A DNA stretch of 64,000 nt from Cystobacter fuscus (GTDB lineage Bacteria; Myxococcota; Myxococcia; Myxococcales; Myxococcaceae). Made by a program: the position numbers and the translations under genes. Shown piece after piece: positions 1 through 64,000 of this stretch. The stretch is taken from contig NZ_CP022098.1 of assembly GCF_002305875.1 (NCBI RefSeq), positions 8,556,001-8,620,000 on the forward strand, given 5' to 3'. Position 1 is the first letter of the stretch. Every line of letters starts with the position of its first letter. Below the pieces are notes generated by a model, which was given only the letters and a program-made list of their open reading frames with translations, did not search any database and was not told where the DNA came from.

Positions 1-141
1 GTGGGGCTCAAGCCCCAGGTCTTCGTGCGGCCCTCCCTCGCGAGCGTCCAGAAGGGCCAGGACGAGGTACTGGAACGGGCGCTCAAATACCTCGTGAGCA
101 AGGGCGTGGGCACCAAGGTGACGGGAGGGACGCCGCGGTAG
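1..141 (+). CDS. C-terminal end of an S41-like processing peptidase (partial)
   Basis: The frame is open from the window edge and ends with TAG at 139-141, giving 46 residues. The segment reading GLKPQVFVRPSL followed by KGQDEVLERALKYL has the pattern of the C-terminal tail of S41 (tail-specific/CtpA) peptidases, where a 'GV.PDV' strand is followed by 'G.D..LERAL..L'. The catalytic Ser/Lys region lies outside the window, so the assignment rests on the tail alone. The gene ends directly against a tmRNA-like fragment. Confidence 0.45.
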   Translation: MGLKPQVFVRPSLASVQKGQDEVLERALKYLVSKGVGTKVTGGTPR

Positions 142-156
142 GCGAGCCTCCCAACC

Positions 157-202
157 GTCCAGAGGCCTCCAGCGGCGGGTTCGATTCCCGCCGCGTCCAC
201 TG
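157..202 (+). other. tmRNA/tRNA 3'-end fragment, possible attachment site
   Basis: Positions 175-191 form a T arm: stem GCGGG, loop TTCGATT, stem CCCGC. It is followed by an acceptor-like strand CGCGTCC and A at 199. No 5' half of a tRNA is present upstream. The string closely resembles the 3' end of bacterial tmRNA (ssrA), which usually reads CGGGTTCGATTCCCGCCG then CCTCCACCA. The 3' part of ssrA is a common target for integrases, so a lone 3' copy next to decayed genes and an IS remnant fits the far end of an integrated island. No integrase gene is visible in the window. Confidence 0.5.
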
Positions 203-387
203 TTTTACGCTGTGATCACGGGTGGTTGGAAGCTGCCTCCAACACAGGCCGAAGCGCGCCAGTGTCAGGAGGACAAGGCGCGGCCTCTGGCCGAGCGTCA
301 GGAGCCGGGCGGACTCATGGGGGTCGCATGGCTGGAGGGGGCCGGGGTCGTGGCGTCCAACAAAATTCGCTCGCAGGTCAGGGAGCG

Positions 388-557
388 GCCAGCCAACGCG
401 CTCGGGCTGGAGGTGGCCTGGAGCTACAGCTACACGCCCACGGGCGAGAGCCGCCCGGCAAGCGTAGCTGTACGTCAAGCTGTGGGAAGCACAGGGGCCC
501 CGTACCGTTACCCTCGGGAACGTCACCTTCCCGGTGAGCCAGCAGGCGGCGCCCTGA
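388..557 (+). pseudogene. Decayed gene fragment, frameshifted
   Basis: One frame gives a protein-like stretch with EVAWSYSYTPTGESRPASVAV. The next frame continues with YVKLWEAQGPRTVTL and NVTFPVSQQAAP and ends with TGA at 555-557. The two pieces join sensibly with a one-base shift near 470. No function is recognised. No intact start is seen, so this is probably the 3' end of a broken gene within the same accessory scar as the neighbouring tmRNA-like fragment. Confidence 0.3.
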
Positions 558-575
558 AGCCGTGCCAACCTCAAC

Positions 576-1331
576 TCAAGGGGCCGAGCGCCCGCCGATC
601 TCCGGGAAGCGCTCGTAGGCCCGTTTAAGCGCGTCTAGGTGCGCAGGGTTGTCCAGGTCGAGCGGCGCATCGGTGAGCTGCACGACCCGCCCGCCCGTCG
701 CGGTACGCCGTGCACGAGACAGCAGCTCCGCGTCTCGGGCCGGGTCCGGGAACCCGATGGCGCGTGCGGCAGCGGCAGACCAGTAATTGAGCCATCCCAG
801 CCGATGCGGAATCTCAGGCGAAGGGATGTCCCACGCGAGCTTGAGTGCCGGCAATCCCCGGGGGGGAGGCTGCGGGTTGGCCGCCCAGTTCTTCGTCTGC
901 CGTGCGATGTCCAGCCCCGCCCTGGAAGGCGTGGCATGCCCCCAGTACGCGCGCGCGGCTTCTGCCACGGCCTCCAGCACGTCTGCGGCTGCCGCGATGC
1001 CCTCTGGCGTTAGAGGCAACCTCGCATGGACTTCAAGTTGGGCCTGACCGCCTGACGAGCTGACCGCCGAGGTTTCCAATCCCGTCACCGTCACGAGGGC
1101 GCTCTCATTGTCGTTGCTGATGAGCGGAAATCCCCCGTCCGGCCTCTCTAGAGCGACCGCCGCGTCGCGCTGTGGCAAGGGGATGAAATGCCCCTGTTCA
1201 GAAATCCTCCACCCCAGGCGCAGGCCAGGGAACGCACGCTCCATCCCATGAACCACGGCCACAGGGCGGCTGTCGTCACCCACGAGCGCGGGTGCGTAGA
1301 CGATGAGGGTAATCTTTTGCTTGGCCGTCAT
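576..1331 (-). CDS. DUF5953 family protein, likely partner (immunity) of a SitA-type toxin
   Basis: A 251-residue soluble protein beginning MTAKQKITLIVYAPAL, with a VAVVHGMERAFPGLRLGW segment near the N-terminus. I recognise this as the DUF5953 family of myxobacteria. It has no signal peptide or membrane segment. Its ATG lies one base after the stop of the upstream toxin fragment (TGA-G-ATG), so the two were one operon. By position and family habit it is probably the cytoplasmic immunity partner of the DUF6310-type toxin. The biochemical role is unknown. Because the toxin is now truncated, this gene may be an orphan immunity gene. Confidence 0.7.
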   Translation of the reverse strand: MTAKQKITLIVYAPALVGDDSRPVAVVHGMERAFPGLRLGWRISEQGHFIPLPQRDAAVALERPDGGFPLISNDNESALVTVTGLETSAVSSSGGQAQLEVHARLPLTPEGIAAAADVLEAVAEAARAYWGHATPSRAGLDIARQTKNWAANPQPPPRGLPALKLAWDIPSPEIPHRLGWLNYWSAAAARAIGFPDPARDAELLSRARRTATGGRVVQLTDAPLDLDNPAHLDALKRAYERFPEIGGRSAP

Positions 1332-1332
1332 C

Positions 1333-1565
1333 TCAGCACCAGTTCATGACGACGATGAGACCATCGAAGGTCGGGTCCGCTTCTTCCAGCGCTTCCTTGT
1401 GCGCTTTGCTTCGCACACCAACCCGGAAGTCAAAGCCGCAGGCCCTTGCAAGGTCGCGCTCAATCCGCAATTTCGCCAACTGATCTCTGATCACAAATTC
1501 TCGAAGGGCCTCCGGGTACGTGTCGAAGTTGTCGGTCTTGACTGGGCTTGCCCCGGTTACGTGGA
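1333..1565 (-). pseudogene. C-terminal toxin domain (DUF6310-like), truncated by an IS3 remnant
   Basis: About 77 residues of toxin survive, from VHVTGASPVKTDNFDTY through IRDQLAKLRIERDLARACG and FDFRVGVRSKAHK to IVVMNWC and the stop at 1333-1335. This matches what I know of the DUF6310 tip found on myxobacterial SitA-like lipoprotein toxins. The lipoprotein leader, delivery region and the rest of the toxin are missing: the frame runs straight into IS sequence near 1562. The fragment has no start of its own and is best read as a dead toxin. Confidence 0.6.
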
Positions 1566-1915
1566 CAGTAGGGCTAAGATGCCAACTTTTGCGGTAAGGC
1601 CGCAAGCTCAAAATCCACTGGACTGACGTAGCCCAGCGAAGAGTGCCGCCGCTGGCGGTTGTAGAAGACCTCGATGTATTCGAAGAGGGCCAGCCGAGCC
1701 TGCTCGTGCGTGGCGAAGGCGGTGGTGTAGACGAGTTCCTGCTTCAAGCTGCTGAAGAAACTCTCCACCACGGCGTTGTCCCAGCAGTTGCCCTTGCGCG
1801 ACATGCTGCATTGGATGCCCCGAGCAGCCAGTGCCTGCTGGTAGTCGGTGCTGGCGTACTGGCTGCCCCGGTCCGAGTGGTGCAACAACCCCTGCGGTGG
1901 CTGGCGTGCGCTTCA
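1562..1915 (-). mobile_element. IS3-family insertion sequence remnant
   Basis: The block carries the 3' half of an IS3-type orfB. A candidate IS end beginning TGGACAGTAGGGC lies at 1562, directly against the toxin gene. The 5' part of the element (orfA and the first half of orfB) is missing: in the transposase frame a TGA appears just upstream of the conserved block, and unrelated sequence follows. It is therefore an immobile relic, and no matching second terminal repeat was found. Confidence 0.65.
1574..1915 (-). pseudogene. IS3-family transposase OrfB, C-terminal half (rve integrase core)
   Basis: The frame starts around RQPPQG and continues through [39 protein letters not shown] and [14 protein letters not shown]. 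These are the conserved second half of the DDE integrase core of IS3-family OrfB, including the final catalytic Glu of the VESFF motif. The first catalytic Asp region and the helix-turn-helix are missing, and an in-frame stop lies just upstream. An internal ATG at 1888 could start a 104-residue fragment, but it could not transpose. Confidence 0.7.
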
Positions 1916-2311
1916 TCCGCTCCTTGAGGCTCATGCCCTCCGGCGGGCGCCCTCGCTCCCTGGGCCGCCCTCCCCTGAGGTGCGCGGCAGGGGCCCTGGG
2001 TTTCTTGGGTGTCTTGAGCTTCAACACCACGCGGCTTTCCGTCCTGCGCAGCAGCCCGGCCTGGGGGGCGCCGGCCCAACCCCGGCCGGTGAGCACCGCG
2101 CCAGCGCGGCGGGTGGACCGAGCCCCCGCCATGCGCTCCACGACACACGGCGTCATGCTTTTCTGGCAATCCAGGAAGCACAAGGGGTTCAAAATTTTCA
2201 ATAATTCCTGTAATCGTGCCAGACCGAGGACTGGCGCACGGGGCCACACCTCCAGGGGAAGGCCCGCGGCTGAACGCGACACGCCGTGCCCAACCAAACC
2301 CAAGAGGACGC
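1916..2311 (-). other. Stretch without a supported gene between the IS remnant and a hydrolase
   Basis: Several open frames overlap here on both strands, but none has family-like sequence or a convincing start. The segment around 2150-2225 is AT-richer than its surroundings (TTCAAAATTTTCAATAATTC) and could hold the promoter for the downstream plus-strand lipoprotein gene. The remainder is probably scrambled mobile-element or intergenic sequence. Confidence 0.3.
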
Positions 2312-2389
2312 ATGCGTTTCTCGAGAAGTGGGCTGACGCGTTGGCTGGTGCGGGTGGGAAGTGGGTTGCTGCTCGCGGGCTGCGGCTAG
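2312..2389 (+). other. Detached lipoprotein signal peptide ending in an amber codon
   Basis: ATG at 2312 opens a 25-codon frame: MRFSRSGLTRWLVRV followed by GSGLLLAGCG. This is a textbook lipoprotein leader with lipobox LAGC. TAG at 2387-2389 stops it immediately after the lipobox. The same frame then runs open into the hydrolase at 2432, because 120 bases separate the two ATGs. A purine-rich AAGAGGA lies before the ATG. The simplest reading is a nonsense mutation (or read error) that cut a lipoprotein hydrolase off from its export signal. Confidence 0.7.
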
Positions 2390-2431
2390 GCGGACGAGGC
2401 CGAGCCGCCCTCCGCAACGGACAGCACTGGC

Positions 2432-3880
2432 ATGCCCCTGGTGAAGAAGCTCGCGCCAGCGGGCTTCGAGCCAACGCCGTGCTGGTTCTCGTTGGCACCT
2501 GACCAGGTGGAAGGCGAGACGGTGCGGTGCGGCTACGTCGCCGTCCCGGAGCACCACGCCCAACCGGAGGGCAAGTGGATCCGCCTCGCGGTGGCCCTCT
2601 TCGGAAACCCCGAGGAGGTGAAGGCGAAGGATCCGGTGGTGCTCCTGGAGGGAAACCCGGGAGTTCGCGCCGCCTACCTCGCGAGCACCCTGACACGGGA
2701 GCGGGTGGAGGCCCTCACCCCGGACCGGCAGCTCATCGTGTTCGACCAGCGCGGCGTCGGAGCGTCCCAGCCGGCGTTGGAGTGCTGGGAGGTCGGTATG
2801 CCGTATCCGGACCCGCTGCGCCGGTGCAGTGCGCGCCTGCAGAGCCAGGGCATTGACATCACGGCCTACAACACCCAGGAGAGCGCCGGGGACGTGGAGG
2901 CGCTCCGGGTCGCGCTGGGGTTCCAGCACATCAACCTCCGAGGCTCCGCCTACGGCTCGCGGCTGGCGATGGAGGTGCTCCGCCGGGCGCCACAGCGCGT
3001 GCGAAGCGCCATCGTCGACTCGGTGCTGCCGCCGCGGGACAACCTCTACCTCCAGGCGGTGCCGGGCTTCGACCGCTCCCTACGCAAGGTGTTCGAGCTC
3101 TGCGCCGCGGACGCAGCCTGCAACGCCCGCCATCCCTCGTTGGAGCCCCTCTTCTCCTCGGTGGTGCAGTCCCTCAACGCGCGGCCCCTCCTGGTGGTCT
3201 TCCAGACCCCGGAGGGCCGGAGTGGCCGCATGCAGGTGAACGGAGCCATCTTCGTCCAATTCCTGCACAGCTTCCTCCAGGACCCGGCGCTTCTGGAGAC
3301 GCTCCCCGCCATGCTCCACGCACTGAAGGAGGAGCGGACCACGCTGCTCGGCAACGCCATCGGCGCCTCGCCGGTGCTGACGTCGTTCATGCGTCTCAGC
3401 TACGGCATGCACCTCTCCACTCTGTGCCGCGAAGAGGTGTCCGCCACCACCCCCGAGGCGGTGACGACGGGAGCGGCCGGGGCGCTGCCGGAACTCCAGG
3501 GCTTCTTCCTGCCCACGCAACTCGACATGTTCAACACCTGCGCCCAGTGGCCCGCGGGCACCGCGGAGGCTGCCTGGTACGAACCGGTGGTGTCCAAGGT
3601 GCCCACGCTGCTGCTCTCCGGAGAGTTCGACCCCGTCACCCCGCCGGAGCTGGCGAGCGCCGCGGTGCAGTCCCTCAAGCATGGCCACCACGTGGTCATC
3701 GCGGGCGGCTCTCACGCGGTGCTCTCCTCCCATCCCTGCGCGGCGGACATCTCCCGGGCGTTCCTGCTCAAGCCCGCGGTTCAGCCTGATATCTCCTGCG
3801 CGGCCGAGGGCCGCATCAGGTTCCTCGTCGAGCCCCCAGCCACCACCGCCTCCCAGGCGGATGGGAACGAGGCCCGGTAG
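2432..3880 (+). CDS. Alpha/beta hydrolase with TAP-like C-terminal domain, probably inactive
   Basis: From the ATG at 2432 the protein has 482 residues. The family features are clear: an oxyanion/strand region LLEGNPGV, FDQRGVGASQP, a helix-elbow region NLRGSAYGSRLAMEVLRRAP, and a C-terminal TAP-like part with LSGEFDPVTPPE (catalytic Asp) and GGSHAVLSSHPC (catalytic His). In tripeptidyl/proline iminopeptidase relatives the elbow reads G-x-S-Y-G. Here it reads G-S-A-Y-G, so the nucleophile serine position is alanine (codon 2948-2950). The export leader sits upstream behind a TAG stop, and no good ribosome site precedes 2432. Both facts point to a decaying lipoprotein hydrolase. Confidence 0.7.
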   Translation: MPLVKKLAPAGFEPTPCWFSLAPDQVEGETVRCGYVAVPEHHAQPEGKWIRLAVALFGNPEEVKAKDPVVLLEGNPGVRAAYLASTLTRERVEALTPDRQLIVFDQRGVGASQPALECWEVGMPYPDPLRRCSARLQSQGIDITAYNTQESAGDVEALRVALGFQHINLRGSAYGSRLAMEVLRRAPQRVRSAIVDSVLPPRDNLYLQAVPGFDRSLRKVFELCAADAACNARHPSLEPLFSSVVQSLNARPLLVVFQTPEGRSGRMQVNGAIFVQFLHSFLQDPALLETLPAMLHALKEERTTLLGNAIGASPVLTSFMRLSYGMHLSTLCREEVSATTPEAVTTGAAGALPELQGFFLPTQLDMFNTCAQWPAGTAEAAWYEPVVSKVPTLLLSGEFDPVTPPELASAAVQSLKHGHHVVIAGGSHAVLSSHPCAADISRAFLLKPAVQPDISCAAEGRIRFLVEPPATTASQADGNEAR

Positions 3881-4082
3881 ACGTCGGCGTCCCAACCGAA
3901 GAGGTTTTGTCCAGAAGGCGCAGCACCCGGTGACGCACCACTCGCGGCAGTCGCTCCACCTCACCTCGCGTAGGCGGAGGCAATGCCTCGAGCCACATAC
4001 CATCCGCCACGATGACGGGAGGTACACCTCGGTAGGCGGACCGCTAGACTGTCCTCCTCACCCTTTCCCTGGAGGACAGTCC

Positions 4083-4445
4083 ATGCCGACCCTCATCGCC
4101 GCCCCCACCCGCGTCACCGCCGTGGGCAACAAGCCCAAGCTCATCGACGAGTACATCGGACGGGTGAACACGCGGCAGGCCGGGCTCAGCGTCGCCCACA
4201 TGCGCAGCCCGGGCGGCTGGCTCGAGCCCGGACAGACCCCCGAGTTCCAGGAGATGACGGTGGTGCTGCGCGGCCTGCTGCGCGTGGAGCACCGCGGCGG
4301 CATGCTCGAGGTGCGCGCCGGACAGGCGGTGGTGACCGAGGCGGGCGAGTGGGTGCGCTACAGCACCCCCGAGGCCGAGGGCGCCGAGTACATCGCCATC
4401 TGCCTGCCGGCCTTCTCTCCCGACACCGTGCACCGCGACGCCTGA
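4083..4445 (+). CDS. Small cupin-domain protein
   Basis: A 120-residue protein starting at ATG 4083 behind GGAGGA at 4071-4076. The single cupin fold is visible: WLEPGQTPEFQEMTVVLRG (motif 1 region), VEHRGGMLEVRAGQAVVTEAG, and a second strand set EYIAICLPAFSP. Only part of the usual metal-binding His/Glu set is obvious, so metal binding is uncertain. There is no signal peptide, so it is cytoplasmic. It stands alone and converges with the transporter gene downstream. The substrate cannot be inferred. Confidence 0.75.
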   Translation: MPTLIAAPTRVTAVGNKPKLIDEYIGRVNTRQAGLSVAHMRSPGGWLEPGQTPEFQEMTVVLRGLLRVEHRGGMLEVRAGQAVVTEAGEWVRYSTPEAEGAEYIAICLPAFSPDTVHRDA

Positions 4446-4461
4446 GCGGGCCCGCCCGGGC

Positions 4462-5712
4462 TCAGGGGGACGGAGACACGGAGTGGGCGGCCTGCTCGCC
4501 CCGGCGCAGGGGCCAGAGCAGCGCCACGAAGGCCACCGAGAGGACCGTGCCCAACAGGAAGACCTGGGCGTAGCTCCACCCGAACCGGGTCGCGAGCAGG
4601 CCCGCGAGCGGCCCCCCGGGGGACTTGCCCAACACCTCCACGCTCGCGAGCAGCGTGTAGTGCGTGGCGCCGATGCGGCGATCCACCCGCGACATCATGA
4701 ACGCGAAGACCACGGTGGTGAGCACACCCCCGAAGAAGTGCTCCGCCACGGTGACGGCGATGACCCCTTGCGCCGAGGGGGGATGCAGCGCCAGCCACCA
4801 CTCGCCTCCGAGCGGGAAGACGCGCAGGCACGAGGCGAGCGCCAGCGCGCCCACCAACGGCATGCGCGCCGCCAGCCAGCCTCCCGCCGCCGAGCCGAGC
4901 AACGACGCCACCATGCCCCATGTCCCCACCCACTGGCCGATCTGCGCGGGCGTGAAGCCCATGTCCACGAGGAAGGGCTTGAAGAGCACGTCCACCAGGG
5001 TCTCGCCCAGCTTGTAGGTGGCGATGAAGAGCAACACCCAGCCCGTGCCCGGCAGGCGCCACGCGGCGGCGAGCCGCTCACGCACCTCGCGCCACGACAC
5101 GAGCTCCCCTCCACCCACCACCTCCGCGCGCCGGGGCTCACGCGTCAGGGCCACCAGCCCGAGCACGCCCAGGGACAAGGCGGACATCACCAGGAAGATG
5201 CCCCTCCAGCCGAGCGAGCCGCTCATCCACACGAGCAGCCCGCCCCCGGTGAGCATCCCCAGCTTGTAGCCCACCACCTGGGCCGAGTTGCCCCACCCCA
5301 GCTCATGGGGCTCCAGCAGGTCCACCGCGAACCCGTCCACCGCGATGTCCTGCGTGGCCGCGAACAGGTTCATCAGGAAGACGAGCCCCAACAGGGCCTT
5401 GAGCGCGTCGGGCACGGGCACGAAGGCCGCCAGGGCGCACGTCGCCGCGAGCCCCAGTTGCATGGGCAATATCCACGACTTGCGCCGGCCCACGCGCTCC
5501 GAGCCATAGCGATCCACCAGCGGTGCCCACAGGGCCTTGCCCATCCACGGCAGGGACAGCAGGCCCAGACTGCCGATGACCATCAACGACACGCCCTGCG
5601 TGCGCAGGTACACCGGCAGCGCGGTGGTCTGGAAACCGAAGGGCAGCCCCTGCACGAAGTACAGCGCGCTGAGCAGGGCCACCTTGCGAAACCGGGACGA
5701 AGTAGGCGTCAC
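4462..5712 (-). CDS. MFS transporter, AmpG-like permease
   Basis: A 416-residue integral membrane protein of about 12 hydrophobic segments. The N-terminus reads [16 protein letters not shown], the signature of the AmpG/muropeptide permease branch of the major facilitator superfamily. It is followed by [19 protein letters not shown] and by GRRKSW, the cytoplasmic loop 2-3 basic motif. AmpG carries anhydromuropeptides from periplasm to cytoplasm for cell-wall recycling. Myxobacterial homologues are not all proven to share that substrate. The small membrane-protein gene 22 bp upstream on the same strand is probably co-transcribed. Confidence 0.8.
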
Positions 5713-5734
5713 CCCCCGGACGCTAGCGGAGAAT

Positions 5735-6025
5735 TCAGCGCGCGCCGAACGTCTTCACCATCTTCGTGTACACGCCCATGATGAGCAGGGGCCCCACCCA
5801 CATGCCGGTGAAGCGGGCCGCCCGCTCGTGCCCCATCAGCTCCGCCCCCAGCGAGAAGGCCATCGAGCACAGGCTGGTGAAAAGAAAGACATCCGAGGGA
5901 ATCTTCGCCGCCTGTTGCTCCAGGAGCCGGGTGAGGGAATTCTCCGTGTGCTCGGCCCGCATGACCGCCGCCGCCCGGTACTCCATCATCGATCGCTGAC
6001 TCGCCGGATTCGTGTCCTGCCGCAT
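5735..6025 (-). CDS. Small membrane protein of unknown function
   Basis: A 96-residue protein starting at the ATG complementary to 6023-6025, behind a GGGGGAGGC ribosome site. The first half is charged and helical (QRSMMEYRAAAVMRAEHTEN, then LTRLLEQQAAKIPSDVFL). The second half has two hydrophobic segments around FLFTSLCSMAFSLGAEL and FTGMWVGPLLIMGVYTKMV. No family is assigned with confidence. It lies 22 bp upstream of the AmpG-like gene and was probably transcribed with it. Confidence 0.65.
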   Translation of the reverse strand: MRQDTNPASQRSMMEYRAAAVMRAEHTENSLTRLLEQQAAKIPSDVFLFTSLCSMAFSLGAELMGHERAARFTGMWVGPLLIMGVYTKMVKTFGAR

Positions 6026-6130
6026 CCCGCCTCCCCCATGTGATGGAGCCGGTGTGGCCCCGTGCGCCCCTGGCGCTGCGTACCATATTAAGTCCTCCAC
6101 CCCGGAGGGCGAGGGGCAGAGGGGAGGGGC

Positions 6131-6739
6131 ATGCAAGCGAGCGAGCAGGTACACGAGGGGTTGCTATTCGCTGCGGACGGAGCGGGTCCCCTGCTGCAGC
6201 GCGACTACTGGGGACTCATCGACCGCTGCGCGCGTTCGCCCACGGAGGTCATGGAGTGGGTGGCTTCGCACTTCGGAGAGTTCGCTCCCAAGGAGCTGTG
6301 TGTCTTCGAGCGGGCGGGAGACCCCACCGGGCCCCTGGAGCTGGGGCACGAAATGGAGGTGCGCATCCGGGGCGCGGGCCGGTGCCACGTGCGCGTCATC
6401 CACCGGGATCGCCAGAGCTTCACCCTGGGCACCCTGCCCGGCCACCCCGAGGCGGGACGCATCACGTTTGGCGCCTACCGGAATGAGCGGGGCGACGTCA
6501 TCTTCCACATTCGAAGCCGGGCACGCTCCGGCTCGCGAATCATCTACCTGGGGTTCTACACCGGCGGCGAGGCCATGCAGACGAACACCTGGACGGACTT
6601 CGTGAACAACGTCGCCCTCACCGTGGGTGAGGGAATCATCGGCTTCATCCACGCGGACACGACCGTGATGGAAAAGGAGCACGAGGAACAGGACGACGTC
6701 CAGGGCCCCACCTATCTCGCACGGGGAGACGAGACATGA
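6131..6739 (+). CDS. DUF1990 family protein
   Basis: A 202-residue soluble protein. The diagnostic region reads FTLGTLPGHPEAGRITFGAY followed by IFHIRSRARSGS, which matches the conserved core of DUF1990 ('Y.TLPGHPE.GEE.F', then a basic strand). The function of the family is unknown. Residues 1-90 are less conserved. The acidic tail EKEHEEQDD is probably disordered. Its TGA overlaps the ATG of the next gene (ATGA at 6736-6739), so the two are translationally coupled and probably act together. Confidence 0.7.
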   Translation: MQASEQVHEGLLFAADGAGPLLQRDYWGLIDRCARSPTEVMEWVASHFGEFAPKELCVFERAGDPTGPLELGHEMEVRIRGAGRCHVRVIHRDRQSFTLGTLPGHPEAGRITFGAYRNERGDVIFHIRSRARSGSRIIYLGFYTGGEAMQTNTWTDFVNNVALTVGEGIIGFIHADTTVMEKEHEEQDDVQGPTYLARGDET

Positions 6740-7968
6740 CGAACGTCGAGTGGCGCTTGATGTCGGGCTGGTCGGACAAGGAGGTGCTGGAGCGGCTCGC
6801 GCGCGCGTCCACCCTGCCCCTCAACTTCGAGGTGCAAGAGAAGGACATGACGCCCGACAACGGCTGGAGCCAGGTGGAATCCCAGGCCCTCATCGGCTGT
6901 GACCCTCCGGGCCCGCCCAAGGAAGGGGATGCGTTCCACAAGCTCAAGGAGGCCGTGGCGCGCATGGGCTTCTCCGACCCGCGCATCGTGCACGGGCACT
7001 TCAATGACGCCATGCCGCTGCTGGGCCGTCCGATGATGCTCGAGCTGCGGCCCCTGGTGGGCCTGCGCTACCTGTGCCCGGTGCGCGTGCGCGCCGTGCG
7101 CTCCGAGGTGGATGACAAGCGCACCGTCTACGGCTTCAGCATCGACACGCTGCAGGGGCACGTCGAGGCGGGGCGTGAGTGGTTCCTGCTGAGCAAGGAT
7201 CACCGCACGGGCGAGCTGCGCTTCCACATCCGCGCCGCGTGGCGCGAGGGACAGTTCCCCAACTGGTGGAGCCACGTGGGCTTCGAGTTGGTGGGCCGCC
7301 GCTACCAGCGCGCCTGGCACCACCTGGCCCACCAGCGCTTGCGGGAGCTGCTGCGCGGCGGCTACCTGGAGCAGCACCCGGACGCCCAGGCCCTGCAGGA
7401 GGCGAATCTCCGGGTGGGACGGCTTCCCGTGCAGTTCGCCTCGCAGCGGGGCCTGAGCCGCCGCCTGCTGGGCGTGGAGCACGAAGTGGAGCGGGACCAG
7501 CGGGGCAACGGGTGGAACACCCTGGGCCTCGGAGTGCTCGCCGGCATGCGCGGCTTCAGCGCCCCGGCCCTGCTCGGATTCCACTTCTCCCGCGAACCCC
7601 AAGCCGCGCCCTCGGGAAACCTGGGGCTGCTCGCCTCGCCCCTCGTGTCGCGCGCGCTCGCGGTGCTGACGGCGGGCGAGGTGGTCGCCGACAAGACGCC
7701 GTGGATTCCCGCGCGCATCTCGCCGCCCGCGCTGGTGGGCCGGGCCCTCTCGGGCGCGCTGGTCGGAGCCGCCCTGGCACCACGCCGCCCACTCACCCCG
7801 GTCCACGCGGTGCTGGGCGCGGCGGCGGCGGTGGCCTCGTCCTTCACCTTCTACGCACTGCGTCGGTTCATGACGCGCCGTCTGGGTGTGCCCAACGTGG
7901 TGGCGGGGCTCGCGGAAGACGCCGTGGCCGCCGCGCTCGGGGGCAAGCTGTTCGCCGCACTGCGGTAA
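6736..7968 (+). CDS. DUF1990-like protein fused to a DUF4126-like membrane domain
   Basis: A 410-residue protein in two parts. Residues 1 to about 240 form a second DUF1990-like domain (WRLMSGWSDKEVLERLA at the N-terminus, YGFSIDTLQGHVEAGREWF and LRFHIRAAWREGQFPNWW at its core). After a linker, residues about 255-410 are hydrophobic and resemble DUF4126 membrane proteins: LGVLAGMRGFSAPALLGFH, a GEVVADKTPWIPARISPP loop, and repeated Gly/Ala-rich helices. It overlaps the preceding DUF1990 gene by 4 bp. A soluble DUF1990 protein and a membrane-anchored paralogue could form one complex at the inner membrane. No activity is known. Confidence 0.65.
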   Translation: MTNVEWRLMSGWSDKEVLERLARASTLPLNFEVQEKDMTPDNGWSQVESQALIGCDPPGPPKEGDAFHKLKEAVARMGFSDPRIVHGHFNDAMPLLGRPMMLELRPLVGLRYLCPVRVRAVRSEVDDKRTVYGFSIDTLQGHVEAGREWFLLSKDHRTGELRFHIRAAWREGQFPNWWSHVGFELVGRRYQRAWHHLAHQRLRELLRGGYLEQHPDAQALQEANLRVGRLPVQFASQRGLSRRLLGVEHEVERDQRGNGWNTLGLGVLAGMRGFSAPALLGFHFSREPQAAPSGNLGLLASPLVSRALAVLTAGEVVADKTPWIPARISPPALVGRALSGALVGAALAPRRPLTPVHAVLGAAAAVASSFTFYALRRFMTRRLGVPNVVAGLAEDAVAAALGGKLFAALR

Positions 7969-8055
7969 AGCCTGACGCGGGAACCCGGGTGGTACGCTGG
8001 AGGCCCGCTCGCCTCCTCGACGAGCGGGCGTACCTCCCTACCCCCGGAGTCCCCA

Positions 8056-8943
8056 ATGCGTTCCACTCGTCACGCGGCCCTCGTCGCGGGCCTCACCACC
8101 ACCCTCCTCGCCGTCCCCGCTCTCGCCACGAACTACACGCTGTGGATCCACGGCAAGAATGGCGGCGGCACCCAGGCGGGCAACTACAACGACTTCTCCA
8201 ACTGGGGCCCGAGCACCGCCGCGGCGGGCGTGAACAAGAAGGCCGTCAACTGGAACGGCACCCAGCGCATCTCCGTGGAGAACTACCGCGTGCGCGACGC
8301 GCTCGACTGCTTCTGCACGGGCGACAACTGGTGCTACGTCGCCGTGCACAGCGCGGGGGACCTGCAGATTGGCTATGCGTTGTCGCTCTACGGCGGCTCC
8401 ACGCGCTCCATCAAGAACGCCACGCCCAACAGCAGTGGCGTGTGTGGCAACGCGGGCGGCACCCAGGTGGGCTGGAACATCAAGTGGGTGGACGTGGCCT
8501 CGGGCGCGAGCGGCGGCAGCGAATTGGCGGACATGGGCGAGTGGGCGGTGAAGGATCCCATCGTGAGCGACCTGGTCACCACCACGGCGCGCGGCATGTA
8601 CAACCACAACACCACGCGCTCGGTGTGGTTCTACAACTTCGCCGCCGCCAAGGGCACGGCCTACTCGGGCATCCTCCCGGGCCAGGATGACGAGGCCGTG
8701 GCCTATCACTCCACGGGAGGCGTCTCCGGCTCCTCGGGCAGCTCGCTGTGCAATCCGGGGGACTGGTTCTGCGGCGGCACACTCAACACGGGCACCAGCG
8801 CGTGCAGCTCCGGCCAGGCCAAGTGGTCCTACCACTCGGTGAGCTTCCGGGATGACGGCGAGGACTACAGCCACTCGGGCAACGGCAACTGGGAGGGAAT
8901 CCCCGGCGTGGTGCGCAAGGACGTGGCCAGCCGCGCCTACTGA
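8056..8943 (+). CDS. Secreted protein, possibly alpha/beta-hydrolase-like
   Basis: A 295-residue protein with a Sec signal peptide ending near VPALATN. After it comes YTLWIHGKNGGGTQ, then CYVAVHSAGDLQIGYALSLY, where H-S-A-G recalls a nucleophile elbow. DDEAVAYHS and WSYHSVSF could supply Asp and His. Five or more cysteines (CFCTGDNWC, SLCNPGDWFC) suggest an extracytoplasmic disulfide-bonded protein. The enzyme assignment is an inference from these motifs; the elbow has Val in place of the usual first Gly. The last 41 bases of the gene are repeated at 10867. Confidence 0.6.
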   Translation: MRSTRHAALVAGLTTTLLAVPALATNYTLWIHGKNGGGTQAGNYNDFSNWGPSTAAAGVNKKAVNWNGTQRISVENYRVRDALDCFCTGDNWCYVAVHSAGDLQIGYALSLYGGSTRSIKNATPNSSGVCGNAGGTQVGWNIKWVDVASGASGGSELADMGEWAVKDPIVSDLVTTTARGMYNHNTTRSVWFYNFAAAKGTAYSGILPGQDDEAVAYHSTGGVSGSSGSSLCNPGDWFCGGTLNTGTSACSSGQAKWSYHSVSFRDDGEDYSHSGNGNWEGIPGVVRKDVASRAY

Positions 8944-8944
8944 A
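8903..8944 (+). repeat. 42-bp direct repeat, left copy (3' end of the secreted-protein gene)
   Basis: CCGGCGTGGTGCGCAAGGAC followed by GTGGCCAGCCGCGCCTACTGAA is identical to 10867-10908. Allowing one mismatch, the match extends to 8899. It covers the last 13 codons and stop of the upstream gene, plus one base. The two copies are 1,964 bp apart and bracket the lower-GC ASCH module. Confidence 0.85.
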
Positions 8945-9003
8945 GGGCAGCCCACTCCAATCAAGCCACCACTGCCTGAGCGAACGCGAACAATCCCGGT
9001 CAG

Positions 9004-9414
9004 TCATGCTGCGTCCTGACCATCCCGGTCCCGCGCGCGCGCAGGCAGATAGCAAAACGATTGGGGGGCCACGCCACTCTTGATCAACGACCGCAACTCC
9101 AGTGGCTTTCGGTATCGACGCACTCTCTGGACCTTGATGGCGTACGCGGTCGATCGCCCCTCGAAGTACTCATCGAAGAAGCGCCGAGAGATGCCAGCCA
9201 GCTTTGCAGTCCGCGCCCAGAGCGTGCTGGGGCGCTCAGACAGAACCTCGGCGATGTCGAACTCGCCCACCACCTTGCCCACTGGCTTGGTGGCGTAGAT
9301 GACCACGGTCTTCACCGTGGGGTTCTTGAAGACCGCCTTCCGAAATTCGAACTGCTTCTCACCATCGAGGATCTTCTCCGCGTACTCAGGCTTTATTGAC
9401 AACAAGACTTTCAT
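9004..9414 (-). CDS. ASCH-domain protein
   Basis: A 136-residue protein starting MKVLLSIKPEYAEKILDGEK, then FEFRK: the classic N-terminal signature of the ASCH/PUA-like fold ('SIKP.ya..IL.G.K..EfRk'). VVIYATKPVGKVVGEFDI is the following strand pair. ASCH domains bind RNA or modified nucleosides; one member, E. coli YqfB, is an N4-acetylcytidine amidohydrolase. Its start overlaps the end of the GNAT-ASCH gene by 29 bp, so the two are coupled. Base composition (near 50-60% GC) is lower than in the flanks, consistent with transfer. Confidence 0.8.
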   Translation of the reverse strand: MKVLLSIKPEYAEKILDGEKQFEFRKAVFKNPTVKTVVIYATKPVGKVVGEFDIAEVLSERPSTLWARTAKLAGISRRFFDEYFEGRSTAYAIKVQRVRRYRKPLELRSLIKSGVAPQSFCYLPARARDRDGQDAA

Positions 9415-10441
9415 CGACGAGCCCCTTCCGAAGAACGTTTAGGAATTGCTTATGGCTTAGCGGCAGGAAGCCCCAGCGAACATTGCCTTCAAGTCCGAGT
9501 TCCTCGATCATTACTTTGCGAGTCACCCGCTTCTTCAAAGCAATGTTGTAGGTGAATCGAATGACGTGAGGGTACTTCTTGTGCTTCCAGAAGCCCAGCA
9601 ATTCGTGCTCCTCGAAGACGCTGTAGGGGCGGCAGTACGCGAGGAAGTCCTCCTGCGTCTTGAAGGAATAGATGGGCCGGTACTCCTCGACGACGCAGGC
9701 TGACGTGGCGACTGACCGGTAGTGGGCGGGCCCTTGCTGGTCGCTCGTCCGGTAGATCAGGAGCACATCGCCACGCTTCAGAGCATCCATGCCCGACATC
9801 GCGGCCAGGTACACCTTGTGGATGCTGTTGGTGTGCGACACGTCCTGCACCACATCGGCATCCTCGGTCTTCAGAATCGAATCGGGCAGCAGGCGCGTGT
9901 GCCACTGAGGATAGAGCGCGAGCAGGTAGGCCCGCTCCTGGGATAGGCGCACGAGGGGATAACTCCGCACCACGTCCTCGTAGGCGCCCCGCAACTGCTT
10001 GACGAACACCTGCTCTGTCCCATTCTTGGAGGTCTTTGTCCCGACGTTCCGGAACCCGTACCTCTCGAGCAACCCGATCAATGGCCCATGCTCCGAAAAG
10101 ACGGTCACGTAGACCTCGTCCACCTTCTCGAAGATGGCGTGGTCGAAGATCTTCTTGATGAACCGTTCGCCCAGCTTCGTTCCGTGGGCGTTGATCTTCA
10201 TCGTCCCGACCTTCAAGCGACGCGCAGGCGGCAGGACCGGAGCTACATCCGCGACCGGCCCCACCTCGACTTTCACGTATAGGAATCCGTCGATAGTACC
10301 TTGGTCGTTCTTGAACACGTAGGCGCGGTCATCCGCCTTCTTGGCGAACCAGATTGGGAATTCCTGGTAGTTCGCCTTCAGCGAATCGAAGAACGGGTCG
10401 GCCAAATTGATGTCCTTGAACTGAAGATGCTCCAGATTCAT
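9386..10441 (-). CDS. GNAT acetyltransferase fused to an ASCH/PUA-like domain
   Basis: A 351-residue protein. The start MNLEHLQFKDINLADPFF is chosen at 10441 because GGAG precedes it at good spacing; the frame is open further upstream but the sequence there is not protein-like. Residues about 20-165 fit a GNAT fold: VFKNDQGTIDGFLYVKVE, IKKIFDHAIFEKVDEVYV, and LIGLLERYGFRNVGT as the typical last strand. Residues about 180-350 resemble an ASCH/EVE-type PUA-like domain (KRGDVLLIYRTSDQQGP, then YRSVATSACVVEEYR). With the coupled ASCH gene it may form a small modification or recognition system for nucleic acid. That role is an inference. Confidence 0.7.
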   Translation of the reverse strand: MNLEHLQFKDINLADPFFDSLKANYQEFPIWFAKKADDRAYVFKNDQGTIDGFLYVKVEVGPVADVAPVLPPARRLKVGTMKINAHGTKLGERFIKKIFDHAIFEKVDEVYVTVFSEHGPLIGLLERYGFRNVGTKTSKNGTEQVFVKQLRGAYEDVVRSYPLVRLSQERAYLLALYPQWHTRLLPDSILKTEDADVVQDVSHTNSIHKVYLAAMSGMDALKRGDVLLIYRTSDQQGPAHYRSVATSACVVEEYRPIYSFKTQEDFLAYCRPYSVFEEHELLGFWKHKKYPHVIRFTYNIALKKRVTRKVMIEELGLEGNVRWGFLPLSHKQFLNVLRKGLVDESLVVNKA

Positions 10442-10948
10442 AGCCGCTCCATGTAGAAGGAGGTGCGAACCATCCCAGTGCCCACCACTCCAGTCAACGT
10501 AAAGGCCCAAGACGGGGAGGGATGGACGCACTGCCGCGGGCAGCGGATTGAAACAGGGAGGCCGCGGAGGGGTAGGCGTGCCACTCGCTCGGGCATCGTC
10601 CAACACCACCTGCTCGGCCCATTGCTCCGCGAAGCACCCATGCACTCATTCCATGTCCTCGCGCTCCCCATTTGATCCAACGCTTCGCCCAGTTGAACCA
10701 GGGGAACAGCCGCTTCGCGACCCCCAGCAACTGCGGCAGACACGTGAGGTCCATGCACCCCGCGGGCCAGCCGCAAGTCCTCAGAAAGACTTGATCCCGG
10801 TAGACGCACCTGTCCAAGCCGCGTCTCGTTCTCAAGCCCCTCGTTTCGAGTTCTTTGACACCATCTCCGGCGTGGTGCGCAAGGACGTGGCCAGCCGCGC
10901 CTACTGAACCGGGTGCTCCGAGCGCCACGGGGGTCGATTTCCGCAGCG
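10442..10948. other. Stretch without a supported gene around the right repeat
   Basis: Minus-strand frames upstream of the GNAT gene contain aromatic-rich stretches (KRLFPWFNWAKRWIKWGARG) but need frameshifts, and no start or family is recognisable. They may be the ruins of a gene. The right copy of the 42-bp direct repeat lies at 10867-10908. The rest shows nothing definite. Confidence 0.35.
10867..10908 (+). repeat. 42-bp direct repeat, right copy
   Basis: This copy is identical to 8903-8944. Here the repeat encodes the same GVVRKDVASRAY-stop end, but the sequence immediately upstream (TTCGAGTTCTTTGACACC) is unrelated to the gene at 8056. It is therefore a detached 3' gene end, as expected for a site-specific insertion that regenerates the target gene, or for a small segmental duplication. 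Confidence 0.85.
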
Positions 10949-11848
10949 TCACGGAGAGGAGCGCCGGGCCTCCGTCTCGATGTACTCCCACAGTCGTTTG
11001 GCCACCGGCCCTCGCGGAACGTGGTGCAGCCGGGCGGCGACGATCTCCCTCCTGAACCGCTTGAGGTACCTGCCCGCGATGGAGAGCAGGCGTCCGTCCT
11101 TCAGCTCCTGTTCGATCATGAAGCGGGGCATGTGGCCCCAGCCCATTCCGCGCAGGATCAACTCCTTCTTCATCCACTGATCTCCCACCGTCCAGCGACG
11201 TGCCCCATCGACGACGAAGTAGTCCTGGGGTGGCAGCCGGCGGGCCGAGTCTCGGATCACGCACTGCACATGATTTCTCATGTCCTCTGGCGTGAGCCCG
11301 TCGGTGATCGGGAAGGGGAGGAAGCCCGGCGCCACGACCGGTATCAGCTCCACGCCGAACAGCTCGATGCTATCGAGATGAGGGTCGCTCCTGTCGTGGT
11401 CATGGAAGATCAGATCGGCGTCCTGATCGAACAGCCGTTCCAGCGGACCGGACAACGAGTCGAAGTGCAGGTGCAGTTGGGTGTGGGGGAAGTCGTCGGA
11501 GAAGCGCCGCAGCAGCTTGACGATCCGATCCAACGGACACAGCGAGGCGACGACGACGTGCAGCTCGCTTTCCTCTCCCTGGGCCAGGCAGTCCGCGAGG
11601 GTGTGCAGGGAGCGCGCGTCCGCCAGCAGACCGCGCGCGCGCGCATGGAAGGTCCTTCCCTCCTCGGTCAGCGCCACCCGGTAGCCGGAACGGTCGAGCA
11701 GCCGGATGCCCAACTGGGCCTCGAGGTTCTTGATCGCCGCGTGGATGGAGGGGTGGGAACGGTGCAGCATCTTCGCCGCTGACTGGAAGCTGCCCCCGGT
11801 CACCACCGCATCGAGGCAGACCAACTCATGCAAGGTGAAGTCGAACAT
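10949..11848 (-). CDS. LysR-family transcriptional regulator
   Basis: A 299-residue protein. The N-terminal winged helix-turn-helix is clear: LHELVCLDAVVTGGSFQSAA then KMLHRSHPSIHAAIKNLEAQ and LGIRLLDRSGYRVALTEEG. The remainder is a LysR effector-binding domain (ELHVVVASLCPLDRI opens the first subdomain, VELIPVVAPGFLP the second). It is divergent from an MBL-fold hydrolase gene 93 bp away, its probable target. A perfect dyad lies 2 bp upstream of its start codon and suggests autoregulation. Confidence 0.9.
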   Translation of the reverse strand: MFDFTLHELVCLDAVVTGGSFQSAAKMLHRSHPSIHAAIKNLEAQLGIRLLDRSGYRVALTEEGRTFHARARGLLADARSLHTLADCLAQGEESELHVVVASLCPLDRIVKLLRRFSDDFPHTQLHLHFDSLSGPLERLFDQDADLIFHDHDRSDPHLDSIELFGVELIPVVAPGFLPFPITDGLTPEDMRNHVQCVIRDSARRLPPQDYFVVDGARRWTVGDQWMKKELILRGMGWGHMPRFMIEQELKDGRLLSIAGRYLKRFRREIVAARLHHVPRGPVAKRLWEYIETEARRSSP

Positions 11849-11849
11849 T

Positions 11850-11864
11850 GTAGGAAAATCCTAC
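11850..11864. promoter_or_regulatory. LysR-box-like palindrome in the divergent promoter region
   Basis: GTAGGA-AAA-TCCTAC is a perfect 6-3-6 dyad with T at 11851 and A at 11863, fitting the T-N11-A rule for LysR-type sites. It abuts the start codon of the lysR-type gene and lies 78 bp upstream of the MBL-hydrolase ATG. It is probably the regulator's own binding site. Confidence 0.6.
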
Positions 11865-11941
11865 GGTGTTGGTCGTGATTTCCAAATTTCTATCGGCATC
11901 ACCGGCGCTTAGGTAGTCGTCGTCCCAAAACGAGGAAGCCA

Positions 11942-12883
11942 ATGTCTGTCATCCAGAAGCGAGTCATCCTCATCACCATCACCTTCGCGTCCCTCCTGGT
12001 GGGACTGTCCGCGCGGTCGGCACGGGCTCAACAGTCGCCCCCACCGATCGTGCAGGTCGACCAGCTCAAGAAGATCAGCGAGCACGTGCGCGTCATTCTG
12101 GACAACGACGTCGATTTCGTCTCCAACATCGGCTTTGTCGTCGGCGACAAGGCGGTGCTCGTCATCGATACGGGAATGGGAGCGCGCAACGGCGCCGCGG
12201 TGGCTCATGTGGCCAGGAAGTTGGCCGGCAAGCGGAAGATCTACCTGGTGACCACCCACGTCCACCCCGAGCATGACCTGGGCGCCCAGGGGTTCCCGGC
12301 GGACATCACGATGATCCGGTCGGTGGACCAGGAGAAGGACATCGCCGAGTTCGGTCTGTCGCTGGCGAAGCTGTTCGCCAGCATGTCCAGGATCAATGCC
12401 GAGTTGCTCGAGGGCGCCCGGTTCCGCGAGGCGGACATCACCTTCACGAACTCCCTCGAGCTGGAGCTGGGCTCGCTGCGGGTGCGTCTGCTGGCCCTCG
12501 GGGCGAACCACACCCGGGGTGATACCGGTGTCTGGATCGAGGCCGATCGTGTGCTGTTCGCGGGCGATGTGGCGATGAAGGGCACTCCCGCGCTCGCGAG
12601 CCCCCAGTCCACCATGGCCCACTGGATGGAGACGCTGAACCGGGTGGAAGCGCTCGAGCCCTCCGTCATCGTGCCCAGTCACGGGCCGGTGGGTGGCCTG
12701 GAGTTCCTCCCGCCCTATCGGACCTTCCTCACGACGATCCGAGATCGAACCGCGGCCGCGAAGAAGGCCGGACGCACGGTGGACGAGGCCGTCGCGGAGA
12801 TCACGGCGGCGCTGTCGGAGCGCTACCCCGACCGCCTCCATCTGGATTGGGCGGTCAGGGCCCTCTACGCGGAACTCCAGTAG
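11942..12883 (+). CDS. Secreted MBL-fold metallo-hydrolase
   Basis: A 313-residue protein with a signal peptide (a hydrophobic ILITITFASLLVGLSA core, cleavage near ARAQQ). The metallo-beta-lactamase fold is shown by LVIDTGMG, the metal motif TTHVHPEHDLG, GANHTRGDTG, LFAGDVAMKG and VPSHGPVGG. The usual Asp of HxHxDH is Glu here, a variant I associate with quinoprotein-relay/SoxH-like hydrolases. It acts in the periplasm or outside the cell. The substrate is unknown. The divergent LysR gene is its likely regulator. Confidence 0.85.
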   Translation: MSVIQKRVILITITFASLLVGLSARSARAQQSPPPIVQVDQLKKISEHVRVILDNDVDFVSNIGFVVGDKAVLVIDTGMGARNGAAVAHVARKLAGKRKIYLVTTHVHPEHDLGAQGFPADITMIRSVDQEKDIAEFGLSLAKLFASMSRINAELLEGARFREADITFTNSLELELGSLRVRLLALGANHTRGDTGVWIEADRVLFAGDVAMKGTPALASPQSTMAHWMETLNRVEALEPSVIVPSHGPVGGLEFLPPYRTFLTTIRDRTAAAKKAGRTVDEAVAEITAALSERYPDRLHLDWAVRALYAELQ

Positions 12884-12937
12884 GCGAAGGCGGAGACCCT
12901 CCCCCTCCCTCCCTGTCCAGGAGAGAGAAGGGGGGAC

Positions 12938-14263
12938 TCAGGGCGCCGCGCAGCCCAGGGCCACGGTGGCCGACAGGGGCGTGGCCGTGCGGGTGAGACT
13001 CCTGGGCGTCACCGAGATGTTGGACACCTGGACGGCGCCGCCCTCGGCGTACTCCGTCTTGCCCTCCACGCGCCTGAGGCCGGCGGTGGTGGGGGACTTC
13101 ACGCAGCCCGAGCCCGAGGGGAAGAGCCGCAGGAGAGTGAGCGCCGGGCCATTCAGGGTGAAGGAGAAGGTGGAGCCGTCAGGGCCGGCGGTCGCCTGGA
13201 GCCCTCCGTAGAGCGCTTCCTGGAGGGAGCCGTCGGACGAGAAGCGGGCGAGCACCTGCGAGATGACATTGGAGCCAAGGACACCACTGTTCGCGGTGAA
13301 GGAGATCCACGTGTCCTCACCCGAGGCGACGAGCGAGTGGCCACTGCCGAACTGGAGTGGGGCCTCGGTGGTGCCCGTCGACGTCGGCACCTGCTGGGTC
13401 AGATCCGCGCGGCTCATGGTCCTCGGTTGTCCCTGGGCGTCGAACGTCGCGAGGACGAAGGGGCTGAGCACGGCGACGTTGTCGCTGCGCGTGGAGTTGT
13501 TGCCCAGGCCCACCATCACCGAGCCATCGGCCAGCAGGCGCAGGCCCGAGAGGGAGTGGTTGCCCGGTCCGGGCGAGGCGAAGCTCTTCCACGCCACCTG
13601 TCCGTCCGCGGAGACCTTGGTGAGGCCGATGCCCGACATCCGGCTCTTGGAGTCGAGGGGCACCCCCGCGGCGATGAACGCATCGCCCGCGGCAATCACG
13701 TGCGTGGCGGGGATGCTCTTGGCCCACACGGGCTCGAGCTGTGCGTCCACGCGCAGCAGGTTGCCCCCGGCCAGCAGCAGCCCGCCATCGTCGAGCGGCA
13801 GGGCCCGTCCCGGTGAGAAGCCGGTGTACTCGGCGGCCTGCCGCACCGCGCCCGTGGCCGCGTCGAGCTTCAGCACCCGGAGCGAGCCGGGATAGGTCTC
13901 GCCGGAGATGAGGAAGAGCGCGCCATCCCTGCCCGCCACCAGATGGGTGGGAAGGTCCCGCTCGTCGATGCGTACGACCCACTTGAGCGACATCTTCGCG
14001 TCGAGCCGCAGGACCGCGATGTCGCTGTTGTAGCCCTTGTCGTCGGCCAGGAGCGCCGCCAGCACCACGTCTCCATCCGGCAGCGTGCCGATGGTGCCAT
14101 TGCGGTACTCGACGAAGAAGCGCGTCCCGGTGAGGGTCAGCGTGGCCGCCGTGTTCTCCCGGGGCGGGCCACCGCCTCCTCCGCCGGCACCTCCCGCGCC
14201 GGAGACACCGCACGCCGTCAACAGCGTCAGTACCGCTCCGCACAGCCAGCTCTTTCGCGTCAT
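12938..14263 (-). CDS. Lipoprotein with beta-propeller-like repeats
   Basis: A 441-residue protein. The start at 14263 is chosen because MTRKSWLCGAVLTLLTACG is a lipoprotein leader (lipobox LTAC) with a GGAGAGGG ribosome site before it, although the frame is open further upstream. A Gly-rich linker follows. The body has recurring 'LLADGSVMVGLG', 'LPLDDGGLLLAGG' and 'LPDGDVVLAALLADD' strands, typical of delta-60/beta-propeller proteins of myxobacteria. It is predicted to be anchored in the outer membrane or cell surface. No enzymatic motif is seen. It converges with the MBL-hydrolase gene. Confidence 0.7.
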   Translation of the reverse strand: MTRKSWLCGAVLTLLTACGVSGAGGAGGGGGGPPRENTAATLTLTGTRFFVEYRNGTIGTLPDGDVVLAALLADDKGYNSDIAVLRLDAKMSLKWVVRIDERDLPTHLVAGRDGALFLISGETYPGSLRVLKLDAATGAVRQAAEYTGFSPGRALPLDDGGLLLAGGNLLRVDAQLEPVWAKSIPATHVIAAGDAFIAAGVPLDSKSRMSGIGLTKVSADGQVAWKSFASPGPGNHSLSGLRLLADGSVMVGLGNNSTRSDNVAVLSPFVLATFDAQGQPRTMSRADLTQQVPTSTGTTEAPLQFGSGHSLVASGEDTWISFTANSGVLGSNVISQVLARFSSDGSLQEALYGGLQATAGPDGSTFSFTLNGPALTLLRLFPSGSGCVKSPTTAGLRRVEGKTEYAEGGAVQVSNISVTPRSLTRTATPLSATVALGCAAP

Positions 14264-14457
14264 GGTCCACCCTCTCCTGCGGTCAGGGGAGAATACGTGG
14301 AGAGGCGGAGGGACAAGACCCCCCTCGCTCAGTGCGACGCCTGGGTACCGCTTCCCCTCCTTTCCTCGGAGGTCGCGCCCACCACCCTCCCAGACACGTC
14401 CTCCGCACCCGTAGGACCCGGCGGATATGATTCGCCCCTTTCGAGAGGGAGGAAACC

Positions 14458-15540
14458 GTGGCGGACCTCGCGGACGGGGCCCAGGTGGAGATGAAGGGCT
14501 CGGGAGCCAAGCCGTACATCCTGAAGAACACCGGGGGCGTGTACTCGTGCTCCTGCCCGGCGTGGCGCAACCAGTCGGTAGCCATCGAGCGGCGCACGTG
14601 CAAGCACCTGCGCAAGCTCCGGGGAGACGCGGAAGAGGAGGCGCGCGTGGGCACCACGAACACGGCCCCCGCGGCCCGGACCCCGCTCCGCACCAACGTG
14701 CGTCCCGGCACGAGCACGAGCGAGGACCCGGCCACCGCGCCGCCCGTGCTGCTGGCCCACTCCTGGGAGAACGACGTCGAGCTGACGGGCTGGTGGATGA
14801 GCGAGAAGCTCGACGGCGTGCGCGCGTACTGGGATGGCAAGCGCTTCCTGTCACGGCAGGGCAATCCCTTCTTCGCCCCCGACTGGTTCACCGAGAAGCT
14901 GCCGGACACCCCGCTCGACGGGGAGCTGTTCGGCGGACGCCGCAAGTTCCAGCAGACGGTGAGCATCGTACGGCGACAGGACCGGGGCGAGGGGTGGAAG
15001 AACCTGGCCTTCGTCGTCTTCGACGCCCCGGCCCTGGACGCCCCCTTCGAGGAGCGGCTGGCGCACTGCGAGCGGTATGTGAAGGACGTGTCACCGCCCT
15101 ACACCCAGTGGCTGCCTCACGAGCCCTGCCGGGGCGTGGATCACCTGCGCCAGGAGCTCGCCCGGGTGGAGGGGCTCGGAGGCGAGGGGCTGATGCTGCG
15201 CCAGCCGGGCTCGCGCTACGAGGTGGGCCGCTCGCACACCCTGCTGAAGGTGAAGAGTTTCAAGGACGACGAGGCCCGCGTGGTGGGACACGTGGCGGGC
15301 GCGGGCAAGCACAAGGGCCGCCTGGGCGCGCTGGAGGTGGAGCTGCGCGACGGCACCCGCTTCTCCGTGGGCACCGGCTTCTCGGACGCGGAGCGCAGCA
15401 ACCCCCCCGGCATGGGCACCATCATCACCTTCCGCTACCAGGAGCTGTCCAACGACGGCGTGCCCCGCTTCCCCTCGTACGTGGGGGTGCGCATCGACGC
15501 CGCCCCCTTCACGCCCGTGGCCCGTCCTCCTCGGACGTGA
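14458..15540 (+). CDS. ATP-dependent DNA ligase with N-terminal SWIM-type zinc finger
   Basis: A 360-residue protein starting at GTG 14458 behind GAGGGAGGA. Residues 29-50 contain C31, C33, C48 and H50 in a CxC...CxH arrangement (YSCSCPAWRNQS and RRTCKH), a SWIM zinc finger. Residues about 98-360 are a minimal ATP-dependent ligase: motif I SEKLDGVRAYWDG with K117 as the AMP-accepting lysine, motif III LDGELFGGRRKF, motif IV LGGEGLMLRQPG, motif V LLKVKSF, then an OB-fold domain. The catalytic core is the short Lig E/phage type. The zinc finger may guide it to particular DNA. It seals nicks, perhaps as an accessory repair ligase. No Ku or polymerase is nearby. Confidence 0.85.
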   Translation: MADLADGAQVEMKGSGAKPYILKNTGGVYSCSCPAWRNQSVAIERRTCKHLRKLRGDAEEEARVGTTNTAPAARTPLRTNVRPGTSTSEDPATAPPVLLAHSWENDVELTGWWMSEKLDGVRAYWDGKRFLSRQGNPFFAPDWFTEKLPDTPLDGELFGGRRKFQQTVSIVRRQDRGEGWKNLAFVVFDAPALDAPFEERLAHCERYVKDVSPPYTQWLPHEPCRGVDHLRQELARVEGLGGEGLMLRQPGSRYEVGRSHTLLKVKSFKDDEARVVGHVAGAGKHKGRLGALEVELRDGTRFSVGTGFSDAERSNPPGMGTIITFRYQELSNDGVPRFPSYVGVRIDAAPFTPVARPPRT

Positions 15541-15716
15541 GGATGCTCGAGGCGGTCGACGCTCGCGTGCGGGCCGCCGCCGCCTCGGGCACGAAACCGG
15601 CGTGCCGTGGGTCGTTCCAGGTGCTCCCGAATGGCGTGCACCCCGTCGGGTGCCGTCTGGTACTCCATCACCCACAAAACCAGTTTACCCTGTTTTACTC
15701 TCCGAGTATCCTTCAA

Positions 15717-15751
15717 GGTGTTTTAAACCTTTAATTCCTGGTTTAAACACC
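15717..15751 (+). promoter_or_regulatory. Inverted repeat in the 5' region of the alginate-lyase gene
   Basis: GGTGTTTTAAACC (15717-15729) and GGTTTAAACACC (15740-15751) are inverted copies, with one extra T in the left arm, around a 10-base spacer. The dyad lies 15 bp before the ATG, in an unusually AT-rich island. It could be an operator for a repressor or an mRNA hairpin placed just upstream of the ribosome site. AT-rich elements TTTACC and GTATCC upstream could form a weak promoter. Confidence 0.55.
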
Positions 15752-15766
15752 GAAAGGGATAGACCT

Positions 15767-16921
15767 ATGCCCAAGAATCAAAAGGGGGCAGGCCGTGCTG
15801 GTGGGCTCTCCACCTTCGTGCTCATGGCCGTGATTCCCCTGGTGTCGCTGCCCGCGTTCGCGCAAACGAAGCTGGCCATCCCGGAGGCCAACATCAGCGC
15901 CAGCGCGAGTGACAGCAACCTGCCGGTCCATGCGAATGACGGTTCGCTGAGCACGCGCTGGTCGGCCGATGCCACGACGGGCACCCAATGGCTCCAATAC
16001 AATCTGGGCGGCTGCTACAGGATCGCGTTCGCCAATCTCGCCTGGTACAACGGCGATTCGCGCAAATACAATCTCGAGCTCAAGACGTCGGACAACGGCA
16101 CCACCTGGTCCACGGTGTTCAGTGGAACCAACAGTGGCACGACGGCGGCACTCAAGCCCTATACCTTCGGTGACAGGCCAGCCAAATACGTGCGGCTGGA
16201 AAGCACGGGCAGCAATGTCAACCGCTGGGTCAGCCTGTCGGAGATGGAGATCTGGACCCAGGGGACGGGCACCTGCTCCGGGCTCGACCGGAATCGCACC
16301 CCGGGCGAGAATTTCGACCTGTCCGACTACCAACTGCAAACCTTGAACAGCTCGCTTCAAGTCAAATTCGTCGATCCCATCAACACCTACACCGACAAGT
16401 ATTTCTATACCGACCCATCGACCGGCGCGATGACCTTCTACGTGCCGTCCGGAGCGGGCTCGACCGCCAACTCCAAGTATCCGCGCTCGGAACTGCGCGC
16501 GGATACCACCTGGCATATGGGCGGCACGCACACGCTGGCCGTGTCGATGAAGGTGCTGCAACAACCGGCCACCGGTCAGATCATCATCGGCCAGATTCAT
16601 GGCGAACAAACCGGCGGCTCGGAGCTGTTGAAGCTGCGCTGGACCAATGGTGACATCCTCATGGGCGTGAAGAAGAACTTCGGCGACTCCGAGCAGAGGA
16701 TCCTGATCAAGAGCGGCGTCGCGCTCGGGGAGAACATCGACTACGTCATCAAGCTGGTTGGACCCACCGTCACGGTCACCGTCAATGGCACGTCGAAGTC
16801 GTTCACCTACGACAGTGCGTCATGGAGCGACGTCGATCTGTACTTCAAGCTCGGTGCCTACTCGCAGGACGCCTCTTCGAACGGCACGTATGCCAAGGTC
16901 GCGGTGACGGCGCTGGACTGA
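15767..16921 (+). CDS. Secreted PL7-family alginate lyase with F5/8-type carbohydrate-binding domain
   Basis: A 384-residue protein from ATG 15767, with a signal peptide ending near PAFAQ (residue 32). Residues about 38-165 form an F5/8 type C (CBM32-like) domain: ANDGSLSTRWSAD, TQWLQYNLGG and KYVRLESTGS. Residues about 185-384 carry all three PL7 motifs: YPRSELRA (catalytic Arg region), GQIIIGQIHGE (Q-I-H) and DLYFKLGAYSQD. PL7 enzymes cleave alginate by beta-elimination. The protein is exported and probably degrades algal or bacterial exopolysaccharide. It stands alone behind a strong inverted repeat. Confidence 0.9.
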   Translation: MPKNQKGAGRAGGLSTFVLMAVIPLVSLPAFAQTKLAIPEANISASASDSNLPVHANDGSLSTRWSADATTGTQWLQYNLGGCYRIAFANLAWYNGDSRKYNLELKTSDNGTTWSTVFSGTNSGTTAALKPYTFGDRPAKYVRLESTGSNVNRWVSLSEMEIWTQGTGTCSGLDRNRTPGENFDLSDYQLQTLNSSLQVKFVDPINTYTDKYFYTDPSTGAMTFYVPSGAGSTANSKYPRSELRADTTWHMGGTHTLAVSMKVLQQPATGQIIIGQIHGEQTGGSELLKLRWTNGDILMGVKKNFGDSEQRILIKSGVALGENIDYVIKLVGPTVTVTVNGTSKSFTYDSASWSDVDLYFKLGAYSQDASSNGTYAKVAVTALD

Positions 16922-17139
16922 GCGCCGCGCGGAGGTCCGGGCCCCAAGAGGGGCACTTTGTCTCGTGGCCGTCACATCCGTTCCGCGTTCCCTCCATCAG
17001 GGTAATCAGGTGCAAGACCAGGGTGGCCTCATCACCCTGCTGAACGACCGGGGGTTGAAGGTCCACGGCGGCTCGTCCTCGCGCGAGCAGGCCCGTCGGC
17101 CGGGTTGGACCCTCGTCTTCTGAGTCCGGGGAGCGCGCC

Positions 17140-18834
17140 ATGCGGGTCAAGCAACGAGCAGGTCCCCTCTCCGTCCACGCCACCGCGGGCACGCACGTGG
17201 TGCTGCTCGGCATCAACCTGCGAGAGCGCAACCTCGCGGGGCTCCTGGGCTTCGCCATCGAGCGGACCGACCACACGGAGAATGAGCGCTACTGGCTGCG
17301 GGGCTTCCGGACCTTCTCGGACACGGAACCCCGCCTGGCGGCGGGTGCCTCCGTCTCCCTGCGCATGCATCCACTGCAGGGCTTCCTGTGGAGCGACTTC
17401 ACGGCCAAACCGGCTCACCGCTACACGTACCGGATCGTCGCCCTGCGCGGCCACCCCAAGCACCTGGAGGAAAGCCAGGAGGTCGAGGTCCAGGTGACCA
17501 CGGAGCTCGAGCACGACGGCACGCACTCGGTGTACTTCAACCGCGGAATCGCGGGCTCCCAGGCCTACGCGCGGCGCTTCGGCAACCGGCATCCGGACGA
17601 CGTCCCGGACGGCCAGGCCTACACCTGGCTCTCCCGGGGGCTCGTCGAGGCGTTGTCTCGCTTCATCACCCAGGCGAAGGACTCGAGCTGGGGCCTCCGG
17701 GCTTCCGTCTACGAGTTCACCGCCCCTTCCATCCTCCAGGCCTTCGCCCAGGCGAAGGCCCGAGGCGCCGACGTGCGCATCGTCTTCGACGCCAAGCGCA
17801 ACCAGCGGCCTGGAGCGGACGGGGAACCGCATGGAAATCCGCGCGATCGCAACCTGACGGCCATCGCGGCGGCGAACCTCCAGGCGCTCACCCTCCCGAG
17901 GGAGAGCAACGCCCGCTCCATCTCCCACAACAAGTTCATCGTCCTGCTCCACCACGGCGAGCCGGTGGCCGTCCTCACCGGCTCCACCAATCTCACCCCA
18001 GGAGGTCTCTACGGCCATTCCAACGTGGCGCACGTGGTGCGCGAGCCGTCCGTGGCCACCACCTTCCTGCGCTACTGGGAGCAGCTCGCGGGCGACCCCG
18101 AGGCGCGCTCGCTGCGCCAGTGGACCGAGCAGGCCACGCCCGTGCCGCGCGTCCCACCGCCGCTCGGCTGCACGCCCTTGTTCAGCCCACGCGCGTCGCT
18201 GGAAGCCCTGAAGTGGTACCGGGACCGGATGCGCGAGGCCCGGAGCGGCGTCTTCCTCACCGCGGCCTTCGGCGTCAACGATCTCCTGGAGGAAGTGCTC
18301 GCCGAGGACGTGGACTTCCCGCGCTACGTCCTCCTGGACCGGGAGGATGACCACATGGAGCTGCTGCGGCGCGACCGGGACAACCGCATCGCCGTGGGCT
18401 CCGTGCTCCAGGGGGATGTCCTGGAGCGCTGGGTGCGCGAGCGCACGGTGCCGGGACTCAACGGACACGTGAAGTACATCCACACCAAATACCTGCTCAT
18501 CGATCCACTCGGTCCGGCCCCCCTGGTCATCACCGGCTCAGCGAACTTCAGTGATGCCTCGACGCGCGACAATGACGAGAACATGCTCGTCATCCGCGGC
18601 GACACCCGCGTGGCCGACATCTACCTCGGCGAGTTCATGCGGCTCTTCAATCACTTCTACTTCCGCACCTCCGTGGCGAACCGGCCCTCGCCCCGGCGGA
18701 ACCTCTCGCCCGATGATTCCTGGACCCGGGCGTACTATTCCCCCGGCTCGTTCAAGAGCCGGGAGCGTCTGCTCTTCGCGGGGGAAACTCGAGGCACGCG
18801 CGGCGTTGCCCGATTCCCAGCTCCAGGAGCATGA
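17140..18834 (+). CDS. Phospholipase D-like protein with two HKD regions, the first degenerate
   Basis: A 564-residue protein with no signal peptide. Residues 1 to about 130 form a beta-rich N-terminal domain. Two PLD domains follow. The first has SHNKFIVLLHHGE and TGSTNLTPGG: the HxK is kept but the Asp of HxKx4D is replaced by Leu. The second, YIHTKYLLIDPLG with ITGSANFSDAST, is a canonical HKD motif. PLD-fold enzymes hydrolyse or transfer phosphodiesters and need both His residues, which are present. The substrate (lipid or nucleic acid) cannot be inferred. Its neighbours are unrelated. Confidence 0.8.
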   Translation: MRVKQRAGPLSVHATAGTHVVLLGINLRERNLAGLLGFAIERTDHTENERYWLRGFRTFSDTEPRLAAGASVSLRMHPLQGFLWSDFTAKPAHRYTYRIVALRGHPKHLEESQEVEVQVTTELEHDGTHSVYFNRGIAGSQAYARRFGNRHPDDVPDGQAYTWLSRGLVEALSRFITQAKDSSWGLRASVYEFTAPSILQAFAQAKARGADVRIVFDAKRNQRPGADGEPHGNPRDRNLTAIAAANLQALTLPRESNARSISHNKFIVLLHHGEPVAVLTGSTNLTPGGLYGHSNVAHVVREPSVATTFLRYWEQLAGDPEARSLRQWTEQATPVPRVPPPLGCTPLFSPRASLEALKWYRDRMREARSGVFLTAAFGVNDLLEEVLAEDVDFPRYVLLDREDDHMELLRRDRDNRIAVGSVLQGDVLERWVRERTVPGLNGHVKYIHTKYLLIDPLGPAPLVITGSANFSDASTRDNDENMLVIRGDTRVADIYLGEFMRLFNHFYFRTSVANRPSPRRNLSPDDSWTRAYYSPGSFKSRERLLFAGETRGTRGVARFPAPGA

Positions 18835-19029
18835 GACCAGGCCAGGCACACCCTGGCCATAATGTTATACGAGCAACGACAGGTCAGCGGTATCGCCCTG
18901 TCATCAAGATCCGTCCCAGTCTCATTTCATGAGAGGAACCGAGGGAGCGGGCACCCATTCCGTCCTCACCGTGTCCGTGGTGATGATGTTATTGACGCGT
19001 CGGCAACAACCCTCTCCCGGACGGTGTCC

Positions 19030-20433
19030 ATGAAGAACAAACTCATCGGTTCGTTGGTTCTGGCGTGCAGTTGGCTCGGACCCATCGCCTGCGCTGGTGA
19101 CGCGCCCACGCCCCCCGCCGCCCAGGGTGGCGATGCCCCGTCGGCGCCGCAGGACCCGGCTCCAAGCAACCCCGCCATCGCCAGTTGCAACATCACCCAG
19201 GAGCGCGTGCGGATCACCGAGATCGATGTCGGCGCGACGGTCGTGAGCAACGAGGACGAAGTGGCGCTCAAGCCCCTCGTCATCTCCCCCATTCCCTCCG
19301 GAGGTTCGCGTCTGGCCTGGATGGGCAATGACGGCAAGGTGCACATCACCCAGCTCGATGCGAGCGATCGCCCGGTGGGAACGTCCTTCGGCCTGCCGGC
19401 GAATGATTTCGCCGACCTGTACGCCGACGACACCGGTGGCACGCTGTTGCTGACACGGAATGCGAAGGGCGGAGGCACGCTCAACTGCGGCGCACCGACC
19501 AACCTCTGTGGCAGCCCACCCAACCCGCCCGTGCCCTGCTACGACATGTACATGGTGCGCTTCGACGGCACCACCGAGACGTGGGCCACCGTGCTGACGA
19601 GCTCCAGCGAGACCCTACCGCCCTACTCCACCGGACCCACGGGCCCCAGCGTCTACATGATCTGGTGGTACGCCCACCACGGGCGCATCGCGTTCGACGG
19701 CACGCGCTACGCGGGGTACTTCGGCGCCGCGATCAGCATCTCGCAGAATGGCTGCATCAACATCCACCAGGGCGACCGGATGAAGGTCGTCGGCACCGAC
19801 GGCAAGCTCCAGTCCGGCGGCTTCGATTGGGGTTGCAGCCACAGCGGTTATGAGCGGCTCATCTGGGATCCCACGGCCCGCAAGTTCGTCTCCATCTGCA
19901 AGACCGACAACAACAACCGGATCGCGTTCGCCCCCACCTACAAGACCATCCAGCCCGTCGACCTCGCCTACTCGAACCTGGGCAACGCCGTGACGGCCAC
20001 GGGCGGGGGGTACTGGCTCACCACGAGCAACATCCGCTCCGGCCAGACGCCCAATGCCAACGGGCTCGCGGACGTGCACCTCCTGCACTTCGTGGACGGC
20101 GCCTCCGACAAGGACCTCGTCCTGGCGAGCGATGCGGGACTCAACAACCGCGCCCCCCACCTGGCCGCCTATGGCCAGAACCAGCTCCTGGCGGCCTGGG
20201 AGACCTCGACGCGGACGGGAGACCTGATCCGGAACGACACCAGCCGCAAGCTCTACGTCCAGGCGCTGGATCGCGCGACCGGTGCCGCGAACGGCGCGGC
20301 GCTGCAGGTCGATGTGAAGGGCAACCGCTATCAGGACTTCGTGGCCTTCCCGGACGGCAGCGTGGCCTTCGCCGCACCGGGCAGCAGCGCGACCAAGCTC
20401 AAGATCCTCCGCGTCCTGCCCTGCGCGGGGTGA
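19030..20433 (+). CDS. Exported lipoprotein of unknown function
   Basis: The start is placed at ATG 19030, where MKNKLIGSLVLACSWLGPIAC gives a lipoprotein-like leader (lipobox weak, IAC). The frame is open for another 56 codons upstream, but without a signal. A Pro/Ala/Gly linker follows, then a 400-residue body with recurrent strands (SGGSRLAWMGNDGKVHITQ, GGTLLLTRNAKGGGTLNC, HHGRIAFDGTRYAGYFGAAI), which suggests a beta-propeller. Several Cys pairs fit an extracellular location. No catalytic motif is recognised. Confidence 0.65.
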   Translation: MKNKLIGSLVLACSWLGPIACAGDAPTPPAAQGGDAPSAPQDPAPSNPAIASCNITQERVRITEIDVGATVVSNEDEVALKPLVISPIPSGGSRLAWMGNDGKVHITQLDASDRPVGTSFGLPANDFADLYADDTGGTLLLTRNAKGGGTLNCGAPTNLCGSPPNPPVPCYDMYMVRFDGTTETWATVLTSSSETLPPYSTGPTGPSVYMIWWYAHHGRIAFDGTRYAGYFGAAISISQNGCINIHQGDRMKVVGTDGKLQSGGFDWGCSHSGYERLIWDPTARKFVSICKTDNNNRIAFAPTYKTIQPVDLAYSNLGNAVTATGGGYWLTTSNIRSGQTPNANGLADVHLLHFVDGASDKDLVLASDAGLNNRAPHLAAYGQNQLLAAWETSTRTGDLIRNDTSRKLYVQALDRATGAANGAALQVDVKGNRYQDFVAFPDGSVAFAAPGSSATKLKILRVLPCAG

Positions 20434-20446
20434 GAGGAAGGGAGGA

Positions 20447-20475
20447 GGGGTGCCGTCCGAGTGGGCTGGCACCCC
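20447..20475. terminator. Hairpin between convergent genes
   Basis: GGGGTGCC (20447-20454) and GGCACCCC (20468-20475) form an 8-bp stem with a 13-base loop, lying between two converging genes. There is no T tract, so intrinsic termination is uncertain. Confidence 0.4.
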
Positions 20476-20484
20476 TTCGACCCC

Positions 20485-20952
20485 TCAGCCCTGGCTGGCC
20501 CCAGGGACTCGCGCGGCGCCCGTGGCTCGACGAAGCAGCTCGAACACGGAAGGAGCGCCCGCGAAGCACCACAGGGCGATCACCGGATCGCAAAGGGCAC
20601 AGCCAAACGACGACGTGGCGTCGAACGGGATGATCGGATTGCCGTAGAGGTAGTGGGCGAAATCCCAGCAGGTATGCAACAGCCAACCGGCACCGATGAA
20701 ACGGTAGTCCTCGAGCCCCCGGTACGCGCAGTACGTGATGATCGTGGCGAAGGCGAATTCCCAGACACCGAAGCCACCGCTGAGGTACGCGGCGCCCGCG
20801 CCCGCGATCATCACCGCCTTGAACTTCTGTCGGGCGGGCTCCCTGAGCAAGGAGCAGAGGCAGATGTACAGCAGCCCGATCAGGGGCGGCGCCACGTAAT
20901 GCAAGACGCTCAAACTCCGGGTTTTTTCGATCAACAACTCCGTGAACGGCAT
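20485..20952 (-). CDS. DUF6010 family membrane protein
   Basis: A 155-residue protein with four or five hydrophobic segments. The conserved stretch FGVWEFAFATIITYCAYRGL, then GAGWLLHTCWDFAHYLYGNP and IPFDATSSFGCALCDPVIAL, is what I know as DUF6010. Conserved His, Asp and Cys residues lie in membrane-adjacent loops. A GAAAGGAAAG ribosome site precedes the ATG. The function of the family is unknown. It is a single gene. Confidence 0.8.
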   Translation of the reverse strand: MPFTELLIEKTRSLSVLHYVAPPLIGLLYICLCSLLREPARQKFKAVMIAGAGAAYLSGGFGVWEFAFATIITYCAYRGLEDYRFIGAGWLLHTCWDFAHYLYGNPIIPFDATSSFGCALCDPVIALWCFAGAPSVFELLRRATGAARVPGASQG

Positions 20953-21117
20953 GACTTTCCTTTCACTGAAAACCCTTTCGATGCCTCCACGCTAAGCGGC
21001 CCGTCACACCCGAACAATTGGCGGAAATGCCATGAGTCAACGGGTTCTGGCCAACGGTCATGCACGAAAACACCTCCTTAAGAATCACGTAACAATTCCG
21101 TCACAGGCTGGCCGTCC

Positions 21118-22161
21118 ATGTGGACCCGCCTCCGCCAACCCCCCTTCCGCGGCACGCCGCGTGGATTGACCCCCCCTCCCGTACTCCGAGCCCTGGCCGC
21201 CGCGGTCGGGCTCTTCCTGGGTGGTTGTGGTACCCAGGACGACACGCCCCCCGAGGACACGCCGCCGGACTCCACGCCGACGGGAGACCCCAACGTGCTC
21301 GTGGGCACCTTCCAGGTGCTGCTGGTACCGCCCGTCGCCGCCTCGGGCGGCCAGTCCGAGACGCCGGGGTACACCACGGTGGTGGGCAAGATCTATGACG
21401 GCCCCTCCCCCTCCCAGATCATCTGGCAACAAGCCGCCCAGGGTGGGGACTGCAAGCTGACGACACCGCGCGTCCCCTTCTGCGGCACGCCCTGTGGTGG
21501 CAGCGCCGTCTGTGTCGACGATGACAAGTGTCAGGCCTATCCCACCGCGCGGGCCGTGGGCACCATCCAGGTCCAGGGGCTGCGCACGGCCTCGGGGGCC
21601 ACCGGGTTCTCGATGAGCCCCATCGCCAACAACTATCAACCCCCGGGCAGTGTCTCGCTGCCCTACCCCGCCTTCTCGGAGGGGGACGAGATCGTCCTCA
21701 CCGCGGCGGGCGCGTACTACCCGGCGTTCACGCTCAAGGGGCGTGGCATCACCCCGCTCCAACTGCTCGATGGCACGCTCACCCTACAGCGTGGCCAACC
21801 CCTGGCCTTGCACTGGACGCCCGCGGGCCAGGCGGATGTCTCCACCATCCACGTCAAGCTGGACATCAGCCACCACGGTGGCACCAAGGGGATGATCGAG
21901 TGTGACACCGCGGACACCGGCTCGCTCCAACTGCCGGCCGAGCTCGTCACGCAACTGCTCGACCTCGGGGTGGCGGGCTACCCCACCATCATCGTGACGC
22001 GACGGTCCGTGGGCTCGGTGACGATCGCCCCTGGCCGTGTGGATCTGCTCGTCTCCTCCGAGGTCGAGCGCGCGGTCGTCGTCCCCGGCATCACCTCGTG
22101 CAGCAGCAACTCGGATTGTCCCTCCGGCAAGACCTGCCAGCCGGACCTCACCTGTGGCTGA
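21118..22161 (+). CDS. Cys-rich lipoprotein, first gene of a three-lipoprotein operon
   Basis: A 347-residue protein with leader LRALAAAVGLFLGGCGTQ (lipobox LGGC). A Thr/Pro/Asp linker follows, then a beta-rich body, and a C-terminal SSNSDCPSGKTCQPDLTCG segment of the short Cys-repeat type seen on many myxobacterial surface proteins. A second Cys cluster sits at PFCGTPCGGSAVCVDDDKC. No enzyme motif is seen. The next gene begins 7 bp after its stop. It is probably a surface protein acting with the two lipoproteins downstream. Confidence 0.7.
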   Translation: MWTRLRQPPFRGTPRGLTPPPVLRALAAAVGLFLGGCGTQDDTPPEDTPPDSTPTGDPNVLVGTFQVLLVPPVAASGGQSETPGYTTVVGKIYDGPSPSQIIWQQAAQGGDCKLTTPRVPFCGTPCGGSAVCVDDDKCQAYPTARAVGTIQVQGLRTASGATGFSMSPIANNYQPPGSVSLPYPAFSEGDEIVLTAAGAYYPAFTLKGRGITPLQLLDGTLTLQRGQPLALHWTPAGQADVSTIHVKLDISHHGGTKGMIECDTADTGSLQLPAELVTQLLDLGVAGYPTIIVTRRSVGSVTIAPGRVDLLVSSEVERAVVVPGITSCSSNSDCPSGKTCQPDLTCG

Positions 22162-22168
22162 GAAGACC

Positions 22169-23197
22169 ATGACCCCTCGCTTCCCCTCCCCCTGGCTTCC
22201 CCTGTGCTGCGCGCTGGCCCTGTCGAGCGCGGGCTGCTCTTCCAACGACCACGACCCCGGAACGGGCAGCTCCTCCGATGAGCTGGACTCGGGCACCGTC
22301 AATAACGGTGACCCCGGCGACACGGAGCACTTCAGCTTCTTCGTGACGAGCCTCAAGGCGATGCAGGAATTGTCCGGCAATCCCAGCGGCTTCGGCGGTG
22401 ACCTGCGCTATGGCGAGACGGGTCCGGGGGCCGGCCTGCGGGGCGCCGACAAGATCTGCGCCACCATCGCCGAGCGCAGCATGCCGGGCGCGGGCAAGAA
22501 GCCCTGGCGTGCCTTCCTCAGTGCCTCGGCGGGCGAGGACGGCCAGCCCGTCAACGCCATCGATCGCATCGGGGAAGGCCCCTGGTATGACCGGCTCGGA
22601 CGGCTGCTGGCGGCGAACAAGACGGACCTCGCGAACACGCGGCCCCTGGGCGGCAATGCCATCATCCAGAACGACTTCCCCAACGAGGACGGCATCCCCA
22701 ACCACCAGCCGGACCCGAGCCAGCCCGCCGTGGACAACCACGACATCCTCACGGGCTCGAGCGCCACGGGCATGTTCTACAGCGCCACTTCCACCTGCAA
22801 GGACTGGACGGCGGCGACGGGAGACAAGGCGACCGAGGGCCGGCCGCGCGTGGGCCACTCCTGGCCTCGCTCGGGCGCGGGTGGCGGCGGTGGCTTCCCC
22901 CGAGGGGATGGCGGCACGTTCCCGACCGATGGAGGCCGTCCCCCACGTGGCGATGGCGGCATGCCTCCGCCGGGCGGGCGGGATGGCGGCTTCCCCCCGG
23001 AAGGCGGCGATGGCGGCATGGGCGGCGGCACGGGCGGCGGGATGGGGGACATGAACAACTGGATGTCCTCACTGGACGAGTCGGGCTGCGCGCCGGGCGT
23101 CAATCTGGTGGAGATGGGTGGACCCATCGAGAGCTCCAACACGGTGGGTTCGGGCGGTGGCTACGGCGGCATCTATTGCTTCTCCCTGGTCCCATGA
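22169..23197 (+). CDS. Lipoprotein with glycine/aspartate-rich repeat region
   Basis: A 342-residue protein with leader WLPLCCALALSSAGCSSN (lipobox SAGC). Residues about 50-230 resemble a lectin-like secreted domain: LRYGETGPGAGLRGADKICA, LSASAGEDGQPVNAIDRIG and GPWYDRLGRLLAANKTDL. A low-complexity stretch at about 230-300 repeats FPRGDGG, PRGDGGMPPPGG and PPEGGDGGMGG. The C-terminus is Cys-containing. The order 'leader, KICA...GPWYDRLGRLLA, tail' recalls DUF1554-type extracellular proteins, but this is tentative. It is the middle gene of the operon. Confidence 0.65.
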   Translation: MTPRFPSPWLPLCCALALSSAGCSSNDHDPGTGSSSDELDSGTVNNGDPGDTEHFSFFVTSLKAMQELSGNPSGFGGDLRYGETGPGAGLRGADKICATIAERSMPGAGKKPWRAFLSASAGEDGQPVNAIDRIGEGPWYDRLGRLLAANKTDLANTRPLGGNAIIQNDFPNEDGIPNHQPDPSQPAVDNHDILTGSSATGMFYSATSTCKDWTAATGDKATEGRPRVGHSWPRSGAGGGGGFPRGDGGTFPTDGGRPPRGDGGMPPPGGRDGGFPPEGGDGGMGGGTGGGMGDMNNWMSSLDESGCAPGVNLVEMGGPIESSNTVGSGGGYGGIYCFSLVP

Positions 23198-23220
23198 AGG
23201 CAGACATCCCCGGAGGACGA

Positions 23221-25266
23221 ATGTTGAAGACTCACACCGCGAAGTGCCCGTGGGGCGTGGCGCTCCTGGGCGGTCTGCTCCTGGCCGCGTGCGGCAAGAG
23301 CAACAACCCATCCACGCCCGCCATCGAGTGGACGTGCCAGGCGCCCAGCACCACCGAGGCGCCCGATTACCTCGAGCAGGTGGGCTGCGAGACGGACTTC
23401 CAGGCGCTCGCCTCGGAGCCCATCGACTCGACCCTGCCCGGCGCGCGCTCGGTCAAGGTGGTGCTGGATACGGCGGACGACAACGCGCTCTACTTCCAGA
23501 ACAGCACCCGGTATCAAATCCACTACCAGTTCGCCTCGACGCACCTGTCCGGCAATGGATTGCCCATCGTCCCCGCGCTCGCGTCGTTCAATGCCTCCGA
23601 GTACTACAGCCCCGAGCGCCGCTTCATCCTGGGCACGGTGACGTACTACGAGGGCCCCAAGCTGTGGGCGCTCGAGCTGTCGCCCTATGACACCGCCTCG
23701 GCGGCGATGATCACCACGCTGTTCCAGAAGGTGAAGGGCTCGGCCTTCTTCGGCGCGGAGCTGGTCTTCCACCCGACCTCGGCCGCGGTGGAGGTGGAGG
23801 CCAGGCGGCTGCCCTCGGACATCCCCATCAAGAGCACGGACGACATCTACGCCGCCATCGACTATCAGCCACTGACGCTCGCCTCGGGTATCGGCCGGCT
23901 GCGCTTCGTCAAGGCCGCGGAGCTGGAGGACGAGTACCTGTCCTACCAGGACATCGCCGTGCTCGACGAGGCGCCCAATGACATCTCCGTCGTCCAGGGC
24001 CTCATCACCCAGGAGTTCCAGACACCGCTGTCCCATGTGAACGTGCTGTCCGCCAACCGCCACACGCCCAACATGGGCCTGCGCGGTGCCATGACGAACG
24101 CCACGCTGCGCGCGCTCGAGGGCAAGCTGGTGCAGCTCACCGTGGGCTCCACCGCGTGGTCGGTGCACGAGGTGAGCGAGGCCGAGGCCCAGGCCTTCTG
24201 GGACGCGCACAAGCCCACGCCCGTGACGCTGCCCGCGTTGGACCTGACGGTGAAGGAGCTGGTGGACATCGAGGACGTGACGCCCGAGACGGGCTCGCTG
24301 CGCGACGACATCAAGAAGTCCGTCCAGGCCTTCGGGGGCAAGGCGGCGCACTACTCCATCCTGGCCAGGACGCCGTCCGTCCCCTTGCTCAAGGCCTTCG
24401 CCATCCCCGTCTACTTCTATGACCAGTTCATGCGGCAGAACGGCTTCTATGAGCAGATCGACGCCATGGTGGCGGAGCCGAGCTTCGCCACGGATCCCGC
24501 CGTGCGCGACGCCAGACTCAACGCCCTGCGCACGGCGATGAAGAAGGCGCCGCTCGACGCGGACTTCCAGGCACGGCTCAAGGAGAAGCTGGACCAGGAC
24601 TACCCGGGACAGTCCATGCGCTTCCGCACGAGCACCAACAGCGAGGACCTGGATGGGTTTCCGTGCGCGGGCTGCTACGACTCGCACACGGGAGACCCCG
24701 CCGAGGGCTGGGAGGACGTGCTGAGCGCCATCCGCAAGACGTACGCGAGCGCCTGGGCGCTGCGCACCTTCGAGGAGCGCACCTACTACGGAATCGATCA
24801 CAAGTCGGTGGGCATGGCGCTCCTGGTGCACCACAACTTCCCCAACGAGGAGGCCAACGGCGTCGCGGTGACGAGCAACCCGTTCGACGCCACGGGGTTG
24901 GATCCGGCCTTCTACGTGAACGTGCAGTACGGAGGAGACGCGGAGGTGGTGTCACCCCCCGTGGGCGTGACGAGTGACCAGTTCCTCTCCTTCTTCAGCC
25001 AGCCCAACCAGCCGGTGACGTACTTCGCGCACTCGAACCTCGTCCCGAGTGGAACCACCGTGCTGACGACCACTCAGGTGCACCAACTGGGCGTGGCGCT
25101 GGATGCCATCCACAAGCGCTTCTCCCCGGCGTATGGGCCGGCGGCGGGCAACACGGGCTGGTACGCCATGGACGTGGAGTTCAAGTTCGACGACGACGCG
25201 AACCCCGGCCAGCCCCCCACGCTGTACATCAAGCAGGCCCGCCCCTACCCCGGACGCGGGCAGTAG
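23221..25266 (+). CDS. Lipoprotein dikinase: PEP-utiliser-like His domain followed by PPDK-type ATP-binding domain (glucan, water dikinase-like)
   Basis: A 681-residue protein starting at ATG 23221 behind GGAGGA. Its leader is ALLGGLLLAACG (lipobox LAAC, Cys24). Residues about 245-310 form a swivelling phosphohistidine-like domain, QTPLSHVNVLSANRHTPNMG, with H272 in the position of the phosphorylated His. Residues about 365-681 are a PPDK_N ATP-grasp-like domain: FGGKAAHYSILAR, then RFRTSTNSEDLDGFPCAGCY and NPFDATGLDPAFYVNVQYGG. The order (His domain before the ATP domain) is that of plant glucan/phosphoglucan water dikinases, not of PpsA or PpdK. A lipid-anchored, exported dikinase is odd because ATP is cytoplasmic. 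It is the third gene of the lipoprotein operon. Confidence 0.75.
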   Translation: MLKTHTAKCPWGVALLGGLLLAACGKSNNPSTPAIEWTCQAPSTTEAPDYLEQVGCETDFQALASEPIDSTLPGARSVKVVLDTADDNALYFQNSTRYQIHYQFASTHLSGNGLPIVPALASFNASEYYSPERRFILGTVTYYEGPKLWALELSPYDTASAAMITTLFQKVKGSAFFGAELVFHPTSAAVEVEARRLPSDIPIKSTDDIYAAIDYQPLTLASGIGRLRFVKAAELEDEYLSYQDIAVLDEAPNDISVVQGLITQEFQTPLSHVNVLSANRHTPNMGLRGAMTNATLRALEGKLVQLTVGSTAWSVHEVSEAEAQAFWDAHKPTPVTLPALDLTVKELVDIEDVTPETGSLRDDIKKSVQAFGGKAAHYSILARTPSVPLLKAFAIPVYFYDQFMRQNGFYEQIDAMVAEPSFATDPAVRDARLNALRTAMKKAPLDADFQARLKEKLDQDYPGQSMRFRTSTNSEDLDGFPCAGCYDSHTGDPAEGWEDVLSAIRKTYASAWALRTFEERTYYGIDHKSVGMALLVHHNFPNEEANGVAVTSNPFDATGLDPAFYVNVQYGGDAEVVSPPVGVTSDQFLSFFSQPNQPVTYFAHSNLVPSGTTVLTTTQVHQLGVALDAIHKRFSPAYGPAAGNTGWYAMDVEFKFDDDANPGQPPTLYIKQARPYPGRGQ

Positions 25267-25292
25267 AAGGCGGGCACAGGGCCTCCCCGTGG

Positions 25293-25314
25293 GGGTGGAA
25301 GGACCACTCCACCC
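25293..25314. terminator. Hairpin between convergent genes
   Basis: GGGTGGA (25293-25299) and TCCACCC (25308-25314) form a 7-bp stem with an 8-base loop. It lies directly between the stop of the dikinase gene and the stop of the convergent esterase gene. It lacks a T tract. Confidence 0.35.
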
Positions 25315-27273
25315 TCACTCGCGGAAGGTCGCGTCGCTCCGGTCCGTGCTCGTGGAAATCCCATTCAGGTAGAGCAGACCCTCGCGGTGCCGCAGGTAAT
25401 AGCCTGGGAAGTTGGAGGACTCGAAGGAGAGCAGCGAGCTGTTGGCCAGTCCCGCTCGTCTCCACCAGGTCGCATCCGCCTTGAACAGGCTGGAGCCATC
25501 GTCGCGGTCCAGCCACACCTCGCCGTTGCGATGCCGCAGGAAGTAGCCCGGGAAGTTGACGGACTCCAGCGACAGGGCCGAGGCATTCGCCAATCCAGGA
25601 ACGACCCTCCACTCCGCGTCTTCCGCCGGGAAGATGATGTGGTCGATGCGCCCCCGGGAGTTCTGATGCCGTACGAAGGAGCCCTGGAGCAGGGACTCGA
25701 ACCGGGAGAAGGCGCGGACCGACAGGTTGTCGAACCTCGCCTGGGCCTGGTAGGTCCGCACGCCGATGGCACCGGACACATAGGAGCCATCCGTCACCGA
25801 AATCCTGGGAGTCACGAGGTCGTCGACATAGACCTTGAGTGCGGAGCCCACGGCCACGACGCGCAGATGACGGGACGTGCCCGTCATGGACGGCAGGGCC
25901 GCGACCGCGAGCGTCGTCCACGTGCCGTTCGCCTTGCCCAGGACCACCTGGTTGCCATCGATGCCAGCGAAATAGCCCTGGTAGGCATCCACCCCCGTGG
26001 CCGGGCGGCTGGCGCGGAACAGGAGCCCGGGGTTGCCGGACGGGCCGGGAGTGATGTCGGCGTCGTACGTGAAGTTGGAGAACAGGGTACCGAACGCGAG
26101 GGCCTTGGCGCCCGCATCGGCCCCGACGGAGAGCTGTCCATTGACGACGGACCAGGCGCCTCCATAGGTCTGCCAACCCGTGGCGTTGCCGTCGTTGAAG
26201 TCATCCGCGAAGGGGCTCTCCCAGCGAGCGGTCTTGGAGATGAAGGGCGCCAGGAAGCGGGCGATCTTCAGGTGGCCACTGTCGGAGGGGTGCAGCCCAT
26301 CGGAGTAATCCGAGGTGCCCACCGACACCCAGCCCGTCGTATCCACGTAGTACAGCTTCGTATCCCCCGCGGCGATCCGGGCGCTCACCGCCGCCTGGGT
26401 GGGCGCGACCTTGAAGCCACCAAAGGTGCGCAGCACGAAGATGAAGGCATTGGGATGGCGGGCCCGGACGTTCTGGAGGAACGTGATGTAGGTGCTCTGG
26501 AACGCGGCATCGGAGACTCCGAAGTTCTGGTCATTGGTGCCGAGATTGATCACCACCGCGTCGGGCTGGTACTGGCCGAAGTTCCAGTCGGGGGAGGACG
26601 GGTATTCCACCGTCTGGAGTTTGAAGTATTGCCGGCTCATCCCGATGCTGTTGGGAGAGTGGCAGGGGAAGGCATCCTGCAAGCAGATGCCGGAATAGGC
26701 GATGCGGGTGTGGTCCGCGTTGAGGAACTCGCCCACCAGCCAGGCGTAGTCACTCAACGCGCCCTGGCTCAACGCACAGCACCCCGCGGTGATGGAGTCT
26801 CCGATGAACTCGATCCGCTTCGCGCGGGGGACGGGAGCCAGGGTGCTCGCGCCGCTGTCGAGCACCAGGCCCTGGAACTGCATGAGGTCCTGCTCCCGGG
26901 TGGCGACCCGCAGGGTGTGGCGTCCCGAGGCAAGCGGGGTGGGCGTCAGGTTGATCGTCCCGACGGCACCGGGGTAGCTGGCCTCGGCTCCACCATCGAT
27001 GCTGACATAGACGTGGGCGGCCGCGGCCAGCCGCAGCTTCACGCTCGTGCCGGTGAAGTCGACCCGGAAGTAGGCCCCCGACCAGTTGCTTCGATAGACA
27101 CTCGCGTTGCCTTTGTCCCAGCGTCCGACATACACGATGTTCGGATCGCTCGGAGAGCCATCCCCCGTGGCCGCGCTCGCCATCGGAAGCATCCCGGGGA
27201 GCAGGCTCAAGAGCAGCAGCAGCAACGGCGTGGGGAGGGGCAAGAGGCGCCGGGTTCTCGACGTGTGGGGCAT
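25315..27273 (-). CDS. Secreted multidomain SGNH esterase (CE2-like) with C-terminal AbfB-type repeats
   Basis: A 652-residue protein. The start at 27273 is chosen because a signal peptide (LPTPLLLLLLSLLPGM, cleavage near ASAA) and an AGAAGGAAG ribosome site are found there. Residues about 40-140 form a jelly roll typical of CE2 esterases. Residues about 150-360 are an SGNH hydrolase with RIEFIGDSITAG (S160 nucleophile), VVINLGTNDQNF and DGLHPSDSGH (Asp/His). A LamG/DUF1080-like sandwich follows at about 370-520. At the end are AbfB/CBM42-type repeats (FPGYFLRHRNGEVWLD, FPGYYLRHREGLLYL). It probably removes acetyl groups from plant or microbial polysaccharide. Confidence 0.85.
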   Translation of the reverse strand: MPHTSRTRRLLPLPTPLLLLLLSLLPGMLPMASAATGDGSPSDPNIVYVGRWDKGNASVYRSNWSGAYFRVDFTGTSVKLRLAAAAHVYVSIDGGAEASYPGAVGTINLTPTPLASGRHTLRVATREQDLMQFQGLVLDSGASTLAPVPRAKRIEFIGDSITAGCCALSQGALSDYAWLVGEFLNADHTRIAYSGICLQDAFPCHSPNSIGMSRQYFKLQTVEYPSSPDWNFGQYQPDAVVINLGTNDQNFGVSDAAFQSTYITFLQNVRARHPNAFIFVLRTFGGFKVAPTQAAVSARIAAGDTKLYYVDTTGWVSVGTSDYSDGLHPSDSGHLKIARFLAPFISKTARWESPFADDFNDGNATGWQTYGGAWSVVNGQLSVGADAGAKALAFGTLFSNFTYDADITPGPSGNPGLLFRASRPATGVDAYQGYFAGIDGNQVVLGKANGTWTTLAVAALPSMTGTSRHLRVVAVGSALKVYVDDLVTPRISVTDGSYVSGAIGVRTYQAQARFDNLSVRAFSRFESLLQGSFVRHQNSRGRIDHIIFPAEDAEWRVVPGLANASALSLESVNFPGYFLRHRNGEVWLDRDDGSSLFKADATWWRRAGLANSSLLSFESSNFPGYYLRHREGLLYLNGISTSTDRSDATFRE

Positions 27274-27329
27274 GCGTGCTTCCTTCTGGGTGAAACCGGG
27301 GTCGGGAGAAGCAAATCCTGGATTACCCG

Positions 27330-27480
27330 CATTTGCCCGATTTTGCAAAGCACCGAAGTCGGAGAGGAGCGTGGTGCGCAACTCCAACTCCGTGCCGTCC
27401 CGCCCACCCACGAGCAGCACCCGTCCATCTGGCAGACCCACCGCGGCGTGGCCCTGCCTCGGCTCCTTCTACCGAAGACA
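27330..27480 (-). pseudogene. Kelch-repeat gene fragment in a gene-poor stretch
   Basis: On the minus strand this piece reads RQGHAAVGLPDGRVLLVGG then RDGTELELRTTLLSDFGALQ. It is one kelch-type beta-propeller blade of the kind common in myxobacterial lipoproteins. No start, signal peptide or further blades are seen, and frames break on both sides. It lies in the 362-bp interval between the esterase start and the first sitA-like gene. The rest of that interval shows no gene. Confidence 0.4.
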
Positions 27481-27635
27481 GGAACTGAGGTGTGGGACAT
27501 GGGCTCATCATCCCCCAAAAGGCGGGGCACGGGCCGCTCAAGAGAACCGCTCCCGCTGCGCGTTCTCGGTGACTTCATCGCCATTGAAGAGAGCTACCCG
27601 TAAGATGGAACACTCTTTGGTATGGAGGGCGTCTC

Positions 27636-28806
27636 ATGGCACCTCGTCTGGCCGTTGCCGTCTTGCTCCTGGTCCTGTCCTCCGCGTGCAGCGCCACGCG
27701 TGTGGTGCGCCTGGACACGGGGCAGGGCGTTCCACTGGAGTACAGGCCATCCACCTCGAATGGGTCCGTACAGGTCAGTGCGGATGCGTTCGAGGAAGCT
27801 CTGACACAGTTGGTGCTACATGCTCCCCTTCCCATCCGCGCCTCCCAGCAAGGCTGGCTGATGCTCGCAACCTACCGCAGCAACGATGCGGACACGGCAG
27901 GGCAGTATCGCGTGAACAGGAATTCCAATGGTATCCGCGAGACGAGGCAGGGTGAGAAAACCGCCCACTCCCTGCTCGCCGATGTGACGAGCCTGAGTGA
28001 GTGGAACAAGCTGGGAGTGGCCTTGAGTCTGTCGCTTGAACCCCTGAGAGAGAGCATCACCAAGGCAGTGGAGAAGACCCTGTCCCCTCAGCTTTTCTAC
28101 ACAGTCATCGCCGCGGGTCTCATGAGCTGGGCCTTTCTGGCAGCAAACCCCGAGCCCGTTTTCACGAAGGCGGCGGCCATCGTCTCCGCGCTGATGTTGA
28201 CCTATCTAGGAGCGGAGACCTTCCTGGAGGTAGTGGTCGCAGTCCGGGAACTGAAACTCGCCACCGATGAGGCCACTACCTACGAGGAATTGGATCAGGC
28301 TGGCCAGCGCTTCGCGAACAGGGTGGGTCCGGAGGTGGCACGCGTCGCCGTCCTCGCGGTAACGATAGTCGTGAGCCAGGGCATGACTGGGGGGGCTGCG
28401 TTGCTGGCCTCTCGACTGGCAGTGCTGCCCAGCTACCCAGAGGCGGTGGTGGGGGCCTCACGGGTCGGCATCAGCCTGATGAATGTGGGACAGGTGACCG
28501 CAGTGGCTGTCGTTGGCAAAGCCATCGTCATCTCCCTGCCAGCCACGGCGGTCTCCATGGCGATTTCGGGCAACAGCGGGAAAGGCGAGCTTCGGACAAG
28601 CAGCTCATCACAGTGGAGGCCGACCCGTGCTCGCCGCCGGTGAGGCGGAGATCGCTGCCCATGGGGCTACGCGCATTGGCACGGAGATCACGTCCCACAG
28701 CGGCCACTACATGAATGGCGCATCCAAGGCCGTGAGCGACAAGGCTTTGGACATTGCAAGGCAGGCCTTCGCTCGGTTTGGAATTACTTTTCCATTGACC
28801 CCCTGA
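27636..28806 (+). pseudogene. SitA-type polymorphic toxin lipoprotein, frameshifted before its toxin tip
   Basis: The first frame (27636-28643) encodes a lipoprotein leader LAVAVLLLVLSSACSATRVVR and a delivery region with membrane helices and ATTYEELDQAGQRFANRVGP. It then runs out of frame. The toxin tip lies in another frame to 28806: LAAGEAEIAAHG, RIGTEITSHSGHYMNG and LDIARQAFARFGITFP. A middle piece DKQLITVEADP is in the third frame. Two small indels, near 28585-28600 and 28621-28627, would restore one protein of about 390 residues. The delivery region is clearly homologous to the toxin gene at 30113. SitA proteins pass between cells by outer-membrane exchange. An immunity gene follows after 3 bp. 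Confidence 0.65.
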
Positions 28807-28809
28807 GCC

Positions 28810-29352
28810 ATGGATACGAAGACCCCCCTGCTGCAAACAGTTCTGAGCTGGCCTTCTCAAAAAGTCATCGCATGGTTGGATGGGCTTGCCATCGGTGCGC
28901 CGGTAGAGGGCGAATACTTCAACTGGGAACTCCTCGCCTTCACCGCAGCCGCCAGGGCCCATGAAGAGCGGAGCACTCCGTGGGCTCGAATCGCCCTGAT
29001 GGTGTATGGGGTGCTCGCGGAGCGCACATCTCATCGGGAGAGGCACGCATTCCTGCTTTCGGAAATGAATCTGCGTGCAGCAATGATCCGCGAGTTCGGC
29101 GCTCGTGAAGGTGACGACGTCCTGGACCCCGAGATCATCGTGGCCTGGTTCCAGGAGAGCGCCACCCTGTCCATCGAGGAAGCGGCCAGGGCGTCCTCGC
29201 AGGACTTGCACCTCCTCCCCATGGAGGTGCTCCGCGAGCTTCGGGCCATCAAGAACGCACTGAATGTCGTGTCCCTGATCGCTGGAGTGGAAACGGTTCG
29301 GCGGCATCCTGAATTGGAGAGATGGCTCCAGCTCAGACCCGCATTGCCGTGA
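28810..29352 (+). CDS. Putative immunity protein of the adjacent SitA-type toxin
   Basis: A 180-residue soluble protein, mainly helical (LLQTVLSWPSQKVIAWLDGL, ERHAFLLSEMNLRAAMIREF, IKNALNVVSLIAGVETVRRH). It has no signal peptide, membrane segment or recognised domain. It starts 3 bases after the toxin reading frame ends, the normal arrangement for SitA/SitI pairs, where the second gene protects siblings. The assignment rests on position. It appears intact although the toxin is broken. GC content is lower than in the surrounding genes. Confidence 0.55.
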   Translation: MDTKTPLLQTVLSWPSQKVIAWLDGLAIGAPVEGEYFNWELLAFTAAARAHEERSTPWARIALMVYGVLAERTSHRERHAFLLSEMNLRAAMIREFGAREGDDVLDPEIIVAWFQESATLSIEEAARASSQDLHLLPMEVLRELRAIKNALNVVSLIAGVETVRRHPELERWLQLRPALP

Positions 29353-29468
29353 ACGATTCCGCACAAACGTGAGCAGCAAGGTGCTTCGTCAGCTTGTTCT
29401 TCAGGATTCTCCGAACCCAGGGGAAAGGACCCCCCCGCAAGGCCCCGCTCCAACTCAGCATGGTCACG

Positions 29469-30101
29469 TCAGTAGACGATGCAGTCGAACTTCTCGATGA
29501 CGGCCCGGAGTTCTTCCGGGGTGGCGCCCAACTGCTTCGCGATGGAGGGGGCGTGTTCGATGATCGCCGTGGTGCGAGCCGGTTGAGTGTGAAGCTCGTC
29601 CACGACGGCAGCACCATACCGGCCCGGCCACTTGACGCTGCGTAGCTCGGAGGCATGAGCAATGGGATCCAGAATGGTGAAGCAGGGCCACTTGGGAAAG
29701 CGAAGGGTGCCAGGATCGGAGCCCATGATGCGGCAGGAGTCCATCTGGGCCGCAGTGAAGTCACAATCCTCGATGGCGCCGAACTGATACCCCGGCGAGC
29801 TGCTGTATTCAGGCCAGTGGCCGAAATCGCACCCAGTCAGCCGCCCCTTGAACCGGCAGCCCTTCAGAGATGCGCTCACCCAACTTTGATGGTTCTTGAG
29901 TTCCTGCTTCACCTCGAAGGTGCAATCAATGAAGCGAGCTCCGAGAATGTGCAGACGCCTAGCGGGCACCTTCAGGACGACGGTGCAGTGACGCAGCGTC
30001 AGATTGGGGCCAAGGAAATAGAGCGAATCCTTGTCCGTCACCTCGAGCCGCTCGTTCGTCATCTCCTTGTTTTCGATGAGGACGTTCGTAAGCAACCCCA
30101 T
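29469..30101 (-). CDS. Putative immunity protein with pentapeptide/beta-helix-like repeats
   Basis: A 210-residue protein starting MGLLTNVLIENKEMTNERLE. The middle has a ladder of short repeats with hydrophobic and Cys/Phe positions: LGPNLTLRHCTVVLKV, LGARFIDCTFEV, ASLKGCRFKGRLTGCDFGHW and IEDCDFTAAQMDSCRI. This resembles pentapeptide-repeat or right-handed beta-helix proteins. It lies 11 bp after the sitA-type toxin gene on the same strand, so it is probably the cognate immunity protein. Similar proteins are found beside myxobacterial SitA toxins. Confidence 0.6.
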   Translation of the reverse strand: MGLLTNVLIENKEMTNERLEVTDKDSLYFLGPNLTLRHCTVVLKVPARRLHILGARFIDCTFEVKQELKNHQSWVSASLKGCRFKGRLTGCDFGHWPEYSSSPGYQFGAIEDCDFTAAQMDSCRIMGSDPGTLRFPKWPCFTILDPIAHASELRSVKWPGRYGAAVVDELHTQPARTTAIIEHAPSIAKQLGATPEELRAVIEKFDCIVY

Positions 30102-30112
30102 GGCCGCCCCTT

Positions 30113-31756
30113 TCAGAAGGTGAGCATCCGGAAGAACTCGCCCGCCATACGCCTGCCGTGCCGTGCCAGGTTCGACTCCGTTCCAGAGAGAATCTCGTAC
30201 TTATAGCCACCCGGAGAGGGGTCAACCACATCGACCCCATGGGAGTTGAACTGAAGGCGCGCTCGGAACTGCGTTTCCACCCTGGAATGCACGAAGCGCC
30301 CTCGGGCCTCGCGCTCCAGCAGCCGCGCCAGCCAATACTCGCCGTTCTTCAGGGCCTCATCGATGGCTCTTCGCTCGTTCTGGCTGAGCCTATGCGGCCC
30401 CCACTCGTTCGCGGCCTGGGTGACGGCATCCTGGAGCATGTCTCCCAGCTTGTCCTGGGCGGGAATGTCTGCGGCCGACTTGCCGCGGGGCACGTGCCAA
30501 CGCTGACCGTCGCTCAGTTCCACCTGCCGGTTGCCACCCCGGTGTCGAATGACGGTTCGCGCGGAGCGGCCCCCAGGAGCCATTGCCGACCCATGGCCCT
30601 GCCCCTTCTTGAACATCACCACGGCCAAGGGGCCCTGTGGAGAGGTAGCCACCGTCTCCACCGCCGCAATCGCCTGGGCCAGGGCCTCCTCCGTCGCGAG
30701 TGCCGTCTCCACTACTTCCACGCGCTCCATGACGGCGGCGCCGCCCTGCGCCTTCCACTGTCTCCCCGCGAGCTTGAAGCCCGGCAGTGACTTCACCCGC
30801 GGCAGCACCTGCTTCAACGTGTGCCCACTGAGCGTGGCCACCGCCAGAATCATCGCCCGTGCCGCGTCCTCGCCCAGCACCCGGCCAAACTCCTCACCCG
30901 CCGCGCGCAGCTCCTCGAAGGTGGTGGCGTGGTGCGCCGTGTCGGCCAGGCGAGCCCAGCCGTCCATCAGCCCGTACACCGTCTCCAGGCCCAGGTAGCC
31001 CATCAAGAGGAGGGTCATGCCGGCGGCCAGGGCCTTGCTCGTTGGCTCGGGCACTACCCACATCATGCAGTAGAGGGCCACCGTCCAGACGACCGTGGAG
31101 ACGAGCATCCGTACGTCCAGCAGCTCGCGCGCCAGGGCCCCGCGCGTCTCATCGAGGACGTGGCCCAAGGCCAGCGCCAGGGCGAACGCCCGCCGGTCAT
31201 CCGTGCGCAGGTAGGGCCCGTCGTCCAGCAGGCCCAGGCAATCGCCACCTCCTCGGGGCACACACCACTGGAGGTACCTGACCCTCAGGGCTTCATCCGC
31301 CGCGGGGGTGAGCACCACCGGGCCCTCCTGGCGCTCGGGCACCAGGGTGTAAGCCTGGTCGCGGTACACCTCCAGCAGCCAGTCTCCCGTGCTGTCCACC
31401 GTCTCGACGCCCTCGGGTGGCGGCAGGAGGAGGAGCAACTCCCGAGCGACCGCTTGTGGCGTCTTCGCCCCCAGTCGCATGTCGCGGGACAGGCGCAGGA
31501 AGGCCTGCTGGAACTCGGCCCGGGAAATGCGCACCGGCCGGGTGGCGATAGCGCCCGGCTCCAGGAAGTCCGCGTCGTACACGGTGGCGGACTCGAGGCC
31601 AGGCTCCGCCGAAAGAGCCCCACTTGCCGTGTTGGCCGGCGGGGACATGGACGAGTTGTCGCGGTCGCGCCCCCGTGGAGTGCCCGTAACACAAGCAGCC
31701 TGGAGGAAGAGGACGAGGAGAAAGCAGCCGCGCAGCAAGGGGCGCCAGCCGCGCAC
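30113..31756 (-). CDS. SitA-type polymorphic toxin lipoprotein
   Basis: About 547 residues. The start is taken as GTG at 31756, giving VRGWRPLLRGCFLLVLFLQAAC, a lipoprotein-type leader with a weak lipobox; the true start is uncertain because the frame is open far upstream. A delivery region follows: LLMGYLGLETVYGLMDGWA, then ATTFEELRAAGEEFGRVLGE, matching the toxin gene at 27636. The C-terminal tip is different: SDGQRWHVPRGKSAADIP, LLEREARGRFVHSRVETQF, YKYEILSGTESNLARHG. A conserved delivery part with variable tips is the rule for SitA toxins exchanged between myxobacterial outer membranes. The immunity gene lies 11 bp downstream. Confidence 0.7.
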   Translation of the reverse strand: MRGWRPLLRGCFLLVLFLQAACVTGTPRGRDRDNSSMSPPANTASGALSAEPGLESATVYDADFLEPGAIATRPVRISRAEFQQAFLRLSRDMRLGAKTPQAVARELLLLLPPPEGVETVDSTGDWLLEVYRDQAYTLVPERQEGPVVLTPAADEALRVRYLQWCVPRGGGDCLGLLDDGPYLRTDDRRAFALALALGHVLDETRGALARELLDVRMLVSTVVWTVALYCMMWVVPEPTSKALAAGMTLLLMGYLGLETVYGLMDGWARLADTAHHATTFEELRAAGEEFGRVLGEDAARAMILAVATLSGHTLKQVLPRVKSLPGFKLAGRQWKAQGGAAVMERVEVVETALATEEALAQAIAAVETVATSPQGPLAVVMFKKGQGHGSAMAPGGRSARTVIRHRGGNRQVELSDGQRWHVPRGKSAADIPAQDKLGDMLQDAVTQAANEWGPHRLSQNERRAIDEALKNGEYWLARLLEREARGRFVHSRVETQFRARLQFNSHGVDVVDPSPGGYKYEILSGTESNLARHGRRMAGEFFRMLTF

Positions 31757-31926
31757 TCGATGGGCGCGAGCCAGTAAGACGGGTGGACACGGCCCACCTC
31801 CGGGAATGACGAGGCTGAAAGCCTTCGCGCCGCAATCACACGGAACCGCGGGTGTGCCAGTCAAGCCCACCGGATTGATCAAGCGAGGGCAGAGTGCAAG
31901 CCGCGCGCGATTCAATACGGCACGCG

Positions 31927-33477
31927 CTACGACTCCTTGCTCGCGGGAACCTGCAGCCCCGCCGAGCGCGCCAGCCCCATGACGCCCTCCACCGCCGCGG
32001 CGATGTAACCAAACGGATTGGCTCCATCCACCGCCGTGACGTGCACCTCGCCCATCTTCTGCTGGAAGGCCGCCGCCACCTTCGGCAGTTGCCGCGCCAG
32101 CTCCAGTTGGATGGACTCGGGTGACAGTGTGTTCTCGATGTCGCGCTGCGCCCTCGCCCGCGCCAGCTCCGGCTCCTGGGCGATCCGCGCCTGCCGCGCC
32201 TCCAGCTCCGTCCGCGCCAGCTCCGCCTCGGCGATGGCGCACCGGGCCTCCGCCGCCTTCGCCTCCGTCCGCGCCCGCTCCTCCTCCTGCCGCAGCTTCG
32301 CCACCTCCGCCGCGTGCCGCGCCGCCTGCGCCTCCGCCTCGAGCTTCAACCGCTCCAGTTCCGCCTGGGCCTGTGCCGCCGCCAGCGCCCGCGCGTTCTC
32401 CAGCCGCGCCTCCGCCATCCGCCGCTCGGTCTCCAGCCGCGCCAGCTCCCGCGCCTCCTCCGCCCGCGCCTCGCGCTCGCGCACCTCCAGCTCCGCGTTC
32501 AGCTTCGCCAGCGCCGTCTCGCGCTCCAGCGTCACCTGCGCCTGCCTCGCCCCGTGCTCCTGCGCCACCCGCGCCTCCGCCACCCGCGCCTCCACCGCCA
32601 GCGACTCCAGCTGCGCCTGCTCCTCCGCCGCCCGCCGCTTGTGCCGCACCTCCTCCTCCGTCACCAGCCGCGTGAGGGCAATCTGCCGCTCCGCCTCCGC
32701 CTCCTCCCGTCGGATGAAGCGCTCCTTGGTCAGCTCCGCCTCGCGCGCCACCCGCTCCTGCTCCTGCCGGAAGCGCGCCTGCATGTTCGCGAACACCGTC
32801 TCCGACAGCACCCGCACGTCCTGAATCTCGATGGTGTCCAGCACCACCCCCCACCCCGTGTCCGTCCGGTCCTCCGGCCGCCCCCGCCCCGACACCACCG
32901 GGGAAATCTCCCGCATCAGCTCCGTGGCGATCCCCTCCTTGCGCCGCGTCAGGCACTCCTCCACCGACAGGTTCGCCACCAGCCGCCTCACCGCGCCCAC
33001 GAACATCTCCGTGAGCAGCTCGCGCAGCTTCTCCTGCGCCCGCTCCGGAAAGGAGAAGTTGAGCATCCGGAAGGCCACCAGCGGCTCGACGATGCGGTAC
33101 ACCGCCAGCCCCGTCACCTGCACCCCCACCTTCTCGCTCGTCACCTGATCCGCCGTGAAGCGCAGCCGCTGCACGCTCGTGGGCACGATCGCCACCGAGT
33201 CCCCCGGCAGCTTGAAGCACGAGGCCCCCTGCCCGCTCACCTCCCGCACCCGGCCCCGGCGCATATGAATGAGGAACTCGCTCGGCCGCGCGGTGATGAG
33301 CCCCCACTTCTTCATCTTCTCCGGATCCTCCGCTGGCTTGCCCGCCCGCCACCCCTCCGTGTCCCGCGCCCACTCCTCGTCCCGGGGCGGCGGAGGGGGC
33401 TCCATGCCTCCGCCCACCCGCACCGCCAGTGCGCCCGCCGCGTTCACCCTCACCGCTCGCTTCTCGTTCGTGGCCAT
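31927..33477 (-). CDS. SPFH/band-7 domain protein with long coiled coil
   Basis: A 516-residue protein starting at 33477 behind GGGAGG. Residues 1-60 are polar. The SPFH (band 7) domain spans about 65-255: SFKLP-type strand GASCFKLPGDSVAIVPTSVQ, LRFTADQVTSEKVGVQVTGL, MLNFSFPERAQEKLRELLTE, then VVLDTIEIQDVRVLSE. Residues about 260-450 are a very long Ala/Glu/Arg coiled coil. No transmembrane segment or signal peptide is obvious, unlike classic flotillins, so membrane contact may be peripheral. SPFH proteins assemble into large ring or cage scaffolds. Its partners are not evident; the toxin gene 170 bp downstream is probably unrelated. Confidence 0.8.
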   Translation of the reverse strand: MATNEKRAVRVNAAGALAVRVGGGMEPPPPPRDEEWARDTEGWRAGKPAEDPEKMKKWGLITARPSEFLIHMRRGRVREVSGQGASCFKLPGDSVAIVPTSVQRLRFTADQVTSEKVGVQVTGLAVYRIVEPLVAFRMLNFSFPERAQEKLRELLTEMFVGAVRRLVANLSVEECLTRRKEGIATELMREISPVVSGRGRPEDRTDTGWGVVLDTIEIQDVRVLSETVFANMQARFRQEQERVAREAELTKERFIRREEAEAERQIALTRLVTEEEVRHKRRAAEEQAQLESLAVEARVAEARVAQEHGARQAQVTLERETALAKLNAELEVREREARAEEARELARLETERRMAEARLENARALAAAQAQAELERLKLEAEAQAARHAAEVAKLRQEEERARTEAKAAEARCAIAEAELARTELEARQARIAQEPELARARAQRDIENTLSPESIQLELARQLPKVAAAFQQKMGEVHVTAVDGANPFGYIAAAVEGVMGLARSAGLQVPASKES

Positions 33478-33694
33478 CCGCGTGCCTCCCGGTCTCTCGC
33501 GGACTTCCCCGATTGCAGCCCCCTCGCCAGCCCTCCCTTGCCCTGAAATGGCCTGGTTGCGAGGAGGGGGTGCGCCGTCCTGGCGCGGGTGCACCGGAAT
33601 GGATCGCTCCCTCCCGGCCCACGCGCCTGGAAGTGGACTGAATCCCTCCGATTCGTGGTTGAGACGGGGTTGGAGTCACGCCCCTCATGTCGTC

Positions 33695-33736
33695 TTGACC
33701 GAGGGGGGGTCGATTTTATAATTGACCAATCCAGTC
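33695..33736 (+). promoter_or_regulatory. Candidate sigma-70 promoter of the isc operon with an overlapping dyad
   Basis: TTGACC (33695-33700) and TATAAT (33717-33722) are spaced by 16 bases, 114 bp before iscS. Just downstream, GACCAATCCAGTC (33724-33736) keeps the GAC-N7-GTC spacing of IscR type-1 sites, though the inner bases match poorly. It overlaps the expected transcription start, so an Fe-S-responsive repressor could act there. No iscR lies in the window. Nothing else coding is seen between 33478 and 33835. Confidence 0.5.
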
Positions 33737-33835
33737 CACTTTAGGTGCGCCGATGTAGGAGCACCAGAGACCTCGCGGGGTTACCCCCGGCCCCGGGGTT
33801 CGAGAACGACCGCTGCTGCCTGGAAGGCGACCGAG

Positions 33836-35200
33836 ATGCTGAAGCTGCCCATCTACATGGACAACCACGCCACCACGCCGATGGATCCGCGCGTGCTGGA
33901 GGCGATGCTGCCCTACCTGCGCGAGGACTTCGGCAATGCCGCGTCGCGCAACCACGCCTTTGGTTGGAAGGCGGAGGCGGCGGTGGAGGAGGCGCGCAAG
34001 CAGGTGGCGGCGCTCATCGGCGCGTCCGACAAGGAGATCGTCTTCACCTCGGGCGCCACCGAGTCGGACAACCTCGCCATCAAGGGCGTGGTCGAGTTCT
34101 ACAAGGAGAAGGGTGATCACATCATCACCCTGAAGACCGAGCACAAGGCGGTGCTCGACACCTGCAAGCGCCTGGAGCGCGTGCGCCAGGAGCGGCTGGA
34201 CGAGCTCAAGACGCTGCGGCTCATGCAGCTCACGGGCGCGCCGGTGAGCCGCGACGAGCTGGCCACGCTCGCCATCAAGCACGACCTGGACAACGACGCG
34301 GTGTACCGCCAGTGGGCGGAGCTGCCCACGGGCGGCGCGCGCGTGACGTACCTGGACGTGGAGAAGGACGGGCGGGTCGACCTCAAGAAGCTCGAGGCGG
34401 CCATGACGGACAAGACCATCCTGGTGTCCATCATGCTCGCCAACAACGAGATCGGCACCGTGCAGCCCATCGCGGAGATTGGCCGGCTGTGCCGCGCCCG
34501 GGGCATCCTGTTCCACTGCGACGCGGTGCAGGGCATCGGCAAGGTGCCCTTCCACGTCGAGGAGATGCAGGTGGACCTGGTCTCCATCTCCGCGCACAAG
34601 ATGTATGGCCCCAAGGGCGTGGGCGCGCTCTACGTGCGCCGCAAGCCGCGCGTGCGCATCGCGCCGCTCATCGACGGTGGCGGCCATGAGCGCGGCATGC
34701 GCTCGGGCACGCTGAACGTGGCGTCCATCGTGGGCTTTGGCCACGCGGCGAGGATCGCCCGCGAGGAGATGGCCGACGAGGCCGTGCGCCTCACGCGCCT
34801 GCGCGAGCGGCTGCGCAAGGGCATCGTCGAGCAGCTGGACATGGTGACGGTGAACGGCTCGCAGGAGCACCGGCTGCCGGGCAACCTCAACATCTCCTTC
34901 GCCTACGTGGAGGGCGAGGCGCTGATGATGGCCATCAAGGACGTGGCGGTGTCCTCGGGCTCGGCGTGCACGTCGGCCTCGCTGGAGCCCTCCTACGTGC
35001 TGCGCGCCTGCGGCGTGGAGGAGGAGCTGGCGCACAGCTCCATCCGCTTCGGCCTCGGCCGCTTCAACACCGAGGAGGAGGTCGACTTCGTCATCAAGCT
35101 CATGGTGGACAAGGTGAACCGTCTGCGCGAGATGAGCCCGCTGTACGAGATGGCCAAGGAAGGCATCGACCTCAAGAGCATCGAGTGGACGGCGCACTAG
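33836..35200 (+). CDS. iscS: Cysteine desulfurase IscS
   Basis: A 454-residue PLP enzyme that takes sulfur from cysteine for Fe-S cluster assembly. The N-terminus [20 protein letters not shown] is diagnostic. [20 protein letters not shown] holds the PLP-binding Lys, and [19 protein letters not shown] holds the active-site Cys. Typical IscS has about 400 residues. Here an extra stretch of about 50 residues (115-167, [18 protein letters not shown] onward) is inserted after [12 protein letters not shown], where E. coli IscS goes straight to the next strand. First gene of iscS-iscU-iscA-hscB-hscA-fdx. Confidence 0.95.
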
Positions 35201-35239
35201 GCGCGTCTCCCCTCCCACCCCATTCCCCCCGGAGTTCCC

Positions 35240-35641
35240 ATGGCCTACAGCGACAAAGTCATCGACCACTACGAGAACCCCCGCAACGTCGGCACGCTCG
35301 ACAAGGCGGACCCCAACGTCGGCACCGGCCTGGTGGGGGCGCCCGCGTGCGGCGACGTGATGCGCCTGCAGCTGAAGATCACCGACGAGGGCATCATCGA
35401 GGACGCCCGCTTCAAGACGTTCGGGTGTGGCTCGGCCATCGCCTCCAGCTCCCTGGTGAGCGAGTGGGTGAAGGGCAAGACGGTGGACGAGGCGCTGACC
35501 ATCTCCAACAAGGACGTGGCGCGCGAGCTGGCGCTGCCGCCGGTGAAGATCCACTGCTCGGTGCTGGCCGAGGACGCCATCAAGGCCGCCATCGACGACT
35601 TCAAGAAGAAGCGCGAGGCGCGCCGGCAGCAGCTGGCCTGA
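35240..35641 (+). CDS. iscU: Fe-S cluster scaffold protein IscU
   Basis: A 133-residue protein starting MAYSDKVIDHYENPRNVG. The three cluster ligands are present: C37 with D39 in APACGD, C63 in KTFGCGSA, and C106 in KIHCSV. The LPPVK motif recognised by the HscA chaperone is intact (residues 99-103). IscU receives sulfur from IscS and builds [2Fe-2S] clusters that HscA/HscB help release. It follows iscS by 39 bp. Confidence 0.96.
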   Translation: MAYSDKVIDHYENPRNVGTLDKADPNVGTGLVGAPACGDVMRLQLKITDEGIIEDARFKTFGCGSAIASSSLVSEWVKGKTVDEALTISNKDVARELALPPVKIHCSVLAEDAIKAAIDDFKKKREARRQQLA

Positions 35642-35677
35642 GCGCGGATAACCGAAAGAGCAGTCAGGAGGCGCGTG

Positions 35678-36073
35678 ATGAACGAGCAGGCGACAGAGCA
35701 GACGGGCCAGAAGACGGCGCCTGTGACCCCGGCCGCCAAACCGGCACGGGGCATCACGCTGCATGACAGCGCGGTGGAACAGTTGCGCAAGTTGCTCGCG
35801 GAGCGGCAGACGCCCGAAGCGGGGCTGCGCCTCGCGGTGCGTGGCGGCGGGTGCTCGGGGCTGGCGTACGTGATGGAGTGGGCGGAGAAGCCACGCGAGA
35901 AGGACAAGATCTTCGAGCGCGAGGGCGTGCGGGTCTTCGTGGACCCCAAGAGCTACCTGTACCTCATCGGCACGGAGATCGTGTACGAGTCCACGCTGAT
36001 GGCCTCCGGGTTCAAGCTCAACAACCCGAACGTGAAGGGCTCGTGTGGTTGCGGAGAGAGCTTCTCCGTCTGA
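35678..36073 (+). CDS. iscA: A-type Fe-S carrier IscA
   Basis: About 131 residues; ATG 35678 is chosen because AGGAGG precedes it (a GTG three bases upstream is possible). The A-type carrier signature is complete: RGGGCSGLAYVMEW with the first Cys, and C-terminal NPNVKGSCGCGESFSV with the Cys-x-Cys pair. The first 20 residues (EQATEQTGQKTAPVTPAA) form an extra low-complexity tail. It passes clusters to target apoproteins. Third gene of the isc operon. Confidence 0.94.
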   Translation: MNEQATEQTGQKTAPVTPAAKPARGITLHDSAVEQLRKLLAERQTPEAGLRLAVRGGGCSGLAYVMEWAEKPREKDKIFEREGVRVFVDPKSYLYLIGTEIVYESTLMASGFKLNNPNVKGSCGCGESFSV

Positions 36074-36161
36074 CGCACGCGACACCCACCACGCAATCCT
36101 GGGGGCCCGGCCGCCAATCGCCGGGCCCTCGTCGTTTCTTTCCGTCGAGAGGAAACACCCG

Positions 36162-36787
36162 GTGAAGTGCTGGAACTGTGACAAGGAGTCGGGGGGCAGC
36201 CCGTTCTGCGGCGCCTGCGGGAAGATCGCGGGCCGGATCGCCGGCACCACCCACTTCGCCGTCTTCGGCCTGCCCCCGAGCCCGGACGTGGAGCTGGCCG
36301 CCCTGGAGCGGCAGTACCGGGAGCTGTCCCTGCGGCTGCACCCGGACCGCTTCGCCCAGGCCGAGGCGCGTGAGCGCCGGCTGTCGCTGGAGCAGACCAC
36401 CGCGCTCAACGAGGCCTACAAGACGCTCAAGGACGCCACCCGGCGCGCCTTCTACCTGCTCTCGCTCCACGGGGTGGACCTGGACCGCGAGGACTCCGCC
36501 GCCCAGAAGAACATGCCCCTCGAATTCCTCGAGGAGGTGATGGAGCTGCGCGAGGCGCTCGACGGGGCCATGGAGGCGAAGGATCAGGCGCGCGTCCAGG
36601 CGATGGCCCGGGACGTGGAGACGAGGCGCTCGGCGGCCCTCCAGGAGGCGGTGGAGGCGTTGCGCGTGCTCGAGAAGGGGCCCGCGGACGAGGCGGTACT
36701 GAAAAAGGCGTCGCACGCGCTGGGACGGGTGCGGTACTTCACGCGCTTCCTCGAGCAGGTGGACGCGTTCGAGGAGGAGATGCTGGC

Positions 36788-36791
<4 letters not shown>
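36162..36791 (+). CDS. hscB: Co-chaperone HscB with N-terminal zinc-binding module
   Basis: A 209-residue J-domain protein from GTG 36162 behind GAGAGGA. Residues 3-19 hold two CxxC pairs (CWNC and CGAC), an extra zinc-like module known from human HSC20 and some bacteria but absent in E. coli HscB. The J domain follows, with [15 protein letters not shown] carrying the HPD that stimulates HscA. The C-terminal three-helix domain binds IscU ([17 protein letters not shown]). It overlaps hscA by 4 bp. Confidence 0.93.
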
Positions 36792-38632
<1,841 letters not shown>

Positions 38633-38633
38633 C

Positions 38634-39011
38634 GTGCCCAAGGTCCACTTCAAGAGCCCCCTGGACGACGTCACCGTGGAGGTGTCGCCGGGAACCACGC
38701 TGCTGGACGCCGCCGAGAAGGCCGGCGCCCAGGTCGGCCACTCCTGCGGCGGCGTCTGCGCCTGCTCCACCTGCCACGTCTGGGTGCGCAAGGGTCTCGA
38801 GTCGCTCTCCGAGCAGCGGGACGAGGAGATGGACCGGCTGGACATGGGGTTCGACGTGCGCCCCTACTCCCGCCTGTCCTGCCAGAGCGAGGTCGGCCAG
38901 GCGGACGTGCACGTGGAGATCACCGAGGAGTCGCTCTCGGCCTATATGGACGAGAACCCCGTCGTGCGCCGCCGCCTCGAGTCCGAGGGAAAATGGCCCC
39001 TGAAGAAGTAG
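38634..39011 (+). CDS. fdx: [2Fe-2S] ferredoxin of the isc operon
   Basis: A 125-residue adrenodoxin-type ferredoxin starting at GTG 38634, one base after the hscA stop. The cluster-binding region GHSCGGVCACSTCHVW gives C38, C44 and C47, with the fourth Cys in SRLSCQSE. C42 is an extra, non-ligand Cys like the one known in E. coli Fdx. It supplies electrons for cluster assembly on IscU. The C-terminus is about 15 residues longer than usual. Last gene of the operon; no iscX follows. Confidence 0.94.
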   Translation: MPKVHFKSPLDDVTVEVSPGTTLLDAAEKAGAQVGHSCGGVCACSTCHVWVRKGLESLSEQRDEEMDRLDMGFDVRPYSRLSCQSEVGQADVHVEITEESLSAYMDENPVVRRRLESEGKWPLKK

Positions 39012-39025
39012 GTTGAAACAACTGC

Positions 39026-39054
39026 TTGACGGGGACGGTTCAGGCATCTATACA
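39026..39054 (+). promoter_or_regulatory. Sigma-70 promoter of tRNA-Leu
   Basis: TTGACG (39026-39031) and TATACA (39049-39054) are separated by exactly 17 bases. The element lies about 60 bp upstream of the mature tRNA and after the fdx stop, so the tRNA has its own promoter. Confidence 0.7.
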
Positions 39055-39113
39055 CCGCCCCCGTCGACGCAACGCACCGCCGAGACGCCGCAGCGATGCA
39101 GCAGCAGCCACCT

Positions 39114-39197
39114 GCCCAGGTGGTGGAATTGGTAGACACACTAGATTCAGGGTCTAGCGCCTGCAAGGGCATGGAGGTTCGAGTCCTCTCCTGGGCA
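39114..39197 (+). tRNA. tRNA-Leu (CAG anticodon)
   Basis: The 84-nucleotide cloverleaf is complete. Acceptor GCCCAGG pairs with CCTGGGC, with discriminator A at 39197. The anticodon arm is CTAGA-TTCAGGG-TCTAG with anticodon CAG at 39148-39150. A long variable arm follows, typical of class II tRNAs, and the T loop is TTCGAGT. The 3' CCA is not encoded (CTG follows). It reads the CUG codon, the most common leucine codon in this GC-rich genome. Confidence 0.95.
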
Positions 39198-39203
39198 CTG
39201 AAG

Positions 39204-39240
39204 AAGGCCCCGACTGAAAAGTCGGGGCCTTTTTCTTTTT
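39204..39240 (+). terminator. Intrinsic terminator after tRNA-Leu
   Basis: AAGGCCCCGACT, loop GAAA, AGTCGGGGCCTT: a perfect 12-bp stem followed by a T-rich tract (TTTTCTTTTT). It ends the tRNA transcript and lies just before the end of the convergent membrane-protein gene. Confidence 0.95.
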
Positions 39241-39247
39241 CCGCCTC

Positions 39248-40330
39248 TCACGCGGGGCTGTGCACGGGCTCCACGGCCTCGTGGGCCATGTGGCCCGCCG
39301 CCTCGCGCGCCAGACTGCCGCCCCGGCGCAGGTCCTTGATGCGGATGCCGCGCATGCGCACGGACACGGCCCCCAGCGACACCTGGCTGAGCAGCGTGCC
39401 CAGGTGGGTGAGCGCCGCGAAGGCCGCGGCGTCCTCGGCCGAGGCCCCCAGGCTGCGCGCCGCCCAGCTCGTGACGAAGTAGTAGATGCCCATGCCCGCC
39501 GGCACGCCCGGCAGGCTCTGGCCCAGGGCAATCGCCGCCAGGACGATGGTGCCGGCGAAGAGCCCCCCGGAGATGCCCAGGCCCCTCAGGGCCAGCCCGT
39601 AGGCCAGCGCGGGCGCCAGCACGGGCCCCACGGAGAAGAACAGCGTGCGGGCCATGCCCCGGAAGCTGCGCGCGGTGCCCAGGCCCTCGGAGACGTGCCC
39701 CAGGAGGTGGCGCACCCGGGGCAGCCGGTTGCGCCGGCCCAGCGCCCGGGCCAGCGGCAGCGCGTAGTGGGCCAGCAGCACCACCAGCACCACCAGGCCC
39801 ACGCACGCCCCCACGGCGATGCGCAGCGGCCCGGAGAACTCCGCCATCTTCTCCCCGAAGGGCCCCAGGAAGGACAGGGCCACCAGCCCCATGAGCGCCG
39901 CGAACTCCAGCAGCTTGCACACCGCCACCGAGCCCAGGGCCTGGAGGAAGGGAATGCGCTGGGTGCGCGACAGGAGGAAGCAGCGGATGAACTCACCCAG
40001 CTTCCCGGGCAGCGCGTTGTGGGTGAAGGCGCCGATGGCCACCAGGTGGTAGCGCTCGCGCAGGGGCACGGGCTTGCTCAGCGTCGTCTGCCACTGCACG
40101 GCCCGCAAGGGGATGATGGAGGCGGACAGCAGGAGGAAGGGGATGAGCCAGGGCAGGTGCCCGGGCAGATCCTCGATGAAGCCCTCCAGCGAGAAGCGGG
40201 GAATGAGCAGGGGGCCCGGTCCGAAGTTCCACCGGAAGAAGGCGCTGGAGATGAGGAACACGGACAGCACCGCGCCCACCACCACCGCCAGCACCTTGAG
40301 GAACACTCGGCCCCCCGCCCTGTTCTTCAT
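39248..40330 (-). CDS. LPG-synthase transmembrane-region (UPF0104/flippase-like) protein
   Basis: A 360-residue membrane protein with about eight hydrophobic segments. SIIPLRAVQWQTTLSK, AIGAFTHNALPGKLGEFIRC and LAAIALGQSLPGVPAGMGIY match the transmembrane domain of lysylphosphatidylglycerol synthetases, here alone and without the catalytic domain. Such free-standing proteins are thought to move or handle lipids. Its ATG overlaps the stop of the upstream phosphatase-superfamily gene (ATGA), so the two are translationally coupled and probably share a lipid-linked task. Confidence 0.8.
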   Translation of the reverse strand: MKNRAGGRVFLKVLAVVVGAVLSVFLISSAFFRWNFGPGPLLIPRFSLEGFIEDLPGHLPWLIPFLLLSASIIPLRAVQWQTTLSKPVPLRERYHLVAIGAFTHNALPGKLGEFIRCFLLSRTQRIPFLQALGSVAVCKLLEFAALMGLVALSFLGPFGEKMAEFSGPLRIAVGACVGLVVLVVLLAHYALPLARALGRRNRLPRVRHLLGHVSEGLGTARSFRGMARTLFFSVGPVLAPALAYGLALRGLGISGGLFAGTIVLAAIALGQSLPGVPAGMGIYYFVTSWAARSLGASAEDAAAFAALTHLGTLLSQVSLGAVSVRMRGIRIKDLRRGGSLAREAAGHMAHEAVEPVHSPA

Positions 40331-41913
40331 GACGCCGCGACCTCCACCAGCGCTCGGCGCCCCTCGCGGTAGACGCTCGACAGCCGATCATGCAGTTGGG
40401 TGCAGTGGCTCATCGCGGACAGGTCCACCGGCAGCTCGCGCGGCCAGCAGATGACGCTGTTGGTCTCCGTGCGCGTCAGCCCCCCGTGCGAGCCGAACTC
40501 CCAGGCGAAGCCCACCGTGCCGCCCTTGGAGACCGCCTGGCCGAAGAGCACCAGATCGCCCGCGGTGGGCATGTGGGGCAGCTCGCGCAGGTAGTCCGCC
40601 ACCGCGCGGCGCGAGAACTCCGAGGACAGGGGCGCGCTGTCGATCTGATGCGCCTCGTATACCTGGCCCCCGATGATGGCCACCGCCTTGTCCCGGCGGC
40701 GCACCGCCACGATGCCCAGGTCCGGATGGCGCATGGCCCGGCCGAGCACCTCCGGGAAGCGCGCCACGAGCTGCGCGGCCTCCAGCGGCTCGCGCCGCCG
40801 CGTCAGGTACACGTGCGAGAAGTTGCCGGACTCGACCACCACCGGCTCCTCGGGCCCGCTCAGGGACACCTCCTCGAGGAGCGGACGGCCATCGAGCAAC
40901 GCCCGGCGCACGTCCTCGGACAGCGGCAGGGGCGCCCCCTCCAACAGGAGCTTCTCCAGGCGCTTGCCGGTGCGCCGCTCGATGGCGTCGCTGTCCACGT
41001 GGCCGTGGTCCGTGAGGAAGACGATGTCGTAGCCGGGCTCCACCGCCTTGGACACGGCGTAGAGCTCGGCGAGGTAGGAATCCACGCGCCGCAGCTCCGT
41101 GAGCGCCTGCTCCGAGCGGGGGCCGCGGCGATGAGCCACCTCGTCGTAGTTGCCATAGACGAGGTAGATGGAGGGCACGCCCCGGATCATGTCCACCATG
41201 GCCTTGGTGTGGGCGAAGCTCCACCCGAGCCGCTGCAGGAAGATCCGGCTGACGAGGTAGCCCTGCTCGTGGCGCCAGTCGCGCTGCATGCGCGCCCACC
41301 GGTACACCTCGCGGAACGAGTTCCACGCGTCCTCGCCGAACGAGCGCAGGTACGACAGGGGCTTTCGCGTGCTCCCCGTCAGCACGCCCTCGAACTCGTA
41401 CTTGAAGCTGCGCAGCATCGTCTTGTAGCTGGCCACCGTGCTCATGCACAGCCGGTTGCGCGCCTCGGCGCGGAAGAGCGCGAAGTAGGCATGGCCGCCC
41501 TCGGACAGCAGGCTCGTGCCCGAGTCGCGGCCCAGCCGCGACTCCATGGCGAGCGCGTCCGCCGGGGTGTTCATCTGCACCTTGCGCCCCAGCTCCCGAT
41601 CGAACCAGCTATAGGCCGGCAGGTTGGGATGGCGGATGCCGTAGAGCAGCCCCGCCTGGAAGAAGGGCGTGGAGGCGGGCGAGCCCCAGAACGCATCGTC
41701 CATGGCATAGGCGCCCGAGGTGACGAGCCTGGAGAAGAAGGGCATCTGTCCGGTGCGGACGGCGTTCGCCAGGTGTGCCTTGGGCACGCCATCGAGGTGG
41801 ACGATGAGCAGCTTGCGTTGACGTGAAGCGGACAAAGGGCTCATCTTCGAGCCGACTCGGCGCACGTACTCGCGGGCCCACGTCTGCAATTGCGGGTTGA
41901 TGACTTCGTTCAC
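40327..41913 (-). CDS. Alkaline-phosphatase-superfamily protein (nucleotide pyrophosphatase/phosphodiesterase-like)
   Basis: A 528-residue protein starting with GTG at 41913 (an ATG at residue 24 is an alternative). The metal-binding frame of the superfamily is visible: KLLIVHLDGVPKAHL (first Asp), a STPFFQAG region near the expected nucleophile Thr, VYGNYDEVAHRRGPRS (Asp/His), IVFLTDHGHVDSD (Asp-His), and GSHGGLTRTE. It has no signal peptide or membrane helix. It probably hydrolyses a phosphoester or phosphodiester. It is coupled by a 4-bp overlap to the flippase-like gene, which suggests a role in envelope lipid metabolism. Confidence 0.75.
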   Translation of the reverse strand: MNEVINPQLQTWAREYVRRVGSKMSPLSASRQRKLLIVHLDGVPKAHLANAVRTGQMPFFSRLVTSGAYAMDDAFWGSPASTPFFQAGLLYGIRHPNLPAYSWFDRELGRKVQMNTPADALAMESRLGRDSGTSLLSEGGHAYFALFRAEARNRLCMSTVASYKTMLRSFKYEFEGVLTGSTRKPLSYLRSFGEDAWNSFREVYRWARMQRDWRHEQGYLVSRIFLQRLGWSFAHTKAMVDMIRGVPSIYLVYGNYDEVAHRRGPRSEQALTELRRVDSYLAELYAVSKAVEPGYDIVFLTDHGHVDSDAIERRTGKRLEKLLLEGAPLPLSEDVRRALLDGRPLLEEVSLSGPEEPVVVESGNFSHVYLTRRREPLEAAQLVARFPEVLGRAMRHPDLGIVAVRRRDKAVAIIGGQVYEAHQIDSAPLSSEFSRRAVADYLRELPHMPTAGDLVLFGQAVSKGGTVGFAWEFGSHGGLTRTETNSVICWPRELPVDLSAMSHCTQLHDRLSSVYREGRRALVEVAAS

Positions 41914-42035
41914 GGTTTCGTTTCCCCTCCCCGGCCGGGAAGATGTGCACGGAGGGAGCCGCCAGCCGTGCGAACCGGGGTGTTTCGAAAGCTCCGCCGC
42001 AAAGCGGCCAGCCAGGCGGGCCGTTCGGTCGGGTC

Positions 42036-43244
42036 ATGGTCCCCATCCCCCTGGGCATGGCACCTTGGGTCGTCATGCTTCCGACCGCGCTGCTGCTGCT
42101 GACAACGCTGGCCACGACCCCTTCTTCCGCAACCGCTGCCCCCCTCGAGGCGCCCGTCCAGAAGGAGAAGGGCGCGGACGCCATCGTGGTCCCCCTGGTG
42201 AGCTACAACTCCGACCTGGGCATCACCTATGGCGGCGTGGCGGGCGCCTATCTGTACTCGCCCGGCTATGTGCCCTACCGGCATGCCATCGCCATCCAGG
42301 CGATGTTCACCAGCCGGGGACAGCAGAACCACTACCTGCGCTACGACGGGCCGCGGCTCATCGGGCCCATGCGCCTGGAGCTGCGCCTGGAGTACCGGCG
42401 CGAGCTGCTCAGCCCCTTCTACGGAGCGGGCAACGTGTCCGCGCAGGACTTCCGCGGCAACGAGAACCAGGAGCGCTTCAACTACAAGAAGGGCTCGCCC
42501 GGTGCGTGGATGCGCCTGCGCGGGCGGCCCCTCGGCGAGAGCCACCCCTTGCAGGCATACGTGGGCTACGCGTGGCGCTACACCGAGGTGTCGCCCTTCG
42601 AGGCCTCGGTGCTCAGTGAGCTCAAGCCCGTGGGCATCGAGGGCGGGCCCACCGGACAGGTGTCCGCGGGAGTGATGTGGGACACGCGCGACAACGAGTC
42701 GGACCCGGTGCGCGGCGGCGTGGAGGAGCTGAGCGTGCGCGTATCGGGCTCCGCCACGGGCAGCCGCTACCAGTACGGGGGCGTGACACTGAGCGAGAAG
42801 CGCTTCTGGCAGTTCGGCTCGAGGGTGGTGCTCGCCCAGCGGCTGACGCTGGACGCGCTGTTCGGAGAGGTGCCCTTCTTCGAGTGGGTGAACACGGGCG
42901 GCGTGAGCGTCTCGGAAGGCATTGGCGGCATGAGCAGCGTGCGCGGCATCGAGCGCAACCGGTTCGCGGGCAACGTCAAGGCGTTCTCCAACACGGAGCT
43001 GCGCGTGCGCGCCTTCGACTTCCACCTGTTCGGCGCTCCGGTCTACACGGGCGGCGTGGCCTTCGTGGACGTGGGACGCGTGTGGCACCCGGACGTGGCG
43101 GACGGCCCCTGGTGGATGGTGCATCCGGGCGTGGGCGCTGGCCTGCGCGTGGCCCGGCGCGCGGCCGTGGTGCGCTTCGACTGGGCCATGTCCCCGGAGA
43201 CGCTGCGCCACCGCGTGTACATCAACTTCGGCCACATGTTCTAG
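42036..43244 (+). CDS. BamA/TamA-type outer membrane beta-barrel without POTRA domains
   Basis: About 402 residues from ATG 42036. The N-terminus has a signal peptide (LPTALLLLTTLATTPSSATA). The rest is a surface-antigen (D15/BamA-like) barrel: FTSRGQQNHYLRYDGPRLI, SAGVMWDTRDNESDPVRGG, the conserved lid-lock type GGMSSVRGIERNRFAGN, and a final strand ending in YINFGHMF with C-terminal Phe. POTRA repeats are absent, so it is not the main assembly protein. It may export, anchor or transport something at the outer membrane. The divergent neighbour encodes the phosphatase-like enzyme. Confidence 0.8.
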   Translation: MVPIPLGMAPWVVMLPTALLLLTTLATTPSSATAAPLEAPVQKEKGADAIVVPLVSYNSDLGITYGGVAGAYLYSPGYVPYRHAIAIQAMFTSRGQQNHYLRYDGPRLIGPMRLELRLEYRRELLSPFYGAGNVSAQDFRGNENQERFNYKKGSPGAWMRLRGRPLGESHPLQAYVGYAWRYTEVSPFEASVLSELKPVGIEGGPTGQVSAGVMWDTRDNESDPVRGGVEELSVRVSGSATGSRYQYGGVTLSEKRFWQFGSRVVLAQRLTLDALFGEVPFFEWVNTGGVSVSEGIGGMSSVRGIERNRFAGNVKAFSNTELRVRAFDFHLFGAPVYTGGVAFVDVGRVWHPDVADGPWWMVHPGVGAGLRVARRAAVVRFDWAMSPETLRHRVYINFGHMF

Positions 43245-43357
43245 GCCGCGGCTCCTCCAAGCGCGGAAGAACAAGCTTCGCAACGGGAGAGAAATCACCC
43301 GGAAACATGCGGCACCGACACTGGCGAGCGTCGAATCCTCACCCCAGGAGGTAGCCC

Positions 43358-43759
43358 ATGCGTCGGTTCTTCCCTCTCCAGGCCGTGCTCACCGTGGCGG
43401 CATCGTTGGTCTCCGCGTCGGTGCTCGCACAGCCACCGCCGCATCGGCGAGGCCCGCCCCCCGAGGCCCTCCAGGCCTGCGCCGCCAAGAGCCAGGGCGC
43501 CACCTGCACCATCGACTTCCCGGATCGCCAGCTCGAGGGCACCTGCGAGTCACACCATGGAGAAACCCTCGCCTGCCGGCCGGCGCGTCCTCCCGGTCCT
43601 CCTCCCGAGGCCCTCGCCGCCTGCGCGAACCTCCAGGAGGGCGAGGCCTGCACGGTGACGTTCCACGACAGGCAGCTCCAGGGCCAGTGCCACACCGGCC
43701 CCGATCAACAGCGCGCCTGCCACCCCGAGCGCCCCCACCGGGAACACCCTCCGGAATAG
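43358..43759 (+). CDS. Small secreted protein with two Cys-containing repeats
   Basis: A 133-residue protein with a signal peptide (VLTVAASLVSASVLAQ). Two homologous modules of about 45 residues follow. Each reads PPPEALxAC, then a TCTIDFPDRQLEGTCE-like or ACTVTFHDRQLQGQCH-like segment, and ends with xACRP/xACHPERP. Each module has four Cys, probably two disulfides. It is Pro/His-rich between modules. No function is known. Its stop is 4 bp from the end of the convergent cupin gene. Confidence 0.65.
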   Translation: MRRFFPLQAVLTVAASLVSASVLAQPPPHRRGPPPEALQACAAKSQGATCTIDFPDRQLEGTCESHHGETLACRPARPPGPPPEALAACANLQEGEACTVTFHDRQLQGQCHTGPDQQRACHPERPHREHPPE

Positions 43760-43763
43760 GAGG

Positions 43764-44228
43764 CTACGGAGAGACAACGGGCGTCACGGGCTCGCCCTGG
43801 CGGAAGCGCGCCTCCGGACCCGGGCCCACGTACACCTGCACGGTGCGAAAGCGCGGCGTGCTCTCGGCCACCCGAACCGAGTGGCGCAGTCCCGCGGGGA
43901 TGTAGACGGCGTCGCCCTGACGCACGGACATCACCTGCCCCTCGACGGTCATCTCCGCCCCACCCTCCTCCACGTAGATCATCTCCACGCTGTCCGCGTG
44001 GACATGCTCGGGCACCGTGCTTCCCCCCTGGAGTTCCAACACGCCCATCGAGGCGGCACTGGCACCGGTCTCCTCGTTGAGGAGCAACAGCGCGGTGCCC
44101 TTGCCCTGGGCGATACGGAAGGTGGGGGCCCGCGCGCCGTCCACCACGTAGCGCACGGGCTGGTTGGAAGAGACGCGGGCACAGCCCACGCCCACACACA
44201 GCAGGGCCGACAGGAACACGGTGCGCAT
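43764..44228 (-). CDS. Cupin lipoprotein
   Basis: A 154-residue protein; the start at 44228 is behind GGAGG. Leader VFLSALLCVGVGCARV (lipobox VGC, Cys16). The cupin core is clear: STVPEHVHADSVEMIYVEEG has the His-x-His...Glu metal ligands of motif 1, and YIPAGLRHSVRV supplies the His of motif 2. It is anchored to a membrane and faces the periplasm or the outside. It is the last gene of a three-gene unit with two heme proteins. A sensing or oxygenase role is possible but unproven. Confidence 0.8.
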   Translation of the reverse strand: MRTVFLSALLCVGVGCARVSSNQPVRYVVDGARAPTFRIAQGKGTALLLLNEETGASAASMGVLELQGGSTVPEHVHADSVEMIYVEEGGAEMTVEGQVMSVRQGDAVYIPAGLRHSVRVAESTPRFRTVQVYVGPGPEARFRQGEPVTPVVSP

Positions 44229-44245
44229 CACGCCTCCGTCCCGAC

Positions 44246-44785
44246 TCATCGATGGTTGAGATACGTCGAGTGACACGCCACGCACGTCTCCACGAGGCGC
44301 CCGTAGCTCTCCGCGAGCGCCTTGTCGTCCCGCTTCTCCGCGGCCTCGCTCACGGCACGAGCGCGCAGGCGAGCCTCGTCCTGGAGGACGAAGAAACGCT
44401 CGGGCAGGAGCGCGTTGAGATCCGCCTCACCGCCGGGCAGCGGCCGGATGATCCGGGGCTCGGCGGAGATGTGTTTGGCCGCGGCGCGCGCGACGTCGTA
44501 CTGGAGCAACGTCACGCCATACATGAGATCGCGCGCGTCCTGCCCATGCCGCTCCATCTTCTGGCGCAGCAGGGACCGGGCCTGCTCGGGCAGATAGTCC
44601 GGCTTGCCCAACGAGGAGGGAGGCGACTCCTTGTTGGCCGCCTCGGCCTTGGGCTTCTCCGCCTTGGGCTTCTTGGACGAAGCGGCCTTCTGGGGCTCGG
44701 GCTCCGCGGCGGAGGCATGGAAGACAAAACCCGCGGACAGGAAGCCCACGAGCACGAGGGGGACGCGAAAAGGAGTGTTCTTCAT
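44246..44785 (-). CDS. Exported c-type cytochrome (cytochrome c'/c556-like)
   Basis: A 179-residue protein with a signal peptide (VPLVLVGFLSAGFVFHASAA). A Lys/Pro/Ala-rich linker (KKPKAEKPKAEAANKE) follows, then a four-helix-like domain ending in RLVETCVACHSTYLNHR. The single CxxCH heme site near the C-terminus is typical of cytochromes c' and c556. It acts in the periplasm in electron transfer or gas binding. It lies between a cytochrome lipoprotein and a cupin lipoprotein on the same strand. Confidence 0.75.
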   Translation of the reverse strand: MKNTPFRVPLVLVGFLSAGFVFHASAAEPEPQKAASSKKPKAEKPKAEAANKESPPSSLGKPDYLPEQARSLLRQKMERHGQDARDLMYGVTLLQYDVARAAAKHISAEPRIIRPLPGGEADLNALLPERFFVLQDEARLRARAVSEAAEKRDDKALAESYGRLVETCVACHSTYLNHR

Positions 44786-44832
44786 CGAATGGGCTCACTG
44801 ACCGTGATGCAACATGGAGGCTTCTGCCCGCC

Positions 44833-45231
44833 TCAGGGAGTCGCCGCGGCAGCGGGGTTGCCCGCCTTGATCCAACGCGCCAGCGAGAGGGCCTCCTGGG
44901 TGGACATGACGTCCGCGTAGCTGGGCATGCCCGTGCCGGGCCGGACCTTCTGGGCGTCGAGGATCCACATGGCGACCGTCTCGTCGGGCTTGCTCCGCGC
45001 GTTGACGAGGGCGGGAGCGAACATGGCGCCCTCGCCGTGGCAGCCGCGGCATTTCAAGCTGGCGAAGAGTTCCTCCGGAGGCCGTGGCGCCTGGGCGGTG
45101 GCGGTGTTTCCGGAAGCGGAGGGCGCCGCCTCCTTCTTCTCCGAGCAACCCGCGAGGGCCACGGCCATCGACAAGAGCACCGTGTGGGACAGCGGAAGGA
45201 CGAGGGGCATGCGGTTGGAGCGCTTGCGCAT
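44833..45231 (-). CDS. Class I cytochrome c lipoprotein
   Basis: A 132-residue protein starting at 45231 behind GGAGGGGG. The leader SMAVALAGCSEKKE gives lipobox LAGC (Cys29). The heme site is CRGCH at residues 61-65. GTGMPSYADVMS provides a plausible Met axial ligand, and EALSLARWIKAG is the closing helix. It is a small membrane-tethered monoheme cytochrome. First gene of the unit cytochrome c, cytochrome c', cupin lipoprotein, which may form one redox module. Confidence 0.85.
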   Translation of the reverse strand: MRKRSNRMPLVLPLSHTVLLSMAVALAGCSEKKEAAPSASGNTATAQAPRPPEELFASLKCRGCHGEGAMFAPALVNARSKPDETVAMWILDAQKVRPGTGMPSYADVMSTQEALSLARWIKAGNPAAAATP

Positions 45232-45319
45232 GCCCCCTCCTCTACTACCACTGGCGCGGGGAGGACCAGGGGAAGGGGGCCAGAAGGGCGTCGCCACCGT
45301 GTCGCCCTCGAGAAGGGGC

Positions 45320-45380
45320 GGGGGAGCCTCGCATGAGGCTCCCCCGGGCAATGCCCCCTCGCGTCGGGACGCGACGGGGG
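45320..45380 (-). terminator. Two tandem hairpins ending the 12-kb giant-gene operon
   Basis: Read on the minus strand, a 12-bp hairpin (CCCCC-TCGCGTC with GACGCGA-GGGGG, one bulge) starts directly after the stop codon at 45381. It is followed by a second perfect 11-bp hairpin, GGGGGAGCCTC-loop-GAGGCTCCCCC (45320-45345). There is no strong T tract. Together they probably end the transcript or protect its 3' end. Confidence 0.6.
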
Positions 45381-47333
45381 CTACGGGGTCACTTGTGAGA
45401 AGCGCACCTTTTGCACCCCCTCGATCATCTGCAGGGCGAGGGGTGCGGACGTGTACTCGGAGCGGCTCTGGACGCTCTGCAGCTTCTGGGCGAGCTCACC
45501 CATGTGGATGACGCCGAGCGCTTCGTCCTTCTTCCAGGGGACGGGGAACTGGTGCTCCAGGATTTCACTCCCCGTGTCCCGGTCACGCGGCGTCTTGCGG
45601 AACCTCGGCGCCTCGTTGACGGGCGCATCCACTCCAAAATGCATCGCCTCCGGCTGGAGGTGGATGTCCACCGTCTTCACGTCGCCTTCGAAGAGACACA
45701 GGAGCACGTTGTCGTTCAGCCGCTCCATCCGCGCGAGGTTCAACATCTCATCCGGAGGCTGGAAGGCGTTGTCCTCGATGAGGACGTCATAGCCATCCAC
45801 GAGCAGATCCTTCCAGCCGGAGACCACGGACGAGCGCAGCAGGAAGCCCGTGATCAACCGCTCCGCCTCCTCCAGGGGGCTGGCGCTCCTCCGCCGCAGC
45901 TCCAGACGCCTGTCCGCCTCGGTCACCCGGCCAATGCTGTTGGCGCCATCCAGCAGGCACTTCATCCAGCGCCAGTCCATCCGGAAGAACCGCAGGGACT
46001 CGGCGGGGAGGAGCCGCGCGTCGGGCACCAGGTATTCGAAGGGCACGCCGCGCAGGTCGCGCAGGTCCTCGAACCACTTCCTCACCACCTCGGGTTGCCC
46101 GGGCGGGGTGCGCACACTCCGGAAGGGCATGCGGGACACGCTCCGCGACCGCTGCTCCTCCTGGCGCTGCGCGAGCCGGCCCGTGCGCTTCCATTGGTAG
46201 AGAGCGAGGGAGACCGCCTGGTTCTGCAGTGTCAGCCGGCGCCCGAGCTCCCAGGCCGAAGCATAGGAGACGTCGAACATGCCGGTCCGCGCCTCGTAGC
46301 GCAGCAACTCGTCCGCGGCCAGGGCGGGCAATGCCACCGGCTCCTGCACGTCGCCGGGGCTCAGGGGGCCGTGGTACCACGAGACCGTCTTGTCACCCTG
46401 GCGAAGGGCGTGCGGCAGGGGGATGCATCCCCGGGCGAGATACGGAGCCGCTTCGGTCTCGACCGCCTCGGTCAGCCTGAGCGTGCTCGGCTCCCGCTTC
46501 ACCTTCGAGAGCAGCGCGGTGAAGCTCTGGTCCGGATCCAGGCACGAGAAGCTCCACCGCTTCAGGCTCACGAGGCGGATCAGCGCCTCTTCGCCAGCAC
46601 TTCCGAAATCGAACTCCTCGGAGTCTTGATGGTAGCGACCCTCCACGGAGACCAGATAGGCCGTGCTGGTTCCGCCCTCTTGGGGCAGACGATTGCAGAG
46701 CACGGTCGCATGGGTATTGGTGCTGGCCGACGGGTCTTCTTTCTTCATGCCCTTGAGCTGGCGCACGTGGGCCAGATAACCCAGCTCGCTCTTCTTGGGC
46801 AGCACCGCCTCGAGCAGCCGCCGCTTCACCTCGATCACGCTCACGCTGTCGTCCGGGTCCTGCCCCACCTCCTCCTCGAAGGGGGGGAACGTGGCCCCAG
46901 GAGCCGACGCCAGCTCCCGCAGCGGGAGGATGCGCTCGACCGGTTTGTCCTCGGGCGAGCTGAAATCCGACTCCCGGAACAGCAGGAGGGCGAGCCACGG
47001 GAGATTGGGATCCTCGTTGTCGGGCGAGCGCTCCCAGGGCAGTGTGCTGCGGGTCAGCGTGATGTGGGGCAGGACATTCAGATGGTCACCCAGGCTTCCC
47101 TCGGGCGGGAAGACGCCGGCCACATCGCTCGGTGCGAGCGCGGTGAAGCGCTCTCCCGTGACCACGAAGGTGAGGCTGCGCTCCCAGGTGGCTGGCGTGG
47201 AGACCTTGTCGCTCTGGAGCGTCTGGAGCGACTGCGTCAGGTCCACGCGGTAGGTGCCGCTGTCGAGCGGGGGCTGGTGATACTGGATGAACTCGACGAG
47301 CGGGGCGGTGTCGGTGCGGGTCTTTCCAGTCAT
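45381..47333 (-). CDS. Large protein of unknown function, last gene of the giant-gene operon
   Basis: A 650-residue protein with a GAGGAATCC ribosome site, no signal peptide and no membrane segment. I recognise no domain. It reads as a mixed alpha/beta protein: LVEFIQYHQPPLDSGTYRVD at the N-terminus, then VFPPEGSLGDHLNVLPHITL, SWYHGPLSPGDVQEPVALP and LRFFRMDWRWMKCLLDGAN. The stretch of Arg/Trp around residues 400-480 could bind a partner. It follows the DUF6603-type gene by 28 bp, and tandem hairpins follow its stop. Its function must be linked to the same complex. Confidence 0.65.
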   Translation of the reverse strand: MTGKTRTDTAPLVEFIQYHQPPLDSGTYRVDLTQSLQTLQSDKVSTPATWERSLTFVVTGERFTALAPSDVAGVFPPEGSLGDHLNVLPHITLTRSTLPWERSPDNEDPNLPWLALLLFRESDFSSPEDKPVERILPLRELASAPGATFPPFEEEVGQDPDDSVSVIEVKRRLLEAVLPKKSELGYLAHVRQLKGMKKEDPSASTNTHATVLCNRLPQEGGTSTAYLVSVEGRYHQDSEEFDFGSAGEEALIRLVSLKRWSFSCLDPDQSFTALLSKVKREPSTLRLTEAVETEAAPYLARGCIPLPHALRQGDKTVSWYHGPLSPGDVQEPVALPALAADELLRYEARTGMFDVSYASAWELGRRLTLQNQAVSLALYQWKRTGRLAQRQEEQRSRSVSRMPFRSVRTPPGQPEVVRKWFEDLRDLRGVPFEYLVPDARLLPAESLRFFRMDWRWMKCLLDGANSIGRVTEADRRLELRRRSASPLEEAERLITGFLLRSSVVSGWKDLLVDGYDVLIEDNAFQPPDEMLNLARMERLNDNVLLCLFEGDVKTVDIHLQPEAMHFGVDAPVNEAPRFRKTPRDRDTGSEILEHQFPVPWKKDEALGVIHMGELAQKLQSVQSRSEYTSAPLALQMIEGVQKVRFSQVTP

Positions 47334-47361
47334 GATCGGATTCCTCGAAGGGATGGGCGGC

Positions 47362-50300
47362 TCACTGGACCTGGGGAGCCACGACGAAGGTTTGTGCGAG
47401 TGATTCCGGATCGAGCGACACGTCCCGCTCGGGATCGAATCCCAGTCCCTTCAGGAGCTGATCACGGAGGTCATTCCGTCCCACCGTCTCGCGCAGCCGC
47501 TCACGGCGCGCCGCATCGTCTCCGCTGATGGGCTGGAACGCGGCGATGGGCTCCCACTGGAAGGCGTCTGGAATGGGGGTCGTGTCGTAGCGCAGCACAT
47601 CCGTGCGGATGTTCTCGGTATGGCCGGGTGCGGGCTGTGCCTTGATCTGGACGTCAAAGCATGTCACCACGCCTTCCACGAAGCCCGGCTCGTCCGCGGT
47701 GGGAGGAAGCACCCGATCCTCGGAGGCCGTCTTGGCCGTGCCCCACACCGCGGAGGGGACCTTGCGCGTCATCGGCGTGAACGTGAACCAGTCCGTCACG
47801 TCCAGCTCTCCATCGTCCGTGAGCTTCGTGACCCGGAGCCACTGCTCCGTCTCGAGATCGTCTGGCATGACCGCCATGGGACGGATGCCGAAGGCCCCCT
47901 GGGCACCTCCCATGCCGATCTCCTGCCTCCCCTCCCCCTGGACGGCCTTCTTCGTGGGGACGAAGGCATCCGTGGTGAGCGCGAAGTCCTTGGGGTTGAC
48001 CACCCAGAGATCCTCCGCCCCCTTCTGCAGCCGCCGCAGCAACCCGTTCGTCACCCCCAGGGTGCAGATCTCCTCCCCCGGAGGCAGGAATCCGCTCTGG
48101 AAGTCCTCCCAGCCAATGGCCTTGGGATGGACGCTGCCCTGGTCTCCGAACTCGATGGTGAAGGAGAACAGGGTGACGTCGATCTCCGCGTAGCCGCCGA
48201 AATCCGGTCCCCACAGCCGCAGGGCGGCCGACACGTCGACATCTCCGAGGAAGCCGAAACCGGCGCTGATGCTCACCCGGAGTTCGATGTCGTAATGGTA
48301 GGGCTTCCAGCTGATCAGGAAGTCGGCGCCAGCACGGAAGGTGGCGTGCGCATCCCCCGACTCGAAGCTGACTTCCAGCGAGCCGCCCGCCATCACCGCG
48401 TGCGCACAGAGCGCGAAGTAGCCTCCTCCCTTGATGATGGCCACATCGCCCAGGCGCCAGTTGAAGCCCAACCGCGGCACCAGCGGGTAATGGTCGGGGA
48501 CGGGGAATCGCGGGTGGTAGCCGCCGGCGGTGATCACGAAGTCGCCCGCGTGCGGCCCCGCCAACCACGTGTAGAAGGCATAGCCTCCCGTGAGCTTGCA
48601 GTCCTTGGACAGGATGTAGGAGGACGGCGTGAGCTGGGCGATGACGCCCAGGAAGCCCTCCTCGGGGATGAAGGAGGCCTTCAACGCCAGCTCTATCTGC
48701 GCGATGGGGTCCACGCCCGAGTTGGCCGCCCCGAAGGGGATGCTCAGGTTGGCGAGCCCGAGCACGTGCACCTCGAAGCGCTCGCCCAGCTTGACCGTGA
48801 GCAGGGCGAACCCCGACAGCAGCTTGAACGAGGTGAACTTCACCCCCACGGCCAGGAAGCCATCTCCCACGCTGGGCGTGAGATAGGTGGACAGCAGGGC
48901 GACCTTCTCCTGGAGGAGCGCCGCCCGGCTGTTCGCGTCACCGATGTCGTTCTGCCCGCTGAGCGCCTCCCGGACCAGGGGGAAGTCCTTGATCTTGTCC
49001 ACCGTGGGAATCGTCAGCGCCCGGTTGACGCCAAAGCCCGCGGACAGCCCCTCCACGAAGAAGAAGGGCGGCCCGCCCAGGGGCACGCCCAGCACGGCAT
49101 AGAGGAACAGCGAGGGCTCGCCCTGGAACTGCGCGTAGCCGCCAATCGCGCTGAGCGAGATGGCCCGGCCGCCCATCTTCGCCTTGAGCAGCGCCAGGCC
49201 GTCGTAGCTCTCGACCTTCTCGCCCTCCACCTCCATCTCGCGGCGCAGGAGGGTGCCGCCAATCTCCAGATTGGGCGTGCGGTAGTCGAGCGCCAGGCCC
49301 TCGAGGTGGAAGCGGGGCGGCGAGCTCATCGTCACCGGCGCGCTCACGGACAGTCCGGACAGGCCCAGGGACAGCGGCCCCAGGGCAAGGGACGCGTCGA
49401 GCAACAGCCACAACTCGCCCGCGTCGAACTTCACCCCCACGCGCTCCAGACTCACCGGGCCCACGGCCTTCTGGAGCGAGAACCACTGGGGCTCCATGCC
49501 GCTCCGGGTTCCGGGACCCTCGACGATCTGACCGTTGTCGCTCACCTGGACCGGGACGTTGATGGGCAGCGTGAGGTCGCCGATCTGGAGCTCTCCCCGC
49601 AGCGTCACCCCCTGGGGGAGCACTTCCTTGCCCAGGGGCACGCCCTGGGCCTCGAACAGGGGGATGAGGGCGTTCACCTCGGGCTGGGTGAGCGCGGCGG
49701 AGGCCACCATGATCCGGTAGGTCAGTTTCACCCCGTCTTCTGGCGTGAAGTTCTGACCCACCAGGGGAAGCTGCGACAGATCCAGACCCGCGCCGACCTC
49801 CACGCCAAAGAGCCGCCTGGCCGTCAGGGACGTGGGCGGCTGCTGCCACGAGGCGAAGAGCGCGTGGTTCACCTGGAGGGTGAGCCCGTCGGGGATGAGC
49901 GCGGCGAAGTCTTGCGAGATGCCCTCGACCATCTTCCGCAGGCTCGTGCTCTCACCCTCGGGGTTGGAGAAGCCCGCGAGCAGCGTCTTGCCGAGCGGCG
50001 CCGGCAGGTTGGGACGCGAGTCGATGGCGAGCTTCCCCGTGGACGCCCACTCGCTGAGGACGGAGAGATTCTTCGTGGTGTTGTCGAGCGTGACCGAGAG
50101 GTCCTCGAGGACCAGCTCCTCGATGAACCGTGGCATGGGGATGCCCAGCTTGCCGGTCAGGTCCCCAACGAGGGCTCCAATCTCCACCTGCTCGTCCTCC
50201 GCCAGCCCGCCCTCGAAGACCCAATGGGTCGCGGTGGGATTGGCGGAGGTGCCTCCCCCCGAGCGGCTCGCCGAGACCACGAACTCCTTGTCCGCGAGCG

Positions 50301-51087
50301 CGAAGGAGCCGTGGATCTCCACCTCGGGCCGGTTGACCCCCTCCTTCGACATGTCGAGGCCGAGCCCGGTCAGGGTCACGAGCCCCGGCACCACTTCCCA
50401 CTCCTGCGCGATCTCCGCCGCGAAGGAATAGCTCTGCTCGCGGGGTTGGATGATGGCCTCCAGCCCCGTGAGCGTGAACGTGGACGGGTCACCGCTCTCC
50501 GGCAGGATGCCCGCGAGCAGCGACGAGAGCGGCGCCGTCTGTCCCTCGGGCAGGGCAACGGCGACATTCATGGAGGGCAGCGCCACCCCGGCCTTCAGCA
50601 GGATCTCATCGTCGAGCTTGAGTGTGCTCCGGGCCTCGCAGAACACCTGGCGTGTCAGGGGATCCGACGGCGACTTCACCGTGATGGAGAAGAACAGCTC
50701 CTCCAGGGCGAACTGCCCGTCGATGATCTGCCAGGGCTCGGCGGATTGGAGCTCCAGGGTGACCGAGCTGACCTGGCGGGTGGGATTCTGCTCGAGGATG
50801 AGCTCGAACCCCTGGAGGGCGATGACGTTGGCCAGGGGAACCTGGGCGGGGATGATGTCCAGGCTCACACCGCCCACGAGCTGGGTCAGGGCATCCAGCT
50901 CCGTCAGCCGGATGCCATCCAGCTCCGCGGTGACGACGAGGGGCGAGGTGTCTCCTCCTCCCTCGGCGAGCTCGCCCTTCAAGACGAGGACCTTGCCGCC
51001 ATCGGCCGTCTCGAGCTCGAACTCGAGGCCGTCACCGAGCAGGGCGGCAATCCCTTCATTGGTCAGCAAGTCATCCAGCAATGCCAT
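47362..51087 (-). CDS. DUF6603-type giant beta-rich protein
   Basis: A 1,241-residue protein; start at 51087 chosen because GAGG sits 6 bases before it. No signal peptide. The whole length is built of alternating strands with short Gly/Pro turns. The middle part (LDYRTPNLEIGGTLLRRE, GVPLGGPPFFFVEGLSAGF, NRALTIPTVDKIKDFPLVRE) and the following LTPSSYILSKDCKLTGGYAF then GHPRFPVPDHYP-like region are what I know as DUF6603, a family of unknown function in bacteria with large accessory clusters. AGVALPSMNVAVALPEGQ-like segments recur in the N-terminal half. It may be a long beta-groove or tube protein. It lies in the five-gene operon next to the fibre-like protein. Confidence 0.7.
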   Translation of the reverse strand: MALLDDLLTNEGIAALLGDGLEFELETADGGKVLVLKGELAEGGGDTSPLVVTAELDGIRLTELDALTQLVGGVSLDIIPAQVPLANVIALQGFELILEQNPTRQVSSVTLELQSAEPWQIIDGQFALEELFFSITVKSPSDPLTRQVFCEARSTLKLDDEILLKAGVALPSMNVAVALPEGQTAPLSSLLAGILPESGDPSTFTLTGLEAIIQPREQSYSFAAEIAQEWEVVPGLVTLTGLGLDMSKEGVNRPEVEIHGSFALADKEFVVSASRSGGGTSANPTATHWVFEGGLAEDEQVEIGALVGDLTGKLGIPMPRFIEELVLEDLSVTLDNTTKNLSVLSEWASTGKLAIDSRPNLPAPLGKTLLAGFSNPEGESTSLRKMVEGISQDFAALIPDGLTLQVNHALFASWQQPPTSLTARRLFGVEVGAGLDLSQLPLVGQNFTPEDGVKLTYRIMVASAALTQPEVNALIPLFEAQGVPLGKEVLPQGVTLRGELQIGDLTLPINVPVQVSDNGQIVEGPGTRSGMEPQWFSLQKAVGPVSLERVGVKFDAGELWLLLDASLALGPLSLGLSGLSVSAPVTMSSPPRFHLEGLALDYRTPNLEIGGTLLRREMEVEGEKVESYDGLALLKAKMGGRAISLSAIGGYAQFQGEPSLFLYAVLGVPLGGPPFFFVEGLSAGFGVNRALTIPTVDKIKDFPLVREALSGQNDIGDANSRAALLQEKVALLSTYLTPSVGDGFLAVGVKFTSFKLLSGFALLTVKLGERFEVHVLGLANLSIPFGAANSGVDPIAQIELALKASFIPEEGFLGVIAQLTPSSYILSKDCKLTGGYAFYTWLAGPHAGDFVITAGGYHPRFPVPDHYPLVPRLGFNWRLGDVAIIKGGGYFALCAHAVMAGGSLEVSFESGDAHATFRAGADFLISWKPYHYDIELRVSISAGFGFLGDVDVSAALRLWGPDFGGYAEIDVTLFSFTIEFGDQGSVHPKAIGWEDFQSGFLPPGEEICTLGVTNGLLRRLQKGAEDLWVVNPKDFALTTDAFVPTKKAVQGEGRQEIGMGGAQGAFGIRPMAVMPDDLETEQWLRVTKLTDDGELDVTDWFTFTPMTRKVPSAVWGTAKTASEDRVLPPTADEPGFVEGVVTCFDVQIKAQPAPGHTENIRTDVLRYDTTPIPDAFQWEPIAAFQPISGDDAARRERLRETVGRNDLRDQLLKGLGFDPERDVSLDPESLAQTFVVAPQVQ

Positions 51088-51153
51088 GGCCATCCTCGCC
51101 CTGCTCAAGGTGTTCACGCGCCGGTCCGTGTTCCGGCGGGTTTGCATCTCATC

Positions 51154-53388
51154 TCAATAGGAATAGTCGCCGGTGATGAGGGCGCGCCGGATCGCGATGA
51201 CATGGACACGCCAGTCGTCACTGACCCGCACCACGTCAGCGAAGATGTGCCAGGTGGTGCCGCTCACCTTGGGGTAGCAGTTGAAGGAGATATCCTTGTC
51301 AGCGCTGTCATCGTCGGCATTGAGATAGAATCCAGCGACGAAGACCACCCACTCGTCTTTGGAGAAGCCGGTATTACCGCTGGCGGCGCCTCTGTTCACG
51401 GTGATGGACTTGCACTGGAATGGCGCCTCCCCCTTGAGCAGGAGCTTACCGTCGGTCTTCAGGGTCAGCTCAGGAGTCGTGGTGTGGTTGTTCGTGAAGA
51501 AATGAAGGTCATGATTCGACCTGGTGCCGAACCATCCGCCCTTGTCGCTCACATAGGTGGTGAGCGTCCGGGTGCCGTCGGTATGGCTGAGACCGTGCGC
51601 ACCCGCACCCGTCTTCACCTGGAGGGGGTAATCGGGTGCATACGTGCCAATGCCCACGTTGCCACTGGTCTTCAGCGTCAGCTGGGGCTCGGTCTTGTTG
51701 TTGGCGAAGAAATGGAGATCGTGATTCGACCTGGTGCCGAACCATCCGCCATCATTGTTCACATAGGTGGTGAGCGTCCGGGTGCCGTCGGTATGGCTGA
51801 GCCCGTGCTCGCCCGTGCCCGTCTTCACCTGGAGGGGATAATCGGGTGCGTTCGTGCCAATGCCCACCTTGCCCTCGGTCGTCAGCGTCATCTGGGCAAG
51901 CGAGTTGTTCGTGAAGAAGTTGAGCTTGTGCTCCGAGAGCGTACCGATTCCGCCTCCAGGCGATCCCACACGGGTCGCGAGGACATGGGTTCCGTCCGTG
52001 TGGCTGAGCCCGCTGGAATTGCTGTCCGTTCGCACCTCGAGGGGGTGGTTGGGCGCACTCGTGCCGATGCCCACCCTGCCATCGGTCTTCAACGTCATCG
52101 CGGGGGATGAGACGCTGTTGTTCGTGTAGAACAAGAGGTCATGGTTCGTCTGGGTTCCAAACCCGGCCGCTCGGGTGCTGGAGGTCCCACGCAGCCGTGT
52201 GGACAGCTTGACCGTTCCATCCGAGTGGGTGATGCCATACGCATCCTCAGCGGTCTCCACCGTCAGCTTGTTGGTCGGGATGCCGGTGCCGATGCCGACC
52301 ATCTGGTCCGCGAACTTCAAGGGCTGCTTCTGGATGAACGCCACGCGCTCACCGTCGCTGTAGCCGGTCAGCCCGCCGTAGCGAACGAGCAGCGCCGAGC
52401 GGCCCGTGGCGTGGCCCGTCTTGACCTTCGAGATGGGCACCTCGATCGCCATCCCCTTGTCCAGGGTGGTGTTGCCGGGCTTGGGCGTGAGCGTCCACTC
52501 CCCCAACTGGTTGGGCCCCTCCACGTTCCAGAGGGCGTGGCCGGGCCAGTCCGGGTCCGTTCCAGTGTGGTCTGGCTTGCCCGGGATGAGGATGCTGGAC
52601 ACCTGGGAGGACGTCCCCAGGGCCCAGAGGTGCGAGGTGTCCTCGCTGGACTCGAAGCGGACGGTGAAGCGGCTCACCGACTCCCCGCCCGTGCCAGGCG
52701 TCAGGAGGATGGGGACCAGGCCCGTGTTGACGATGCGCAGCACCAGGTGGTTGTCGGTATGTCCATCATTCAGGACGATGTTGGAGCTGCTGAACTCCGC
52801 CTCCAGGGAGGGAGCCGACGCGCCGCCCATGCTCATGTTGATGAGGCCGAGGTCGGAGTTCTCGGTGCGGTTGTACTCGTCATCCGGTCCGCTGAGCGTC
52901 ACGTAGGTCTCGTATCGGTGCAGGATGAGCTGGGCGAGCGTGGGCCGCGTGCCCTTTCCGGCGACCGCCCCCACCTTCTTCAAGGTCAGCGCCAGGGGAG
53001 TGCTGGGCTTCACCTCCAGCGGCGCTGCGCCCTTGTAGAGGACATACAGATAGACGTCGCCCAGCGCGTACTCGTCAGCCGAGGTCGGAACACGCTTCTC
53101 GATCTCACAGAGCAGTCCCCACTGTCCGTCATGAGAGGCGTCGAGGAGGAGCTCCTCGGGTCGCACGAGCGTGTCGGGACGGAAGGTGAGCTTGAAATGG
53201 TGGTTGGAGCTGCTCACCACCATGTCGCTCACGTTCTTGAGCGTCATGGTGACGCCAGAGTGGGGCTTGGATTCGATCTCGAGGGTGTCGCTCTCCTCTG
53301 GAGACTCGTTGATGAACAGGACGTTGGTGAGCGTGTCGCTCGAGTCCGGGAGGGGAAGGTTGAATTGGAACGCGAATGCCTGGGCCAT
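51154..53388 (-). CDS. Tail-fibre-like protein with four tandem repeats
   Basis: A 744-residue protein with an AGAGGAAGC ribosome site. Residues 1 to about 350 form beta-rich domains (AFAFQFNLPLPDSSDTLTNV, then many VTMTLKNVSDMVV-like strands). From about residue 358, four repeats of 69-75 residues begin with VGIGTxxPxxxLxV, the hallmark of phage and bacterial tail-fibre stalks, each with SHTDGT, GTRSNHDLHFF and LTLKT. A different C-terminal domain (residues about 645-744, HIFADVVRVSDDWRVHVIAI) would be the tip. No S74 peptidase motif is seen. It is probably trimeric, and fits an adhesive or target-binding subunit. Confidence 0.75.
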   Translation of the reverse strand: MAQAFAFQFNLPLPDSSDTLTNVLFINESPEESDTLEIESKPHSGVTMTLKNVSDMVVSSSNHHFKLTFRPDTLVRPEELLLDASHDGQWGLLCEIEKRVPTSADEYALGDVYLYVLYKGAAPLEVKPSTPLALTLKKVGAVAGKGTRPTLAQLILHRYETYVTLSGPDDEYNRTENSDLGLINMSMGGASAPSLEAEFSSSNIVLNDGHTDNHLVLRIVNTGLVPILLTPGTGGESVSRFTVRFESSEDTSHLWALGTSSQVSSILIPGKPDHTGTDPDWPGHALWNVEGPNQLGEWTLTPKPGNTTLDKGMAIEVPISKVKTGHATGRSALLVRYGGLTGYSDGERVAFIQKQPLKFADQMVGIGTGIPTNKLTVETAEDAYGITHSDGTVKLSTRLRGTSSTRAAGFGTQTNHDLLFYTNNSVSSPAMTLKTDGRVGIGTSAPNHPLEVRTDSNSSGLSHTDGTHVLATRVGSPGGGIGTLSEHKLNFFTNNSLAQMTLTTEGKVGIGTNAPDYPLQVKTGTGEHGLSHTDGTRTLTTYVNNDGGWFGTRSNHDLHFFANNKTEPQLTLKTSGNVGIGTYAPDYPLQVKTGAGAHGLSHTDGTRTLTTYVSDKGGWFGTRSNHDLHFFTNNHTTTPELTLKTDGKLLLKGEAPFQCKSITVNRGAASGNTGFSKDEWVVFVAGFYLNADDDSADKDISFNCYPKVSGTTWHIFADVVRVSDDWRVHVIAIRRALITGDYSY
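51455..52312 (-). repeat. Four tandem fibre repeats, period near 210 bp
   Basis: Two adjacent units are almost identical at the DNA level: GATTCGACCTGGTGCCGAAC occurs at 51513 and again at 51723, a 210-bp period (70 codons). The outer two units have diverged. Recent duplication by unequal recombination is likely, so the copy number may vary between strains. Confidence 0.8.
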
Positions 53389-53400
53389 GATGGGCTTCCT

Positions 53401-53589
53401 CTAGCTGTGAGCGGGTCCAGCGGGGGCCGTCGTCTCGGAGGCCGAGATCTGGGCCGCGGCCTGTTGCTGGATGCGGCCAATGAGCTGGAAGACACGCGCG
53501 TAGGGCTGCCTTCCGAGCGCCTCCAGGACCTGGTTGATCTCCGCCACGCTCAACGTGAGCTGGAGCGGTTTGTTCGTGTCATGCGCCAT
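53401..53589 (-). CDS. Small protein of a type found in phage tail modules
   Basis: A 62-residue protein from the ATG at 53589. It overlaps the end of the 1,382-residue gene by 11 bp and ends 12 bp before the fibre-like gene. It reads LQLTLSVAEINQVLEALGRQ, PYARVFQLIGRIQQQAAAQI, then an Ala/Thr/Ser tail. The pattern 'L.VaE.N.vL.aLG..Py..vf.LI..IQqQa' is one I associate with small proteins beside tail-fibre genes in phages. This is recalled, not searched. It may be a chaperone or an assembly factor for the fibre. Confidence 0.65.
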   Translation of the reverse strand: MAHDTNKPLQLTLSVAEINQVLEALGRQPYARVFQLIGRIQQQAAAQISASETTAPAGPAHS

Positions 53590-56500
53590 GGTTGTTGGAG
53601 CCTCCAGGAGGTGTTTCACGCGAGAGCTTCAGCCAGCCCTCGGCGAGTTGCAGGGCGTCCGGCATCCGGGCGCGCGTCTCCGCCGGAGTCAGCGCCCGCG
53701 TCTCCTCCCACAGGCCGCGCTGCCGGGACACCCAGGACCAGGTGAAGCCGGGCTGCTCGGGTACCGGCACGCTCACCGCGCGCTCGCCGCCGGCCTTGCC
53801 GTAGGCGGCCCGGCCCGTCAGCAGCGGCGCGGAGGTGAACGTCACCTCGAGCGACGCGAGCGCCTTCTCGTACTGCTCGGGGGGAATCCGGATCGACTTG
53901 GCCGGCACGATGCTGCTGGTCGCGTGGACCTCGCCTCGCGGATCCACGAGCATGGTCAGGACTTGAGCCGGTGCGCTCACCGTCTGGGGGATCTCCACCG
54001 CCCTGTTTCCCGAGGCGGTGACGATCGAGCGCCCGGCGGGGTCGGTGCCGGAGAAGCCCGCGTGCTCGCTCTGGGGCGCATAGAAGGTGCCGTTCTCGAA
54101 GCGGCCATCCGCCTGCTCCTTCCAGTAGCCGAGGAGGCCGTCGTTGAACTGGCGGAACTCGCCGATGCGGATGGGCAGCTCCACCTGATCGAAGCCCAGC
54201 GTCCACGACTCGGGGCTCTGGGAGATGGGCGTGGGCGCCTCCCCGTCCTGGTATTGCGCGAGGGTCTCGTTGAAGACCCGCCAACGCTTGTCACGCGCCG
54301 GCAGTCCGTGGAGCTCCAGGTCCACCGACGCCCGGACCACGGCCAGGGGGCGTCCAATCAGGAGCGAGAGCGAGGGGCTGTGGGAGAGCGCCTCCGGGTC
54401 GCTCTGGTCCAGGGCGGCGTTGAGCACCGTGCCAAACGCCTTCGTGTAGTCCTGGCCCGCCCTGCCGGCGGACGTGAGGTGATCGACCACCTTGCGCAGG
54501 TGGGGGTTCTCGATGGCCTCCACGGCCACGGGATGGGTCGTGCCGGGGAAGGGATCCCAATACCCCGCCGCGTTGATGACCCCCAGCGGGGTGCCCGAGG
54601 TGGCGTACACCATCAGGCCACCGTCGAAGTTGTTGGGGATGAGCCAGCCACAGATGGGGCTCGTCGCCGGATGCGCGTTCATCTCCGGCTGGTCCTCGCC
54701 CTCCAGGGGCATGCCCGACAGCCACCGGAACTGGATGCGCGAGGGCTGGGCGAGCCGTGGCGCGAGCAGCACCCGGTGGTCATTCTCGCCGCGATCCCTC
54801 AGGGGCATCAGCTCGGAGGACACGATCGTCGTGCCCCCCTCGTCGGGCCGGGCGTCCAGGTCGTTGAGCTGTCCGAACGTGTCCACCAGGCGCAGGCCGG
54901 TGATGCGCAGCTCTCCACCGCGGAAGGGATTGAAGTCGCGCTTCGGGGTGGACGCCAGGAGCAGGGCGCCGCGGACCGTCCCCGCCACCTGCGAGGCGAA
55001 GAGGCGGTGGTCGTCGAAGCCGATGGGCTCCTCGATGTCGAGCTGCAGTGTGCGCTTTTGCATCAGGAGCGCGTCGTTGAAGCCATTGAGGGCCTGGGAG
55101 AGGATGTGCTCTTGCTGGGACTGGAGCGTCACGTAGGCCCTGAGCGCCGTGCGGAGCGTGTCGTCCTCCTGTCCCGGCTCGGGCTGATAGCCGGAGAGCA
55201 GGGCCTGGGCGTTGCCGTTCGTGTCGAGGTATTGCTCGGCCTGCGCCGCGGTGAGTCCATACAGGGCTTTCTGGTGGCTCTCCTCCGACAGGAGCAGCCG
55301 CTGCTTGACCACGTACGAGGCGATCCGCTGCTTCAGCGTCCCGCTCGTGTGCGCGCTCAGGATGCTGAACCCCCGATAGGGCTCCGAGTTGGTGACGACG
55401 TCATCGGTGTTGTCCGGCTCCCGGCGCGCCAGGTCCACCGCCTCGGGGGCGCGCACATAGCGGCGGGTGATGTGGTCTGGCGGGTAGGCGTCACGGCCAT
55501 CCACCTTGGGAACGGGGTGCGGGAAGAACTGGACGTCCCACTCCAGCAGGAAGGGGTTCCAGGGCTGCTGGGTCCAGGTGGTGAAGCCCGCGCGCTCGCC
55601 GGACTGGGAGGCGGGTGAGGCGTCGATGAGCTGTCGAATGCGGCCCAGGAGCGCGTCCTCCAGCGGCAGGCGGTCGAGGCTCTCGTCGGAGACGCCCTCG
55701 AGGAGCTGGCACGCCAGCAGACCGTCCTTCTGGAGCCGGCCGTCGCGGCCATGCCGGACACCGCGCGAGAGCGACTCGCCATGCATCAAGACGACCGGAT
55801 CATTGGGCTGCCAGTAGCGGGGACCGGGGATGGCCCTGAGGGCGCATGGGGGGGTGAGTCCCCATACGCGCCGCTGGAGCGCATCCATCGCACGCTGCAA
55901 GCGCGCCGCGAGCTGCTCCGCGAAGGGGGGGATGTCGAGGCTGATCAACCCCTTCTCGATTCGAATCACATACGTCCGCCCCCCGTCGGTGATGTTCCAC
56001 ACCCTCCCCTCGCCTTCCTCGCCGCCCTCCGCCACCACCTTCACGGTCGCGCTCGAGGAGAGCGTGATGCCGAAGTTCTTGAACTCCTTGGCCCAATGGC
56101 TGGAGGAGGCGCTGATGTAGCTGGCGTCGAGATCCTCCCGGTACTCCCGGAAGTATTGCGTCGAGCCGGCATTGACGAGGCCGAAGCGCAGCGTCTCGGG
56201 CGCTCCCACCACCTGTTGCGTGTTCCGGGGTTGCTTCCACCCGAGTTTGCCCGTCGCGAGCAGGTGCTTGCGGAGGGTGGCGAGCCCGTTGGCGCGCAGG
56301 GTCTGCATCGCGTCCGAGAGGTCCTCGGCGTCGGTGGGCTGGTCCTCGCCCATCTGGTCGCCGATCGCCTCGGGGTGGGTGGCGTAGATGAACTTGTGCC
56401 AGTCATTGAAGAGCCGCGCGCTCATGGACGCCGTGGCCTCGTTCGCCCGGTCATACGCGCCCTGGAGCTGGTTGAGCTCGCTGAGCAGGTGGGCCACGTC

Positions 56501-57727
56501 GTCCGGGAGGGTGACCTCCTCTCCCTCGGTGTCGCTCGCGGGATTGGCGCGTTGGATGGACCAGAGGGTGCCACCGGCACGGGCCGTGAAGCCCCGCTCG
56601 TGGCGCGCCTCGTGGAACTTCTCGTCCACGTCGAGCTGGAGCTGGTCGAGCTGATCCGTGAACTCGAGGGCGTCGAGTTGTCGCGCGACATCGCGCCGCG
56701 TGTCGGGTTCCTCCGCGAGCTGGTGGGCCAGATAGGCGGAGAGGGCCTCGGTGCCGGTGTCACCCACCGACAGGGTGAGCGTCTTCTGGCTGGCGGCGGC
56801 GTTGCTCCGGGTGGGCCCCTGGAACGTGAGCCGCGCGTGGCAGACGGTCCGGCGGGGGAGCGCGGCCTTACCCAGGTCCACCTGCCACCGGAAGCGTTGT
56901 TCGAAGTCCTGGCGGACCCGGATGCGATCCGTCTCGGATTGGTGCTGGTGGTAGAAGTCCTTCAAGACATCATCGTCGGGCCGGTCATACCAGCCGAGGA
57001 CGTCGTAGCTGACACCGGACGGGTCGGCGCCCAGCGCGGCGTCCGGGTCGTGGAAGCCGAACACGCTGAAGCAGCCCGGGTAGAAGGCCGCGAACGAGGC
57101 CTTCACATGGTCGAGTGAAGCGTGCCACTCGAGTGGCCCCATGGCCGTGAGCGCGAGCTCGTACTGGCGCAGGTACTCGCCCGAGCTTCCGGAGGATTGC
57201 CAGTCCGTGACCTGCATCGCGCGTCCGATGTGCCGGAAGGGTTGGTAGGGCCCCTCCTTCAGCCGGGTGCGCGGAAAGGGAATGATGGCGGCGACGGGCT
57301 GCTCCTGCTGCGGACGCTGGACCGTCAGATCCGGGTAGAGGTAATCACTCTCGACGACCCACTGCCGCTCCACGCTGGTGCCCCGGAGGCGGCGGACCAG
57401 CCAGCGGTTGGGGACCATGGGAAAGCGATGCCGTCCGGAGAGATCCGACTGGGTGCTGCGAGTCAGCGTGTCGGGCAGGGCCCAGTGCAAGTGGATGCCT
57501 GGCGCGAGTTCCTGGAAGGTGGGCGAGAAGGGCTGGGAGAGGATGTTCTCGCTGATGTTCGCCCGGTCATTGCTGTGGCCGTAGTCGCCATCCGCTTTCT
57601 TGTAGGTGAAGGGGAGCCGGGTGTACTGCGCGAGTGCTTCGCGGACGGGCGTGGGGCTGGACAGACAGAGCGCGTCCAGGTGCATGGGGACGAGAAGGAC
57701 ATTGGGGGTCGTCGGCTCTCCAGCCAT
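53579..57727 (-). CDS. Giant protein of unknown function, first gene of the operon
   Basis: A 1,382-residue protein with an excellent AAAGGAG ribosome site before the ATG at 57727. No signal peptide or membrane helix. No domain is recognised. Features seen: a conserved-looking N-terminus (VLLVPMHLDALCLSS, IHLHWALPDTLTRS, MVPNRWLVRRLRG), a helical, charged middle (FTDQLDQLQLDVDEKFHEAR, LLSELNQLQGAYDRANE), and a beta-rich C-terminal third (GGELRITGLRLVDTFGQLND, ICGWLIPNNFDGGLMVYATS, LDLELHGLPARDKRW-like). LPDTLTRS and the PNRWLVRR strand near the N-terminus look like structural rather than enzymatic motifs. It is probably the large scaffold of an unknown assembly. Confidence 0.7.
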   Translation of the reverse strand: MAGEPTTPNVLLVPMHLDALCLSSPTPVREALAQYTRLPFTYKKADGDYGHSNDRANISENILSQPFSPTFQELAPGIHLHWALPDTLTRSTQSDLSGRHRFPMVPNRWLVRRLRGTSVERQWVVESDYLYPDLTVQRPQQEQPVAAIIPFPRTRLKEGPYQPFRHIGRAMQVTDWQSSGSSGEYLRQYELALTAMGPLEWHASLDHVKASFAAFYPGCFSVFGFHDPDAALGADPSGVSYDVLGWYDRPDDDVLKDFYHQHQSETDRIRVRQDFEQRFRWQVDLGKAALPRRTVCHARLTFQGPTRSNAAASQKTLTLSVGDTGTEALSAYLAHQLAEEPDTRRDVARQLDALEFTDQLDQLQLDVDEKFHEARHERGFTARAGGTLWSIQRANPASDTEGEEVTLPDDVAHLLSELNQLQGAYDRANEATASMSARLFNDWHKFIYATHPEAIGDQMGEDQPTDAEDLSDAMQTLRANGLATLRKHLLATGKLGWKQPRNTQQVVGAPETLRFGLVNAGSTQYFREYREDLDASYISASSSHWAKEFKNFGITLSSSATVKVVAEGGEEGEGRVWNITDGGRTYVIRIEKGLISLDIPPFAEQLAARLQRAMDALQRRVWGLTPPCALRAIPGPRYWQPNDPVVLMHGESLSRGVRHGRDGRLQKDGLLACQLLEGVSDESLDRLPLEDALLGRIRQLIDASPASQSGERAGFTTWTQQPWNPFLLEWDVQFFPHPVPKVDGRDAYPPDHITRRYVRAPEAVDLARREPDNTDDVVTNSEPYRGFSILSAHTSGTLKQRIASYVVKQRLLLSEESHQKALYGLTAAQAEQYLDTNGNAQALLSGYQPEPGQEDDTLRTALRAYVTLQSQQEHILSQALNGFNDALLMQKRTLQLDIEEPIGFDDHRLFASQVAGTVRGALLLASTPKRDFNPFRGGELRITGLRLVDTFGQLNDLDARPDEGGTTIVSSELMPLRDRGENDHRVLLAPRLAQPSRIQFRWLSGMPLEGEDQPEMNAHPATSPICGWLIPNNFDGGLMVYATSGTPLGVINAAGYWDPFPGTTHPVAVEAIENPHLRKVVDHLTSAGRAGQDYTKAFGTVLNAALDQSDPEALSHSPSLSLLIGRPLAVVRASVDLELHGLPARDKRWRVFNETLAQYQDGEAPTPISQSPESWTLGFDQVELPIRIGEFRQFNDGLLGYWKEQADGRFENGTFYAPQSEHAGFSGTDPAGRSIVTASGNRAVEIPQTVSAPAQVLTMLVDPRGEVHATSSIVPAKSIRIPPEQYEKALASLEVTFTSAPLLTGRAAYGKAGGERAVSVPVPEQPGFTWSWVSRQRGLWEETRALTPAETRARMPDALQLAEGWLKLSRETPPGGSNNHGA

Positions 57728-58298
57728 GGCGATGCTCCTTTGGAAGGACGTTTGACGATAGGTGTCGGACGACGACTGCGTGTACTCGTCTTGCGCTGTC
57801 TTCCCTTGCCGGGAGAGCCCGTATAACTGTCTGGTTCGAATTCGGGGGATAAGCGTTTTGCTGAATTGACAAGAAAGCAGGGATGTGCTGGGCGCGCCTC
57901 CCCGTCACCGGCCGAAACTGTCCGTGCTCGGCGAGCGGACGGATGGGGCGCTCCGCGAACAGCCAGGGGTAGCGGGCCCGCTCCTGACGACGGGAATCAC
58001 TGCGATTCGCATGTCTTTCCTCACGGCTCGAGAAGCAGGAGGATGTCTCGACATTCGTACCAGGTGAGAATGGCCCGAGGTCCATCAGGTTTGCATGTTT
58101 GGGAGAAGCCGATGGGTCTGATCTGGAAGGCGGCGTCAGCTTACTTCAGCAGGGCCTGAGCCCGCTCGGTTCGCAGAGCAATGGGCCGAGCCGGTGGAGT
58201 TGGAGATGGCGCCCCTGCCGTGCTGGAAAGGACTGGGGGAGGTACGATGCCCGCTGAAGGAACGAGGCGACGCGAGCCGTCTGGGCTTACCAGTCGTG
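57728..58298. other. 571-bp stretch without a supported gene; holds the giant-operon promoter
   Basis: No open frame here looks like a protein. The part at 57815-57875 is AT-richer than its surroundings and probably contains the minus-strand promoter of the operon; TTGTCA and TTATCC/TTATAC elements can be found there, but no pair is convincing. The remainder shows nothing definite. Confidence 0.4.
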
Positions 58299-58544
58299 CT
58301 AGAGTTCGTCCCAGAAAGCGGAGTCGGCCAAGAAGAGGCCGCATCTTGCTAGAATGATCTCGTTCTCCAACGCGGACTGAAGCTGCTGGTACAAAAGTGG
58401 ATCATCGGGGAATTTCTCTGAAGCTTCGCGCGCAAGCACCGGGTCTCTACAGAGTTCCTCGAACTTCGCGGCGTCACGTCCTGCCTCGGCGCGAATCGCC
58501 TTGATTTTCTCGGAGAACCACACAGCACTCTCGACGGTTTTCAT
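58299..58544 (-). CDS. Small soluble protein of unknown function
   Basis: An 81-residue protein starting MKTVESAVWFSEKIKAIRAE, then KFEELCRDPVLAREASEKFP and ALENEIILARCGLF. It is mostly helical and acidic. Its ATG overlaps the stop of the preceding small frame (ATGA at 58541-58544), which argues for a real coupled pair. No family is recognised. The pair's GC content is near 50-55%, lower than its neighbours. Confidence 0.55.
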   Translation of the reverse strand: MKTVESAVWFSEKIKAIRAEAGRDAAKFEELCRDPVLAREASEKFPDDPLLYQQLQSALENEIILARCGLFLADSAFWDEL

Positions 58545-58720
58545 TTGGGTTTCGCGCCTTTGAACTGCTTCTCGAGTGCGGAGATTATGTTTCTATAGAG
58601 CAGCTCAATCTGCGGCAAACTACGAAAGGACTCACAAAGCCTCGACTGCCAAAAAAAGACAGCATCGACCTCACGGCGCCGCGCCTCAATAGGTTGGAGG
58701 AAGTACTCGCGAGTTTGGCG
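58541..58720 (-). CDS. Small coupled ORF of unknown function, start unclear
   Basis: The C-terminal part reads EARRREVDAVFFWQSRLCES then LLYRNIISALEKQFKGAKPK, a protein-like, low-GC segment. Its stop overlaps the next start (ATGA). No good ATG or GTG lies in frame near the expected beginning, and a run of seven T's sits in the coding strand near 58655. Either a rare start is used or there is an indel in the run. The coordinates of the 5' end are therefore approximate. Confidence 0.4.
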   Translation of the reverse strand, partial: RQTREYFLQPIEARRREVDAVFFWQSRLCESFRSLPQIELLYRNIISALEKQFKGAKPK

Positions 58721-58889
58721 AGCGGTCGATGGGCGCGGTTTGCTCGCCCGGCTGGCCCACCATGGGTGCCCCCGCTCCCGCGGGGACGTACCGGGGAACA
58801 GGCACTGGGATGGACGGAGCTGGAGCCACTGCCTGGGCATGAACCGCCGTGGCGACCAACATGCCGAGCCCCATAACACGGAAGGTCAT
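58686..58889 (-). CDS. Small exported proline-rich protein
   Basis: A 67-residue frame starting MTFRVMGLGMLVATAVHAQA, which is a signal peptide, followed by a Pro/Val/Ala-rich mature part (PAPSIPVPVPRYVPAGAGAP) and the end RSPNSRVLPPTY. The mature protein is about 48 residues. It overlaps the beginning of the next small ORF. No function is known. Confidence 0.5.
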   Translation of the reverse strand: MTFRVMGLGMLVATAVHAQAVAPAPSIPVPVPRYVPAGAGAPMVGQPGEQTAPIDRSPNSRVLPPTY

Positions 58890-58970
58890 TCCGAAGACTC
58901 CTACTCGAAACGTCAGCAGAGATGCTCGGCGAGTTGCACCGGGTACTGCGCCACCGGCTCATGGGACGGC

Positions 58971-59450
58971 CTACGGCTCGGTGAGGGTGAGCGCCAGCTG
59001 GCGCAGCTCGTGACCGTTGACGGGCTTACGCAGCTCCTTGAGCAGCGGGGTCTCACCGAACTCCTCGACAATCTCCTCCCAGGAGTAGTCGGAGTAGGCC
59101 GAGCAGAGCACCACCCGCTGCGAGGGGTGCACCTTCCACAGCTCCCGCAGCGTCTCCACGCCATTGCCGCCGGGCGGCATCCGGTAGTCCAGGAAGACCA
59201 ACGCGTAGGGGCGGCCCGCCGCCACGGCCTCCCGTACCCTGGCCACCCCCTCCTGTCCCTGGAAGGCCGACTCCACCTCGAACTCCGGACCGGCGGGCCG
59301 CGCACGAGCGGAGGGCGCGCCAAAGAGGGCCGTCCGCAGCGAGGCGAGCTGCTCCGGGCTCCCGCCGCGCTCCGGACAGAGGAGCCGCCGGAAGTCCTGG
59401 TGGATGGCCGCGGAGTCATCGATGATCAGGATCCGCCGCTTGTCACTCAT
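58971..59450 (-). CDS. Response regulator, single extended receiver domain
   Basis: A 159-residue protein with RRILIIDDSAAIHQDFRRLL (acidic pair), ALVFLDYRMPPGGNGVETLR (phospho-accepting Asp), VVLCSAYSDYSWEEIVEEF, and LLKELRKPVNGHEL (conserved Lys). An insert of about 30 residues after the first helix (PEQLASLRTALFGAPSARAR) makes it longer than usual; the receiver of the kinase at 61778 has the same insert. No output domain is present, so it works by protein contact. ATG overlaps the stop of the kinase gene (ATGA). Confidence 0.9.
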   Translation of the reverse strand: MSDKRRILIIDDSAAIHQDFRRLLCPERGGSPEQLASLRTALFGAPSARARPAGPEFEVESAFQGQEGVARVREAVAAGRPYALVFLDYRMPPGGNGVETLRELWKVHPSQRVVLCSAYSDYSWEEIVEEFGETPLLKELRKPVNGHELRQLALTLTEP

Positions 59451-61684
59451 GCCGCCTCCGGGGGTGTGCAGGGCAGTTCCAGGGTGAAGGTGGCGCCGCG
59501 CCCGAGACCGTCGCTGTGCGCCGTCAGCGTGCCGCCCAGCTCCTGGGCCGCCAGCGCACTGGAGTGCAGACCGAAGCCGTGGCCCTCCTCCCGGGTGGTG
59601 AAGCCGTGCTGGAAGATGCGCGTGAGCAGCTCCGGCGCGATGCCCATCCCGTTGTCGCTCACCTCGATGCGGACGCGGTCGGCCGCGGGCGCCTCCACCC
59701 GCAGCGTCAGGCACCGCTGCTCCGCGGGCGCCGCATCCAGGGCGTACTTGGAGTTGCTGATGAGGTTGACCAGGATCATCAACACCTTGTGCTTGTCGGT
59801 CAGGAGCTGGGGCACGGGGGACAGGTGCCGCACCACCCGCACCTCATGACGGGTGAGCCCCGCCGAGTTGATGCGCAAGGCATCCTCCAACAGCTCCACC
59901 AGGTGGGCCGGCTCGTTGAGCCGGGGTGTCCGGGTGTAGTTCTGCTGCAGCTTCACGATGGTGCCGATGTGCTCGGTGTACCGGCCCACCTCGTCAAGCA
60001 GCGACACGGCCTCATGGGTTTCCTTGCGCAGGTGCTGTCCCAGCCCGCTCAGGAAGGGCATGACATTCCGGCCGCGCTCGTCCTGGGTGAGGAAGGTGGC
60101 GAGGTCATCGCGCCGCTCCTCGAGCAGGGTGGCCAGCTGGCTGACGTCGTCCACCTGGAGGCCCACCAGCCGCTCCTTGGCCAGCATGGCCGAGGTGTGG
60201 ACGCTGTTGAGCACGTTGCCCACGTTGTGCAGCACGCTGGTGGCGACCTCCGCCCGGCCCGCCTGCCGTGCCACCTGCACCAGTTGCCGGTGGACGTCCT
60301 TGAGCTCCCGGGTGCGCTCGTCCACCCGCTGCTCCAGCCCCTCGTTGGCCTGTCGCAAGGCCTCCTCGCGCCGCTGGACCTCGTCGGCCATGAGGCGGAA
60401 GGACCAGGCCAGCTGTCCCAGCTCGTCCTGACGCCGGGTGTCCAGCTGGACCTGGAAGTTCCCGGTGGCGATCCGTTCGGTGGCGTGGGTGAAGTCCAGC
60501 AGGGGGCGGGAGATCTGCTCCCGCAGCACCCAGAACATGATGGCCAGCTCCAACACCAGCGCCGCCAGGCCGAACACCAGGACGTAGCGCGCCGCCAGGA
60601 GGGCGGGCCCGGTGAGCTCCTTTCCGGGGAGCACCGTGACGAAGTTCCAGCCCGTGCCCCCCAGCCGGATCGTGGCGAGGAATTCGCCGTGTTCCGGCAG
60701 CTCCAGCACGCTCTGGCCGGACGCGCGTGCCATCACCCGCTCGAAGATGTGCCGCAGGTGGGCCCGCTGCTCCGGGGAGCCGAACGGGGTGAAGCCCCCG
60801 GACAACGAGACGTCGCGGATGTTGTAGGCCTCGGTGCCATCCAGCTTCAGCTCGGGATGGGTGATGAGCTGACCATCGTCGCGGAAGATGACGTTGTACG
60901 AGCCGGGCAGGTGGCCTTTGGCGGTGCGGGCCATCAGCTCATTCAGGAGGAGGTCATGGCCGATGGTGGCCACATGACGGCCCTCCACATCCAATGGGGT
61001 GGAGGCCGTGACCATCCAGACCTTCGAGACCGAGTCCAGGAAGGCGCCGGACCAGGCCGTCCTCCGCTGGGGGTTGTTCTGGGGAAGGCTGTTGGTGAAG
61101 TAATCGAAGGTGTAGAGCGGAAAGTCGGGCTCGGTGTCCTGAGTATAGGTGGGGCGCTCCGGCCACAGGGTCACGAACGCTCCCTCCGGCATCATGATGT
61201 AGGTGTCCTCGACACGGGTCAGGAGGAGCGGCCCGTGCTGGACGAGCACGTCGTACGCGGCCACGAGCCGCTGGCGGAGCTCCGCGTTGGGGGACACGCC
61301 GCGGAACACCATGAACCCCGGCATCTTCGTGCCATCGAAGCCCTCGGGGCGGCTGCGGATCGTCCCGTCGGGGAGCTGGACGGTCAGGCGCTCGAAGCGG
61401 GAGGCCGCCTCCTCCTGGCTCAAGGACTGGATGCGCTCCTGGAGGGCCTTCTTGAGGAAGGCATGGTGGTCCTCCGCCAGGAGGAAGATGGACTCCTCGC
61501 GATGGCCGCGCTCGACGACCGACCGCTCCAGCTGAAGGAGAAACTGGTCGCGCAGCGTCTTGAACAGGTGCAGGTAGCTGAAGAGCGTGCTCAGGGCGAT
61601 GACCAACGCGATGCGCATCCCCATCTTGAGGAGCGTCGCGCGGGCCAGGGAGGCACGAGGGCGGGAAGGAATCGGGTTCGGCAT
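59447..61684 (-). CDS. Membrane sensor histidine kinase with dCACHE-like sensor and HAMP domain
   Basis: A 745-residue protein. TM1 is at about 21-41 ([19 protein letters not shown]). A periplasmic dCACHE-like sensor of about 300 residues follows ([40 protein letters not shown]). TM2 is [19 protein letters not shown], then HAMP ([20 protein letters not shown]) and a coiled coil. The His site is [16 protein letters not shown], an H-N-x-G-N variant. The ATPase domain has [13 protein letters not shown] and [20 protein letters not shown] then [18 protein letters not shown]. It probably signals to the coupled single-domain receiver. Confidence 0.9.
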
Positions 61685-61777
61685 GGAGCGCGCTCAACGA
61701 GTTGGAGCGTGAATCCACGCACGGACCCACCGGAAACACCAGGGGAGGGGGGGAACGGAGGCTGCCCGCCCGGAAGC

Positions 61778-63094
61778 TCATGCCACCGCGCTGGAAGGCG
61801 CATCGGCGGGGGCCGCTGTCAGCAGGACGCGGAAGGTCGCACCCTGGCCCGGCTGGCTCTCCACGGAGAGCTCGCCGCCGAACCCGGTGATGAGGCCGTG
61901 GCAGATGAACAGGCCCAGCCCGGTGCCCACGCCCGGCGGCTTGGTGGTGAAGAAGGGCTCGAAGATGCGGCCCAGGTCCTCGGGGGCGATGCCGTGGCCA
62001 TTGTCCTGGACCTCCGCCCACACCCGGCCATCCGCGAGCAGGCCCGTGGCCACGCGGAGGCGGGGCTCGGCGGGCCCTTTCGCCACGGCATGGAGGGCGT
62101 TGATGATGAGGTTGAGGAAGACCTGCCCCAGCCCATGCTCGTCGGCGAGAACGGGCGGCACCGGACACCGCGCCCACTCGACCCGGAGCCCCGGCACCTG
62201 GGCGAGGTTCGCCATGGCGAGGGCATCCTCCAGCACCGTGTCCAGCGCCACCGGCGCGTCGGGGAAGCTCCTGCCGCGGGAGAACCCCCGCACGTCCTGG
62301 ACCAACCGTTGGATGCGCTCGCAGCCCTGGAGCGCATCGTGGCAGGACTCCTGGAGTTCCTCCACGTCTCGCGGGGGTTGGGTGGCGGCCAGCGCCTTCA
62401 GCTCCCCTCGAACATGGTGGAGGTTGGCGATGATGAAGCTGAGGGGGTTGTTGACCTCGTGCGCCAGCCCGGCGGCGAGCCGCCCCAGCGCTTCCAGCTT
62501 CTGGGCCTGGACGAGCTTGAACTCCAGCAGCCTGCGCTCCTCCGTCTCCCGCCGCAGCTGGGCGTTGGCCTGCTCCAGCTCCGCCACCCGCCTGCGCTCG
62601 CGCCGCAGCAGCTCCCACTTCTCGGCGAGCGCGTGGGCCATCTGCCGCACCTCCATGCTCTGGAAGGGCTTGTGGAGGATGAGCAACCGTTGGCTGATGC
62701 CCAGCCGCTGCACCACCTCCTCCCAGGAGTAATCCGTGTACGCCGAGCAGAGGACGACCTGGAGGTCCGGGTCCTCCCGCCAGAGGCGCTCGGTGGTCTC
62801 CACGCCGTCCATTCCCGGCGGCATGCGGACGTCGACGAAGGCCAGGGCGTACGGCCGCCCCTCCTTCAGTGCGACCTTCACGCGCTGCAGACCCTCCTCT
62901 CCCTGGAAGGCGGAGTCCACCTCGAAGCAATACCCCTTGGGCCGGGGTGGAGGCATGCCGAAGAGCGAGGCCCTCAACTCCGCGAGTGACGCGCCGCCCT
63001 CGCTCTCGGCGAGCAGCCGGTGGAAGTCCTGGTGAATCGACGGAGTGTCATCAATGACCAGGACACGCGGCGCGGGCACGGCTGAGAGACTCAT
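61778..63094 (-). CDS. Cytoplasmic hybrid protein: N-terminal receiver plus histidine kinase
   Basis: A 438-residue protein. Residues 1 to about 150 are an extended receiver: [40 protein letters not shown] with the Asp, [17 protein letters not shown], and [10 protein letters not shown] with the Lys. A coiled coil leads to the His domain [17 protein letters not shown] and an ATPase domain ([52 protein letters not shown]). It has no membrane segment. The receiver in front suggests it is driven by another kinase, likely the coupled one downstream. First gene of the three-gene signalling operon. Confidence 0.9.
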
Positions 63095-63599
63095 GGTGTA
63101 CACCCCCCCACCTGCCCCCTCTTCCGAGTCCCCTGTCCGCATCCAAAACCGCGGGAATGCATATCAATTCTCGAGGACAGATAGGTGAGGCACGCGACCA
63201 ATGGGGGCGGTCCAATTTCCAATCACATGCTAAACAGGATTTTCAGACAAAGATATATCCCCGGCCGACAACGCCCCCAGCACGCCGGCTTCAATGTTGA
63301 GTAGGAGATGTTGGAGGGAGAGGGCTGGAGCGCAGGGGCCGAGAAGGGCCGCTGCCGGGGCCAGCAAGGCCGCGCGCCGCGCCGGTACACGGGACGGTGC
63401 AACCCCTTGGTGCGCACCCCTGCCCTGGCCGCCCTCGCTTGAGCAGAGCGGCAGGCCGTTGGGGCGTGTGGACAGCGGCTGCGCCAGGTTCAGCACCACG
63501 CCCGCTGGGGTGATCCCCGGGCCGGGGCCCGCTTCAGCGCCCGCGTGGGCAGTCCCAGGTGCGCCCATTCGAGCTGCCCACGGCAAGTGCGAGCCTGTG
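63095..63599. other. 505-bp stretch without a well-supported gene
   Basis: A minus-strand frame at 63230-63586 (118 codons) contains LLAPAAALLGPCAPALSLQH and ends LSAGDISLSENPV. It has no clear ribosome site or family and may be a mobile-element or gene remnant. A small AT-rich patch at 63155-63260 could hold promoters. Nothing else is seen. Confidence 0.3.
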
Positions 63600-64000
63600 T
63601 CAGGTGAGGAACTCGACGAGCGCCGGGGTGAGGACCTTGGGGCTTACGTTATGTGTCTGTCCCGCCAGCGTGCGGTGCTGTGCGTTCGGCACGGCCTTCG
63701 CGACGCCTTCGGCCGCCTGCTTCAGCCGGGGGTCCGTCTTCCCACCATTCATGACGAGCGTCGGGACGCGGATGGACGAGAACCGCTCCGTCGGGACCGA
63801 GTAGCCGCGCATGACGTTCGCGTCGTAAGGCAGCGTGTGCGCGACCGCCTGAAGCTGCCGCCAGGAGCCGGGCATCAGCCGCATGAGCAGGACGACGAAC
63901 CCGGGCGCGCCCATCATGTCCCGCATGAAGTACTGCACTGCGTCTCCACGGCCCCCCTCCGAGAGGAGCCGCTTCAGGTTTGCCTCGTGGTCGGCCTCGA
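63600..64000 (-). CDS. Alpha/beta hydrolase, C-terminal part (runs off the window)
   Basis: The frame is open from the window edge (…RLLSEGGRGDAVQYFMRDMM…) to the stop at 63600, about 133 residues. VPTLVMNGGKTDPRLKQAAE gives the catalytic Asp region and TLAGQTHNVSPKVLTPALVE the catalytic His. The nucleophile lies beyond the edge. It resembles small esterases/haloperoxidase-like hydrolases in which the lid (GAPGFVVLLMRLMPGSWRQL) precedes the Asp. The substrate is unknown. Confidence 0.8.
   Translation of the reverse strand, partial: EADHEANLKRLLSEGGRGDAVQYFMRDMMGAPGFVVLLMRLMPGSWRQLQAVAHTLPYDANVMRGYSVPTERFSSIRVPTLVMNGGKTDPRLKQAAEGVAKAVPNAQHRTLAGQTHNVSPKVLTPALVEFLT

Follow-up and report, generated by a model that had tools for sequence, protein, structure and literature searches.

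An undescribed cassette of giant proteins with a phage-like fibre in Cystobacter fuscus and its candidate role in target recognition

The window analysed here, a stretch of 64,000 nucleotides from the Cystobacter fuscus genome, carries on its minus strand five closely spaced genes that a preliminary description, made from the DNA letters, had read as an operon. All five open reading frames were confirmed. Gene A (53579-57727, 1,382 aa) encodes a core protein of unknown fold and is followed by gene B (53401-53589), which encodes a small accessory protein of 62 aa from its ATG, or 72 aa if translation begins at the GTG upstream at 53619. Gene C (51154-53388, 744 aa) encodes a fibre consisting of a base, a shaft and a C-terminal tip. 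Gene D (47362-51147) encodes a DUF6603 protein whose length depends on the start chosen: the first ATG gives 1,261 aa and two internal ATGs give 1,243 or 1,241 aa, with the family match beginning near residue 19. Directly downstream of D lies gene E (45381-47333, 650 aa), the other core protein of unknown fold. The short gaps and overlaps reported earlier are seen in the coordinates as an 11 bp overlap between A and B and gaps of 12 bp (B-C), 6 bp (C-D) and 28 bp (D-E). The individual ribosome sites are visible as Shine-Dalgarno-like stretches before A, B (for the 62-aa start), C and E, but the one before D is weaker. The fact that GC at the third codon position is 0.82-0.90 in the five reading frames, that a near relative (G092) retains all five genes, and that dN/dS between the window and this relative is 0.16-0.22 for A, D, E and the base of C indicates that these are more than chance open reading frames. 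A scan for promoters and terminators gave matches no better than shuffles. Judged by hydropathy, none of the five proteins has a conspicuous hydrophobic segment at its N-terminus, which agrees with the signal peptides having been called absent.

Among the three core proteins D is the one with a clear family. Its description as DUF6603-like is borne out by a match to PF20248 over residues 558-1055 (E 1.5e-132, 443 bits against a curated cut-off of 27), and D is the sole DUF6603 match in the C. fuscus genome. DUF6603 is a family without described function; our literature search found no paper that names DUF6603 or PF20248, and no description of a cassette of A, D and E with a fibre. For A, searches of Pfam, PHROGs and PADLOC gave nothing at E<=1 and NCBIfam a single chance-level row (E 0.23). 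The best match of A to PDB sequences is not significant either alone (E 0.42) or as a profile (0.071); an alignment of 19 members contains 48 invariant columns. For E, the best Pfam match (E 0.11) falls below the cut-off, and PDB sequences gave none at E<=1 for the protein alone and 0.59 for its profile, while the profile of D found nothing significant in the PDB. AlphaFold2 runs with four sequences each produced unusable models of E (mean pLDDT 34.1) and of residues 62-1261 of D (mean pLDDT 31.0). A and E may still adopt a known fold. Internal repeats were detected in neither A nor E, and weakly in the N-terminal part of D (probability 31%).

The earlier reading of one gene as a repeat-built fibre holds for C, in which a base of about 363 residues is followed by four VGIG repeats of about 70 aa, starting at residues 364, 439, 508 and 578, and then by the tip. 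C matches PHROG tail-fibre families with a best E of 4.1e-13, and its tblastn matches in phages are limited to residues 339-606. When the C profile was compared with the PDB, the top four matches were all Bdellovibrio MAT fibres, 8ond (1.9e-6), 8oml (3.5e-5), 8ol4 (4.6e-4) and 8ojn (0.017), which are named as such in passages of PMC10769870 and hold C-terminal parts of the proteins. On these sequence comparisons C is related to the MAT fibre superfamily, which is marked by a shaft and tip of trimeric beta-helix type, and the fibre is probably trimeric. The base is conserved and the C-terminal part differs between loci: Collar tips occur in five of 11 C proteins and LamG tips in two, and further C proteins carry S74 (L081) or LamG (L083). 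The shaft and tip also diverge faster than the base and than A, D and E, with a dN of 0.093 and dN/dS of 0.52 between the window and G092 compared to 0.016 and 0.21 for the base. The dS of the tip is higher as well (0.18 vs 0.07), and recombination or repeat misalignment may partly explain the raised dN. Two copies of C are present in G062, in G066 and in one Microcystis locus.

Comparison across genomes shows that the conserved core unit is A-D-E, rather than all five genes. The three co-occur on one strand in 21 of 25 loci bearing A, the other four being either broken or truncated where the contig stops; within each tabulated locus all matches lie on one strand and E adjoins D. The preliminary description would by its own account fail if the genes were conserved together in no other genome, and the 21 loci with the A-D-E trio argue against this. 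Its reading of the genes as an operon-like group for giant proteins, one component being a phage-type fibre, stands, but the conserved unit has three genes and not five. A, D and E diverge congruently, with identity-matrix correlations over 19 loci of 0.970 (A-D), 0.932 (A-E) and 0.947 (D-E), which none of 2,000 permutations reached, although such correlation is also expected under plain block inheritance of the cassette. The carriers include cyanobacteria, Streptomyces/Embleya and Paenibacillus, and the remainder come from the window's phylum. Eight plasmid records match both A and E, seven of them matching D as well. There are two gene orders, the window-type order with C and a D-E-A order in which Y proteins follow A; C varies in tip and copy number and is absent from the second order. 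Furthermore, a second cassette, D-E-A2-F, is found in six loci and reaches a haloarchaeal plasmid. Gene B has homologues in four further loci (G092, G121, G195 and G227), making five in all among those examined, and its placement varies, before C in four and after C in G121. Its supposed resemblance to a small phage tail-module protein was not upheld (best PHROG E 0.21, best phage tblastn E 2). Two of three chance-level phage matches of B sit beside tail-fibre or holin annotations.

The explanation we favour, to which we would give about an even chance, is that the operon specifies a modular assembly for target recognition, in which an A-D-E scaffold displays an exchangeable fibre. The conserved scaffold of A, D and E would be made in the cytosol from proteins that lack classical export signals, and the N-terminal base of C would dock on it, leaving the shaft and tip to bind a surface target that is probably a glycan. 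Cassettes would swap tips with one another and gain extra copies of them, as happens in phage tail fibres and MAT fibres, and some cassettes would add a hydrolase, X. Display at the surface or outside the cell could come about through lysis or another route, and we infer that the assembly would be used in contact with other cells, be it in predation, competition or attachment. It rests on the joint conservation of A, D and E on one strand with congruent divergence, on the relation of C to known fibres, on the change of tip domains, the faster divergence of shaft and tip and the second copies of C, and on Y proteins of the D-E-A order that carry PLAT, F5/8C or S74 domains. Several observations count against a scaffold with a fibre. 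A binding or fibre-type domain (PLAT, F5/8C or S74) is present in only three of the eight Y proteins scanned, the others comprising four without a Pfam match and one with a weak match only. When the cassette families were aligned with one another by hhalign, no relation emerged, A vs A2 included, and C vs Y alone stood out, weakly (C base, probability 14-16%, E about 0.002). In Paenibacillus polymyxa, A is followed by one protein without a Pfam match and one PLD-like protein, and there is no fibre. The lack of an export signal in any of the five proteins also speaks against it.

The PLD-like gene would fit a toxin-delivery complex, in which A-D-E would be a particle that is either released or injected, C or Y would aim it and the hydrolases (X, PLD-like, PhoD-like) would be its cargo, the whole working like Tc complexes or eCIS without being a member of either. 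X, a protein of metallo-beta-lactamase fold with the TH.D.DH and HHGS motifs typical of ComEC/Rec2-type metallo-hydrolases, is encoded upstream of D in six loci, and one of 30 A/A2/E members has a PhoD-like domain. Yet X may be unrelated to delivery, no toxin or enzyme is recognisable in the window's cassette or in most others, and the window's cassette has no sheath, tube or pore family, which leaves delivery unlikely. Tc toxin complexes are marked by TcA pore-forming, SpvB and RHS domains, and a Pfam search found their families neither in the five proteins nor in the 30 A/A2/E members. When the five proteins were searched against Pfam, PHROGs and NCBIfam, families for a sheath, tube, baseplate or ATPase were likewise not recognised, and the sole PF04984 sheath match of the genome is about 3 Mb away; the cassette is therefore not a standard contractile injection system, in agreement with the preliminary description. 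The LamG, F5/8C, PLAT and Collar tips are binding domains and would suit a passive adhesin or matrix system serving attachment, aggregation or kin recognition, with no weapon involved. Its presence is patchy, and the carriers include Microcystis and Streptomyces, which to our knowledge are not known mainly as predators. However, the export signals typical of adhesins are not seen in the window proteins, and a patchy, plasmid-borne distribution with fast tip change is also expected from antagonism, so we consider a purely adhesive role distinctly unlikely.

The phage-type shaft of C and the Collar and S74 domains of its relatives could also mean that the cassette is what is left of an unusual phage or tailocin that was domesticated and lost the rest of its genes, and two of the 30 A/A2/E members strongly match one PHROG family each (1.8e-11; 4e-7, 'virion structural protein'). 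Strong PHROG matches are absent from the remaining members. A search of 50,697 phage records with A and D gave nothing at E 1e-5, and viral contigs scanned with patterns of A, D and E yielded no relative, which led us to reject a phage origin of A and D. The trio also persists across distant taxa without phage genes, and an already weakened derivation from phage appears very improbable. We attach slightly less credence still to intracellular defence, in which C-like proteins would act as sensors of phage or plasmid components and X as a nuclease effector. The variable recognition part and the patchy and plasmid-borne occurrence fit such a role, as does a CHAT/CATRA conflict system that is annotated upstream of one cassette, at a distance of about 7 kb, but fibre shafts and Collar/S74 domains typically belong to proteins that bind surfaces and not to known sensors. 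The five proteins matched no PADLOC family at E<=1, which argues against a known anti-phage defence system.

Returning to the scaffold with its exchangeable fibre, a broader claim is possible though doubtful: that it represents a new class, a non-contractile, cytosol-assembled particle for recognition or attack, its scaffold unrelated to phage tails, spread horizontally on plasmids and islands across several bacterial phyla, with the sister cassette D-E-A2-F reaching archaea. We judge the trio new because A and E have no recognised relative and the combination A-D-E is undescribed. Three giant families inherited together in distant bacteria, their function undescribed, point to an overlooked multi-protein device, and the cassette may serve to recognise and hold other cells or surfaces. 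The coupling to MAT-like and phage-like fibres gives a first functional handle on DUF6603 and directs attention to the target of the tip and to the use that A-D-E make of it. A weapon or predation device would be of a new kind, independent of the contractile phage tail; an adhesin would amount to a surface system shared across phyla whose proteins lack classical signals.

Among known systems, eCIS are encoded by several genes, one component being a fibre, and lack signal peptides. The cassette resembles them and tailocins in these respects, and differs in that sheath, tube, baseplate and ATPase families were not recognised among its five proteins. Phage tail fibres (PHROG 18345 and 9942; Collar PF07484; S74 PF13884) share the shaft repeats of C and the tip domains of its relatives, but the base of C is unmatched in phages and no phage homologue of A or D was found. 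The MAT fibres of Bdellovibrio bacteriovorus, as presented in passages of PMC10769870, are like C in their related shaft sequence, in combining a conserved base with diversified tips, and in the S74 chaperone at some tips. According to the same passages, which name no A-D-E partners, MAT proteins have a signal peptide and next to it a conserved domain of about 130 aa, whereas C has no signal by hydropathy and a base of about 363 aa, is tied to A-D-E, and has relatives with Collar tips. Finally, D is a clear member of DUF6603, and its gene context with A, E and C is newly added here.

The window covers positions 8,556,001-8,620,000 of a 12.35-Mb single-contig genome. Five of its genes run A-B-C-D-E on the minus strand, neighbours being 6-28 bp apart or slightly overlapping, and most of the five starts are preceded by Shine-Dalgarno-like stretches. 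When the five proteins were compared with Pfam, PHROGs, NCBIfam and PADLOC, significant results were limited to the fibre protein C, which matches tail-fibre PHROGs (4.1e-13 and 1.5e-11) and one PHROG family of unknown function (3.5e-5), and to D, which matches DUF6603 in Pfam (1.5e-132).

Placing the family profiles on all frames of the extracted loci, with three S. clavuligerus records counted once, showed that A, D and E occur together in 21 of the 25 loci with any A. Twelve of these trio loci have the order A-(B)-C-(X)-D-E and nine the order (X)-D-E-A, mostly with a protein called Y after A; in three loci the trio was assembled from neighbouring fetched stretches (L081+L086, L083+L087 and L052+L088), C and D lying about 4.9 kb apart in the L083/L087 locus. 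The exceptions are P. sonchi, with E and a split A without D, genome G094, with an A fragment only, locus L024, with fragments of A and D plus E, and genome G139, whose contig holds A and the beginning of C before it ends. All matches share one strand in every tabulated locus, and E is broken into two parts in L032 and in L059. Just upstream of its complete A-C pair, L052 carries a C-terminal A fragment with its own C (13132-15716), which points to A-C units having been duplicated in tandem or exchanged. A Microcystis cassette (L022) has small ORFs between C and X at 4323-7496, which by eye resemble a pair of near-identical MNT-type nucleotidyltransferase genes with a HEPN-like partner, and Uma2-like nucleases. 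The P. polymyxa plasmid carries, some 7-12 kb upstream of its cassette, genes annotated as baseplate-V proteins and as a GH-E nuclease (L025 1-5379).

Among 195 genomes of the window's phylum, A is present in 11 and DUF6603 in 14 (13 above the cut-off), with both in nine. A is found in three of 244 genomes drawn from the Westiellopsis phylum (Cyanobacteria), two of them previously known carriers; a genome-contig scan gave three cyanobacterial loci with D. The same eight of 72,556 plasmid records are matched by A and by E (Streptomyces four, three of these S. clavuligerus; Embleya two; Paenibacillus two), and D matches nine, seven of which are common to that set.

Six further loci carry D-E followed by a different protein, A2, and five of the six also have a protein called F, the sequence of L063 being cut before the expected F position. 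The carriers are an archaeal Natrinema plasmid (L029, cassette at 2053-18063), an S. europaeiscabiei plasmid (L030) and four genomes from the phylum of the window (L061-L064), including one with a copy of E on either side of D. Profile comparison gave no similarity between A and A2, and neither A2 nor F has a detectable relation to A or C; one A2 (L064) contains a LamG domain. The S. europaeiscabiei cassette is bordered by genes annotated as tyrosine recombinases and by a DUF6262 gene (L030 1-1001 and 18040-22194).

Over 19 loci the identity matrices are strongly correlated between A and D (0.970), A and E (0.932) and D and E (0.947), values reached in none of 2,000 permutations; inheritance as a block would by itself also produce such correlations. 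Between conserved flanks the cassette occupies a variable slot (window 45313-58960; L089 and L090 in the same-genus genomes G091 and G092). G092 has all five genes in the identical slot, and its far side holds roughly 16 kb of extra genes; G091 keeps both flanks with other DNA between them, including a 1,040-residue ORF. In G093, G062 and G066, flanking sequence and cassette lie at separate genome places. From these comparisons we infer gain, loss and relocation of the cassette as one unit.

C consists of a base of about 363 residues followed by four repeats of about 70 residues that start with VGIG, two adjacent copies sharing 86% DNA identity. Its phage matches (nine records) are restricted to residues 339-606. 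The best PDB entries for a profile of 11 C proteins were 8ond (1.9e-6), 8oml (3.5e-5), 8ol4 (4.6e-4) and 8ojn (0.017), which correspond to Bd2133, Bd1334, Bd2439 and Bd3182, mosaic adhesive trimer (MAT) fibres of Bdellovibrio (PMC10769870). The 11 proteins carry Collar (5/11), Gp10_C (4/11) or LamG (2/11) domains, none of which was found in the window's C in the same scan; five further C proteins gave S74 in one, LamG in one and nothing in three. Between the window and G092, shaft and tip have a dN of 0.093 and a dN/dS of 0.52, compared to a dN/dS of 0.16-0.22 for the C base, A, D and E; dS of shaft and tip is raised too (0.18), and recombination or repeat misalignment may therefore contribute to the divergence. 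Beyond this pair, lower conservation of the tip than of the base does not hold throughout: in 9 of 28 genome pairs the aligned part after residue 363 is at least as similar.

Eight Y proteins scanned with Pfam gave PLAT, F5/8C, S74 and only a weak LacZ_4 in one each and no family in four, and profile comparison relates Y weakly to the C base (probability 14-16%, E about 0.002). Six loci have X upstream of D; X is a metallo-beta-lactamase-fold protein (three of five scanned above the Pfam cut-off) with the motifs TH.D.DH, varied in two members, and HHGS, both typical of ComEC/Rec2-type proteins. Scanning 30 A, A2 and E proteins returned four PHROG and four Pfam families (LamG, PhoD and DUF7800 among the latter), each matched by one member only, so that no family-wide assignment follows; the best PHROG match (1.8e-11) is of unknown function and another (4e-7) is a 'virion structural protein'. 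Transmembrane-like segments, defined by hydropathy as KD19 of at least 1.8, are absent from A (0/23) and C (0/15) and occur in one of 28 E and 8 of 26 D members, and D might thus contact membranes in some carriers.

We are evenly divided on whether the cassette encodes a fibre-displaying recognition assembly, and its sequence is compatible with a weapon or an adhesin alike. No family or system matching the A-D-E trio was found beyond the membership of D in DUF6603. The window's genome holds a single match to phage sheath PF04984 (G000:C1:5553493-5553906, in an open frame of 734 residues), about 3 Mb from the cassette. In its mode of action the cassette may resemble a receptor-binding fibre module mounted on a conserved scaffold. 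Both MAT and phage fibres are related to the C shaft; MAT fibres have a signal peptide, of which hydropathy shows no sign in C. MAT fibres and phage tail fibres follow a logic comparable to that of the proposed fibre module.
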